Below, one piece after another: positions 1 through 64,000 of a DNA stretch of 64,000 bases. A program made the translations under genes and the position numbers. The stretch's first letter is position 1. Each line of letters starts with the position of its first letter. Location: positions 310,001-374,000 of the forward strand of contig NC_087079.1 of assembly GCF_026151205.1 (NCBI RefSeq), written 5' to 3'. The notes beneath the pieces are model-generated. The model was given only the letters and a program-made list of their open reading frames with translations. It did no database searches and was not told where the DNA came from. This DNA comes from Bolinopsis microptera. Lineage: Eukaryota > Ctenophora > Tentaculata > Lobata > Bolinopsidae.

Positions 1-357
1 ACGCCCATATTTTATTGGTTTCTTATACAGGTAAAATATCTAGAATCGGCTTTTTTAGTATGAAGGAGTAATGTTAGCTGTTTAAAATTCGTTATTCAAA
101 TATAAATGTCATCAAGGCATTTCGTTTAATGTGGGTTTTAAGTTCTGATGATGTTGAGAACCACGCCCTTGGATGGCCACGCCCATTTAAGAAAATTAAA
201 TTTCAGAAATCCGTATTATTTTAGTTTTATTGTTTAATGATCTGAATTTTTTCACATTTCATATTTCCATATGTGATAGTAGTGCATAAATTGATGATAT
301 AAACGTTCTAAAGTGCTAAAAATATGGTAGAACTACATAATCTCTGGTCGAAAAATA
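1..357. other. Non-coding AT-rich sequence
   Basis: No open frame of note and no recognised element. Two short 'CCACGCCCAT'-like strings are present. The LINE reading frame that starts further right does not continue here, so this is either the flank of that LINE or part of whatever interrupted it. Confidence 0.4.
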
Positions 358-478
358 TCGTGTCAATTAATGTCAGTATTCCAAAATTTTGCAAAACTGA
401 CATTGACATTAATTGACATTAATTGACATTAATTGACATTAATTGACATTAATTGACATTAATTGACGTTGCATCACC
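358..478 (+). repeat. Hairpin plus 10-bp minisatellite module (copy A)
   Basis: An inverted repeat ATGTCAGT / ACTGACAT (with ATTTTGCAAA just before the second arm) is followed by about six copies of the 10-mer AATTGACATT, ending in GACGTTGCA and a short C-rich stretch. The same order (ATGTCAGT, ATTTTG.CAAA, ACTGACAT, 10-bp repeats, GTTGCAA, C run) recurs at 51454-51575 and, without the trailing end, at 49632-49742. It abuts and truncates the LINE reading frame to its right. It is probably the end of a non-autonomous transposon family; the class is unknown. Confidence 0.6.
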
Positions 479-2547
479 CCCTTACTGAGAATGTCATTAG
501 CAGTGAAAAAGGTATAAAGCCGTTTGTATATTATTTTTTCAAATATTTTACCAAAGATTGGCAATATTGACACAGGTCTATAATTTTCTATATTTTCTTT
601 ATTATCTTTTTTATGGATAGGAGTTACTTTGCCTATTTTGAATATGGATGGGAACGTGCCTTTTTGAATACATGTATTATACAAATTTGCTAATATGTTG
701 GATAAGAGATGAGCCGGTTTCTTGATAACTGCTATTGGTATATCACTGGCTTTTCCGTTAACGAATTCTTGAATTATTTCAAGAATCTCCTCAGGATGAG
801 TTTCTTCTAGATGTATTGAACTGTTGACTGATTTCGACATAAACTCAACAAATGATTGCATTGGTTGGATAGACAGTTGGTTCTCGGACAAAACCTTCTC
901 ATTTAAATTACTAGCTAAAGATGTAAAGTAACTATTGAATTTGTTTGCAATTGACCGCCTACAAATTACTCTAGTTCCATCTATAATGAAGTCATCTTTT
1001 AGCTGATTCTTCTTTTTGCCACAAAGCTCGTTAATTATTTGCCAGGTTTTTTTGGAATTATGGCTACTTTTCTCAAACTTTTCAGCATAATACCTGGTTT
1101 TGGCAGTTTTTATGGCAATTTTAAGATATTTTGAGTAGTCCTTGTAAACATTATGTTTTTCCAGATCCCCATCTGGAATTAACAATGTTTTTGTTTTTTT
1201 CCATTCGAAATAAAGTCTGGCTTTTTTCTCCACTGAGTTGATAAGGCCGTTTGTGATCCATGGATTTGTTATATTATTTCGTTTGGTGGTTTTTGGTGAA
1301 GCCAATTTGCAAGATATATCTATCTTTTCTTGAAACAGATCCATGAAGGATTCAAAAGAGTCACATCTGTGGTAGAATGTATCTATGTCGTTTTCAATTT
1401 CTTCACAGAGCTTATCAAGGTTTGCATTACTATAGTTATAATAAATGGTTGTTTTTTCAGGTGATTTATTCTGTTCCGAACTAGTATCAGAATTCATTAC
1501 TTGAAGGCAGAAAATGGGCTGGTGATGTGAAGCACTATCCTGAATTACTCCAGATATAGTTGATGAGTGAATGTCATTAGTGTGTATGTTATCAATGCAC
1601 GTTTTTGAGCAGTGGGGCATTTGGTGTGTGGGAATGGATATTGTGGGCGTGAACCCGTGACTATAAATAACTTCTTCGAATATATCTTCATCTGGGCCTG
1701 ATAAATTGGTTATGTTAACATTGAAGTCCCCTAATATGTATGCTTTATGTCCTTTCAGTGCAGTAAGAACTTCTTTATACTGTGCATTGAAGTTAGCAAG
1801 TGGATTGCTTGGTGAGCGGTATACAACTCCAACTGTTACTGGTTCTGGAGCATTACTTATTGTTACGAATAGGGACTCAAATTGCTCTGTACAAACAGAT
1901 AACTTTTCAATCACACTAAAGTTAAAGGAGTTGTAAATGTAGAGAGAAACTCCACTTCCTTTACTTTTTACCTGTTGTGTCTTATTAGAAACGAAGCGTT
2001 TTTGGTAACATGAAGTATAGTCTTTAATTTGGTACAGCTGACTATTACAGGGATCAATGTTTGTTTCTGCTAAACCTATCACAGAAAATTTGTGGTCTAT
2101 GCAGGTTAATTCTAAGGCCAATTTGTCAAAGTTAGTACCATTTCCATCAATATTTCGAAAGTAGTGTGAGAAAATGCGCTTTGATGTTGTTTGAGGAATC
2201 TGCTTTATGAGGTTGTTGAAGTTTTTAGTAGAATATGATTGACAGTTCTCAAGAGTTTTTGAGATTGTACCTATTGAGTCTATATAGTCGTGAGGTTCAT
2301 TGTCAAGTAGTTCGTTGTTTGAAAAGTGAGGTGCTTGATAGAATGGATTATAACGAATTATATCATGATTTTGAATACAATTTGAGCAGTAAGTTTTTTC
2401 TCTAAAAGTGGCAATGTTTTCCTGTGTTTTACATCTCTTGTGAATGATGCAATCACACTTATTGCAATTTATAAATTGGTGTCCAGCACGAATAGGTTTG
2501 CTGCAGCAGATACAGTTCTCACATATATTTGAATGTAAATCTAAAAT
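439..2547 (-). pseudogene. CR1-like LINE ORF2, 3'-truncated (zinc finger, endonuclease, start of RT)
   Basis: The frame is open from just inside a stop at 2548-2550 down to 439. The first ~60 residues are Cys/His-rich (pattern CENCICC, then INCNKC, KRC, YCSNC), a PHD/RING-like finger. Next comes an endonuclease/exonuclease/phosphatase domain (motifs VIGLAETN, YILGDFN, CIDNI; SASHH stands where SDH is expected), a linker, and the first RT blocks (KVTPIHKKD, ENYRPVSILP, FGKIFEKI). The frame is lost right after FTANDILSKG, and the last ~13 codons are encoded by the minisatellite module, so the catalytic RT motifs are missing. There is no ATG near the endonuclease. It resembles the intact LINE at 53.4-57.0 kb in domain order but is clearly diverged from it. 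It is a dead fragment. Confidence 0.8.
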
Positions 2548-2550
2548 CTA

Positions 2551-4664
2551 ACAGTTCTCGTGGACTTTTGCATCGTAACCTGACTTATTGAAGACTTTAT
2601 CCAACTCCCTAAATTTCATTCGAGAAGTGTTGAAGACGATAGAAGGTGTGACAAGATAACATGTAACCTCAATTAGATTCAACTCAACTGTTCGTCAATA
2701 AATCAATTTTGTTTGTATTTAATTGAAACCATTTGAAATCATTTGGTCTTACCTCGCATGTTAAGTCCGATAAGATGCATCAGAGTTTAAAACTTGCTAA
2801 GTTAAATTCAAAAGTGATCTCTGGAGACCAAGGTGGTCTCTGGAGACAAAGTTCGAAATTACAAATATGAGACCCCTCTATCAGAAGTCTCTTTCAACTT
2901 CATCCTTGCCCATATGATGATGTGGAAATCTAATTATTATAGGCTACAATGAGCATTTTAGTAACAAATAGCATGATAGATCTGAAATAGAAAAATAAAA
3001 TCCTTAAAAATATTTACACCCCAAGTTAAAAATATACATTCTTTATTTTTTTAAACACTATCAAATAAAGTGGTTGATCAGTCACTTGTGTCATTACGAC
3101 GACGTCGTTATATCAAGTCAAGATATTCCCCAAAATAATTGAAAGACGATTCCCGATCGAGAACGTTCTTGGTAGAAAAAGTTACTCAAGTTACATAAAT
3201 ATCAATGGAATTGCAATTTTTTGGATAAAACCAGTAAAGCTTACAAATTGCAAATAAAGCCCAAAACAAAGTAACACACTAAACAATGGTTGAGATGTGA
3301 TACATCCAAGCAGCCTAAGTCTGCAATAATATCATCTAAGTTAATCTAAAAGTAGCTCCAATGTTCATGCAACCAGACAGGTTCTACCAATTCAAAGAGT
3401 TAAGTAGGTTTCCATTCAGTCAGTAGTAAACAGTGTCTACTGATTAGCACTCTGCCCATGTGATGGAGAAGATTTGTACATATTTGATTGTTGAGATTTC
3501 ATATAATATTGGTAACAGTGGATAATTTCCGTCACCTGTGTATTGTGCTCTGTCAATTGCATCACTTGATATATATTATTGCCCACGTTAAGGGGCCTGT
3601 TAATAATTTATTAAATTATTAGCTATTTTAGATTTAATAATAATATAATAAAATAATTTGTGATAAATTAATAAATTAATTTACACTCAAAAATGTACAA
3701 AATTAACACAATTTTTACCTAGTGCAACACTGGTTTGGCGCGCGGCTGATCTAAAAAGTTTGGTTTGCATTTACTATCTACAGTGTACACCGTACATGAA
3801 AAGATAACTTACTGAATCTTTTAATACTAAATAAATATTAATTCAGATGTTGTTCAATGAGTTAGCCACAAAAATGTTCAAATTATGTAGGAGGGTAAAG
3901 GACACAATTGCTAGTAATGCTTCTTTGTGCCCGTTATGGTGTTGATAAATTTAGAGTATATGTAGTTAAATTTGCAATGTTGAGAACAACAACTCTTATT
4001 GCTCTACGAGGGTACTGAGGAAAGAAGGTGGACACCAAACGTGAGATTCAGCTATCAGAAGTCTCATACAACCTAATCCCTGCCCCTATTATGGAGTAGA
4101 TCATGTGTTTTGTTAAAATGTTTAAAAAAATATTATTGGTAGCAATGAATTGTGCTCTGCCAATTGCAACACAAAAAAATTGATTGTGCTCTACCAATTG
4201 CATCACTTGATTTAATTGAATGTATATATACTGTTAAATCTTAAAAGATACACAGGCCATAGAAGGGGCATTGTTAAAAGATCAAGCATCTTGTAAGGGC
4301 ATCCTTTAGTACAAATTTAGAGATACTGTAAGTCAAATATTTATGTTACAAGTGTACTGAAAATCTATTGAATTGTGAAAAATGAACTTCAATTCATAGT
4401 TTCCGGGTTCATGGATGCAACAGTGGTCAGTGTTAGGAGGAGAATCTCTTAACTTACTCAATTGATAGCTGATGCAAACGGTTATTAAGTAACTACATTG
4501 TAAAAGTGGACAAATGAGTTGTTTGAGACATAATTTGGGTCAGCTCTATTGTAAATTGAGTCGACATGGTAACTGTGGTAACATCAGAGCATTGGCAAAT
4601 ATGTATAAGATATTTAATAGGCAGTAATCCCTTACTCCTATACATATAATAATATATAAAATTT
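2551..4664. repeat. Non-coding tract with a degenerate direct duplication
   Basis: No gene seen. Stretches of 2870-3600 recur in diverged form at 4040-4240: 'TATCAGAAGTCTC', and 'GTGCTCTGTCAATTGCATCA' near 3545 with variants near 4150 and 4185. This suggests an old dispersed or tandem repeat. A local motif around 2815-2855 (TCTCTGGAGAC twice) can pair with itself. Confidence 0.4.
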
Positions 4665-5134
4665 CCCATATCCAAAAACCCGCATTCTCGCATTCTAAGA
4701 ATGTAGGAAATTTTTAAAAGTAGGAAATTTTTTACAAAAAGTAGGAAATTCGAGAGCCAACTCTGAGAATTTTCGATAATATTTCAATAGGAATTTAAGT
4801 GAAAGAGCAGACAATTTATCCCAATAAAAATTGAAATCAGAAAATAGTATGCTAAAATCGTTCTCTATTGTCAGATTCGTTCCAGGAGGCCAAATCTAGT
4901 TTAAATTTCCAAAATTTTCAAAATTTTCGGGGGCTTCGCCCCCAAAAGTAACCTAGGATTATCTATTAAAAAGCATTCCGGGCCCTAAAAAAGTAAAATT
5001 GAGAATCTGGAATCCGCCATGAAAAATCTTTGAACCGCCGCGAATACAAAGACTTTTTATGCGAGCGAAGCGAGTGGGCCACAGAAAACGAAAAAATTGA
5101 GAATGTAGGAAATTAAAAATTTTTTGGATATGGG
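4665..5134. mobile_element. MITE, hAT-like, 470 bp
   Basis: The ends are inverted: CCCATATCCAAAAA on the left and TTTTTTGGATATGGG on the right. They are flanked by a perfect 8-bp direct repeat TAAAATTT (4657-4664 and 5135-5142). Subterminal GAATGTAGGAAAT motifs recur inside both ends, and an internal GGGGGCTTCGCCCCC hairpin is present. There is no transposase frame. An 8-bp duplication is typical of hAT transposons; the exact superfamily is inference. Confidence 0.75.
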
Positions 5135-5557
5135 TAAAATTTATTTCAATCATAGCCCCAACTCGTTTCATAACCTTCTTTTTAATGTCATCAATATGAA
5201 ATTTGTAATTTAAATTTTTGTCTGCCATTATTCTTTGGTATTTGGTCACTTTACATTCCTTGATAGAGAAGCTGGTGTTGTAGCCTTTATAAGAAAACGT
5301 GAACGAATTAAGTCCTCAAATTTACCAATAACATTATGTTCATTAAAATACAATTATAGATCTATATTCTATTATAGTTGACTGTCACCCTATTTATGCC
5401 CCACAACAACAGTTATACTCCATTCAATACAATTACACTTTTTATATATAATATTACATTTAATTTGACATGCTCACTTTGATCCAAAAAGTATAGAGGC
5501 CCACAAATTTGGTACAGCAATTGATGCATTCCCTTCTTGTTTAAAGATGGGTCCCTC

Positions 5558-5846
5558 CAGTGGCGTAACGTTGCCTGTTGGCGCCCCCCTGCCGAAAAAA
5601 GCGCCCCCCTGTTGGCGCCCCCTCCCCTTTTGGTGCCCCTCCCTAAAATTGAACAAATTAGGTGATTTTAGAGAATACGCCGGTAAAATCTCTAAAAAAG
5701 TGTGTATCTAGAGCAAAACGCGCAGTTTTGCTAGTACTTTAGTTAAGTTTTCGAAATTGTCCCACATTCAAACGACGATTTGGCGCCCCCCTAAGACGGC
5801 GCCCCCCTGCACAGCGGGGTCAGCAGGGCTTTTCGTTACGCCACTG
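5558..5846. mobile_element. MITE, hAT-like, 289 bp
   Basis: Terminal inverted repeats CAGTGGCGTAACG / CGTTACGCCACTG are flanked by a perfect 8-bp duplication GGTCCCTC (5550-5557 and 5847-5854). The interior is rich in GGCGCCCCCCTG repeats. The CAG...CTG ends with an 8-bp duplication fit the hAT superfamily. It is non-coding and must depend on a transposase made elsewhere. Confidence 0.8.
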
Positions 5847-5854
5847 GGTCCCTC

Positions 5855-8716
5855 CTAACTTTGATCTAAAATTTGATTAAACATTCTAATCAGCTAACTG
5901 TTCTATTATAGCCTTAATGGTATTGACCTGCACCATGACTTGATTGCAGATGGTTGACGGATGTGTGATATGAACCCTAATCCCAGTACCCAGAATGGTG
6001 AGTCTATTCTTTTTTTATAACTTTATCAAATTGGACATGGTGTATTATATGTTATCAGAGCCTTCTGTCCAATTCTGTTATCTTATCTATTTTTAATACA
6101 TCTTTAAACAGATTTTGCAAATAATTTGTAACTTCCAGTTTACAGTACATTCATATCTTAGAGATGTCACCTACTACTAATTTCGTAAACAGCACAAAAG
6201 TAGAGTGTAGATTGTAGAGTTAAACTGAATCAGTCACTGATCAGAGTACTTACTTGAAATGAAAATGATTGATCAGGTGGGTGATGACTGATGCTGCTTT
6301 AATGCTTTATATCCCAGTTCAATTTGTAACGGAGTTTTATATTAACAGGAAACGATGTAACAGAGTTTTGTTCCATGAGTATTTTTAATAGTATTGTGAA
6401 GTGTTGTAACTGTTTAGATATTAAATTTTATAATAAACTATGTTTTAAAACTTTTTAGCAGGGTAGAATTTGCTAGGTGGGTTTCTATAATTGTCTGTTG
6501 AAAATTTAAGTTTTCGATCCATACTATTTATTGTTAATAAAATGCTCATTGTAGCCAGTTATTTTTTAAGATTTTCATCATCTTGAAACAGAGTCAATAT
6601 ATTTTAATGTTGCCATGGGGCGGGTGGCAAATCCCCATTTATCGTAGTCCGATAGTTTCACTGCATCCTAATATTACAATAGAACCTCCTTACAATACCC
6701 CTTCTATTCTCACAAACTTTAGTTAGTTAGCCTGTATTTGGCCTAGTCATGCTGGAAATGTTAATTATCAGAACTCACAACGCATTTGTTGGGGAGATCA
6801 CAACTGTTATCAAGCACAGCTATTTTGTACTTATCTTTGACTTTCACTCCAGCTGTCTTTGTTATGCTCTATAAATAGGGAAACTACAGGATGTCCCCCA
6901 AAAAAAGGCGACTCAGTGATTGCTGTTGTTATTGCTGTTGATTACAAACGTCTTGAGATCGTAATTTATCATTTACAGTGACTGTAGGGTTGACCTTTGG
7001 ACTCTGGTGACTGTGAAGGATTTTTCAGACTTAAAGTTCATGCGAGGGTGTGGCAGCTTCATGAAGGTCTGCAAACTGTTCCAGGTTCCCCTACAGATAG
7101 TATAATAGTAATAACAGATGACATCAATTAATCATTAAATTAAACTTTTAAAAAAAACAGAGTTTTTAAGAAATCTTTTTTCGTGCTCTTATTTACATAA
7201 CAGATAACCAACTTGGAAGACAGATGGAAGTTGACGAAGTATATTAGATGTTAAGGGTTTGTACAGTATACTTCTAAGCAAATACTTGTTGGATGAAAAG
7301 TAAATAGTTATAGTCAGGTGACATAGTACTTTTGACCACTTGCACTGTTCAGGATAGACAATTAATTTATTTATTACCTTAGTCAGAATATTTTTACTGA
7401 GTTTGCAGTGCAGTATACTATTATAGTAGTTTTTAACAATTCATAGAACTGATTTAATTGTGCTTCACAGCTTGAGAAGCATCTTTAAATTATTTAATAA
7501 CCAGAAACCTGCTGGTAGCAATATCAGGATTTTTTAAATCAGTGTAATGGTCCGGTTTCTTTTCTCATATAGCACCACGGCGAACCGTTTACAGCTGTTT
7601 TATTTTTATCGACGCTGATGACAACGTTTCAAGTATCCCATAATCTGTATTTTTTGTAACGCATCCAAAAATATCAGTAACAACTGAAGTTATGAACAGT
7701 GCAGTTATATATTTTGTGCGTAGACGTGAGTCTTGAGGTATTCATGACGTATCATGAAGCACCAAATTGTGCAATCCTGCATTGTATCTGATCACGTACT
7801 TACAATCTTTTGATTATGTCACGAAACTAAGCAGTAAACCTTTATTATAGTCTCACTTCCGACGTTAACAACAAAAGCGGCCTACATATCTTTTAAAATC
7901 GCGACTCTTTAACTCTATTTGCGAGCTAAAATGAGTATCAGGCATCAGCAAAAGGTCACTTTTTGATAAATTTTCCGGTTTTTAAAGCCCAAACTGTCTC
8001 GTGAATTATTAAAATCAGCTTTATAATTTTGTAAAATTGAGTTACAAGTTGAGCACAGTGTCTAATACCCCTTAGGGTTGCACTCTTGGGCCTAAGGGTA
8101 CAGTTAGGGTCTCTTTATATGTGCACATTACATGTGACAGGGGCGTTATGGCTGTACTGGGGTGCATAATCTGCATAATAATATAATGTACATATTACAT
8201 AGTATAGGGGTGCGGGCCAATTTACTTTATTGTTTATGTGACTCTTATGTAATTATAGGATCATGAGTTTCGGTTATATATTCATGTTATCGTCTTATAT
8301 ATTAACGTTAACACATGTTTTACTTCAGAAAACCCATCAAAATGTGAAAAAACGTGAGTCAATCATAATATTTTGTCTGCAGTTTCATTTACATTTAAAC
8401 AGTTCTGATTGTTACGTAATGTTCAATTAAAATTCTTATTTCTTCTCTTTGAATTTCAACAACACTGCTTAACTTCATTATATGTATTAAGTAATACTTG
8501 GTTATTATGATTAAGACTAACAAATATTCTGCGCTCATTCGTCGGCTAAACGTTTAAGTTGTCGCAGAAATAAAAATTGAAAAATTCGATTCCAGTCTGA
8601 GGCAAACTACATTGTTTTGCAAATAAGATACCATTTACTTTTTATCACTTCGAGATGGCAGGGCCTACTCTCATGCTGTCTATATGTGTCATGTGATGAT
8701 TAACTCTGAAAAACTA
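5855..8716. other. Non-coding tract, no feature recognised
   Basis: Stop codons are frequent in all frames. I saw no convincing exon, element ends or RNA gene. It could be intergenic or intronic. Confidence 0.4.
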
Positions 8717-8789
8717 GGGGACAACTGGGGAATGATCCCTGAACCTCGACATATCGCGTGTCTTGCTCTACCTATTGAGCTACTGTCCC
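8717..8789 (-). other. tRNA-like sequence (degenerate tRNA or tRNA-derived SINE head)
   Basis: Read on the minus strand, the 73 nt have a 7-bp acceptor pairing (GGGACAG with TTGTCCC), a clean D arm GCTC-loop-GAGC that matches the pol III A box (TAGCTCAATAGG), and a four-pair anticodon stem GACA/TGTC with loop CGCGATA. A 3' arm of CAGGG/CCCAG with a 7-nt loop has one mismatch. Position 33 is G rather than U and the T loop is not TTCRA-like, so a working tRNA is unlikely. It is more likely a decayed tRNA or the head of a SINE. Confidence 0.4.
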
Positions 8790-9186
8790 TGATTTTCAGA
8801 GCGAAATCACCACTCATATACAGCACAGTTTCATGCTTTTTTACTTTTTGTTTACTCTAAAACATAATCATGTTTTTGACTAAACAAATAGGGGCACTGA
8901 TTATGATACTATATATATTGTGATGTTATTTATTCTCAGAGGTGCAATATTAGAGAATGTGCTGTGTGAAAATAGCAGCAGCACAGTCTCAGAGTCAGTG
9001 TTACTGGAGGTCGTCCGTAAGGAGGTTAGTTTTATTAATTATTATCTTACTTTTATTAATTATTATCCTGTTTATTTTATTTAGTGCGATCTGCGTTAAT
9101 ACAATATAGTTTACAGACTTGACTACAGACGGCGGATCTTCCCAATTTTCTCAATAAATCTTAAACATGGATGATCCTTAGATATA

Positions 9187-9345
9187 CAGGGTGGCCCAGA
9201 AGTAACTGCCCATAGCAAGCCTTAAAAGTATAGCTCAAATGATTCGTGTCAGAATTGCACCACAATTTTATGGATTACAGATATGGGTCAAACTTAATTC
9301 CTTGAAATTTTCGTAACATCTTACAAGGGATGTGGCATGCCACTC
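9187..9345 (+). repeat. Solo end of a CAGGGTGGCCCA.AAGT transposon family
   Basis: It starts TA|CAGGGTGGCCCAGAAGTAACT and stays recognisably similar to the left arm of the 49261-51919 element for about 150 bp, including GATGTGGCATGCCACTCCCTCT. I found no matching right end nearby, so this is a truncated copy. Confidence 0.6.
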
Positions 9346-10084
9346 CCTCTCTTGTTTTTTATGTTTGTTTGTTTGGGGCTGGCTTTTACACCAGTCAATG
9401 TTTACTCAAAATATATAATAATTGTAATAATCAATATTAATCCCCGAAGGGCACGCAAATTACATGTCAACGAACTCATATTTATTTCGTCTAGATTTTA
9501 TCAGTTGATTCTGATGACCCTGATCTGCAAACACATTTGAAAGCTTAAACGTTTATATCAAATTCTTTACTTGATAATACTGTCGTAGGTGTTTTATCAG
9601 TATAGGTTTGCGCTAGTTGGCAGTGAAATATGGAATGTGCTGTCAGGATGGCACGATAAGTGATTTAGATTCTTAGGTTATTCTCGGTAGTTGATTTGTT
9701 GAGTGCCTGATCTTGCTGATTTACGTAGCCCGGGTAAATTATGTAACAGAAAAGTTGGCCATTCTTCATCGTTTCCTGAGCTTTGTAGTTCTATCATTAC
9801 ACGCTTTGCTGATTTCTTATAAATGCTTATTGAGAAAATGCTAGATGGGCAAGTTATGCGACTAATGTTGTGCTCGGTAATAGCTAATATAGGACCTTTA
9901 TACAGAACACTAGCGCGTAGATCTGGTTGAGAGTACGTTGTTAGCCAGTCGATATTGTCGTCATAAGACGTGCCATACTTTGGTAAATCGGGAGGAAATA
10001 AGTCTTTTATCGACGACGGCAGAAGGCCAGGCATGTAATTGCCCATTTATTCCTAAACTTTTGGTCAAATAGGTTGTCCCCCTC
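9346..10084. other. Unassigned tract with a minus-strand open frame
   Basis: A minus-strand frame of about 122 codons (9678-10046) reads smoothly and contains YKKSAKRVMIEL, but I do not recognise it and see no splice signals that place it in a gene. Its upstream edge carries GCCCATTTATTCCT, a string repeated at about 10634, 11301 and 11538, so it may belong to the same repeat family as the tandem duplication to its right. Confidence 0.25.
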
Positions 10085-11390
10085 TCACTCCAATTCCTAG
10101 CTGTCATCCATTTTTAATTCCTAGCCACTCGTATTCCACGATCCCTGAACTTAGGATATATTAAGAGTGGTGACGTGGCTTTTAATGAGTTTTAATTTCT
10201 TGAGCTGGTTAATAAAGCGCCTCCCTCACCGTAGCTTCTCCACCACTTCCCTAAGTTAGAGAGTTAGCAGTGGTTTTATTACTACTATATAGTTATATTC
10301 ATTATTCTAGAGAATCTTATCAATCTGAGCTCCCTGGTTCGTATGACGGTAAATATAGTTAGTAACTATATGGCGTTTTTACCATTTCTGTCTAACCTGG
10401 TTATGATGGAAATGATAGTTGCTGTGACAAGTAACCATTTATCGTGTGAAGCCCGCCGCTTTCGAGTCGTTAATGAAGCTAAGGTTTTGTCGGCTGAGAA
10501 TTTAGTTACAGACAAAGATTTTATTGGCCAATCAAAGGATCGGCTAAATTGTATTATCTGCAAGGGATCGATCTGTGAAAAATGTTTCGAATATTGAAGT
10601 TAATGGAGGGGGCCGGGGGCAACCCCATGCCCATTTATTCCTCCAATATTGATCAAATGTGCATTGTGCATCGCCTTTAAGACAGCTAAAACTTGATTAA
10701 TGATGAAAATCAATTATATCTCACTCCAATTCCTAGCTGTCATCCATTTTTAATTCCTAGCCACTCGTATTCCACGATCCCTGAACTTAGGATATATTAA
10801 GAGTGGTGACGTGGCTTTTAATGAGTTTTAATTTCTTGAGCTGGTTAATAAAGCGCCTCCCTCACCGTAGCTTCTCCACCACTTCCCTAAGTTAGAGAGT
10901 TAGCAGTGGTTTTATCACTACTATATAGTTATATTCATTATTCTAGAGAATCTTATCAATCTGAGCTCCCTGGTTCGTATGACGGTAAATATAGTTAGTA
11001 ACTCTCTCAATTTCAATATCTGACAGTACTGAGCTGGTAGAGGCATTTTTACCATTTCTGTCTAACCTGGTTATGATGGAAATGATAGTTGCTGTGACAA
11101 GTAACCATTTATCGTGTGAAGCCCGCCGCATTCGAGTCGTTAATGAAGCTAAGGTTTTGTCGGCTGAGAATTTAGTTACAGACAAAGATTTTATTGGCCA
11201 ATCAAAGGATCGGCTAAATTGTATTATCTGCAAGGGATCGATCTGTGAAAAATATTTCGAATATTGAAGTTAATGGAGGGGGCCGGGGGCAACCCGATGC
11301 CCATTTATTCCTCCAATATTGATCAAATGTGCATTGTGCATCGCCTTTAAGACAGCTAAAACTTGATTAATGATGAAAATCAATTATATC
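10085..11390. repeat. Tandem direct duplication, two units of 636 and 670 bp
   Basis: Unit 1 (10085-10720) and unit 2 (10721-11390) are almost identical. They differ by a handful of substitutions (for example TTTCGAG versus ATTCGAG, and CCCCATG versus CCCGATG) and by about 34 extra bases in unit 2 around 11004-11045. Each unit carries overlapping short frames on both strands; the minus-strand one contains QFSRSFDWPIKSL. I do not recognise the product. The near-identity implies a recent duplication. Confidence 0.85.
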
Positions 11391-13911
11391 ACCATGATCA
11401 TCGTGCCTACTGTCCTCTAATAAGTAAATGTTGAAATATAATAGCTTTATTTCAGCTTATTACTTTTATATAAGAAATATTTATTTTTAGATTAGTATTA
11501 GAAATCTATTTTTTAGACTTTGAATGATGCCCAATTTGCCCATTTATTCCTCAACTTTTGGGCATGAACATCGATGGGGTTGCCCCCCCCCCCCCCCTTC
11601 TCTCAGTGGACCATGTAAATGAATAATGTCTCGACTGAAATGACAGCATAATCATAATTGTTAAAGAATTGCTTTTAAATCCATGAACATATTATCCTCA
11701 GATCACTTGTGAAACCCTTCAGTTTATTGTTCCAAGTTTCGAATTGCTAAATCATCCTCTATCAGCTGCAAAATCAGCTTAAGGACACTCCATTTTAAAA
11801 GAGTAAGGAATCAATGTGTGTTGATTTGCCTCATTATTAGATAATAACGTGATCACTACCTAAACAGTTCTCTTCGTTTTTTCCGCACCTTCGAGCGCGC
11901 CGACTTTTTGCCTGGACCTTGTTAGAAACCGGAGAGAGCGAGAGAAATAACCCTAGTGGAGGGAAAGGGGGGAAATACGGAGAGAGGAATTTAGCTAGAT
12001 ATAGGAGGGGAGTTGTTAGGAGCCGGGGACCATCAGGACTTCTTACCTTATAACCAGCTTTTACACCTCTCCCTCCCTCCCTCCCTCCGAGACTATAATC
12101 GGTTAACTTGCACCTTTCCACAATTATCTTGAGTGTAATACTGGCCCTCGCCTTACCATAACCAAAACTTCTCTTCCTGATTTTAACTCACAAAGTAAGA
12201 CTTATTTTGTTGAGGTGTAGCGCAGCTTGAGGAAAATATTCAGCTTCTTATTTACTGGTTTCTTAAAACACTGACCAGTCTTCTATAATATGTGATTCAG
12301 ATGGCGTGATTCTACAAGAGCTAATACTCCTCGATTCTGTAGATTTCTTTACGATTTGAGAAATCAGTGCTTATTCGATTAAAAGTTCACAGATCATTTT
12401 TAGAGAAATTATCCAAACAAACATCAGTAAAGCTCTGTTTAATCGATGAAGATTGTGACTGCAGTTTGCAAAGGAGATCGCAATATTACGCAAAATACAA
12501 AGGAGAATTGACGATTTCCATTTTACCTTTGTTTTCAAAAACTCCTCTCACCGATGTCGCTTCAATAAGCTCATAATTTTCGATTGAAATGTTGGTCCTC
12601 GATGTTGTTTGGAACAAATTAACGGTGTGTTTGTAATATAGTGTCTTGTTTTGGTCCCAGAACTTTGTTGAAACTGTGTCACATTACCGTCCTAACTGCA
12701 TATTGATCTTCAAAAAAGCACATGCGAACATCTTTAATTCAAGGAAAGCTAATACGTAGCGAGCATTTTCGAGGTGAAAACGCGCGGTTCGCGCGCGCAC
12801 TGCAGTTACTCGCGCGTTTTCCAACGATGATCTAAGTTGCATGCCAAATCGGAAAAAAACATGTTGTTAAATGATTAAATGATAATAACTCCAGAAGACA
12901 GTAGCGTCCCACGTTCTCCACCGTTCGTCCTGTCTCCGTTGCCGGTCTCCACCACTTCCCATTTGTTACCGAGTCCCCCTGCTGTACTGGTCTCCAGAGA
13001 CGCAGTCATAAAGTTATAACCTGCGTCCGGTCTGCGCTCAGACGACTTATCTTATCACAGAGATTGCTTTTATGTATCACATCTTACAAATTTCATACTT
13101 ATGTTTTGTGGGCAATGTTAAGTGTTGCTCGGCCTCAAATACAGTGTATTTTAGTGGGTTGTGGTGCTCCTTTACGCTTATTATCATGAACTAGCCTCGA
13201 TGGCAGCTCTTCTTTTTGCTGGATGCTAGCGCCGATGATTCCAGACTTAATAAATAATACTAATTAGTTTGATGACTTAGCGTGTCTGACGATGAGTTTT
13301 TTGAGGAAGCGAGACGTGGCACTGATCATCTTACGTCATCATTGGCTACCATTTTAGAGCCCGGACTCTATATATATATATATATTGGTAAACTAGACTT
13401 GGTCTAGCCCGGACTCCAGATGAGCATCAATTCTAATAGAATTTTATTGTGCAATTCGGCCACGCGAATTCTGTTATGTCTCGATCACAAGTAATGATAT
13501 AGCGATGAGATAATAACGATATCACCAACGTTAGCAGGACCTTAAAAACTTTCTACAGACTTTTTTGACAAATTAATATTCCAAGATTCAAGTCCTCTCA
13601 TGCGATACTTATATTTATTGACTTACAGTAATAAGTAATTTGAAAGGACCGGGAAAGTCCATTCCGACTTTTTAGAAAATATCGCCCAACAATCACATAC
13701 GAAAATAGTGGTTGCCACTGCCATGCTAACGAGCACCCTAAGAAAGAATAGGGCTGATCTTAAATTGCCAATCTGGTTAACCTCCTAGTCCCTCTAGATA
13801 CAGCTGTGATAATGAGCCCGTTTAACTCATAACCCACCTCGAGGTCACGCCTCCCTCCACTGAAACATGGTTCTGTTATGATAAAGTGATAAGCACTTAG
13901 CCCGCTCGAAA
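11391..13911. other. Non-coding tract with C run and TA microsatellite
   Basis: It contains a C homopolymer at 11582-11597 next to another GCCCATTTATTCCT copy, a CCCT-rich stretch at 12066-12090 and a short TA repeat near 13371-13386. The open frames here are low-complexity or lack splice context. No gene recognised. Confidence 0.35.
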
Positions 13912-14315
13912 TTAGGCCAACCTGTGGTAGTACACGATAAACAGCTTAATAGAACTGAAGTTATAAGCAGTACCCATTGTGGGGAGTGAGACCGGCAATT
14001 TGATTAGCCGCTCCGTGGATACATCATGCTTATTTCTAGATTCACTTTCTGACATGTGCCCGTGGAACGTTTCCTCGCCTGACCGTGATATGTGGTCAAG
14101 ATGCAAGGGAATTGCATTTCTGTAACTAAAACCACTTACCAAATCTCGAACCTTTTTCAACCAATCAGAATAAGTCTGGTCGGAAGATTTCTCTGCTGAA
14201 AGATGTGGATTAAACCAGATAATATCTTCGTTTTCAGTCTGAATACTTTATGTACGAACTTGACCACCTCATCATATCTTTGTTCTCTTTCAATCTCGTT
14301 CGCATTCGCAGACAT
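13912..14315 (-). pseudogene. Possible exon or decayed coding fragment, unrecognised
   Basis: A minus-strand acceptor-like TATTCAG is followed by a 99-nt open segment in phase 0 (about 14239 down to 14141: TENEDIIWFNPHLSAEKSS..., ending WLKKVRDL) and then a good donor GTAAGT. The frame also continues past that donor to 13912. Directly upstream, in another frame, an ATG at 14315 opens a hydrophilic reading MSANANEIEREQRYDEVVKF. Joining the two needs a one-base shift. This could be a real terminal exon, a frameshifted retrocopy or chance. I do not recognise the family. Confidence 0.25.
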
Positions 14316-17300
14316 TTTGCAGAAACCTCTTCACCTTATTACAATGAAGGGCGGCCCGCTATATTGAAAAGTCGCTTTCTTGCGTTGCTGGCCCACAATG
14401 TTGGCCTGATTGATTGGCAAGCAGTGTGCGAAAGTCCTTGATAATAAGCCTCGATTATGCCACATATGGTATACTGTAACGTTTTATGGATCGGATAATT
14501 CCCTGGCATTATCATGGGCTGTCATGCTACGCTTAGATCACGGCTACCACCATAAAATTAGTTTTTGTATCTGATAAGTGTATTTCTTAGTTTTGATCTT
14601 CTCCACAACATGGCCTGGGCAGTATATTTGTTAAGTGTTGTTTTGGAACCAGATCGTTTCTCGTGTTTTCCACAGATTATTATGCACCATTCAGCTGAAG
14701 ATTTAGTTGGTTGTTTAGCCCCACCCCCCCTGGCCCTTGTTTAGCTATCCTCAATTTCAGTGGAACCTTAAAATCTCATGGCCTTGATATCCGTTTCCAA
14801 TCTTGTTAGTGGTGTGTAACTGTAAAGCACTGAAATGTGTGGAATTTGTTTCCAATTCTCCGTCGAGAGGGGACAACACTGTCACTTTATATAGAATTCC
14901 AATTAGAAAGAGCACTGACTAGTGACTTAGTCAAATTATGAAAGGGTCACAGAGAAATGATAGGTATAATAACCGGGTGGTCCTGGCCGGGTGGGTAGGT
15001 GTGAACTGTCAATAAATAGTTTAAGTTCCGTTACTTTCTTCATTACCTATCAAAACTCAAAAGCTCGTGTGTCTGGAATTTCTTCGCAGATGATGGAACC
15101 GTTCCTACTTATGATATTAAAAACTAACTTTATAGATCTACGTCATGTAATAATACAATTTTTCTCTGGAAATAAGTTTACGATTTGCATTGTAAATAGC
15201 ACACCACAAATGCGATGATGCACTTCAGCAGTTTTATTTGCTTTTGTGTTCTTAGTTTCTTAAAAACATTTCATTGGACGACGAAATTAAGGAAGAATGT
15301 TGACAAAACAGACCCCGCCCACTTGTGACATTGACATTTAACTTAAAGATAAGATATTTTTCCATGTGTTTTGTACTTGTAGTTCTACAGTCTACATAGT
15401 AAGACAAGAAATCCACAGATTTGATAATTTAATTTTACAAAAACTTTTAAACTTTTTGATTATAGTTATTTAATTAACAAATAAGTTACTAAGTCGAGGG
15501 TATTTGTCACTAACTTGCTGGTATTTGTTCAGGTACCAAGGTGTAACCCTGCTATCCTCTTCTCCACCATATCAGAATCTTTTTCCTCTGTGAGGAAGCT
15601 CTCTTTCCAATCAGGTACAACTACTACTACTGATCCAATTAAAATAGTTGTAATATTTCTGGACAAATTGTTCATCTTTATATTTGATTATATTCGGGTC
15701 CTGGAAAGAGCTCAGAGTATATCAGGGGGGGGGGGTGGGGGGGGGGGGGGGGGGGGGGGTGGGGGTATATCAGGTCGGGGGGGGATTACTTGTAGTTGTT
15801 ATACCGAACATGTCATTGTTCAGGACGTCGTGACGCCGAACATGGTTCCCCTGAACCTCTAACCCCAGCAGGGTTAGGTATAGGATGAGGGTTGGGGTAA
15901 GGGTGTTGGTAAGGGTTAAGATAAGGGTCCTGGGGCGCCAGGTTCTGGGGGCACGACGTCGCGAACCTTTTTGTGACTGTTGGATGGTAAAATTACAAGC
16001 ATTTCTTGAATTTTGTGTTACAACGATGAAACGGTAACTGTTGTGCTTCCCCCTCATTTATGTCAAAAAGGGAACCATTGTGCAATGTGCCCCCTTGCCC
16101 TACTGATCCAGTGATTGTGTATTACGTAGGAGATTGCTTACGTGACCATGCCAGAATGGAGCTATTGTCCTCAAGAAGATAAGGAAGGGATCGCCGTATT
16201 TTTAGTTTTTGAAGTACCTTATTGCTTCTATCTTGTACTTGCGAGATTTTTACACCGACATATTAAGTTTGTTAACCGAGAATTATGGTCATGTTGTTTC
16301 ATCCTTGTTCAATGAAAGTGGATATTTGCCAGACTCTCTCTCTTGACCTCCCACCACGATGGCAGGCACCACTGTCCGGCTCTGACGTTTGTATGAGCGA
16401 GGGAGGGAGGTGAGGAGGCGCTTTGTGGCTCCACTACTTTTATACGAGTGTGGGAAGTGGCGGAGGAACCGTAACCAGTGCCAACTTGATATCGTGTTCG
16501 GTTGTTGTGTGTAGTTCAGAGAGGCTATCTCTGATGTTCAGTACGTGATCGTAACTCTAATACCGTATTATCGTAAATTGTGTAATAAATGTTCACCTGA
16601 TACCTTCGAAAAGGATATTTAACATCATGTTATTTTTGATTTTATTAAAACACCATTTTTGGCAGTAGATGCTATAAGTCACAAGTTGAACTATCATATC
16701 CGTTTGCTAAATACTAACTGAATATTCATGGGTATTGAAAGAGATAACAGGTTTAATACTCATCACGTATTGGATAATCATAAACTTTCTTGCTTAATAC
16801 CGTAATTGACCTGTCTTTGATTAATTATACTAAATTTGGCATATTAAAATCGCTGAGTATCAGTTTAATCTAGATGACTAAAACTTCGTCTCCAAGAATA
16901 CTTAGCCACAGCGTTACATATACCATTCTACCATGGTGATCTTTAATTTCGCATATTGTTATGTTGTTAATGAACCATATTTCAAAGGACGATGTAGATT
17001 TCCCGTTAAGTCCGACTTTGAAAATTGTCGCTTTGTTTGTTATTTCAGTTGCATGAGTACAGACTGTTGCTACCAATACTTTCTTGATCATAATTTTGTG
17101 AAGGAAAGGTACAAGATTGCGAGATAGGTTGAATAGAATTATTACCATATTGATTGGATATTATTACTTCCGTTCAACTATTTGTTTCGAATTTGTGTTT
17201 TGCTATTTATTCCAAAAATCCCAATCATAAATACCATATTTGCGATGATAATATCCCTCCCAGATTTCATCTGTGCCATATCTGTGTCTTCATAAACTTT

Positions 17301-17676
17301 CTAATAAATACAAAACACATTTAATAAAGAAACTCTTACAATAAGTCTTGTATAAGTAAAGGTCCCTAATTTCTGTTTTGTCGAATTTATGTTTTATTTA
17401 ATTTCCCGGTTATTTTAGATTGGTTTTCCTAGAGTATTTTATATTGAACAACACGTTAATTTCGTGTCTGGAGGTTGAACTCCTGGACCAGCTTTAACAA
17501 TACCTTTAAATGTATTGTCTCGCTTACATATCCGTAAAAATAACGAATAAAGTAACTATTATGCTGTAGGTCACTCTTCAACCAGTGAATACTAACAACT
17601 AACTCTCGTTCTTTCTCCTTTCTTAAATGCATTTTTTTGGATAAAGCGTTGTTTGGGATCATCTAGAGGATATCAA
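14316..17676. other. Non-coding tract with G run and TTAGGG-like stretch
   Basis: A nearly pure G tract lies at 15725-15770. At 15860-15930 there are degenerate GGGTTAG/TAAGGG strings, bracketed by weakly inverted GACGTCGTG motifs (about 15823 and 15953), which suggests a small inverted-repeat element. The glycine-rich frame across the G tract is an artefact. No gene recognised. Confidence 0.35.
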
Positions 17677-18171
17677 TTAATTTAGTTTGTCCCAACCTCC
17701 TTGCTTCAGTAACATCGACAAATAGCTTTGACCCGGTCGGTCTTGCTGTGCTCTAGCATGCAAAGGTTCCCATAAGACTAAATCACTGGCCAGTATTTCA
17801 GGATGTCCAATGTCCAATGTCCCGCCATTTTTAATCTCTTGCTTCGTAAGTTGTTGGACAGCTTTGTCTTTGGTAGGATACCATACAAGGTAACATTGCT
17901 GACCTTTTTCTTTCCACGAGATATCCAGCACCATATGCAACATCTTTGTGTATACGTCCACACTTTTCTCTTGAGCCTTTGTTTTTATCAAGGTTTTTGA
18001 ATTTTGATCCGTAGAGCAGTACCGATTCGCAAGCCGCAATGAACGATCGGATCTCAAGGATCTTTGAAAGTTTGGATTTCCAGATGTTATTCAGTCGATG
18101 TAGGGCACCCCATGCTTTTCCTTTCTTACCCTGATCTCCTATCTCAGCTCTCAATCCAGGAGCCTAAGTAC
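17677..18171 (-). pseudogene. Older LINE, 3' part (split by the RTE-like element)
   Basis: In shifting frames the minus strand reads YLGSWIE, then KKGKAWGALHRLNNIWKS, ESVLLYGS and, near the 3' end, LVLWEPLHARAQQDRPGQSY. These are the post-RT and C-terminal signatures of an animal non-LTR retrotransposon. At least two frameshifts are needed. The segment stops at GGAGCCTAAGTAC (18159-18171), the same 13 bases that begin the other half at 21615, so it was one element before the insertion. Confidence 0.75.
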
Positions 18172-21100
18172 TTACTTGTACTTGAAAAGGTCTCCTCCTA
18201 TTCGTTGGAGTGGCCTGCACCACATAGTAACTCCTTTCTCCGATGTATTAGGCCTCTCCAATGTACCCTGTTTGTTGCTTGTTGTTCTACATCTTCTATC
18301 GTGATGTTATCGACACCTGTGAAGATTGCTGCATCCTCCCGGACACATGACAGCCAGTTTTTCCGAGGTCTACCTCTTGATCTTTTACCATGCTTTGGGA
18401 TCCAGTGCAGAAGATAGTTGGGTATTCTTTCTTCTGGCATCCTCACCACATGGCCAAACCATCGGAGCCTAGCTGCTCGTACGAAAGTATCAACAGGGGC
18501 GATGTTGGCCCGCTTACGTACGTCAGCATTAGATACGTGATAAAACCATTTGATTTTCAGGATTCTTCTCAGACATCTATGATGGAACACCTCAAATCTT
18601 TTCATCTGCGTCTGTGTGGTATTCCATACCTCACTTCCATAAAGCAGTATAGTGAGGACAGCCGCTTTGTAGATCCTGATTTTAGTCGGTGTCTTGATGT
18701 TGCGACTGTACCATATACTGCTAAGCTGATAGAATGCCCCAGAGGCCTTCTGAATTCGAGCTGATAGTTCTTTGTCGATTGTTCCATCCGCACTGATGAT
18801 AGCACCCAAGTAAGTGAAGCTGCTGACCTGCTGTATTGGGAGACCTTCCACATTGATGTCCATAGTGTCGTCTTTAGAATACGGCCTCTGCGATGCACTT
18901 TTACTGACAGCCATGCTCTGTGTTTTGCCAGCATTAATCTTCAGACCCGCATAGGCACTGTATTTGCAGAGAAGGTCAGTGGTTTCCTGCAGCCCCTCTT
19001 TTGAGTTATCTAACATGGCCATGTCATCAGCGTCCAAGAGATGTTTCTCTTCTACCCCGGGGGCTGGCAGCTGTAATAGAGCCCCCTTACTAATGACCTT
19101 GTTCAGTTCCATAAGGTATGCCGAAAAATTCAGACAGAAGTTGAATACTGGTGGTCCCTGTATATCACCTTGCCCAGTTCCCGAGTTGACATCAAACCAG
19201 CCTGTAACCTCTCCATTGACCCTAACAGCACTAACTGTGTGAGTAAAGAACGCCTTCATGATTCTAATGTACTTGTCAGGTAAGCCGTAGTGCTGCATAC
19301 TTCTCCAAATGAACTGCCTGTCAATTGAATCAAAAGCTGCTTTGAAATCAACAAAATTAATATACAGAGGGATATTATACTCAATACATTGGTGTATAAT
19401 ACAGCGGAGTGAATAAACCTGGTCAATGCATGAGCGATTCTGCCTAAAACCACTTTGATTCTCCCGGAGAAATTTTTCCATGCCATTGCTAAGTCTTCGC
19501 AGGAGTATCATCTGCAGGAGCTTCGAGGCTGTGGATCTTAATGTAATGCCTCTGTTGTTAGCGCAATGAGAGGTGTCACCCTTCTTTCCAACGATGATAA
19601 TAACACCTTTGGACCAATCCTCGGGAATCTTCTCATCTTCCCACACTTTCTTGAACAACACAACTAGTTGATCAACTAACCCATCCTGTCCATACTTAAG
19701 TTGCTCGTTGGTGATACCATCCACTCCTGGACTTTTGTGATTCTTGAGTTTTTTGAGGGCATCAACAATCTCGTTTCTTGTAGGAGCCTCATCCGAATCG
19801 GAAAGGTCATCAAAACTGGGTTGAGGAGAGATGTTGTCTAGGTCGGAAATATTAGCCTCTTGCGGGGGCGGGTTCAATAGCCTTGAGAAGTGCTCTTTCC
19901 ACCTTTCTTTCTGGGCATGTGGGTCGGCAATCAACTGGCCAGATACGTCTCTAACTGCAGTTGACTGCTTCTTCTTCTTTCCAGATATGACATTAATCTT
20001 CTGCCATACCTCGCGTTGCTGACCTTTTCTCGCAGCTTCTTCCAGGTTAACAGCCATTCTAAGTGCCCAGTTGTTATCGTCCACCTTACTACTTTTTTTA
20101 AAGAGCTTATTCAATCTAGAATACTCTGACTTGTTAGCGTTTGAATTAGGGTCTTTACGCTTAAATTCTTTACGGTTCTTCAATAAATCTTTTGTCTTCT
20201 GAGATTGGTGCCTGTCCTTCTTTTTTCGAGGTCTTTGCCCAAGGATTTCCATGGAGACTTGTTGGACAGTTGTCTTGAAGTTGTCCCACATTGATTCCAG
20301 GTCAACCTCAGGTTCCAAACAGTCAAATTTGTTTCTCAGAACAATATTGTATTCGGAAACAAGTGAATGATCACGCAGATGCTCAATAGCAGGAATCTCA
20401 AGCTTACGTTCCTGCTTCTTTTTCACTGACATAAGCTTCATTCTCAGTCGTGCTCTTACCAAATAGTGATCAGACCCAATGTCAGCCCCCCTACAAACTT
20501 TTACATTTAGCAAAGAGCCTCCAAACTTCTTACTGATACAGATATGGTCTATTTGGTTTACAGTACGACCATTAGGTGATCTCCACGTACCTTTATGTAT
20601 ATCCTTTTGCTGAAACATAGTGCCACCGATGGTAAGTTGGTGGGCAATGCAAAAGTCCAACAATCGGGTACCATTGTCATTTGATGAGCTGTGAAGCGAG
20701 TGTCCACCAATGACACCTGACATAGAACTGCAGTCTGATGTGACCTTAGCATTAAGATCACCGAGCAGTAATTTTAAATCATGTCGGGGTAGCTCATCGA
20801 ATGCACTTGACAACTGCTGGTAGAATTCATCCTTATCATTATCTGAAGCCCCCTCAGTTGGCGCATATGCCACAACAACAGAGATGTTCAGGTGTTGACT
20901 ATGCAGCCTTGCACTCAACAAACGGTCAGATATTGGTAGATAGGAAATTAATGAATTTTTAATCCTCTTTGAAAGGGTAAGACCGACACCTCGCCTTCTT
21001 ATACCGTCCGTCCTCCCTGAATAAATAAGTAAGGAGCCATTATCCAGTAGCTCTGATCCTGTACCAGGCATATGGGTCTCAGTTATACCCAGCAAGTCCA

Positions 21101-21614
21101 ACTTATACTCAGAGATATTCTCTGATAGCTGGAACAACTGACTTTAACTACTTGTCAGAGATAATACATTCCATGTCCCAAATGTAAGACCTGTTTTAGA
21201 ATAATTCGCTGGCTGTTTCTTATTAGAGTCGGAGTCCACATGGGTGATCTGTGGAGAAATAAATCTGCTACAATGACGTGTTCTCCCAACACTCATCTGG
21301 CCACGGGGGTCCCTTAGGCTTTGCCCCGCCACCTTCATACTGGTATCATCCGTCCTTGCAGAGGGAGCCACACACCGTTTCTTGTTGTTACTTTGTGATG
21401 TTTCTGCAGCAAAATTTTTAGAGAGGAGAAGTTGCCAGCATCTCGCACCCGGTTTTTTATCGACCTTTGCCTGTCTAGATCCATAGTGTTTAGTTGCATG
21501 TCATCTGTTTATACTGGAGTCACCCAGGACAGATTACAATGCTTAATAGTAGCACCTCGAAAAGGATGTGATTCTTCATCACGCACTATGGTCATTGGAA
21601 TAGGAGAGGTGATT
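18172..21614 (-). mobile_element. Full-length RTE-like non-LTR retrotransposon, 3.44 kb
   Basis: It is bounded by a perfect 13-bp target duplication GGAGCCTAAGTAC (18159-18171 and 21615-21627). The 3' end, on the minus strand, is a short run of CAAGTACAAGTAA without a long poly(A). The 5' 240 bp hold a small frame (starting MQLNTMDLDRQ) ahead of the main ORF, which opens near 21371 with the hallmark TFGTWNVLSLTSS. It inserted into an older LINE within the codons for YLGS. Confidence 0.85.
18198..21137 (-). CDS. RTE-like LINE polyprotein: endonuclease and reverse transcriptase (one in-frame stop)
   Basis: 979 codons are open, and the frame continues upstream to 21371 except for a single in-frame TAA at 21144-21146, so the ancestral protein was about 1,057 residues. 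The endonuclease shows GTWNV (before the stop), GITETH (E20), LLLGDLNAK (D127), NQIDHI and IGSDHY. RT follows: KSPGVDGI, NNRGITL, VDFKAAFD (D598), GTGQGD, then the catalytic box. There the usual aromatic-ADD reads DADD (702-705), so the aromatic residue is an aspartate. The C-terminus has RWFGHVVRM and RGRPRKNWL, common in RTE/BovB-type elements. The stop and the DADD box suggest this copy is inactive although structurally young. Confidence 0.85.
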   Translation of the reverse strand: MFQLSENISEYKLDLLGITETHMPGTGSELLDNGSLLIYSGRTDGIRRRGVGLTLSKRIKNSLISYLPISDRLLSARLHSQHLNISVVVAYAPTEGASDNDKDEFYQQLSSAFDELPRHDLKLLLGDLNAKVTSDCSSMSGVIGGHSLHSSSNDNGTRLLDFCIAHQLTIGGTMFQQKDIHKGTWRSPNGRTVNQIDHICISKKFGGSLLNVKVCRGADIGSDHYLVRARLRMKLMSVKKKQERKLEIPAIEHLRDHSLVSEYNIVLRNKFDCLEPEVDLESMWDNFKTTVQQVSMEILGQRPRKKKDRHQSQKTKDLLKNRKEFKRKDPNSNANKSEYSRLNKLFKKSSKVDDNNWALRMAVNLEEAARKGQQREVWQKINVISGKKKKQSTAVRDVSGQLIADPHAQKERWKEHFSRLLNPPPQEANISDLDNISPQPSFDDLSDSDEAPTRNEIVDALKKLKNHKSPGVDGITNEQLKYGQDGLVDQLVVLFKKVWEDEKIPEDWSKGVIIIVGKKGDTSHCANNRGITLRSTASKLLQMILLRRLSNGMEKFLRENQSGFRQNRSCIDQVYSLRCIIHQCIEYNIPLYINFVDFKAAFDSIDRQFIWRSMQHYGLPDKYIRIMKAFFTHTVSAVRVNGEVTGWFDVNSGTGQGDIQGPPVFNFCLNFSAYLMELNKVISKGALLQLPAPGVEEKHLLDADDMAMLDNSKEGLQETTDLLCKYSAYAGLKINAGKTQSMAVSKSASQRPYSKDDTMDINVEGLPIQQVSSFTYLGAIISADGTIDKELSARIQKASGAFYQLSSIWYSRNIKTPTKIRIYKAAVLTILLYGSEVWNTTQTQMKRFEVFHHRCLRRILKIKWFYHVSNADVRKRANIAPVDTFVRAARLRWFGHVVRMPEERIPNYLLHWIPKHGKRSRGRPRKNWLSCVREDAAIFTGVDNITIEDVEQQATNRVHWRGLIHRRKELLCGAGHSNE

Positions 21615-22040
21615 GGAGCCTAAGTACACGAATTCATTTACATTTTCTATGGTTTATGTCACTTTCTCCCGATCGACTTTGTAGGTCGCTACCGATCATC
21701 CATATTTAACGTCATAACCTTGGTCTTACCTATGTTTATCTGTAGCCCTACTCTCGCTGCTGCCGATTCTACTCGGAGCAGGAACTCGTTAGCCTTGTCC
21801 ATGTCTTCAGATATTAATGCTATGTCGTCTGGACCCCACTTTTCTGCTTTTTCTTCGTTCGAAAATGAGTCCGGGTCGCTCCTCCATCCTCACCTATGGC
21901 TTGCCTCATACAGTAATTAATGACTATTGCAAAAGGGTAAGGTATCACCATGGTCCATGTAGCACACCAGCTAGTAGTAGTATCTTGAACAGTTCCGTTT
22001 CTCTGAGTTAGGACTTTGGCCATTGTCTTCTCGTACATGA
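21615..22040 (-). pseudogene. Older LINE, RT part (other half of the split element)
   Basis: The minus strand reads FAIVINYCMRQAI, then after a frameshift GPDDIALISEDMDKANEF, VGLQINIGKTKV and, after another, ENVNEFVYLGS. These are the RT segments around the catalytic box and thumb of a non-LTR element. The reading breaks at YLGS exactly where the 17677-18171 fragment resumes with YLGSWIE. Together they document an old LINE interrupted by the younger RTE-like insertion. Confidence 0.7.
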
Positions 22041-23000
22041 GCTCTACGATTTTGAAGTTGGCACTTGGTAAGGTATTTCTCAGAAAAATAACGTAATGAT
22101 AGAGCCCCTAGAGCCGTCGAATCCGTAATAAATAAAGCCTTCTAGTTCTAGAACCAAGAACTTGGCAATGTCTGACAGTAATGAGGCAAAATTTTCAAAT
22201 CAAGAGACTTTCTTATCTTGAATCCCTCAACGATGGAGATTTTTCCAGAAAATAGATGTTACTAGAGGATATCTCCTAATAGATGTTACTAGAAGATTCC
22301 TCTAAATGGAACTAATGCAAAAAAGAGGACAGATACAGTACTGTACTTAATCTTACCCCCTCCTTCTACTTACAAGCTATTCGGAGCATCGTTTTGAATA
22401 TAAATTCTCTGTCTGTGTTTGAAGTCCAAAAATCATTGATTTATTATAATTATATATTGACTTTGAGCTTTCCACTCTCGTCTTGAGTTCTAGACGACAG
22501 CAGCGTCATGTGGTATTGGTTGTGAGGAATGACGCGGATATTTATATATCAAGCCATGCAAGCAAACCACTATTTCGTTTAACTTTAAGTACTGCTTATT
22601 GGACGGGTTCTCATATGTCAGGTCCTTCAGATCGGGCAGGATTCAACTTCTATTTAAAGGGTGACAGGTCGGACTCGTTCCGGTGTCTGCTATTGGTCGC
22701 TCCTGTCGATCAGTAAAAGGTTGCCCTCTCTTGATTTTAACGTCCCTGTTCAGGTATCCCCGATCGTACGTAAAATATAGATAACCTGCTTAAAGACCTG
22801 CTAGACTGACTTCAGTCGTTTATCAGTGTTTTGTGAAGTTTGGTCCACCCGCGCAGACTTTTAAAAAAACACTTTTTTTGGATAGGGTCCTTAAGTCTAA
22901 GTAGCTTTATTTTGTTAGGAGTGTAGTGAACATCGAATTTAACATTGTATCGAACATGGATGAATAAAGTTACATTTTTAAAATGTTAATATGATACGAT
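22041..23000. other. Non-coding tract, no feature recognised
   Basis: Short frames only. It includes a local repeat of AGATGTTACTAGA around 22252 and 22282. No gene seen. Confidence 0.35.
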
Positions 23001-23232
23001 AGGAGGACTATAGTGCAAAGAAACTGCTGCTCACTGCTGCTCACTGCTGCTCACTGCTGCTGTCGCGCGTGCGCCCATAGCAGCAGTGAGCAGCAGTTAG
23101 TAGCAGTTTTATGCGTGTCTTTACTGCGCAACGCACGCCGCACGCAACTGTTGAAAACTGCTGCTATCTGCTGCTATGGGCGCGCGCGCGACAGTAGCAG
23201 TTAGCAGCAGTATTTTGCACTATAGTCCTCCT
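23001..23232. mobile_element. 232-bp palindromic MITE with CTG/CAG repeats
   Basis: The termini AGGAGGACTATAGTGCAAA and TTTGCACTATAGTCCTCCT are perfect inverted repeats. Inside, CTGCTGCTCA repeats on the left face AGCAGCAGTTAG repeats on the right, each next to GCGCGC-rich blocks, so most of the element can fold on itself. I see no clear target duplication. Superfamily unknown; no coding capacity. Confidence 0.75.
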
Positions 23233-25300
23233 GTGTCCAGGGGACCCAAATTTAAACTTTTTGCAGGGGTGCGTGTCACCTCGCCTCGCCATTACCTCAA
23301 TACCTCACTCCACTGAACCAAGAACCAGTTTATTTAAAACCCTGCGAGGAAATTTGTCAGATTTCTATATTTAGGTTGCAACCTAGGTAGCAATTTCGTT
23401 TCATATTACTGGTTTATCGTACTTACTAGTTGCTTAGGAGATATTCGTAGATTCTACTGGTCATCGAATAGTTCGACCGCCCTTGCAGCATCGCCTTGTT
23501 TACACTCCAGTCCAGCAAATAATTTCCATTAGGCGGCTGTAGTTGCTCACAGGTGGGCAAACCGCTCCATACTCCCTTTCATTGATTAAAACACGTTACC
23601 CGACTGTCAATATAAAGCAAACCCCTTTAACTAAACCAGGCACTGAACGTTAAAAGAATTAAATTTTACGAAAATGACCACTAAATAAAAGATGGTGCAT
23701 TAACCAGTAACCACCCTCAAGTGGTCCTTGAGTCCAGTATGTCATGCAATCGGGCTCTAGATTGAGCTTGTGTGGTTGTTAGCACGTGGGCACTAGATGC
23801 CAACCGTCCCACACACACAGACACATATTGTCCCTTTAATTTCATTGTTCTACCATATCGCCATTATGTGTATTGTCCGTCTGCTTTCGTGGGTGAAGTG
23901 AAGCTAAGTGTCTTATAAAGTGATTTCTGGTTGACAATGTGATCTAACAAATGTTGTGTGTTTGTCAATATACACCACCAACTCCTAGAAGTAGCTGTAT
24001 CAGTGTATTAGTCTTGTCTTTATCTCAATAACGAATAGTTCTAGAGTCTCATGTTGATTTTATCGAGTTAGTTTTCTGTCACTGAGTCTACTCCAAAAAA
24101 CCAAATCTATAAATTAGTCATAATATGTTTTAAAGCTCTCCTCACGCGACACTCTGTAAATATGTTATAATTTATAGTGCACAGTGTCCGTAATCAGGCA
24201 TCACGTGACACTAACGACTTGGTGCACTGCACAGAGCACACATGTGTGAGTCATTCTTTAACCTCTATCTCGGAAACGTTCATAAACTCGTCTCCTCGTG
24301 TTACTCGTCATAATGACAGAGTTACAGCAACTTTTGCCAGTTCATGAAACCTTTCCAAATTATTCCTATTTTGTAACTCTACAACTCGATATTAATTTAA
24401 ATTAGAAAATGTTCCGTACTCTGGTGACACCATACTCAATATAACTTACTCTAGTTGCTTAGGGTAATACATTACCCCTCTGTTAAATCGCCTTTATTCG
24501 TATTTACGGATAAACCACCAGCTTTTTAGATGAAGTAGACTTTCAGGTTTAAAGATATCCTCAACATATTCGTTATCAAATTAGCAATTAGTTAATTAAT
24601 TAATTAGTTCAAAAGTTGGTGAAAATGCAATAAAACATGTTATTAAGAGTATTTGCCTCTAGCCTGATGATTCGCGCTAATTCTGAGCTGGTTAATAATA
24701 GCAGTCATTTTCCCACGGCATGCGCTGAATATTTATCAAACCTCCCAAAATACATCAATTGGTAATTTCTGCAGGGTACAAGTTTGCCAGTCATTTCCCT
24801 ATTATGTAAGCACATTCACAACAAGAGTTATAATTTTTCAACAATTCGGACCCTCAGAAATAGCCTCCTCAATACATTTGTGCACTCGTAAGTGTGAAGC
24901 TAGCCGGATAGAACTAGGGGAGTTTTAGGAGAAAGGAGGAGGAGGAAGGTATATTATATCCACAGAGCACAATGTCAGGAAATAGCGCGTTATGACCTGG
25001 GCGGGAGACGGGCAATTTATTATTAATTAGCTGTTTTAACCGGGGTAGTAACCACAGCGTGGGACTGTGCCCTGTAACTCCGGACTGGGCGAGAGTGTGA
25101 CCCCACCTCCTCATTCCAGCCCTGCTTGTTCCCACCTGTCCGAAACCCCTCAACCACCTCCGTCTACCCCGGTCTACCGGCCAATTTGTACGGCCTCCCG
25201 CCCTGCAGCCCACCTCCGACCCAGTTACCGGGGGGAATTTATTTGGTGCACGAACAACGGCTCCATTAGCCAATTGCCAAATTCTATTGTTCTCGTTGTT
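23233..25300. other. Non-coding tract with a GC-rich patch
   Basis: The patch at 25040-25260 is noticeably GC-rich and open on both strands. The plus reading is proline-rich (HSSPACSHLSETPQPPPS) and begins after a plausible acceptor (CCACAG), but I find no good donor. It might be an unrecognised exon or a CpG-rich regulatory patch. Nothing else recognised. Confidence 0.25.
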
Positions 25301-25540
25301 TGTGACACGATTTTTTAATTACAAAAGCAAAAACGGTAATATGCGTTGTTCACTTAATAAGCTTTTCTATTCCTTTTTCTGACACGATTTTTTTATTGCA
25401 AAAGTAAAAACGGTAATATATGCGTTGTCCACCCAATGAGAAGATTTTCTATTCCTTTTTCTGACACGATATTGTAATTACCAAAGCAAAAACAGTGATA
25501 TATGCGTTGTTCACTTAATGAGATTTTATATTTCTTGCAA
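25301..25540. repeat. Tandem repeat, about three units of ~80 bp
   Basis: Each unit contains TGACACGAT, then AAAAGCAAAAACGGTAATAT, GCGTTGTTCACTTAATGAG and TTTTCTATTCC. Units begin near 25301, 25379 and 25463 and differ by scattered changes. Non-coding. Confidence 0.75.
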
Positions 25541-25677
25541 AAGTGTTAGCCTTACCACTGTCGAAGTTTTAATCACCTTGTCACCTTTGCTAGTTACCCT
25601 TAACCTCTTTAACTTTTCCATTAGGGTCCTCCTTAAAAGCGTGGATGTAACCCAACTAAACAAGCTTTATTTTAAAT

Positions 25678-27957
<2,280 letters not shown>

Positions 27958-27960
27958 TAA

Positions 27961-29652
27961 GGGGGGGGGGGGGGTGGGGGTGGGGGGGGGGGGGGGGGGT
28001 TCACACCCTGATTTTTTTGGTGAAACTTGGTTTTCGAAGATAGCAGTTGACCCAACAAACTAGGACCGGTGACCAAACTTTGAGGGGGCCGGACCCCCAA
28101 CCGCCAAACGGGCCCTCGGGGCAGCCACGCCCATATTTGGTCCAAATAGGCCACAATTTAGCCAAATACCCAGAAACCATGCCCAAAACCCAGGATTTTA
28201 GGTGGCTTTACTTTTGTACTAATGTGCCCCGAACTCGGTATATGAATTTTCATCAAGATTGGGACAAAAAATGACTGAGTTATACTCAAAAACCATATGC
28301 CCATATTTGGGCATACGCACCTAATTTGGTCGATTTAGGCCATAAATTGGTCAAATATCAATATTTTTTTGAATGAAACCAACTTTATATGGAAGTAAGC
28401 CTAATACTACACATTCTCCTAGTGATTAATCAGCACAGTATCTACCTAACTGTGGATCTGTGTTCAATTAATCGGCAAAAAAAGAAAAATGCCGCGGCAA
28501 ATTCAGAATTTGGCCCGCCAAATTTTTTAAAGGGCCTAACTTCAAAATTCCATATTAAAAACTTAAGGTCGAAATGCGATTCTGGGGGTGGGTCCAAGGG
28601 GGAAACTTTGGGGAACTTTTTTGGGGAACTTCAGGAAACCTGGGAACAATCCCAAAGTCCCCAAAAAATTATCAATGAAACAAAAAATTATGGGGAATTT
28701 TGGGGGAACTTTTTTTTGGGAACTTCAGAAAGACCCCAAAAATCCCCCAAAGTATCCCCAAAAAAATTATAATGCCAAACAAATTATCATGCTGCAAGTA
28801 TCAACAATAGTAAGATTATACCTTATAAGAACATACATGTTAAACATTAAGGGTATTAATGTAATTAGAGATATTTTGAATAATTTTTGAATAATTTTTA
28901 ATAATTTTTAATAATTTTGTGGAATATTTGGTAACCTTTGGGGAGTTTTGGGGAACTTTTTTTTGGGGAACTCAGAAAATCTTGGGGACTTTCCCAAATT
29001 CCCCAATGTTCCCCTTGAACCCCCCCCCCCCCCCCCCCCCGGATTCTTAACGTTATTCTGATATCAAATAAAATAATGAAGACCCTTATTGAGTTCTATT
29101 GTTTGAACGAAATCAGTTTTGCAAAAATCGCGAACTGAGATATGGGCGATTTGGTTCATTTTTGGCGATTATTTGAACACAGAATCCACAGTTATTGATA
29201 CTGAGTTGATAATCATAGAAGAATGTGTAGTATTAGGCTTACCTTCCATATAAAGTTGGTTTCATTTCAAAAAATATTGATATTTGACCAATTTATGGGC
29301 CAAAATCGATCAAATTTTGTGCGTATGCCAAATATGGTCATATGTGTTTTTTGGCTCATAACTCGGTCTTTTTTGTCCAATCTTTCTGAAAATTCCATAT
29401 ACTAGTTCAAGGGGACCTCTAGCTTACAAGTAAAGCCACCTCAATTCAGGTTTGTTGGTCATGTTCCAAGGGTATTTAGCTAAATTGGGGCTAATTTGGT
29501 GAACAAATCTGGGCGGGCTGCCCCGCGGGCACCGTTGGGCGGTTGGGGGTCCGTGACCCCCTCAAAAGTTCGTCACCGGTCCTAGTTTTTTTGTCAACTC
29601 GTATCTCGAAACCAAGTTTCACAAAAAAATCAGGGTGAACCCCCCCCACCCC
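27961..29652. mobile_element. Fold-back element with ~500-bp inverted arms, PIF/Harbinger-like
   Basis: The left arm (from 27961) and right arm (to 29652) are inverted copies. G run / TTCACACCCTGATTTTTTTG on the left matches CAGGGTGAACCCCCC on the right, and the similarity continues through GGTCCTAGT/ACTAGGACC, the GGGGGTCC block and TATGGAAG...CTTCCATA to about 28,480 and 29,100. A TAA trinucleotide flanks both ends (27958-27960 and 29653-29655). A 3-bp TAA duplication with G-rich ends fits PIF/Harbinger. The core (28580-29035) repeats GGGGAACTTT. No transposase seen. Confidence 0.65.
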
Positions 29653-29655
29653 TAA

Positions 29656-30179
29656 TAGCCGGTCGGATTGAACCCTATTTCTGGTGTGAGTGTTATATTA
29701 AATGCTTCCCGGTATAGTAAATCGCCGTTCTTCAGATTCTGAAAATCCATAGTTCAACACTCCAAAATCCAATTTTGTCTCAGACTAGTATACTTTTATG
29801 ATTCATCAAAATTTAACCATTGGGGTTCAATGATATTAATTTCTACCTGACAGTCATTAAAATTGATGCAAATGAATCAGTCTAATTTGTGTTACCATGA
29901 TTTCAGAGCTATAAGATTTAAGGAGACTGTTAGATGGAATATTGATTTGGTTTGATCCGCCTATTCTTGAACTGAAACCTGAAATATACTCCATGTTACT
30001 TTCTTAATGTTTATACTTTAAAGCGGCGCATTCATGGCAGCTGTACTTTTGTTATAGTGAGTAGAGTGTTATAACATTATAAAAAAACATAGCAGTGGCC
30101 CGTAATAGGTAATTGAATTCCCCCGGCCCCCAAAAAATAAGTATCCGAATTTTAGTATCTATAATTGCTAAAATAAGAT
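29656..30179. other. Non-coding spacer
   Basis: AT-rich sequence between the fold-back element and the tandem array. No gene or element recognised. Confidence 0.35.
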
Positions 30180-30960
30180 TGAACATTGAAGGAAGTTATG
30201 CGTCTGAATCTTATGAATAAAACGTTCACAAAACCTGATAACCTAGGGTAGGATAATAGTCTTCACAAAATAATGACACTAGGAATAATTACATCGAATA
30301 AGTTGATTTGAATCCTGTACTTCTTTACACTGAAAATTGATATACTCCGCGTGAGTTTCTTTTTATCTTACAGCTTAAAAATAGCGTGCTGAGCTGTCCG
30401 TATTATCAAATAGTACCCATTTAGATTTCCTCCAAATATAATCAACAAATTGAAGAATCAATCAAAAACTTATATATAAAGAAGATTGCGTTGTCTAAAT
30501 CCTAGATTTAATAAAACATTCACTATAACCGTCAATAACCTGGGCCGGGTAGGAGAGTCTTCACACGAAGATGACAGCTAGGAAGTAGTTGCTCGAATAA
30601 GTTGTTTTGATCCCTGTACTTCTTAATCACTGAAATTGATATACTCCGCGTGAGTTTCTTATCTTACAGCTAAAATAGCGTGCTGGAGCTGTCGTATTAT
30701 CAAATAGCTACCCATTTAGATTTCCCTCAAATTAATCAACAAATTGGATCATCAAAAAACTTATAATAGAATGAAGATTGAGTTGTCTAAATCCTATAAA
30801 ACATTCACAAACCTGCAATAACCTGGGCCGGGTAGGGAGTGTCTTCACTAAGATAGATGACAGCTAGGAAAGTATGTTGCCGAATAAGTTTTTTTGATCT
30901 GTCTTCTTTATCACTTGAAATTTGATATACTCCTCGTGAGTTTCTTATCTATATTATTAT
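30180..30960. repeat. Diverged tandem repeat, ~290-bp units
   Basis: Three consecutive units, starting near 30180, 30484 and 30772, share ATAACCTGGGCCGGGTAGG, GATATACTCCGCGTGAGTTTC, AGCGTGCTGGAGCTG and ACCCATTTAGATTTCC with many small indels. Further scraps of the same unit lie at about 31985-32060 and 32385-32450, so the array was interrupted by the sequence between them. Satellite-like, non-coding. Confidence 0.7.
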
Positions 30961-31189
30961 ATAACTTTATTCAAATTCTAAAATAGAACAAAATGAACAT
31001 CTAAAAGATCTATAAGTACCAGAAAAAAAGAAAAAATGATACACAAGCTATAAACAACTTCTTCCATCCCGCTCAATCAGAGGCTAAAAGTCCTTAAATT
31101 GTACAAATCGACTGTATTTACAAATGGAATGTTCCCATGCTACCTAAATCAAATTTTAATAGTCTTAAGCAAGTTCGACTGGTGTCTAC

Positions 31190-31800
31190 CTACTCTACCC
31201 TTTTTAGTACTCTGACTCTCTACTGTCAAAGTGTAATGCAAGCTGTGCAGGTGAGTTGTTATCACTGCGAAGGACATGTCCGAGCATCCTCATCGTGCAC
31301 TGCCAACACGACTCACTGAGAGGAAACCACCTCACATCTCTTGTAAAGGGTGTCGTTTTGATTATAATAGGGTAAGTCATCCTGATGAATTTGCCTCAGA
31401 TGCTTTCTGTGGCAGATAATCCAGTTTTACTCCGTAGCTGCCTTGAATTCTGCCCCAGCAGCTACATTATTCATTAAATTAGACGGAGACCACCTGGGCC
31501 TTCGTAGATCTTAAAGTCTGGTCTTAAGAGTATGCGTTTACCTTGGTTCCCAACTTTCTTGTAGCTCACGTTTGGAAAGCAAGATTTGCCCAGAATACAT
31601 CGTCTTTTTTAAGTCCTCTTTGCTGCACAATTTGGAACAGTGAGATAGATGATCTCCAGGCTCTCTTCCTCGAAGTGGCCTCTCCGTTGGTCATCAACTT
31701 CGTTCTTCTCGGCCAGATAGATAATGTGGAACTCTGTTTTTGATTCGTTGACAAAAAGATTCCACTCTCCAATATCTCCTTGCATTTTGGTAACATGGAC
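31190..31800 (-). pseudogene. LINE fragment (3' part) inserted in the tandem repeat
   Basis: Read in shifting frames on the minus strand: GEWNLFVNESKTEFHIIYLA with EVDDQRRG and EEESLEII in the RT thumb/connection region, then EFKAATE, TRDVRWF, and RMLGHVLRSDNNSPAQLALHF near the C-terminus. Such strings are typical of animal non-LTR elements. Several frameshifts make it dead. It differs from the other LINEs in this window. Confidence 0.6.
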
Positions 31801-32189
31801 TCCTAATTCTTTTTATCCTCGTCCTGTGAAGTCTGAGCGCCTGCGTACTCCCGACTCAAGAGGTAGCAGGTTTTTCACAACGAGAGGGTTTGGGTCTTAG
31901 ATAAGACATTAAAGCACGAAGGTGTAAAGTCGCCAGCCATACAGGGTGAAAAGGGTTTCCAGACAAACTATCACCTTTAGCTACTGCTTAAAAAGCGTGC
32001 TGGAGCTGCGAATTATAAAAGATACTAATTTTGATGTCCTTCGAATAAATCGAGGAATTAATTAACTGATATTAACTAGTAATAAGCTAATATTGTCCGT
32101 CAAGAAGAACGCTCAACAGCCTGCCTTGCATATATCAAGATTAACTGCCAGGCAGCCGATCCCCGACGGATCACAGCGAGGGGACGGAG

Positions 32190-32280
32190 CCCGGGAAAAA
32201 GGTTTGATAAAATTGAAGTATTTTGGCCACATTATCCGGCATTCTGGGCACATACATAGCCCTGTAGAAATACATAAGTA
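32190..32280 (+). pseudogene. Short LINE scrap
   Basis: The plus strand reads EKGLIKLKYFGHIIRHSG, resembling the C-terminal LKYFGHI.R motif of LINEs. It is too short to classify and sits among remnants of the ~290-bp tandem repeat. Confidence 0.35.
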
Positions 32281-32469
32281 GATTTGTGAAAAACATTTCA
32301 TGCAGGCAAGGCTATCGCCAGGGGAGGCTTTCGCCTTCCCGCCTCATGCTAGCTACGTGGCTGATAAAGAACCAATTGAAGAGAGCGATTGAGTTGTCTG
32401 AATACGTATAACATGCCACAAACCTGAAACTTGAGTAGGATACAGCTTCACAGAGGAATTAGGGAAATA

Positions 32470-34176
32470 TTTTCTTCTCATAGTACGTCTTTTTCAAATT
32501 TTTCTTAAAAATTCAGTCACTGAAAACATTTACCGAACATAACCGAGTATTTGAAGTAAATGACGGCCTCCATGTTTAGTGTATGGATTAAATCTGTAGG
32601 TTTAAAAAAATTTCTTCATTGGTATAAGATTTTACATTATGTAGTAAGTTACACGAAACAAACCGAAACACTTTACTTTAACTACCCCGCTTCAAATAAA
32701 TATTTCATGATTTGAACTAGGCCCAGAATGTTGTTGAGTTATATTACTTGAGAAAACCCTTTACAAATACAATTTCCACGTAACCGCCTGCAAAGAAGTT
32801 ATAAATGTCTCGTCACAAAGATGCGTCGAATTAAAACAAGCTAACTATCGCTGGCCAGGTTTAGTGTAAGCTTGACAGTTACAAAGACACGAGATCGAGA
32901 ATGAAGAAATGCAGTCACACACGTGCTGCAACGGACCAACGAACCATTCTGATGTAGATTGCAGGTATGTAGAGTAACGGAACTTGATATAATGCGTCAC
33001 GTTCTCTTCACGTGACCCGTCCGAGAAAGCTGCAGAAATACCGAGTTTAATGTCAGCAGGAAAGGTAACGTGAGTGTAACGGACATTTTATTATAATCAT
33101 AGAAACACTCCGGCCGTGTTATATTACCCTACCTTACACGAAATGAGCTATTAATACACATAATATGACGGTCCAAGACGTTGAGTGCTACAAAAAGGGT
33201 TTATTCTCGACAATCTTAAAACGTATGGCTAACGCTAGTTAGCGCTAATTAGCGATTGAAATACTTAACCTAGACTTAGATTACGTACGTACATTTATGT
33301 TAAAATCGTGCATTTTTTGGGCTTTTTTGCTCTAGTAACTCTATAATAAACACATGTTTGATACTGTTACTGTCAGTTTGAGGTATACTCAGAGAAGAGA
33401 TCCTGCACTCGGTGAGTTAAATGGTGTTTTTGGCTAAAATGTGGGCTCTGCTCCGACTGTCACGAAAAAAGAGCGTAAGGAAGGTACTTTTTATACCTTA
33501 CCAGTACATAATAAAATGCATCTTTCTTATAATATAACTTTCGCACATTGATCAACCATGACACATGTGCTTTCGCGCCTCTTGTATCCGTTGCGACCCC
33601 CACGGTCCGTTTCACTTATGGTGACGATACAGTGGGAGCCGCGCCACGCGTGCGCGGCGGGTCATACAACGTAATGACAAAGTTATACAGGTTAAAGGAA
33701 AGTGCAGTGATTTTTCTAGTGTATAACTATAACTTTTCTGTTAAAAATCAGGATTAAATATTTAGATAAATTAACAATCCATTAACTGTATGGACTCATT
33801 AATGATTTCGTTTTACAGGAATCGGGAATCCCTGATATATGAGTCTTCGTTTTCACCATAATCCTGTGCTCTATCTGCATTTGCTTGGCAAACGCAAGAC
33901 CAAAAAAAGTGAACTTTGATCTCACACCAAGATCTTCATGGCAAACTTCAAATAGATTTTGAACGAAAGGTTTAATAACAATGTTATTGTCAATCCAAGA
34001 CTTGAGACTGAAGACGATAGTGCGCGAAATTGATTGAAGTGTGAATAGAGAAAACTAGTCTCCCCTCGCCAGTCAAAACATTATTAGATACCAAATTCTG
34101 CTAATTACCTAAAATGAACGAAATGATAGTCTGCTCTAATTTAATTAATACTAAGAGTTCATCAACTTAAGAGACA
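32470..34176. other. Non-coding tract, no gene recognised
   Basis: Short frames only. Small repeats such as GTTAGCGCTAATTAGCG near 33238 are present. It could be upstream intron or promoter of the plus-strand gene whose exons begin at 36431. Confidence 0.3.
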
Positions 34177-34620
34177 CCAGAATGTGTGTGTGTCCTGGTG
34201 TTGGTGTCTGTAATTTCCGAACGTTAAACAAAAAAAAAAAACGTACTAGTGTTATGGGACTGGTTTTTTTCGGTATAAAGGCTGACAAAACTCTGACGAA
34301 GCCCATAAGCTAATTTTAATATAATCGGCCGGTGGTAAATGGTTAAATGGATGATTTAGATCCAGATAATGTGACATAAATGGATGGAGAGAGAACGAGG
34401 AGATAACATGTACTAATTAGTTGAGCCCACGTTATACTATATAAAGCTTAGAGGCTCACGTCTTGCGCCGGCTTTGTTTCACCTGTAGGGGAGATTTCTC
34501 ATAACTTTCAATAAGAACAGCGTTATCGTGATATCAAATATATAATGCGGTTGTATACTTTACCTTGCAACTGTGACAGTAACGTCCCTGGCCGAAGGCA
34601 CGGTTTTACACTAGTATAAA
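34177..34620 (+). repeat. Interspersed repeat family, copy 1
   Basis: It starts CCAGAATGTGTGTGTGTCC and continues with AATTTCCGAACG, GGGACTGGTTTTTT, ACAAAACTCTGA.GAAGCCCATAAGC and AATCGGCCG.TGGTAA, ending GGCCG.AGGC..GGTT..ACACTAGTA. The same ordered blocks occur at 48137-48750. No coding frame; probably a non-autonomous element. Confidence 0.65.
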
Positions 34621-34904
34621 TATATAAGATATACAATTGTTTGTATCACATTAAAGTCGTATGTAGAAGTTATTATTCTGCGACTTAACAATAACTTGAA
34701 TGAATTCACTAATAGAAATTTCACTCTAACTTCCAGTAATACAACTATATTTTAGTTACTGCATATTATTAAAATTTTTTGAAGGACTAATTGAAATTCT
34801 ATATTTTAATAACGTTAATTTGATACTTCTAAACTGTTTTTTACTTTTAGGTGTACAAACTTTATTACCTTATAGTTATACCAAAACATACTACATAGTT
34901 TTGT

Positions 34905-35140
34905 TCTGGATGATGATGAATAATCACTCTAACACTCGACTGTCACGTGACTAATTTTTCGAAACAGCGTTCTCTAGCTGGTCCTAAGCGACTATTCGAA
35001 ACCCTAACCCTCCTAATCTGATCCCAACCCTAACCTAACCCAATCTCAACAAAAAGCATCAGCTCTAACCTTACCCTAACGAGGAAATTATTCTAACTTC
35101 TTTATAACCGGTCATTCACGTTGGATCGAAGACAGAAGAA
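34905..35140 (+). repeat. Dispersed repeat with CCCTAA-rich core, copy 1
   Basis: Blocks GATGATGAATAATCACTCTA, CACGTGAC, CGTTCTCTAGCTG and AAACCCTAACCCTC.TAATC, then AACGAG and AACTTC.TTATA, are matched in inverted orientation at 62850-63080. The core resembles degenerate telomere repeat, but the two copies share unique flanks, so this is an interspersed family. Confidence 0.65.
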
Positions 35141-36430
35141 GGGATCGCAATATCTCGTCAGGGGACCATTTTAACCCTGTTGTCATTGCCAATAAAATAT
35201 TTCAGTTACTCGACGCCAGGCTCCCAGAAGTTGCGGTCTTCAGTTCACCCTTACTGTTCTACTGCCTCCATGGAGAACTCCCCTGATGAGGTGAAATTAA
35301 CGCACTTTACCGCATTTTTATCACCACACTTTTTTATTTCCACATTTGCACAAAAGAAGTTTGAATTGTATACAGCTTAACTGCTCTATCCACCAAAACC
35401 AATCTCGGATTTGTCATTTCAAATGTCAAGAGTAAATTGCTTTTTGAAGGCGGCACTGCCTTATAACCCATGAGATGCAATCCTCTTAGTCTTACAGCTT
35501 AAAAAAAGAATTCACATAAATTCCCGTTTATCTTTTTTGAGATTTTTCTTCCCCATATACATGTATATTGCGATTTCTAAGATTGTTTATCATTTCTAAG
35601 ATTGTTAATCATGTGAAGCACGGTGGCCATTGCAATTTTAAATGTCATATTTCAAACTGGTATTCAAGTTATGTAATATGTAGTTGTGATTGTGAATTGG
35701 GTATTAAAGCGTTATTCTTGCCGTTGTGGTGTCAAGCGATATTAATCCTCCCCTTGGTTAACGAGTCAGAATGAACGATTTACAATTGAGTCTACATATT
35801 GGAAGGATCAACTTAAAGGTGTCCTAATTCTGCAGTGGGGAAAGGATAGTCTATCCCTCGACCTTGTATCCTTTGACGTTGAAGAATGCGATCTGTAGAG
35901 TGATGTTTAAGATGTGGTTTAAGGATTCGTTGGGAGCTTAATGGTGGAATAAACATCTGTAAGATGAAAAGACATAAACACCGGTTTTAAATAGTTAGAT
36001 TGTTTAGCAAGAGCTTAGAGCCGTATTATAGTTAGCTGATGCCGAGGAGTTGACTGGAACACCAGTTTAAAGTAAAACCCCGGCCTTCAAATTACTTCAT
36101 TTGGCGATCTTATACTTTATGAACCGGACTCCGGAGCTAAGATCATGATCATATTTCATACAAACTTTACAAATGCGTCATTAGACTAACGACTTCCGGA
36201 CTTCCTGTAGCAGGAGATGTGTTAACATGTGTTAACATGGTAGATAAGCCTTCGTAAAGTTCATTCGTAAAGTTCATTCCAACTCATGATAATAAACATA
36301 TCTGTCATCCACTTTTAAAAGTTAGTTTTATCAGTTTATATAAAATCTATGGTTGTATCAAATAAACACGACTATTTAATTATAAATGGTTCCAATTAGA
36401 AAGTTTGGTAGCTGACGTACGATATTTCAG
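35141..36430. other. Upstream flank or intron of the plus-strand gene
   Basis: No exon recognised. A short duplication (GTGTTAACATG twice, TCGTAAAGTTCATTC twice) lies at 36220-36280. Upstream exons of the gene must lie here or further left, since the 36431 exon opens at a splice acceptor. Confidence 0.3.
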
Positions 36431-36563
36431 TTGGTGAACGCTATAGCTTTAGCAATCCAGAACCGAGGAGGGGGTGGGCCTCATCAGTCCCTCCTAGACG
36501 GCAACCGTACGGAGAAGTGCCCTACTGGGATCGCTACCAAGGGAACTGAATTCGACGATATTA
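36431..36563 (+). CDS. Exon a of the BEN-like gene
   Basis: Acceptor GATATTTCAG, donor A|GTAAGT. The frame (LVNAIALAIQNRGGGG... EFDDI) leaves one base over, which with TG of the next exon completes ATG. Gly- and Lys-rich, no domain. Confidence 0.6.
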
Positions 36564-39500
36564 GTAAGTTTTATCACATTTACATCAGTCTTCAGCCCAC
36601 CTGTCTTGGCTAATAGTGTACATGTGCAAGCTCGGGCTGGGCAATAGAATCTTTGTAATGATCCGTGATCTCAAGTACCTATTGAGTGAAGGAATTGAAG
36701 GTGTGGTCGGTGATAGACGTTATATTACTCTGTAGCAAAGTGATTTCTGACGTGCTATTTGCGTTCAGCTATACCCGGGTTATCAATTTTTTTCTGGTTT
36801 ATTCAAAGATTTTACCTTGAATTACTTCATACCAAAAATCATGACGTATTCGGTCACAAAGACTTAGTTAGGTAGATGCACTGCACTTAGGAAGCTAACT
36901 TCAAAGATTTTCTATTTCCTTTAGTTCAATATGAAAAGTTTCTTAGGTTACTTATATTTAATTGAATAATATCTCACAGATACTAATACGCGCCCAACTG
37001 TTTGACACAAGACCTGCAGTTGCAGCCGCTCAATATTTTACTAGTTAGAAAACGAAACTCGAAAGCCTTAGCTTTGATTTGGGAAATCTCCGCTTTCGAC
37101 GCCACCTTATTTGCCACATCTAATGAATCGCAAATTTATAAAAGTAAACCTAGCCGTCTATGTTCATAATTTCTCTTGGAGAATTTCTCTTTAGACTCTT
37201 AACTTGCGAACAAATTGAAGCAGCAAACTTTAGGCTAGAAACTTTATTGAATTGAAATAATCATTCCACGTAACAACGTCTTCTTCAGTTCTGTAATAAA
37301 ATTGTTAAACATGTGTAAAAATTAACGACGGAAAGAAATTTAAAATAACATTAAAACAAAAACAGAGAAATAAAATTTACGAAATATGACCCAAAAAATG
37401 TAATTGCAAAAAATGTCAAAACAACAAAAAATACGACAAGAAGAAATGTAAGCTAATACAACTAAATACTGTACTACACATGATACTAAACTAATTAGTA
37501 AACGTAAAACTGGTTGTTCAGAATTCACAGTTCATGTGTAAAAACTAATGATAAAATCAGCACTTAAGCAACGATAACTCGGTTGTCATGGTTACTATCC
37601 AAGATAGTCCTATCAATACAATATTTACTAGTTAAACATCGACTAAATATTTATACAAATAACTCAACTCAGAACGATCATTCATTTCAGGACTTAACCT
37701 CAATATATACATCGCTTCTACAATCTTTCTACGAACAGTTTTACTCTGTAAATCAAGTAACTTAAAAGATAAAACTGGGGTTCGGTTAGGATGTAGAGAT
37801 GCGTAGTGCTGTCCAACCCCATTCTCTGGATGTGCTCTAGGATTCCTAGCAGCCTGTCTGTGCTCCATCAGACGAGCATGGAGGCTTCTCTCAGTTTCCC
37901 CACAGTATCTCTTACCACATAACTCGCAAGTAACTAAGTAAATAGCTCCTTTTGTTGAGCATGTTGTTCCTGTGAGTCTAGGGCAGATCTCACAATTGTT
38001 AGGGTTACCAAGGTCACAAGTCTTCTTATCCAGTGGACGAGAGCGGCAGAAGATGTCCTGTAACTTCTTACCAGGTGTAAAAATAACTCTGATGGGGAGT
38101 TTGTTAGATTTGTTGTAGTTGCGAATCTTATTACAAACTGTTCCAGAGATGAATGGTAAGGTGAGTGGGACAGAGTCAGGTGTGGTTTGACGTCTTCTCC
38201 TAGTCCTCCTGTTCCTTGCGTTATGACTCAGAGGTTGGTGTCTATTTTTCTTTAAGAGATCATCGATGATCTTAACTGAATGATCGAGTTCCTGGGGTCC
38301 TGAGGAAGCAATGGTGGCATTACGGTAGAAGTTCTTCTTACACTCCTCCTTCACTGAGTCCGGGTGGTGTGACTTCTGGTGTAATGTTATCCCCTTGTTC
38401 TGGGTTTTCCTGTAGAATCTGTGGTGCACTTTTCCTTCCTCATCGATCCGGATTTCCGTACTCAGGAACGGGACAAAATCCGCAGGGGTAGACGGGAACT
38501 CGATCTCCCACTTGATTCTGTTATCGGGATCCTGGTCGGCTATGCGTTGTAACATATCCAGTGCTTCTTCTCTGGATTTGGCTAAGGAACCAGCATCATC
38601 TACATACCGTTTGTATAAGAACCGAACAGGGTTACTGATGTAATAACTGTCTAAATATATACTATTACGCTCGAATTTCCACATTCTAATAATCGCTACA
38701 GGAGGGGATGGTCTACAACCCATGAATAAACCTAAAAGTTGTTTATAAAGTCTCCCATTAAATGTAAAATAAGAATTCGTCAAAACTACTGTAAAGATAC
38801 CTCTAATTTCTGATAAACTTAAACAATACGTACTTAACTTACTCCAATGTTCTTCTGCAAATTCAATAACTGTCTCAATACACTCATTGATATTCAAATT
38901 CGTATACAAAGCTGATACATCCGCTGTAAAGAACTGTAAACCTTTAAGTTCACTCTCTGGTAACCTACAGAGGATGTCCAGGTGGCTGTAGATATCGTAC
39001 ATATGAGTAGGTACTTCTCTCAACAAAGGACTGATAATGTCGGTAACTAACCAAGCCAACTTCTCTGTAGGTGAGCCACAACACGATACGATTGGTCTAA
39101 CTTTCATATCCTCCAAGTTGATACGAGAGTAGTCAGTATCAGGTGGGAACTTGTGTGTCTTCACCAGGGTGTACATAGTAGGTAATGTAGAGTACGAGCT
39201 AATAAATATTAATAAATCCTCAATACGTGAGTCTAATTCCATATGGTTACTGCAAATAGTCCGCCACAACCTATTACACTCTGATTCAATATCTGCACAT
39301 TTCTTGTTAATTTGATTCTGATACGTTATAGGAGTAGGTCGTTGAACAGGTCTGCGTACTCCGTAACTCGAACGGGTGGGCTCTACCCATTCGTAGACTC
39401 CAGAAGTGCTCTTGTTCAGGTGTTCGATCGTTAGCGTCCGGTACGTATCAACACTAGTCACGACAAACTCGCCACACTTATCAGACTTCGAGATGTGAAT

Positions 39501-42500
39501 GTTCGGTCTTTCCTTGAGAGTACGTAGTCCAGTTCGCTGATTAAAAGTGAGGTTTGATGGTGGCTGGATATCTGGTGCTCTCAGGATGCTCATCATAAAC
39601 CGGTTGAACAATTTCAAGTCCATCTCGAGTTGTGGATCTTCGTTCGGTGGTGCAGGGATGTAGGGTCGTTGAAACGGGCATTTCTTCTTGCGTGCTTGCC
39701 TGTACAAAGAATCTAACTGTCCTGGGTTCAGAGCTTCGTTAGGTTCGTTGGATTCGTTGTTACGTTTCCATCTGCACTTATACGCACATTCAGTCAAGTT
39801 CACTTCAACCTCTTTTATCAACGATTCATCCACTTTCCGAGGTAATGCGAATTGCTTCCTCAGGACCCCAGGAATTGCTTCCTCAGGACCCCAGGAACTC
39901 GATCATTCAGTTAAGATCATCGATGATCTCTTAAAGAAAAATAGACACCAACCTCTGAGTCATAACGCAAGGAACAGGAGGACTAGGAGAAGACGTCAAA
40001 CCACACCTGACTCTGTCCCACTCACCTTACCATTCATCTCTGGAACAGTTTGTAATAAGATTCGCAACTACATCAAATCTAACAAACTCCCCATCAGAGT
40101 TATTTTTACACCTGGTAAGAAGTTACAGGACATCTTCTGCCGCTCTCGTCCACTGGATAAGAAGACTTGTGACCTTGGTAACCCTAACAATTGTGAGATC
40201 TGCCCTAGACTCACAGGAACAACATGCTCAACAAAAGGAGCTATTTACTTAGTTATTTGCAAGTTATGTGGTAAGAGATACTGTGGGGAAACTGAGAGAA
40301 GCCTCCATGCTCGTCTGATGGAGCACAGACAGGCTGCTAGGAATCCTAGAGCACATCCAGAGAATGGGGTTGGACAGCACTACGCATCTCTACATCCTAA
40401 CCGAACCCCAGTTTTATCTTTTAAATTACTTGATTTACAGAGTAAAACTGTTCGTAGAAAGATTGTAGAAGCGATGTATATATTGAGGTTAAGTCCTGAA
40501 ATGAATGATCGTTCTGAGTTGAGTTATTTGTATAAATATTTAGTCGATGTTTAACTAGTAAATATTGTATTGATAGGACTATCTTGGATAGTAACCATGA
40601 CAACCGAGTTATCGTTGCTTAAGTGCTGATTTTATCATTAGTTTTTACACATGAACTGTGAATTCTGAACAACCAGTTTTACGTTTACTAATTAGTTTAG
40701 TATCATGTGTAGTACAGTATTTAGTTGTATTAGCTTACATTTCTTCTTGTCGTATTTTTTGTTGTTTTGACATTTTTTGCAATTACATTTTTTGGGTCAT
40801 ATTTCGTAAATTTTATTTCTCTGTTTTTGTTTTAATGTTATTTTAAATTTCTTTCCGTCGTTAATTTTTACACATGTTTAACAATTTTATTACAGAACTG
40901 AAGAAGACGTTGTTACGTGGAATGATTATTTCAATTCAATAAAGTTTCTAGCCTAAAGTTTGCTGCTTCAATTTGTTCGCAAGTTAAGAGTCTAAAGAGA
41001 AATTCTCCAAGAGAAATTAAGTTCAAATGCGACTCATAAATATAGCCCCCTTGAACTATGTCTATGTTCATGTTTCTGATTCTTATCATACCAAATTAGG
41101 AGATGAGTTTGAGGCGACATTACGACAGTATACACTTATCGTATAACCATGATTAGAGACCGCGGCGGTTTAGTTAAGTCGTAAGAATCCGCAAATCTTA
41201 TATCTTATCAGATCGACATAAAGTCACTGGTTTAAGGAATATGATTGCTGTTTTACGTGGTATTTTACTGCCCCGACGTTATATTTCGATCACAAGAGGT
41301 CCAGGGCCGGGGTAAATAGTGGTAAAAATATCGAACCCAAGAGTGGCCCAACGCACAGAAGCTCCACAGAATATAGAAACTGTGTTCAAGAGTAAACTTG
41401 CCCTTAATAACTCTTGGGATAACCATTTCCTGTCATCCCAATATTCATCTACAATTTTTATCGATACTAACTACTAAGTCCTAACTAGATTTTAACTTTT
41501 TAATTTCATATATAAATATTGGTGCAATGTGTTCATTTAGGCAGAACTTGTACGTATTACATAACTACATAACTTCTAGACCAAATATTTCATTACCAAA
41601 AGCCGTTGAGCATAAATTAAAGATGCGACACGGACATCTTTAATCTTTAATACAGAACTGAAAATAATTATCATGATTAGATTTTATGATTGAGAAGCTG
41701 TACCGTAAATTGCTCGCAGAAATAGTCCATCTTTCCGAGTCCGAACCGGCGAACCTGGCAAGTGTTCCTGCGTATTATAACTACAAGTACTTACATTTCT
41801 TATGCAATCACTTACCAGCCACCTAGGTTCCAGACTCCAGACTCTCATATCTGGTCTGTTGAAACTATATAAGACACCGATCAGTCACTAATCAGTCACT
41901 ATTTCAGTGCATTTCGGGGACGACATCTCAATTGCCAAGTCACAGTTGTACAGCATCATCACCAAGGCGAGGAACTGCGCTCACCCTCAAACAAAGCTCA
42001 TCACCATGCTGGTTAAGAACCTGATCCCAGATTACGAGGGGAAGAGTTACACTCGCCTGGATCCTAGTCACACCAACATCCTGCGGAGTAAGTTGCTTGC
42101 GGAGTGAGCTGTTCAATCAATGAATGCACAAAGTAATCTGCTAGATCATGCTCCTTGAATAATTATTCCTTTTTCATACTGTAGCAAATTCGCCAAAATT
42201 GAAGTGATCTTTCATGTACAACGAAACGGAAAGTTTCTAATGATTGAAATCGCAATTGCGTTCTCGGCGTATTAGATTGGGACTAGATTATAAAAACGCG
42301 ATTAGCGGAAGAGAAGATAGGACTCTTTTTACAGCTCAACTGTACTTTTTTATTCACAATCCTCGATGTAAATATGTATCATGGATTATTTTACTAATTC
42401 AGATAACTGTTCAGGTTTATATTTCACTGTATTCCCGGTGGATGTTGATGACAATGTTGTAGATGATGATATGCGGGAGCGAATTAAGACACGTATTGAG

Positions 42501-43266
42501 GAGGAGATATGGCAGAAGCTCAAGGTGCGTCAATTTGCCGCTCTTTAATATCAGTCTGATGCAAGTTTAAAGTCGCTCAATGCCATGCCAGTTTAATGTG
42601 CTTTTAACACCTTTTATGCATATACAGTTCAATATTCAGCTGATATATATATATATAGTTTAATTGCTCAGTTTCAAGCTAGATAAGTATATAATATTCT
42701 TAGTTAAATTACTCAACTTCCATCCACCATATTAACCCAGGTAACAATAACGGATTGTTGTCGTAAAGCAAAGCCGAAGCCAGCAGTGCCAGCAAGTACC
42801 ACCTACTACCCCACCCACGTACCTCTCCCCACCATCTCCGCCTCCGGGAGCCGGAGTCTTTCTCCCAACCTCACTCAGGCTATAAACTCTCACATCTTCA
42901 GGTAATTATATCCTGGTTATAATGTCTTCATGTAGACTTTGCTCTTGTTGCGTTTTACCTGCACAAGTGCACATATTTAACACTTTAACAGAGATGTCAG
43001 GGTTAAGTTAAGAACAAAGTTAAAGTTTTAGACGTGAGTCTTCAGGACCTCTCCCAAGTCCTAACATACTAACTTACCTCGTGACCTCCCGTCCTGTCGA
43101 GACTGCTTGACATGACTCTAATAATACCAACAATTTAACTAACAGATGGTATCATTTCAGCACACTGTCTCACCAGTCGTTCAATGCTGCCACAACCCTC
43201 GCCATGTCCAACCCCTCTGCTCTATCCATGGTTAACACCATCAAAACAGAGGGCAACCACCATTAG
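36431..43266 (+). CDS. Five-exon gene, 3' part; putative BEN-domain-like nuclear protein
   Basis: Exons 36431-36563, 41908-42087, 42415-42524, 42741-42901 and 43161-43266 join in consistent phase through GT-AG introns to give 229 codons and a stop. The middle (ISIAKSQLYSIITKARN... TKLITMLVKNLIP, GKSYTRLDPSHTNILRS) has the spacing of a BEN domain: helix, a leucine-rich helix ending before a Pro, then a basic segment and LD/P helix. An acidic segment follows (VDVDDNVVDDD), then an amphipathic charged helix, a Ser/Pro-rich linker and a C-terminal IKTE, a SUMO-acceptor-like motif. This suggests a DNA-binding regulator, but the family call is tentative. The N-terminus lies upstream and was not found. 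Intron 1 (36564-41907) holds the Penelope-like element. Confidence 0.65.
37632..39833 (-). CDS. Penelope-like reverse transcriptase with GIY-YIG endonuclease (5'-truncated)
   Basis: 733 codons. RT motifs: MKVRPIVS (about 243-250), FFTADVSALYTNL with D305, GLFMGCRPSPP, and the catalytic YVDD (410-413), then PFLSTEIRID. A basic linker RNRRTRRRRQ (541-550) is followed by a Cys cluster (C606, C614, C617) and a GIY-YIG nuclease: AIYLVTCELCG then RYCGETERSLHARLMEHR. This domain order defines the endonuclease-bearing Penelope-like elements. The frame opens with GTG and stays open upstream into the junction with the inverted copy, and the first in-frame ATG is about residue 71, so the true N-terminus has been lost. 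The catalytic residues look intact. Confidence 0.88.
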   Translation of the reverse strand: MDESLIKEVEVNLTECAYKCRWKRNNESNEPNEALNPGQLDSLYRQARKKKCPFQRPYIPAPPNEDPQLEMDLKLFNRFMMSILRAPDIQPPSNLTFNQRTGLRTLKERPNIHISKSDKCGEFVVTSVDTYRTLTIEHLNKSTSGVYEWVEPTRSSYGVRRPVQRPTPITYQNQINKKCADIESECNRLWRTICSNHMELDSRIEDLLIFISSYSTLPTMYTLVKTHKFPPDTDYSRINLEDMKVRPIVSCCGSPTEKLAWLVTDIISPLLREVPTHMYDIYSHLDILCRLPESELKGLQFFTADVSALYTNLNINECIETVIEFAEEHWSKLSTYCLSLSEIRGIFTVVLTNSYFTFNGRLYKQLLGLFMGCRPSPPVAIIRMWKFERNSIYLDSYYISNPVRFLYKRYVDDAGSLAKSREEALDMLQRIADQDPDNRIKWEIEFPSTPADFVPFLSTEIRIDEEGKVHHRFYRKTQNKGITLHQKSHHPDSVKEECKKNFYRNATIASSGPQELDHSVKIIDDLLKKNRHQPLSHNARNRRTRRRRQTTPDSVPLTLPFISGTVCNKIRNYNKSNKLPIRVIFTPGKKLQDIFCRSRPLDKKTCDLGNPNNCEICPRLTGTTCSTKGAIYLVTCELCGKRYCGETERSLHARLMEHRQAARNPRAHPENGVGQHYASLHPNRTPVLSFKLLDLQSKTVRRKIVEAMYILRLSPEMNDRSELSYLYKYLVDV
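39874..41019 (+). pseudogene. Inverted partial Penelope-like copy (GIY-YIG part and 3' UTR)
   Basis: It is a near-exact inverted copy of 37168-38312. The frame from about 39883 to 40554 encodes the basic linker, Cys cluster and GIY-YIG domain with a few replacements relative to the main copy (IYLVICKLCG versus IYLVTCELCG; NYIKSN versus NYNKSN). It lacks the RT. The upstream in-frame portion (39688-39850) is antisense to the main ORF and has no meaning as protein. Confidence 0.85.
41908..42087 (+). CDS. Exon b of the BEN-like gene
   Basis: Acceptor CACTATTTCAG, donor CGGA|GTAAGT. It encodes HFGDDISIAKSQLYS through NILR, the core of the putative BEN domain. A read-through reaches a stop at 42105, but the donor is strong and the next exon restores frame. 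Confidence 0.7.
42415..42524 (+). CDS. Exon c of the BEN-like gene
   Basis: Acceptor CTGTTCAG, donor CTCAAG|GTGCGT. It encodes LYFTVFPVDVDDNVVDDDM and a charged helix RERIKTRIEEEIWQKLK. Confidence 0.65.
42741..42901 (+). CDS. Exon d of the BEN-like gene
   Basis: Acceptor TTAACCCAG, donor TTCAG|GTAATT. It encodes a basic start (VTITDCCRKAKPKP) and a Ser/Thr/Pro-rich low-complexity linker ending NSHIF. Confidence 0.65.
43161..43266 (+). CDS. Last exon of the BEN-like gene
   Basis: Acceptor ATCATTTCAG. It encodes TLSHQSFNAATTLAMSN through IKTEGNHH and the stop TAG. An AATAAA follows at 43507-43512. Confidence 0.65.
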
Positions 43267-43398
43267 CACGTGTCTCACCTGATGTCCTTATTTGGTCATC
43301 CTCAGTGCGGTGTTGAACACAGAGTTGTACAACCCTGCTGCTGATTTTCTCAACTCACCGCTCCCCGATACAATCACGTGACCTTTGTTTCCCCCGCA

Positions 43399-43737
43399 TG
43401 ACGTCATTACAGACATGAACTTATCTTGATGACGTCATCATGACACGTGACGTCATTAATATGATGTTGTTTTGCCCGTCAAATAACCCGAAGGAATGAA
43501 CGCAGGAATAAAAAGTAAACGGACTGGTGCCGGTTAGTTGCTGGTTCATTGCTGTGTTGTAGGGGAGATCAGACTTGAAAATCACTGCTGGGACAGCTGT
43601 CCCCAGTATCCGATAGGTGGGTTGGTTTTGGGTTTATCCGTAGGTCTAGATTTGGAAAATTAAACTCGGCTGATCGGCAGATGGGAACCAATCATCGATT
43701 TTTTAATCGTGTGACGTCATTTCTCCGCGTGACGTCA
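43399..43737. promoter_or_regulatory. Cluster of five TGACGTCA palindromes
   Basis: Perfect octamers lie at 43399-43406, 43430-43437, 43448-43455, 43712-43719 and 43730-43737, just downstream of the BEN-like gene's stop codon. TGACGTCA is the full CRE bound by CREB/ATF bZIP factors. It could be an enhancer, or the promoter of a transcript running the other way. Confidence 0.55.
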
Positions 43738-43884
43738 TCAAATCTATTTTTCGTATGTATGGTTACCTACTGATTTTCAGATTATACACATCTTATTTTC
43801 GATCAGCCGGTGTGAATGAAGTCTCAGTGTGTATTATATGTGGCATAATTCTCATAAATTATGCAGATGATGGAGAGTATCACA

Positions 43885-43962
43885 ATTAGTAATTCTCAGC
43901 CAATTACTTAATTAGTAATTCTCAGCCAATTACTTAATTAGTAATTCTCAGCCAATTACTCG
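43885..43962 (+). repeat. 26-bp tandem repeat, three units
   Basis: ATTAGTAATTCTCAGCCAAT followed by TACTTA is repeated three times in a row; the last unit ends TACTCG. Non-coding. Confidence 0.9.
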
Positions 43963-46900
43963 ATTACTCTTTTCTTATAATTCGGTGTCTCTCTAAATAT
44001 ACGTGTGCTCTATTGTTAATTATGTTTTTACTATTTTGATAGTGCTTAAAACTAGTTTATACTCGACACTAAACTCTGCTAAACCTTAATGTTAAGTGTT
44101 TCTGATGTAAAAGGGGGCTGCGCTAAGAATTATCCTTTACGAGGTGCAATTAATCTACTAATTACGTAACTATAGATTAGGTTAGGTTTGTTTTGGACTA
44201 AAATAATTAAAATATATTTTCTAAAATATCTTAAATAATTTTTTTTCTTGTTTCTAGGTAACTGTTAAAATGAAGACAGTGTTTTAGTTTGTAAAAATTA
44301 TACGATCCTGTTTTCAAACGCTTGCTCGAGAAGCGGGATTCTTGTTAATAAGATTAATGATTGTATTTCAATAAATTCTTGGTAATATAATATATTTTGA
44401 AAAATTGTGTTTAAGTAAAATTGTCAGAATTTGAGCGTTGTGAATTGTCAGAATTATAAATTATTTATTGTTTAATTTATGTGTATCTCGCAAAATTATT
44501 GATTGTATTATAGATTTCGATGGAGTATATATAATCCGATATTGCTATTATATTTTTGATAGACTTTAAAATAACCAATTTATTAGGTGGGAAGGCGTAT
44601 ACAGTCCCTTCAAAGCATTTCAAATTTTCCTACTCAACATTGTTTGATAGGAAAAATAAACCGAACAACGCGATATTTTCCGTGCAACAAAAATGTACTA
44701 AATTTTGTCAGGGACTGTAAAATCCTACTTCAGTTATCTCAAACTGCAAATATATTTGCAAAACAAAATCTAGCCGAATGATCTCTCTTTTTATCATATT
44801 ATAATGTATATTGTATGATTTTATAGGCATCTTTAAAATTGTTAATTCTCTCATTTTTACAGCAGTTCTTACTTAACTAAAACGCATGCTTCTTTTTAGC
44901 TACTAAAATTTGCTAAGATTTTTATGGGTTATAAATTCAGCTTATGTATAATATTGTGCGTGTCTCGAATTTTAGTTATTTTTCGTATTGAATAAAACGA
45001 TTTACTAAACATCCTTTACCTTCATGTATACTTATTACTTATTAAAACCTATCGTTACTTTATATCAATTGTGATCAAGTTTATTCTTAAGCGTAAACCT
45101 AATACGATATAGTAGAACTTAAGCACTAAAGTGATTTAGTCTATTCTGTAAAATGTGGACTCTATTGAAAGATCTCGTGTGAATTGTAGTACTATATGTT
45201 TTAAATTGGAAGTTGATATTATCATTGTAGTCTCATATTTTCGAATCAGGCTATTTGTTCTCAGTTTTTTATTGAGGAACCCCATCTTTCACATTTGCTG
45301 GTTGTTTAATAACAGAAGAAGGGATCTCCAGATGTGTGCGGATATAATTAATGTGTTAAGTGGTATAATATTATAATTATGTATGATATGCACACTTTGT
45401 TGTGGCTGTCAGCGGAATTGCAAAAATTTACGGTGTTTATTAGAATTTTTCATTTGCACAATCACGCCTGGTGAAGACACTGTCACGGCCTGATGAAGCC
45501 ACTGTCACACTCATTAACGGTGTCATACTGGTCATGTTGTCACGGTAATGCTACGCTTTAAGTAGCCTTATCTTTTACTTGTTTATTCGAGATAATGATA
45601 TAATCTGTTAAATCCGGAGGAAAAGTCATGATGAACACACTGATCTATTACTTAATAAAAGTAAGGGAACTAGGTGCGATTTAGCACCCTCAATATGGTC
45701 TTATTGCACTGATGACCGTTCTATAAGATACAAGGAAGAATGAACGCCCCATGATTACATTTACAGTTTATGAGCGGGCCCTTTGTGCGTTATGTAAATA
45801 TGGTGAGGAACAGTTTCAAGTCCGACCACTTATTTAAATCAGACAGGGGCGTGTGAAGATATTCTGCTGTGTAGAAAGTCGAAACGTGCGCTACAGAATA
45901 TAAATTGAAATATCGAACGTGAAAGTGAAACTGCAAGAAATTGTGTTATGGTTGCCAAAAGCTGGAGAATTTCGTCGCATAGATCGCTTTAAATCAAATA
46001 AGCCGTAGTTCAGGTGTTTTCCTGGAAACCAGTGTCCAGTACTATCACAGAACTAGAAATAGGTGAAAGGTGAGAGGTGACCTTCCTCCGTGAGATGTGT
46101 GTGTGAGAGAGTGGTGATGCAGTCACTGCACGTGCAGAATTCAGCAGAATATAATTGTAACCCATTTTTATGTCCTTACTCTGGGTAAGGAGTGTGTTGT
46201 ACGTGTCGGTACAGTGGAATAACAGAAACAGCACCCACAAGCCAGTACCCACTCCAGTGAACTAGTGTGATAATTTCCGGTGGTAAGTTGAGAGTTGCAG
46301 AATTTATATCACTCAAACTTGGATAACTGTGAGATAAAATTACTTAAAAAGGGCCTTCCTTCGACCTACAACATTAAAAACATCGGTACTCCTAGATCAT
46401 GAATGTTTTTCCTCCCGACGTTTACACTATTTTCCTGTTAATGATCGCAAAATAGTTATGTTCCCTTTAGCGATCCTGTGTGTTAAATATTACATGTCTT
46501 ACTAAACCACATACCTAAAATAGTTGTACAGAACAGCCGGCCGGTCATCAAAAATTGCTCAAAAAGAAGAAGTTCTAAAATTAATTTAAGATTCATTTCT
46601 TACTACGATTATTCTATTTTTTGTTACCTAAAAAACACTTAAAAAAAGAGCAATTTTTGGGGGATCGGTGCTAAATACAGTTGCTATCTTGAAGTTTTTA
46701 AAAGTTTAGTGTAAATTACTAAAATACCTTTATACATTTTGTTTCTTCCTAAAACCCGTCTTAGAGTACTACCTTTGTGATTACAGTCCAATATAAGAAG
46801 CATATATTATGTACTGGTGTGTTCTTGTAGAGCTCCCAACTCTCAACGGCTCAATTTATCATCTGAGGTTTTCCTTCCCCGTGTGCAATTTTTCACTCTT

Positions 46901-48136
46901 ATAAAGATCGATTTAGAGAAGAAAACCTAGGATGGAGATTTGGCCGTAAAACTGTGCCTCCGTTTAGAATTTCTTGATTCTATAAAATTCAAATCATTAT
47001 CATTCCTTGGTCTCTATAACCAATAAGCATACTTTTTTACTCCAAAAAAGTAAAACAAAGATAAACGAAGGCTCTGTTTAAATGTTTTGTTATCAATCAA
47101 GATGCTATTTTTCAAAATGGAAGAGTATTGTGATGAAGCAAGGATGGCGGTTGCTATTATATTTGAAAATGTAAAATCCCGTGTCTTTTGTAAAATATTT
47201 CAAATATTATGATGATCTTCCTTTTCTCAGCTGAAAAAATTCTTGGGAAACTTCACGAATTATATGTGATGATTTGGCAAAAATGTATAATCCACAAATT
47301 ATCCTAAAATTGCAGAAATTGTAATTTTAGTTGTAGCAACTCCCATTAGACACGGGCATCGTAAAATTATATTTAAATTTCTAAATCTTTTAGTTTTAAT
47401 CGTGGGTAGAATGCAAGGGTTACCAATTCTTTTATTTAATGAGAGCTTAAAAGAAGAAAGCCAGAGGCTGTTACAAATGTTGTCTCCCTCGATATCATCG
47501 TGTAATGACACTGGCCAATATTCGTCATTCTGAATGGTGATCGTGTTTTTAGGTCTAATATTTATCTGATTAAGATTTATGTTTTTGGACCTAGTAATTC
47601 AGTCTCTCGGCTTTCTGGATATATTGAAGAAAAAATGTTTAATTTCTGTTTATCAATTGTAAAAACAGCTTCGCTGTGTTAGGATGAGTTTCACTGCTTT
47701 CATACCTTTTTGATCCACCAGACAAACAAAAACTCTCACTCTCCACTAGTCAGTGTGCTTTTTGATCCTCAATTTATTCAGAAATCCCTTTTTCCCGGCA
47801 CGCTTTGTAGGTCCATCTGTATTAAATCTCTTTGAAATGAGAGTTTGATAGCTGCACACCACTCCTTGTGTCTCTGGTACCTCGCATTATCTTGCGAGGA
47901 CGGGGCTATTGTTATATTTCCATTCTCCGACCTATGATATCACACTGTTCCCCACTGACACCATTGTTGTGTCCGTGACCAGTACATCTGGACTCACTCA
48001 CTAACCCCTCGCCGTCCTGGACACACAAACACCGCTATTGTCCCTCTGTTCAGTAATTCCACGCTGGGGGAGGCGACCCTTTCATTGGACAATCAGCCGG
48101 CTACATTTCCAAATCTCATATATCAACTTAATAACC
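43963..48136. other. Intergenic AT-rich tract between the BEN-like and BTF3 genes
   Basis: Only short frames; no exon or element recognised. Parts near 44100-45000 could be an extended 3' UTR (AATAAA near 44371 and 44990). Confidence 0.4.
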
Positions 48137-48750
48137 CCAGAATGTGTGTGTGTCTGTCTGTGTGTCTGTCTGTGTGTAATTTCCGAACGGTTATACAAAA
48201 AAAACAGTAATAGTTACGGGACTGGTTTTTTTGGTATAGTCCCGACAAAACTCTGATGAAGCCCATAAGCAAATTTTTTTTAAATCGGCCGATGGTAAGT
48301 GGTTTAATTGATGGTTTTGTACCACAAAATATGTTCCATAAAATGGCTTGAGAAGAACGGCAAGAGTTACGGGGCTAGCTCTCTCTCTCTCTCTCTCTGC
48401 ATATGTAGCGTATATATTACATGGCGTATATATTACATGGTCATATGATACTATAAACTTATTAGGGGAGGGAGTGCTCAAACGGTCTGTTTGGACTGTA
48501 GAGAGAGTTCATACTTTCATACGACATGTAATGCATGTTCACAAATATGATAGGCTGGTGTGGTGCAGGGTTAATTTCTATTGATTATTGATTAAGAATT
48601 ACTATTTTTTAAGCATACTATTGGATACGTGAGGGCACTTCGAATACAATTGCTCGCCTAATCCGGGTTTTGACTCAGCGGGTAATTACTCCTACCCTTT
48701 TTAACTGCGGCAGTGAAATCCCGGCCGTAGGCCGGGTTACACTAGTAAAG
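48137..48750 (+). repeat. Interspersed repeat family, copy 2
   Basis: It has the same ordered blocks as 34177-34620 (CCAGAATGTGTGTGTGTC, AATTTCCGAACGG, GGGACTGGTTTTTT, GAAGCCCATAAGC, GGCCG..GGCCGGGTTACACTAGTA). It is longer than copy 1, with a (TC)n stretch near 48380. It lies about 400 bp upstream of the BTF3 start codon. Confidence 0.65.
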
Positions 48751-49156
48751 ATATAACGGTGCTTCTGCGCCCGATAGTGTACCTGCATGGTGATAATTAA
48801 ATAATGGGTGCGACTGTAATTTAAGAGGGTAGTCTTAAGTCTACACTCTACACTCTACACTATGAGCACGTACACGTGTAAACTTGATTGGTCCTTTATA
48901 CATAAGACTTTGACTCTCACAATCACTATGGAATTTAATCCTGTTTCATGTTATTTTCATGAGTAAAGTTTTTGGATTGTGGTTAGAATGATCATCCACT
49001 AAATATGGAAAACAATCAAATTCTCATTGCCTGGTATCATTTCATGATTGAGTATTTTATACGAATGGTACATTAGCCGTTCCAATATCTCCTCAAATAA
49101 TGCGCAATTCCCTTTCTTAATCATTAATATTCATTAGTGAAGGACCAGATATCAAG

Positions 49157-49214
49157 ATGGTAATGATAGATCAAGAGAAGCTCCTTAAGATGCAGCAGCA
49201 CGTACGAACTGGAG
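49157..49214 (+). CDS. BTF3: BTF3 exon 1 (coding part)
   Basis: ATG at 49157; donor GGAG|GTAACA. Encodes [19 protein letters not shown] plus one base. Confidence 0.85.
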
Positions 49215-52200
49215 GTAACAATCAGACTGTAATGTTGATATATTTAATGTAATGTTGATACAGGGTGGCCCAAAAGTAACTACCCACACGCAACCCTTTA
49301 ATAACTCACGTAATTGGTATCAGAATTGCTTTAAAATTTCAGAGGATGTGGCACACCACTCCCTCTTTTTCTCTTTCGTCACCATAAAGTGAGAACGGTT
49401 TGAGTTAGGAACTCCAAAATTTCCAGACACATTTGGTTTGATAATTGAAGTGCTTTCCCAAAATTTCAAGTTGGTTGTTTACAACTAAGCCGAGTTATGA
49501 CCATTTTAAGATCTGGCCGATACATGATCCCGGCACTTAATCTGTTATTTCTTCACTCAAATTAATGGTCTGATTGGTAGGAACCTGCTCATAGGACAGC
49601 AACCGAAGCGCTATAACGTGGGGGGGGGGGTTGCAACGACCATTAATGTCAGTAGATGGAATTTTGTCAAAACTGACATTGTCATTAATGGTCATTAAAG
49701 GTCATTAATGGTCAATAATGGTCATTAATGGTCATTAAATAATTGAAATTCTGAACTATCTTGGAAGCAACATGTCCAAGAAATTTACAATTATGATCAC
49801 TTTGTACAGTATCACTTCTACAGTATCACTTCTAGATAAAGTTTCTCACAGCCCCCTACATAGATTGCCAGAGTCTCGTTTGAGAAAACGAATTAATATT
49901 CGCCTAATAGAGGCTCGGACCTCGGTTTCGGAATGAGTGCCAAGCACCATTCTGTTATACGTTGGTAACTTGTCTTGCCTGTTTGCTTGTTTGCATTTGA
50001 CTTAGTATAAATGCTTGTTTGCAGTTGACTTAGTATACATGCTTGTTTGCAGTTTGCGTGGATTTGAATTGTATTGATTTCCTTTATTTGTGTTGATTGC
50101 TTTTGATAATTTGGATTTTCAATACCTCCTCACAGTACCTTCTATGCCATCGTCGAACATTGCCATGGCAAGTATTTCTCAACTCTGGTATAGGGCTGCT
50201 TTTAATCTAATGGTTTGATGTTACGATTTACTTTAATTAAATAGTAATTAGAATATTTTAAGCGAATGCTGAATCAGTTTCTTTTACTTATTTGTATAAA
50301 AAGTCCTACTTGAATAGTGACAGTGATTTAATTCGTGCGAAGGCCAACCGTGTTGCATTGCAGTTTTCCGAACTGTACCCTGGTGATGATGAAAGAGAAG
50401 AGGAATCAGATAATGAGTCAGATTTCGTCGCACCAGATAGTGAAAGTGAAGACAAGGATCTTCATGACTTAGTTACTATAAAAAACAAGAAAATGAACAC
50501 AAACACCGCTATTACGAAGTTCTGTAATTTTGGTAAGACGATATTTGGAAATAAAAGTCGGAGATCGAAATTTTTTGGTACCGGCTGTTTCGAGGGTTCT
50601 GTGCCATACCAACCGGGCTGCAAAAATTCTTCTAAGCCCTGTCAACGTCGAACAATTCGAAAGGGCGACTCATTAAGTGCTACCTTTGTTCCAAAAAAGG
50701 CTAAACGTCCCCTTCGTTGCCTCGGTACCATCTTATCAATGAGTGTCTCTGCTTCAAAAAAGGGCAACTGCAGATCTAGACGAATTCCTGCCGCATCAAT
50801 TTGTCCCTATCGTGATGACAGTGCTCGATTTTGGGTCAAAACTGCCGAAGGCAGAGTATTGAACTGTAAACGAATTGTTCTATCTAATCCTAGGAAAAGA
50901 TCAGCTTTTTTGTTGTCCGATTCAGACTGATGACGATGTATTTCATGAAGTGCTAAAGTTGAATAAGTTCATCTACTGTGTAATTACTATATATAATCGA
51001 CTAGCATAATGATTTGGCTAAAATATAAATCTTGATATGATATAAGAACGGGAACGAAGTATTTAATTTTAATACCCGTGTTATTATTATTTTATTATTG
51101 ATTGTTATTTTACTATTGATACGATCTGATACTCCTAAATTACCCTTTGAATTATTATTATTGATAACTATAAGTCACCAACTGTTATCTGGTTTAAATC
51201 CCGTGGCCGCAAAATTTGTTCTTCATTACATTCGAACTTAATAAATGTAATCCCTAACTCACTCTGGAATCCACTCAAGTGATATTCTGGAAGGTCTGCC
51301 TAACCACGGAAGATTCTATTCTAAGTTTTCTCTTTCGAATCTCTAATTGGAAATGTAAAATAATAACATATACTTGTAGTTAGTTAACTTAAGGTAGGGT
51401 CTAAGTAATGCAGGCGTCCGTCCTTTTCGCTCTAAGAAGTGCCGGAAAAAACATTACCATTAATGTCAGTAGATGAAATTTTGACAAAACTGACATTGTC
51501 ATTAATGGTCATCAATGGTCATTAATGGTCATTAATGGTCGTTGCAACCCCCCCCCCCCCCCCCCCCCCCCCATAATGTGAATTTCTTTGATTTTAAGGA
51601 ATGTCATAATTAGTATTCACTTAATAAAGTGATCAGATCGTCATCCCCCAACATGCTCGGTATCGCCTAATGAGCCTCATTGTTGCTCGCTAGTGAATAG
51701 CTCCCAATGCAATGGGTTTACTGATTGGGTGACGAAATCACAGATTAAGTGCCGAGATCACGTATCCGAAAGATCTTAAAAGGGTCATAACTCGGCTTAG
51801 TTGTAAACAACCAACTTGAAATTTTAGGAAAACACTTCAATTATCAAACCAAATGTGTCTGAAAATGTTGGAGTTCCAACTCAGGGTTGCGTTTGGGTAG
51901 TTACTTTTGGGCCACCCTGTATTTCTTAATTTATGTTTTTAAGCTAGGTAATATTTATCTTAATATATTGTGGGCATTTATAAACGCCCGGGCTTAAGTG
52001 GAAGAGGAGTTATTCTAAAATTGGGCTGATATGAGTTTTATAGATGAATCACGATCTAAAAGATAAGAATCTCTGGTGTTAGCTAAAAACTACTCACCAC
52101 GGTCCATAATCTCCCAACTTGACGAGCATTGATCTAATGAAAAGGATTGGGCTATATTGTTTACTATGTTGTTTGCGTGTGTGACCTGCACTGGTTCGGG

Positions 52201-55200
52201 ACAGTTTTTAGTTAGCTAATTAAACCATGGGTCTCTTAAACTCTTTTTCAAAGGTATTATCGGTTGAGTTTGTATGGCATTTGATTGAAATCAGAAAAAT
52301 GTTCGCCAAAAACAACACAGATAGGACTCACAACATCTGATTTGGTTTACTTCCAAGACTATCTAAAATCAGGGCCTGATTCATGGCGTTTACCTCTAAA
52401 TACTATTCTCTCCCAGGTAAGGGTACAGTAAGAAGGAAGAAGAAAGTTATTCACAAGAGTGTGGGTACAGACGACAAGAAACTGCAGACCAGTCTTAAGA
52501 AACTTCAAGTCAGCAATATCCCCGGTATCGAAGAGGTACGTGCAAAGCGAAGTATAGTCCACTGTGGGTAAAGAGCTAGTAGTGTTTTAGCGGTCTGTCA
52601 TTGAACCTTTTGTGTGATTCGGGGCTTTTGATTTGGTGGAGTTAGAATACTTTCATGTTAGGATACTTTCATGATCCATGTAGCAGTTTTAAAAAAACAA
52701 TTCCCCGGCTGCGTTGTTTAAAACATTTAACATTTCAGGTTAACATAATCAAAGAAGATGGAAATGTGATCCATTTTAGTAACCCTAAGGTTCAAGCAAC
52801 AGTACAAGCGAACACATTCGCAATTTCTGGAAACGCAGAAACAAAGCCAATCTCAGACCTCTTGCCAGGTATGTCCCCGTCCCAACTTCACACATTATTC
52901 ACCTTTACCAGATTCCGATAATTATAAACCCCCCCCCCCCCCTCCGTGAATTATTTTACAAATAGCCAGTGTGTAGGAATTACACTAGAGCTTTCCCGAA
53001 CCCACTCTCCCATATGCTGATTGAGGAGCACTACCCGAAGGCATTACTCGGCACTAACGCCTTAAAATCTTTAATTACAATCAAATATAAATATATGCAC
53101 ACAATGTATAAAGTATTAATAATGTATAAAATATGATTATGCTATTAGCAAATTTAAATAGTACTATTAAGAATTTTAAATAACTCTTATCTCTTGACAT
53201 AAATTTAGAACAGCGACACAGGGTCTGAAGAATGCGCGGTGATATTTTTATCTTTTAAAAGTTGTAAATGACAGTGAAATTGCGCGGTTTCGATAGCATT
53301 GTAAAAAATGCTCGAAGATAGTCATATTTTGTTATGAGGTTAAAGTTTTGTTGCTCGTTATTATGATCAACGTATGTTGTACCAAATTATTTAAATTTCT
53401 AAAAGTACGAAATTTGAGTTGTCCCAGTCCTTGTCATCCGGTTTATGTGCTTGTGCAGTAAGCACATGCTTGTTGACTGTAGACTTGAATGAATTTAGGA
53501 ATTTGTCTTGTAGGCAAGTGGTGACATATTTTATGTCCTTGTTAATAATGTTGACTGTTTGGTTATATAACTTAGGCCCAATGTAAGAAATGCTCTTGTC
53601 TGAATTACATAAACGGTTAAATGGTACTGCAAAGAACTCAGGTTCTCTTCTAGGTGCGTTTAAGTTTGAAACAGTGAACATTCTTATAATATTTGGTGGT
53701 GCAGTGTTAGAATAAACTTTGTGCATTAAGCATAATATACATTTAGCTATCACGTTCGGTAAAGCTAATACTTCTAGTTTATTGAAAATTTCCTTTGTGT
53801 GTGAAGGTGTGCTATTCAGATCTTTGTCATAAAAATAGCGGTGGTATTGGTTATCTGCAGCGCGAATGCCCTTTTTCTGGGCCGAGAAGACTCTTTTAAC
53901 GGAGTTTAGCGATCTTGTTCCCCAAACTGTGCAGCAGTAGTACAAGTGAGACTGAACAAAGCTGTTGTATATCAACTTGAGTGCTTTGTTAGGTACTGAG
54001 CCTTTGAGTTTGTAGAGAATACCCGCATTTCTAGATACTTTAGTGGCTAAATGTCTAATGTGGTGGGCCCAATTTAGCTTGGTATCAATGATCACGCCAA
54101 GAAACTTTTCGTGATAACTTTGCTTTAGTCGCTCACCTCCCATGTAGATTTCTATATCCTTAGTTTTTTTATTTGTAAAGATCATATATTTAGTTTTGCT
54201 AGCATTTAATTTGAGCCCGTTATTAGTAGCCCAATCAATTATCAAAGTCAGAATCTCATTCACCAATGCATTAAGTTGTTCAAATGTATCTGTACTTATT
54301 ATTAGGTTTGCGTCGTCAGCGAAATAAATATGTTTAGCTAAATTACTAATCTGAGGAAGGTCGTTGATGTAGATTATGAACAGAATTGGTCCGAGAATGG
54401 AGCCCTGTGGTACTCCGTAGTTAAGTTTGAGGTGAGAGGACTTGCAGTTGTTGACGCTCACGTATTGCTCTCTATCGGTTAGATATGAGTGAAACCAAGA
54501 TAAAGCCAACCCCCGAACTCCATAGTGCTCAAGTTTTCTCAGAAGAATACTGCTGTCAACCATGTCAAAGGCCTTGCTGTAGTCCAATAGAAGCAGTGCT
54601 GTGACCTGCTTTTTTTCTAGTGCCCTGTGAATATGGTTTTGGGCTTCTAGTAAAGCATGTTCGCAGCTGTGCCCAGCCCGAAATCCGTATTGAGAGTCAA
54701 ATAGGATTTTCTCTGTCTTTAAGTGATCTAATAGTCGCGCTTGCATAATTTTTTCAAAGATTTTTGAGAAACATGAGAGTAGTGAGATAGGTCGATAGTT
54801 TGAAACTTCAGCACGTGACCCACCTTTGTGAAGTGGAACTACTTTCGCGATTTTCAATTTATGCGGAAACTTTCCCTGATGTAGAGACGCAGAGACTAGG
54901 CAGCTAAGCACTGGTGCAAGTATATTGCTCACTTTTTTCAGGGGAAGTATACTCATATCAGAAGTCGACTTAATCTTCAAACCCTTCACTATTTCAATTA
55001 TTTCTGATGCGGACGAATCTTCTAGATTCATGCTCCGCTGGCATTTGCTATCTTGAGTTTCTGTTACGATAGTCCTGCCCTCAGAGCATACGAGACCATT
55101 TTCTCTCTTAAGAGTCTCAGCTATATTGCAGAAATAGTCATTGAAGCTATTCGCAATTTGCTGTGAATCTGTTATCTCGCTCCCATTATAGTTAATTTTG

Positions 55201-58200
55201 TTTATCTTAATTTTGCCTTTTTTCTTTCTGTTTAACAAGTTATTAACCATTTGCCATTGTTTTCTGCTGTCGCTAGAATATTTTGTAAAGTACGCGTTGT
55301 AATATTTGTTTTTGGCCTTATCCACGTGTTTATTCACAAATTTCTTCATTTTCTTGTACCTAATATCATTTTCAGTGGTCGGGTTTGTGACAAAATCTTC
55401 ATAAAATTTATTTTTGCGATCACATGCGCACCGTAACCATTCTTGGATCCACGGCTTTGTGTTTTTACGGCGGCCTGGTTTACTCTTTTTTGCCTTAATT
55501 GGGAAATTTCGGTCGTATAGTTCACTATATTTTTTATCGAAAGCCTCAAATTTTTCATCTACAGAATCATAGTTATTAACCAAGTTCCAGTCTACCGCAG
55601 AAATGTCGTTCTCGAACTTTTGGATACTGTCATCGTTTATTACTCGAGAAGACATTTCTGTTGTATCTTCTTGAAGTTTACAACTGAGCCTATTCTGATC
55701 AACCATGATTGTGACAAAAGTTGCCAAGTGGTCAGAGATTGACTCAGAAATTACTCCCGATTTTGTAACAGCGTGGCAATTATTGACGAAAATATGGTCA
55801 ATGATTGTCGCACTGTGATCTGTGACTCTAGTTGGTCTAGATATCACAGGAGCGAACCCATGCTCTGCTAGAGTATCCACATACTTAGTGACAGAGTCTA
55901 TTCTCCCGTAATCTAGTAGGTCTATGTTAGTATCACCGGCCAGTATGATATTTTTGTTTCGATGTCTTGCTAAGTTACGGAGGAAAATTTTTAATTGTTC
56001 AAGGAAACCATTCAAATCCCCACTTGGAGAGCGATATATATTACAGATTAACGCGTTTTTGTGCCCTTTCAAGGTAAGTTCTGCAACCAAGAATTCTCCT
56101 ATCTTAGGATTATCGTGGCAACATAGAGCGCTCTTAACGTTTATGTCAGATAATTCACATAGTTTTTTGTTAACATATATAACTAATCCTCCACCACGAT
56201 TTGACGCTCTGGCGGGAGTCTGAACATACGGTGGATAGAAACCTTCTAGTTCGAGCTCCTCTCCCTGAAAAGGCAAACATTCCGTGTTACAATTTGTTTC
56301 ATTGAAGCAGAGAACGTCGTATTTTGTGTATTGATCTATATTCTCCCGAAATTCTTCAATGTTCCCATTAAGTGACCTAACGTTTAGCGAGAAAAGTTTT
56401 AATTCATACTCCTTCGTATTTTTTATTGCTTTCGCGGTATAGTATTTGCAGTTATTTAGAAGACTAGACGTTGTTTCCCACGGATTCAAATCAGCATCAG
56501 TATCATCACGATCACCTATTTGATTTGATAGGTGGTCGCGATTAAAGGGGTTAAACCTAATAGTGTTACTGAGATTTATCATGTGAAGCTGTCTAATGGA
56601 GACATCATATGCTGGGAAAATTTTTCTTAAGCATTCTTTGCAGCCTGTTGAGCCAGCAGAACATCTTGTGTGGGATAGGTTGTCACAGTAGCAACATTTG
56701 GTCATTTGTCTTACATTCCCAATTTTTGTGCAAGTGTGACATTTTTCTCGTTTATTGGAGACTGGGATTTGTATAGGCCGTGATGGTAATAGAGGCATGA
56801 CGGCGCCCACTGGAAGAATTTCTGAAATGCAGCTGTAGCAAGACCATTCTCCAGTAAGTTCAGTTATGTCGCTAGGTGTTAGGTGAGCACATTTTGGGTG
56901 ATATGTCATATAACAGATACTACAAGTGATGCTTATCTTGTGTGAGACTAGGCGCTTTGTACAGGCCTTACAGCTATTTTTACTACTTCGGATAACTACC
57001 ATTTTTTGGCTGTAAATGATACTCTTGTTTAAATGTAGATATAGGTTTGCTACTGTATATTAATATATAATAAAGTACACGGAAAAACAGTTACTGAAAG
57101 TATCTACTCCAGATGAGTGAGCCAAGAAAATGGGGCCAGGGAAGAGTGAGAAAACGTGCGAGGTTTTGTGAACACTCTGTCCGGGTCCCTAACTTCAGCT
57201 CCTAACTAGAGAAATCAATTCAGTTAAGTGTTATTCTGTGGGAATAAGTTTAAAAAGTTAATTGAAGTATGTGAAATGTGAATGTGACTTGTATTCTGTA
57301 TTTGTAACTTGTAAGTGTATGTACTTAGTGGTCTGATTACGTGATTCAAATTAGTAAAGATAAGATTTCGATTAGCCGTAAGCTGGTGCAGATAAGACAT
57401 GGTTCGTATACTGTACGATTCTTAGTAGATTAATAATTATGTCCAAATTTTCGATGTAGTATGTTTGTATATTGTATTGCTGTTCTAAGGTCTGCCCAAT
57501 GAAGAAACATACTCCCGTCTTAGCGGCCAGTGTTTTCGAATTAAGTAGCTGCGCCCCATAAATTCTTTGACACAGGTAGCAAGAGAGCGAGCTATCTCTC
57601 TCTTGGACAGTACTGTTAGGTGGATTCCGTTTCCATCAGGATCTACAATGACCTCTCTTCTCTGGTATAAAACAGTACAAATATGGTGCGAGTCAAAGAA
57701 CCATAGCTTGGACACTCTATTGCTTAGTTCAAAAATAAAACTGTTAAAAAGCTTAACCTCCTCATTAAGCCACGAGAAACGTGTGAGAACTAAAGAATTA
57801 AATATAAAAGTCGTGTTAGGATATTTCTCAATTAGATAATCAATATTTCTTTTAAAATCACATGAAAGGGAGTGGTGGTGGTGGTCATAGCGAGATAAAT
57901 CGTTTATACCAGAAGAAATTATGACAATTTTAGAGCCAGAAATATACTGTTCGTGATCTAAAATTTTGGATAACTGGTACATTTCGCGTTTGATGCAGTG
58001 TACGTTAGGAAGGTCGAAAGGAACATCTCTGAGAAGCGAGTCCGTCAAGAATAATAGACGCTCCTTAGGTTGAGACTGCTCAGTAACTGTAGGCTTATGA
58101 ATCGGTTCGTGGATCCTCGGGATTTTTTTGCGAGGGGGGGTATTCTGAGAGAGGCGTCTGAACGTAAGCGATATTCTGCAGTCCTGAGTTTCTGGTTGTG

Positions 58201-58855
58201 GCAATATACCATGCTCCCAGAAATTCTGTGATTCACGTGTCATCACATACACACATCCATGATCAAGTTTGTGGATCTGTTGTTTGACCGGACCGACTTT
58301 GCTACGAAATACCAGGTCTCTAGAAGCCCCAAGACTGAGTGTAATGATGTCACCAGTGACCTCATTTTCATCATCACTGTGGAAGGGTATATGGCACTTG
58401 CCGTTTTCATATTTGGTGATTAGACAAGTTACCTGCTCCTTATTAAACGTAGGGTCATCTAATGCATTCGAAATGTTTGTAAAAATGTGGTCAATAATGC
58501 TTGTATTTGCCATCCTTGCTCCAAGAATAGAATATGTGGCAAATGTAACCATTATATAATATTTAATGTGGCTTTCCAAACCTCCTTTGTACTGCAAAAA
58601 CAATGTTATTTGCCATTTCAATTTCTGATTCCACAAATCATAAAACATTAGGTTTGTGGCAGCATGGTATATTTGGAGCAATTTAAGGGTTAATTTATGG
58701 TACCTACCCACTCAGGTATAATTCAGCACCTAGTGGGACTGTCCAGCTCACTGCCAAAGCAGATGAAACATGACTCAATACCTGAGGGTGACGAGGACGA
58801 TGTCCCTGCTCTGGTGGAAGATTTCGATGAAGCATCTAGGACCGAAGGAATGTAA
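49157..58855 (+). CDS. BTF3: Nascent polypeptide-associated complex subunit beta (BTF3), complete four-exon gene
   Basis: Exons 49157-49214, 52417-52535, 52739-52868 and 58716-58855 sum to 447 nt: 148 codons plus stop, the usual family length. The N-terminus ([22 protein letters not shown]) carries the family's start and the basic RRKKKVIHK ribosome-binding motif. The NAC domain follows ([59 protein letters not shown]), then an acidic tail ([18 protein letters not shown]). NAC-beta pairs with NAC-alpha at the ribosome exit tunnel and shields nascent chains. All introns are GT-AG. The 3.2-kb intron 1 holds a TIR transposon and the 5.8-kb intron 3 an antisense LINE. A likely poly(A) signal AATAAA is at 59134-59139. 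Confidence 0.95.
49632..49742 (+). repeat. Hairpin plus 10-bp minisatellite module (copy B)
   Basis: TTGCAACGACCATTA, then ATGTCAGT...ACTGACAT enclosing ATTTTGTCAAA, then about six CATTAATGGT-type 10-mers. It is in direct orientation to copy C at 51454-51575. Confidence 0.65.
50292..50930 (+). CDS. Unrecognised ORF inside the TIR element
   Basis: The open frame runs from 50262 (after a TAA) to the stop at 50930. The nominal start is TTG, and the first in-frame ATG is about residue 68, so either a spliced upstream exon supplies the start (GAATCAG at 50271-50277 could be an acceptor) or the frame is a remnant. Residues 1-60 are acidic and disordered ([22 protein letters not shown]). The rest is basic with spaced cysteines (CNFG, GTGCFEG, QPGCKN, KPCQRR, RPLRCLG, SICPYRD, VLNCKR). 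It contains no DDE, RT or helicase motif that I can see. It may be an accessory or regulatory protein of the transposon, a captured host exon, or a decayed ORF. Confidence 0.45.
   Translation: MYKKSYLNSDSDLIRAKANRVALQFSELYPGDDEREEESDNESDFVAPDSESEDKDLHDLVTIKNKKMNTNTAITKFCNFGKTIFGNKSRRSKFFGTGCFEGSVPYQPGCKNSSKPCQRRTIRKGDSLSATFVPKKAKRPLRCLGTILSMSVSASKKGNCRSRRIPAASICPYRDDSARFWVKTAEGRVLNCKRIVLSNPRKRSAFLLSDSD
51454..51575 (+). repeat. Hairpin plus 10-bp minisatellite module (copy C) and C run
   Basis: ATGTCAGT...ACTGACAT enclosing ATTTTGACAAA, then CATTAATGGT 10-mers, GGTCGTTGCAA and a long C tract. Its outer end is the inverted match of the outer end of copy B (G tract, TTGCAACGACC), so B and C bound an inner cassette. 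Confidence 0.65.
52417..52535 (+). CDS. BTF3: BTF3 exon 2
   Basis: Acceptor TCTCCCAG, donor GAAGAG|GTACGT. Encodes [17 protein letters not shown] through IPGIEE. An in-frame ATG at 52383 upstream is intronic. Confidence 0.93.
52739..52868 (+). CDS. BTF3: BTF3 exon 3
   Basis: Acceptor ACATTTCAG, donor CCAG|GTATGT. Encodes [18 protein letters not shown] through KPISDLLP, the second half of the NAC domain. Confidence 0.93.
53060..58710 (-). mobile_element. CR1/L2-like LINE with AlkB-SGNH ORF1, ~5.6 kb, apparently intact ORFs
   Basis: Two minus-strand ORFs in LINE order: ORF1 (57485-58711) and ORF2 (53391-57002), 482 bp apart. The 3' end is not sharply defined. A short repeat of ATGTATAAA.TATT near 53105-53140 (minus strand, TTATACATT units) may be the microsatellite-like tail typical of CR1/L2 elements. 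The 5' end lies within the last ~170 bp before BTF3 exon 4. No target duplication found, as is usual for this clade. It lies antisense in BTF3 intron 3. Confidence 0.8.
53391..57002 (-). CDS. LINE ORF2: PHD-like zinc fingers, endonuclease and reverse transcriptase, 1,203 aa
   Basis: Starts with ATG and is uninterrupted. Residues 11-58 form a PHD-type C4HC3 finger (CKAC, CSIC, H35/C38, CYSC); a second Cys/His cluster follows at 88-124 (CHTC, CCYC, H111, CKEC). The endonuclease spans 201-430: [10 protein letters not shown] (N207), FNETN (E235), LAGDTNIDL (D357), TIIDHIF, SISDHLA. RT spans ~680-960: [27 protein letters not shown] (D807), [10 protein letters not shown] and catalytic FADD (894-897). 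All catalytic residues expected of a target-primed LINE are present. The C-terminal region (YYCCTVWGT and after) matches CR1/L2-like elements. It would nick target DNA and reverse-transcribe the element's RNA there. Confidence 0.92.
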   Translation of the reverse strand: MVVIRSSKNSCKACTKRLVSHKISITCSICYMTYHPKCAHLTPSDITELTGEWSCYSCISEILPVGAVMPLLPSRPIQIPVSNKREKCHTCTKIGNVRQMTKCCYCDNLSHTRCSAGSTGCKECLRKIFPAYDVSIRQLHMINLSNTIRFNPFNRDHLSNQIGDRDDTDADLNPWETTSSLLNNCKYYTAKAIKNTKEYELKLFSLNVRSLNGNIEEFRENIDQYTKYDVLCFNETNCNTECLPFQGEELELEGFYPPYVQTPARASNRGGGLVIYVNKKLCELSDINVKSALCCHDNPKIGEFLVAELTLKGHKNALICNIYRSPSGDLNGFLEQLKIFLRNLARHRNKNIILAGDTNIDLLDYGRIDSVTKYVDTLAEHGFAPVISRPTRVTDHSATIIDHIFVNNCHAVTKSGVISESISDHLATFVTIMVDQNRLSCKLQEDTTEMSSRVINDDSIQKFENDISAVDWNLVNNYDSVDEKFEAFDKKYSELYDRNFPIKAKKSKPGRRKNTKPWIQEWLRCACDRKNKFYEDFVTNPTTENDIRYKKMKKFVNKHVDKAKNKYYNAYFTKYSSDSRKQWQMVNNLLNRKKKGKIKINKINYNGSEITDSQQIANSFNDYFCNIAETLKRENGLVCSEGRTIVTETQDSKCQRSMNLEDSSASEIIEIVKGLKIKSTSDMSILPLKKVSNILAPVLSCLVSASLHQGKFPHKLKIAKVVPLHKGGSRAEVSNYRPISLLSCFSKIFEKIMQARLLDHLKTEKILFDSQYGFRAGHSCEHALLEAQNHIHRALEKKQVTALLLLDYSKAFDMVDSSILLRKLEHYGVRGLALSWFHSYLTDREQYVSVNNCKSSHLKLNYGVPQGSILGPILFIIYINDLPQISNLAKHIYFADDANLIISTDTFEQLNALVNEILTLIIDWATNNGLKLNASKTKYMIFTNKKTKDIEIYMGGERLKQSYHEKFLGVIIDTKLNWAHHIRHLATKVSRNAGILYKLKGSVPNKALKLIYNSFVQSHLYYCCTVWGTRSLNSVKRVFSAQKKGIRAADNQYHRYFYDKDLNSTPSHTKEIFNKLEVLALPNVIAKCILCLMHKVYSNTAPPNIIRMFTVSNLNAPRREPEFFAVPFNRLCNSDKSISYIGPKLYNQTVNIINKDIKYVTTCLQDKFLNSFKSTVNKHVLTAQAHKPDDKDWDNSNFVLLEI
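57485..58711 (-). CDS. LINE ORF1: AlkB-type 2OG/Fe(II) oxygenase fused to SGNH hydrolase
   Basis: 408 codons from a nominal GTG; in-frame ATGs at residues 22, 54 and 67 are likelier starts. Residues ~50-186 match the AlkB fold: [22 protein letters not shown], then FHSDDENEV with the iron ligands H111 and D113, [23 protein letters not shown], the distal ligand H167 in NFWEHGI, and RISLTFR with the 2-oxoglutarate arginines R179/R185. Residues ~218-385 match SGNH/GDSL esterases: FLTDSLL (S225), SSGINDLS (N270-D271) and NGIHLT (H364, with Asn where DxxH has Asp). An SGNH esterase in ORF1 is known from CR1-type LINEs. The AlkB half suggests oxidative removal of alkyl or methyl groups from the element's nucleic acid. 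Same strand as and just upstream of ORF2. Confidence 0.88.
   Translation of the reverse strand: MGRYHKLTLKLLQIYHAATNLMFYDLWNQKLKWQITLFLQYKGGLESHIKYYIMVTFATYSILGARMANTSIIDHIFTNISNALDDPTFNKEQVTCLITKYENGKCHIPFHSDDENEVTGDIITLSLGASRDLVFRSKVGPVKQQIHKLDHGCVYVMTRESQNFWEHGILPQPETQDCRISLTFRRLSQNTPPRKKIPRIHEPIHKPTVTEQSQPKERLLFLTDSLLRDVPFDLPNVHCIKREMYQLSKILDHEQYISGSKIVIISSGINDLSRYDHHHHSLSCDFKRNIDYLIEKYPNTTFIFNSLVLTRFSWLNEEVKLFNSFIFELSNRVSKLWFFDSHHICTVLYQRREVIVDPDGNGIHLTVLSKREIARSLATCVKEFMGRSYLIRKHWPLRREYVSSLGRP
58716..58855 (+). CDS. BTF3: BTF3 exon 4
   Basis: Acceptor CTACCCACTCAG. Encodes [17 protein letters not shown] and the acidic tail, stop TAA at 58853-58855. The antisense LINE ORF1 frame reaches to within 5 bp of this exon. 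Confidence 0.92.
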
Positions 58856-58860
58856 TGTGA

Positions 58861-58941
58861 TGACGTCACGTGATCTGATGACGTCACATTCTTGAGGTGT
58901 GACGTCTCGTTGTGACGGGTCCGTGAGGGCGAGTGACGTCA
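58861..58941. promoter_or_regulatory. Cluster of three TGACGTCA palindromes in the BTF3 3' UTR
   Basis: Perfect octamers at 58861-58868, 58879-58886 and 58934-58941, within 90 bp of the stop codon, with a near-copy GTGACGTCTC between. This parallels the cluster behind the BEN-like gene. A ninth lies at 59950-59957. Confidence 0.55.
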
Positions 58942-59139
58942 CGTTCATGTCGTTATGGAAACGTTTTTCTGATTTACAAGTTTATGGGTTTACGTTACAT
59001 ATTGTGATAGAGAAGGATAGCTTGGATAGCAGAAGCCAAATTTAAGGCTGCATTTTGGGGCTTAATGAGTTTGTTTGTTTTTATTAAGTTTATGGTTTTT
59101 ATGATAAGAAGCATCCTACTATTTTGGGTGAAAAATAAA

Positions 59140-59769
59140 ACATCATCTCATCTGCCCTTTTCTATCATGGAAGTGACCAGATATTTGAGATATTTGTCGT
59201 GTTTTATCCAAACAAGCAACTGTACGTTTTTATTTGATATTTGTAACTCACGGTTTTGTAGAGTTTTGTATCCATCTTTTCTACGATCTAAATTTAATAG
59301 GCACATTAAATAATTCGAATGTACTTCGAAGAAATGTCTCCCGATTTGTAATAGGATGATTTTTCCTGCCATTTTGTATTTCCCGAGGAATCTGATATTT
59401 ACTTAACATGTTCATCGTTTTTGATCATAATGTGTTGATGATCAATGATGATGTGATATTATCGTAGGAGCTTGATAGTAAACAACATGTTAAGTTTAAA
59501 GATCTATGATTATGAATGTAAGGAAAGCGCTTGGCTAAGAATTTCAATGGATTGGTTTGTTACAGTGATAAGATCTAAACGCTGAAACTATTTATTCGCT
59601 TATTAAAATATTCCTTTCTTTGTCTTCGTCAATAACATGCTCCGATCTCAAAGTTAGATCACAGATAATTCGAAATGACGTGTATTAACTAAATTGAAAA
59701 TCAATATGACAAATCACTATAACACTGGACCCGACGGACTATTTAAAACCTCTACCCTAGTCCCTAAGG
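59140..59769. other. Downstream flank of BTF3
   Basis: AT-rich, short frames only; nothing recognised. Confidence 0.4.
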
Positions 59770-59914
59770 GGTCGTTCACATATTATTACGTAATCAGCTG
59801 AGGGGGGGGGGTTCCGAATGATTACGCTAGTGTAATTTTGACACAATAGCTGTGTGTAAAACTGATTACGGAGGGGGTGGGGGGTAAAAATGATTACGTA
59901 ATATGTGAACGACC
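59770..59914. mobile_element. 145-bp MITE
   Basis: The inverted ends GGTCGTTCACATATTATTAC and the right-end partner GTAATATGTGAACGACC pair over about 23 bp, with GATTACG motifs repeated inside and a G run near 59803. No clear target duplication; superfamily unknown. Confidence 0.7.
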
Positions 59915-60129
59915 AATCCAACTGAAGTATCTGATACATGATAGAACCCTGACGTCACACCTTGAAAAACAGTTTCTCGCGGCATCTCGTCGAAGACAGC
60001 ATGACAGTGCGCGAAGCGACAACGTATATAATAGTCCAAGGTTAATATAAATATATATAGTTGAACGTGATATGCAGTTGATTGTTATGCTTTCCTAGGG
60101 AAACACTAACAGAGGAGAGGAGCCTGTTA

Positions 60130-62860
60130 AATATGCTACATTTTGCATTGATTCACGATTTTGGAGGGCTTCGACGCGCCGCGCAAACTAGCATTCTTGC
60201 TTCACATCGACGATCTCGATGGGTTGACATCGTCAATCAAATTCACAATGCTTGGAGGACTTCAACGCGCCGCGCAAAGTAGCATTCTTGCTTTGACGAT
60301 TTAAACTAACATTTTTACCTAATACCTGGGAACCCCAGGCTATCATATTTATGTTCATAATCAATAATCATAGCGATTCGGCAGAATGACAGGCGCGGCT
60401 GAGCGCCGCCCATTGATTGACGATGTCAACCCATCGAGATCGTTGCTCTGCGAAGCAATGATCGATGCGAAGCAAGAATGCTAGTTTGCGCGGCGAAGTC
60501 CTCCAAGTCCAACGCCGCCCAGTAATAGCATTCTTGTTTCGACGATCGTTGCTTTGATTGACGATGTCAATCCGTCGAGATCGTTGCTCTGCTTGCAGAG
60601 CAACGATTTTGATGGGTTGACATCGTCAATCAATCACGATGCCAACCCTATCAAGCTTCACCTAGTAACCATGTGCTTTCGCGCCACTTCAGGCGCGCTT
60701 GTTTCACAAGTCAAGTTTTTACCGCTGTGAGGCGGGCACGCGCTACTGCAAGCGCAAGGGCTCTGGATAGAGCAACTATCAAGCTAATTAAATTGTAACA
60801 TCAGCTTTGACAGATGTTTCACCTTGACCATTGTAAATGATTTGACCCGGCGCGCGCTACTTCGTAGCACTTGCCGTCAGGCCATTTCGAGAAGAAAGCG
60901 GCGCGCGCTACTTCGAAGAAATTTAGACGAGTAACATCCGTCAATGTTTCACCTAACCATGTGCTTTCGCGCCACTTCGGGCGCGCTTGTTTCACCGCCG
61001 TGAGGCGGGCGCGCGCTACTGCAAGCGAAAGGGCTCTGGATAGAGCAAACAGATGTTACTGTACTTTAAAGAGTGCGAGTGACACTTTTAAAATATGTGT
61101 TCCTAGACCGTCGACGCGACGAGTCCAACTCGGCGCGCTTCTTGAAAGGTTATACTTATAAACATATACATGTTCAATGTTACTGATACGCGTCTAAATT
61201 TCTACAAAGTAGCACGCGCTGGTTTCTAATTCTCGAAATAATAGCTCGAGGTCAAGGTAAAGGCAAGTGTTGTAGCGCAATGCGTTACTGTGCCGCGCCG
61301 CGCACTCAATGAGGCTTCTCACAGCAAGATCGGCGAAATACGCTACTGTGCCTCGCCGAGCTGCGATGAATTGACATCGTCAATTAAGGGCAAGTGCTAC
61401 TAGTAGAGGCTCTTACGGGCAAAAAGACGTGTATTCTGCTACGAGTTTAGAGACCTAACCGCTAATTAGACACAATAGTATGATGTCTAAGGATCGATAA
61501 TATGTTAAGAAGTATAAATTTGGCCTTATTAGTCACGTGCTATACTAATGCGCGTTTTAAACTTTGACAGTCTATTACTCTAAGGCAAATAGAGTAATTA
61601 TATTCATATTTTGTCAGCAATAAGATCACATTATTTTCTATTTGGTGTGAAAATATGAGCTAGAACAGACATAATCTCGCTGAGTTATAGCTGTTTGAAA
61701 TTTATGATGAACGCGCAGGTGCCAATTGATAACAACTAAATGCTTTTGCGCGTAGTGCGCGTCGAAAATTTGGCAAAAACGCTTGCGGAGTGACAATATT
61801 CAAACTTCGATAAAGTATATGAAGTGGGTACTTCTCGGAAAGGAAAAATTTAGGCAAACACGATGTGACTATTTGTGGGTTGATTTAATACAACTGCAAA
61901 AAATTATTCAAACTTCAAGCAAAAAAGTCAAAGTTTTTACCACTTTTTTGGATTTTTAACTGCGCTAAAATAGAGGGATTTGTTTTATTTTTATACCATC
62001 TTGTGCAGCTGTCTTTTAGCTATCTTCATGCAAGTTTTGCCGACATGCCAACAAAATTAACTTGCTCAAATTATCAAAAAAACATGGTTTTTTGGCCCAT
62101 TTTTGGCCCAAAAATCGGTTTTTTTCGATTTTAACCGCGCTAACTCAGTCCAATCATCTTGAAACCACTTTTAATCGATTCTACGGTCAAAAATACGTCT
62201 AGTAAGGTGTATCTGGGGTCCCTAGCGTATCGTGCAGACAATGCCCGTAGGAGCCTCTACTATACGGAATAGCGAGCGCCGGGTTGACGGATGTTACTCG
62301 TCTAAATTTCAAATTTCTTCGAAGTAGCGCGCGCCGCTTTCTTCTCGAAATGTTAGCCCGATGGCCCGATGGCACGTGCTACGAAGTAGCGCGCGCCAAG
62401 CCAGACCATTAACAATGGTCAAGCATTGCAATGCAGTAACTTCAAACTTATTTCAAACTTCGCATAACCATTAACCAAAGCGCATTTAAAAGATTTTCGA
62501 TTTCATTTTAAAACTTGCATTTTGACAAAGTATAGGTACAGTATGCCATCTGAAAGCAACAACTCTCAAATATAACACGGCGGAGGTATAAGACCCAACG
62601 TATGGGTACTAACTTTTGGCCCACCCTGTCACCTGTATTTTTGGACGCTGATCCCGAATTGGAGGACTTCGACGCGCCGCGCAAATTAGCATTCTTGCTT
62701 TGCATCGACAAGATCGTTGCTCTTTGCTGGCTGCAGAGCAACGATCTGAAAGGGTTGAAATCGTCAATCAAATCCCGAATTACCTCCCATGACATAGAGT
62801 TAAAATGCGCCCCTGACGAGATATTGGCGAAAAACTGTCTCGATCACGTGATATGACCGG
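60130..62860. repeat. GC-rich cluster of direct and inverted repeats, 2.7 kb
   Basis: The block GACTTCGACGCGCCGCGCAA...TAGCATTCTTGCTT...GGGTTGACATCGTCAATCAA occurs at 60155-60240 and 62660-62780 in the same orientation and at 60420-60510 inverted. A second pair (GCGCGCGCTACTTCG, TTTCGAGAAGAAAGCGGCGC, ACGAGTAACATCCGTCAA) is inverted between 60840-60950 and 62280-62400. TGTGCTTTCGCGCCACTTC.G is repeated at 60670 and 60960. A 13-bp perfect hairpin with a 2-nt loop lies at 60580-60607. A solo end of the CAGGGTGGCC family (minus orientation) ends at 62628. It looks like repeated insertions of one palindromic family, without a gene. Confidence 0.6.
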
Positions 62861-63080
62861 CCGTATAAGGAAGTTAATCTAATTTCTCGTTAGGGTTAGG
62901 GTTTCAGCATATGCTTTTGTTAAGGATTGGGTTAGGGTTAGTATATAGGATTGGGATCAGATTAGAGGGTTAGGGTTTCAAATAGTCGTAATTCATGCAG
63001 CTAGAGAACGCAGAACGGGTTGAAAAAGTCACGTGGCAGTTGACAGTTGAGTGTAGAGTGATTAATCATCATCCAAAATT
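62850..63080 (-). repeat. Dispersed repeat with TTAGGG-rich core, copy 2
   Basis: Inverted counterpart of 34905-35140: GGTTAGGGT blocks, GATTGGGATCAGATTAGAG, CAGCTAGAGAACGCAGAACG, GTCACGTG and AGTGATTAATCATCATCC. An interspersed element, not a telomere. Confidence 0.65.
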
Positions 63081-63676
63081 ATCTCGAATTTTAATATATG
63101 TAATAAAATGTTTTAATGATCTCAATGAGAAGAATGGCAAGAATATTTTAGCGTTTGCTGAAATCCCAAATTAATGATCGTTAAGAAATTCTACTCTAGT
63201 TTCCACACCACTTAAACAGAATATCCAAAGACTACGTTGCACCGTGTGTACATATTCCCAGTATTAGTCCTGATAGTAATAAAAATGTACTCGAGTTTAC
63301 TCTATATCATATATATGTATTATGCGGAACGGAGATAAAAGCTTAATAAAATTAAGTGTACCAACCTAATAATAATAATTTGCTGCCTAAACCAAAACCA
63401 AAACCTATAAATAATTATATATTACGTTCTTATTTCCATCAGAGGAGAAGCATATTATCTCACCTAACATACCTCGTGTACTGATCACGAGACCCACGTT
63501 ACACACATTCTCTCACCGCACATCATCTAATATCTTGTAAGAGGAGCCGTAATGAGTAGTGACATAGCTAGTAACTAGTAGCTACACACATAACTATATT
63601 GCATAATATTGCATAATATCATTATTTCGTTGTTGTACTTGTCTTGATGTACATGATATTTTATGTTTATTTATAG
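63081..63676. other. Flank of the possible right-edge gene
   Basis: AT-rich; no exon or element seen. It could include the promoter of a gene starting at the window's right edge. Confidence 0.3.
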
Positions 63677-64000
63677 AGTGTTGGTGTGTTGTTTAAATTT
63701 GACGAGTTTCGCCGGGTATTTGATATCTTTTTACGGTAAGTTTGGGATAACATTGGCTTAACATCAAAACTGACTTTTAAGCTTTAAGCCTATTAAGTCC
63801 CTTAACCGACAGTTTGAAAACACGTTATACACCTCAGGAGCAACAGACTATCACATGTGTATCATTTGGGAATTGTGTCAGACATTAATTTACTTTGCTA
63901 ATTAGAAATTTTTTGCAGGTCGGCGTCTTGTTTTGGTCTTTACAAAGAACAATAGCATCACTGAAAAAGGCAAGATATGGGAAAGAAAAGGAAACAGAAA
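63677..64000 (+). CDS. Possible first exons of a gene running off the window
   Basis: A short segment 63677-63735 sits between an acceptor (TTTATAG) and a good donor (ACG|GTAAGT). Another acceptor (TTTTTTGCAG) at 63918 is followed by sequence containing ATG at 63977 that opens MGKKRKQK up to the edge, a basic start typical of nuclear or nucleolar proteins. Alternatively the spliced frame runs through without that ATG (YGRRLVLVFTKNNSITEKGK). Too little remains to name the product. Confidence 0.3.

Follow-up and report, generated by a model that had tools for sequence, protein, structure and literature searches.

A predicted AlkB-type dioxygenase domain is paired with an SGNH hydrolase domain in LINE ORF1 proteins and a Helitron of the ctenophore Bolinopsis microptera

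The window, a stretch of 64,000 nucleotides at C8:310001-374000 of the Bolinopsis microptera genome (264.65 Mb in 232 contigs), contains a LINE retrotransposon copy on its minus strand (Table 1). The element shows the traits of a LINE: an ORF2 with endonuclease (EN) and reverse transcriptase (RT), 5′ truncation, and a 3′ end common to loci L010 and L018, in both of which (ATCA)n continues beyond the shared end at 53018. The match of L009 to the window copy ends at 53347, 329 bases short of that point. Pfam matches in ORF2 are RVT_1 (4.3e-38), Exo_endo_phos (2.2e-14) and PHD (9.3e-4, under the cut-off). No target-site duplication is evident at the window copy, where the longest common word is 5 bases and lies off the junctions. 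The ten family loci compared with the copy represent seven places, as each of the pairs L003/L009, L004/L010 and L006/L018 covers a single place.

Table 1. Features of the LINE copy in the window
Feature	Position	Strand	Basis or remark
Whole LINE copy, 5′-truncated (5480 bases)	53018..58497	minus	97.2-99.9% identity to ten loci (seven places)
ORF1 remnant (AlkB remainder + SGNH; stop at 57485)	57485..58497	minus	about residues 255-592 of the 592-aa L003 ORF1
AlkB (2OG-FeII_Oxy_2) domain, first strands missing	58154..58497	minus	PF13532 5.1e-19, element AlkB profile, alignment
SGNH hydrolase domain	57563..58063	minus	element SGNH profile 3e-53 (residues 217-383; profile built with the window family among its rows), PF13472 0.0013
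Flank read in frame, outside the element	58498..58711	minus	codons 1-71, beyond the end of family homology
ORF2, 1203 aa: zinc finger, endonuclease, reverse transcriptase	53391..57002	minus	Pfam
ORF2 endonuclease domain	55728..56390	minus	PF03372, residues 205-425
ORF2 reverse transcriptase domain	54087..54806	minus	PF00078, residues 733-972
3′ untranslated end, ending ...CTCAATCA	53018..53390	minus	comparison of family copies

The preliminary description of this locus had presented 57485..58711 as a complete 408-codon ORF1 in which an AlkB-type demethylase is fused to an SGNH esterase. An open frame of this length does exist on the minus strand, with a listed start codon, GTG, that is not a normal eukaryotic start; frame 1 of the plus strand contains many stops. 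Its completeness, however, is rejected. Family homology ends at 58497 in eight of the ten loci and at 58495 in the other two, and codons 1-71 are therefore flanking DNA joined to a copy that is 5′-truncated within AlkB. The flank is itself repeated, since residues 1-75 of the frame are found again at 93% at G000:C8:226529. The PF13532 match covers positions 92-194 of 194 in the window copy versus 54-194 in the full copy L003, and a complete AlkB catalytic core is absent from the former. Thus, the case for AlkB rests on the family and not on this copy. Intact ORF1 proteins of the family are about 590 aa long (592 aa in L003), with an N-terminus of about 228 residues followed by AlkB and SGNH. 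The window frame is best read as the surviving 3′ part of a LINE ORF1, whose intact protein combines an N-terminal region, an ALKBH2/3-type AlkB domain and an SGNH domain.

What is left of the AlkB domain retains the signature described earlier: HSDDE, the second His and R..R are present in the alignment, and the match to 2OG-FeII_Oxy_2 (PF13532, residues 90-185) lies over the curated cut-off. The best solved structure in a phmmer search of the PDB with the window ORF1 is ALKBH2 (2.3e-9). The AlkB similarity of the frame is far beyond chance. The SGNH domain claimed for the same frame falls short in Pfam, where PF13472 reaches 19.7 bits against a cut-off of 32.9, but is clear by the element profile. 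Window-family SGNH domains keep S, G, N and H, with Asn three residues before the His (L003 row).

The window copy belongs to a large population. A genome search with the window ORF1, in which 102 of 785 first-look candidates were scored, returned at least 103 matches of 100% to 33% identity, many of them in unbroken frames of about 600 codons. PF13532 occurs in at least 151 places, a lower bound because 150 of 587 candidates were scored; the frames are of very diverse length, and three of the places are host-like genes (L019-L021). A one-off capture is rejected by these counts. The longer copies of the LINE carry AlkB, and 5′-truncated copies end before reaching it. The same counts, spread over many contigs at varied identities and including intact frames, leave a practically negligible chance that the signal is an assembly or annotation artefact or a chance similarity, in favour of which nothing was found.

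Among the loci read, 61 match the AlkB profile, comprising 3 host-like and 58 element loci with one AlkB frame counted per locus. AlkB and SGNH occur at the same locus in 57 of the 58 and in a single frame in 55. The exception is L043, whose frame stops soon after AlkB and is followed by no SGNH match within 1500 bases below. At L028 the counted AlkB frame belongs to a second and partial copy that lies at the edge of the locus, and the main copy splits the domains over two frames. Five of the 58 loci duplicate a place (L003/L009, L004/L010, L006/L018, L025/L050, L040/L049), giving 53 places including the window, and the sample is non-random, most loci having been chosen by their match to AlkB or to the window protein. 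Of the sampled rows, 21 went into the element AlkB profile and 20 into the element SGNH profile. Four loci were picked by strong SGNH match, with AlkB not known beforehand, and AlkB lies upstream in all four; the use of such 455-521-aa SGNH frames as AlkB-free outgroups was rejected for this reason. SGNH-only elements may nonetheless exist in the genome, because only a minority of the 150 SGNH places listed were read for AlkB. Outside this genome, queries with one protein at a time, a method that detects close relatives alone, returned no relative of the window ORF1 in IMG/VR, one unconfirmed pattern match to the Helitron AlkB in IMG/VR, no match in phages, and 62 pattern matches to a group F ORF1 in prokaryote genomes, of which 0 were confirmed. 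Three ionotropic glutamate receptor frames of the genome were compared with solved structures: L060 is closest to ML032222a (1.2e-61), a receptor of the ctenophore Mnemiopsis, and for the other two the first match is a kainate receptor.

The elements fall into groups whose names, A-F, were coined in the present analysis. Groups A and A2 (L003, L011-L017 and the window) have an ORF1 composed of an N-terminus, AlkB and SGNH, and an ORF2 with EN and RT. Group B (L025, L041, L051) combines an N-terminus that looks coiled-coil by eye with AlkB, SGNH and an EN-RT ORF2. In group C (L032, L052-L056), weak PHD matches under the cut-off precede AlkB and SGNH, and ORF2 combines EN with a start that is, by eye, rich in cysteine. 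Group D (L035, L045, L058) also has an EN-RT ORF2, and a long intervening region, in which there is a weak match of coiled-coil type, separates its AlkB from SGNH. Group F (L062-L065) consists of 455-518-aa frames with AlkB then SGNH. Its AlkB domains were found with the element AlkB profile; in Pfam, L063 matches PF13532 (4.8e-16), L062 matches PF03171 weakly (0.0022), and the other two match no oxygenase family. Across the 20 other element frames scanned, PF13532 is over its cut-off in 16 (under in L016, L062, L064 and L065), and a GDSL family match is found in 16 (absent in L013, L045, L052 and L055) but exceeds the curated cut-off solely in the four frames of group F. Where Pfam falls short, the domain calls rest on the element profiles and conserved residues.

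Group E (L023, L033, L037, L040/L049, L042, L047, L048, L057) differs from the LINEs in that the domain order is reversed, with SGNH, a Pro/Ala-rich stretch and then AlkB. In L049, AlkB (7.4e-21) is succeeded within one giant frame, 3,300 codons in the piece read, by Helitron_like_N (5.3e-22) and the helicase PIF1 (1.1e-21). The Helitron domains were seen in L049, the other group E loci having been read less far. Further AlkB frames of 3226, 3321 and 3366 codons are listed among the PF13532 places.

The endonuclease tree recovers group B (100/100, starred), group C (98/99, starred) and A with A2 (81/91). The RT of group D matches that of group A at 25.8% in the tblastn stretch; the RT tree has long branches there and zero starred branches. 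The number of LINE lineages is based on the endonuclease tree for A, B and C, and, in the case of D, solely on its low RT similarity, the EN profile having missed the endonuclease of that group. Together, the separation in the endonuclease tree and the distant RT of group D point to at least four LINE ORF2 lineages and one Helitron, a rolling-circle transposon, that carry AlkB-SGNH. The claim that a LINE brings its own AlkB-type domain fused to SGNH is therefore upheld at the level of the family, with the pairing in several lineages. AlkB-SGNH thus recurs as an accessory module in the mobile elements of this genome, and the presence of the same pair in several unrelated lineages makes it look like a selected tool.

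The history of the module is partly visible in the AlkB tree, which is unrooted and comprises 28 domains, all from this genome and none from other species. A branch of 96/93 (starred) parts groups A, B, C, E and F from the host genes and group D, suggesting that group D either captured its AlkB separately or branched off early. The AlkB trees do not unite group C in a single clade (3 and 4 changes), and the SGNH tree has weak deep branches (46/66) and a long Helitron row. A derivation of the Helitron AlkB from group C LINEs, seen at 91/91 in a 24-row tree, lost resolution after group F was added and was dropped.

Tight pairing in both orders could also mean that the two domains act in succession, with AlkB oxidation followed by SGNH acyl or ester hydrolysis, on one nucleic-acid or protein modification. 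Such a paired eraser would be consistent with the co-occurrence at nearly all element loci, with the AlkB-SGNH order of the LINEs beside the SGNH-AlkB order of the Helitron ORF, and with group D, in which the domains are far apart and AlkB stands apart from those of other elements. However, pairing in A, B, C, E and F is largely explicable by shared descent, the proposal has no known substrate, and SGNH resembles a lipid-binding esterase (4c1b profile match; PMC3905857, excerpt), making this reading quite unlikely. The profile of 20 element SGNH domains has as its first match 4c1b, the esterase of a LINE ORF1 (1.7e-15), closely followed by 2hsj, a putative PAF-acetylhydrolase (3.9e-15).

Both domains show conservation of catalytic positions. 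In AlkB, the columns for Tyr, H-x-D, Glu, the second His and R...R are invariant in 21/21 element rows. The position after the Fe-ligand Asp, a residue that helps base choice in AlkB, is variable (D/N/S/G). The invariant SGNH columns are S, G, N and H (20/20 rows). Three residues ahead of the His, 12 rows keep the Asp and 8 do not; it is lost from all five rows of group A (N/N/N/R/H), to which the window belongs, and from three of the four rows of group F. Hydrolysis by these rows, including group A, is uncertain because the triad Asp is missing.

Selection was estimated as dN/dS by the Nei-Gojobori method with an own script. AlkB values were computable in 5 of 11 pairs; the six others were saturated (L014/L015, L003/L011, L003/L012, L016/L017, L052/L055, L064/L065). 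The values are 0.04 for L045/L035 (group D), 0.16 for L049/L057 (E), 0.11 for L003/L005 (window family) and 0.22 for L032/L053 (C), few differences underlying the last two. For L025/L041 (B), in which synonymous change is near saturation (dS 1.5), AlkB is at 0.14 against 0.17 for the N-terminus, a slight gap. Where computable in the same pairs, the N-terminus or linker gives 0.15-0.56, each above the AlkB value. In these pairs the element AlkB domains are under purifying selection. Another explanation is that AlkB is a hitch-hiker, a part of ORF1p that binds nucleic acid but does not catalyse a reaction. Packaging of RNA is a general role of ORF1 proteins (PMC4120745, excerpt), and Pfam gave no RRM match in the scanned ORF1 frames, as this explanation would have it; it is nevertheless very unlikely given that the Fe(II)/2OG residues are invariant throughout the element rows.

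The type of AlkB bears directly on its possible substrate. Against solved structures, a profile built from element AlkB domains only gives 1.5e-29 for ALKBH3 and 6e-24 for ALKBH2, with weaker matches to bacterial AlkB (1.8e-9), ALKBH8 (6e-8), a DNA-6mA demethylase (5e-4) and ALKBH1 (0.08). The 48 solved sequences listed up to E = 10 include neither ALKBH5 nor FTO. The element AlkB is thus predicted to be ALKBH3/ALKBH2-like, not ALKBH5/FTO-like. The host encodes its own ALKBH2-like frame (L019, 3.9e-60) and ALKBH3-like frame (L020, 2.5e-40). L019 has a VFGKWH stretch before the core, which we take to be the duplex-probing finger of ALKBH2, and this stretch is absent, by eye, from 21/21 element rows. 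The absence speaks solely against an ALKBH2-like duplex mode, because L020 and L021 also lack it.

The element AlkB may remove copy-blocking lesions from the single strands of its own element. The enzymes ALKBH2 and ALKBH3 have m1A and m3C as their substrate class. ORF1p would bind or coat the RNA or single-stranded intermediate of the element, and AlkB would oxidatively strip Watson-Crick-face methyl or alkyl lesions, such as m1A and m3C, that bring reverse transcription or copying to a halt. A Helitron would meet these lesions as blocks when its single-stranded DNA intermediate is copied; LINE RNA/cDNA and Helitron ssDNA would both expose single strands of the kind on which such enzymes act. 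This reading has about an even chance of being correct. No AlkB is needed for the copying of L1 and many other LINEs, and ALKBH3 has been reported to be active on m6A as well, two observations that run counter to lesion removal. SGNH, for its part, may anchor the particle to membranes or release it there, a role suggested earlier for the ORF1 esterase of zebrafish ZfL2-1, which binds phospholipids and does not bind oligo(A) RNA (PMC3905857, excerpt).

The earlier proposal had named template repair and erasure of N6-methyladenosine side by side. Alkyl removal seems the better fit to an ALKBH3/ALKBH2-like profile, and m6A erasure the poorer. As an m6A (or N6-methyl-dA) eraser, AlkB would strip host marks from element RNA or DNA and so counter silencing or decay. 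A precedent is found in orchid Ty3/Gypsy elements, whose ALKBH5-like domain has m6A demethylase activity in vitro (PMC9289625, excerpt), an activity that can also be held against lesion removal. In mouse ES cells, N6-mdA lies on young LINE-1 and ALKBH1 acts as its demethylase, according to a meeting report (PMC6015446, excerpt). However, the profile affinity lies with ALKBH3/2 rather than ALKBH5/FTO, and ALKBH1 is matched poorly. In human cells METTL3 helps L1, m6A promotes L1, and the m6A eraser ALKBH5 suppresses it (PMC7873242, excerpt), so that m6A erasure would be unlikely to help a LINE. The eraser explanation is accordingly considered unlikely, and lesion removal is favoured because the AlkB is of the ALKBH3/ALKBH2 type. 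A broader reading, held tentatively and with less than an even chance, is that AlkB-SGNH is a portable two-enzyme module that has passed between the LINEs and Helitrons of one animal lineage and has arisen in them more than once. This module would un-block or protect the elements' own single-stranded nucleic acid, possibly by two-step erasure of a shared modification.

Several known systems share parts of this arrangement. For instance, the type IV ORF1 of zebrafish ZfL2-1 likewise has SGNH upstream of an EN-RT ORF2 (PMC3905857, excerpt; 4c1b); here, in contrast, AlkB is added and the group to which the window belongs has lost the triad Asp. Neither the text of PMC3905857 nor that of PMC4120745, a survey of ORF1 proteins, contains the term 'AlkB'. 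Another example is a Ty3/Gypsy lineage of Phalaenopsis with an AlkB-family dioxygenase encoded by the retroelement (PMC9289625, excerpt). That element has LTRs and an ALKBH5-like domain in a separate extra ORF, whereas the domain described here is SGNH-fused, ALKBH3/2-like, and found in LINEs and a Helitron. In bdelloids, LTR and Penelope-like elements have extra ORFs for GDSL esterases, which thus also span retroelement classes (PMC5408684, excerpt); the terms 'AlkB' and '2OG' have 0 occurrences in that text. In the excerpt of PMC11294593, alkB2 appears as a host gene only.

Plant plus-strand RNA viruses are likewise selfish RNA-based elements with their own AlkB, which sits within the viral replicase; we know of no SGNH partner for it. 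A role of the viral domain in genome RNA repair has been proposed (stated in PMC9289625, excerpt). Esterase-type LINE ORF1s and one AlkB-bearing Gypsy lineage are thus already known. Among the matches listed in the open-licence literature, a body outside which subscription papers and preprints lie, there was no AlkB in a LINE ORF1, no AlkB in a Helitron and no AlkB-SGNH pair.

LINE ORF1 proteins are usually viewed as RNA chaperones, and a repair enzyme in ORF1 would, if confirmed, mean that some elements keep their own template in chemical order. The occurrence of one pair in both LINEs and a Helitron suggests that the mobility of the two classes meets the same bottleneck. Should the module prove portable, mobile elements would carry their own nucleic-acid repair system. 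A natural enzyme with point mutants makes a limit set on retrotransposition by methyl lesions directly testable. DNA transposons can carry 2OG dioxygenases as well: fungal KDZ transposons bear TET/JBP, a different family that acts on 5-methyl-pyrimidines.

Beyond the frame of the AlkB- and SGNH-bearing LINE copy itself, the element AlkB profile, which was built from domain rows of mobile-element loci, matched no frame of at least 30 aa in the window. Other LINE-related sequences are present (see table), among them an ORF2 fragment resembling group C, a LINE group that carries the AlkB-SGNH pair; its EN shows 45% identity to that of the group C locus L053. The RT of the 981-aa frame is 27% identical to the ORF2 RT of the window's LINE, and the frame is distant from the AlkB-bearing LINEs; no AlkB lies near it. 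The direct duplication adjoins the C-terminal ORF2 fragment.

Features of the window and of the source genome (G000)
Feature	Location	Strand	Remarks
ORF2 fragment, group-C-like	window 439-2547	-	cysteine-rich start, EN, partial RT
C-terminal ORF2 fragment	window 9681-11390		79% to L013 (groups A/A2, those of the window family)
Direct duplication, ~650 bp	window 10083-10720 / 10719-11390		94%
981-aa single frame with RT	window 18198-21143	-
Inverted repeat pair, 1146 bp each	window 37167-38312 and 39874-41019		99.65% identical, ~1.6 kb between
AlkB-like gene and SGNH frame	L021:1063-1950 and 2662-3438 (G000:C5:22266454-22268829)	same for both
Partial SGNH matches, below cut-off	G000:C4:14372030, C1:2744216, C7:398700		within 1421-1814-codon frames

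Elsewhere in the genome, the AlkB-like gene of L021 (45% to the ALKBH3-like gene of L020) is followed ~700 bp downstream by an SGNH frame that matches the element SGNH profile at 8e-9. Each exists as one full-length copy, and broken copies of the AlkB-like gene occur at further sites on C5. The two may be a host gene pair or unlinked neighbours. The long frames with partial SGNH matches may represent another element class. Among the glutamate-receptor places of the genome (including L059-L061), 10 of 32 lie in uninterrupted frames of >900 codons, and these genes therefore seem to be intronless.
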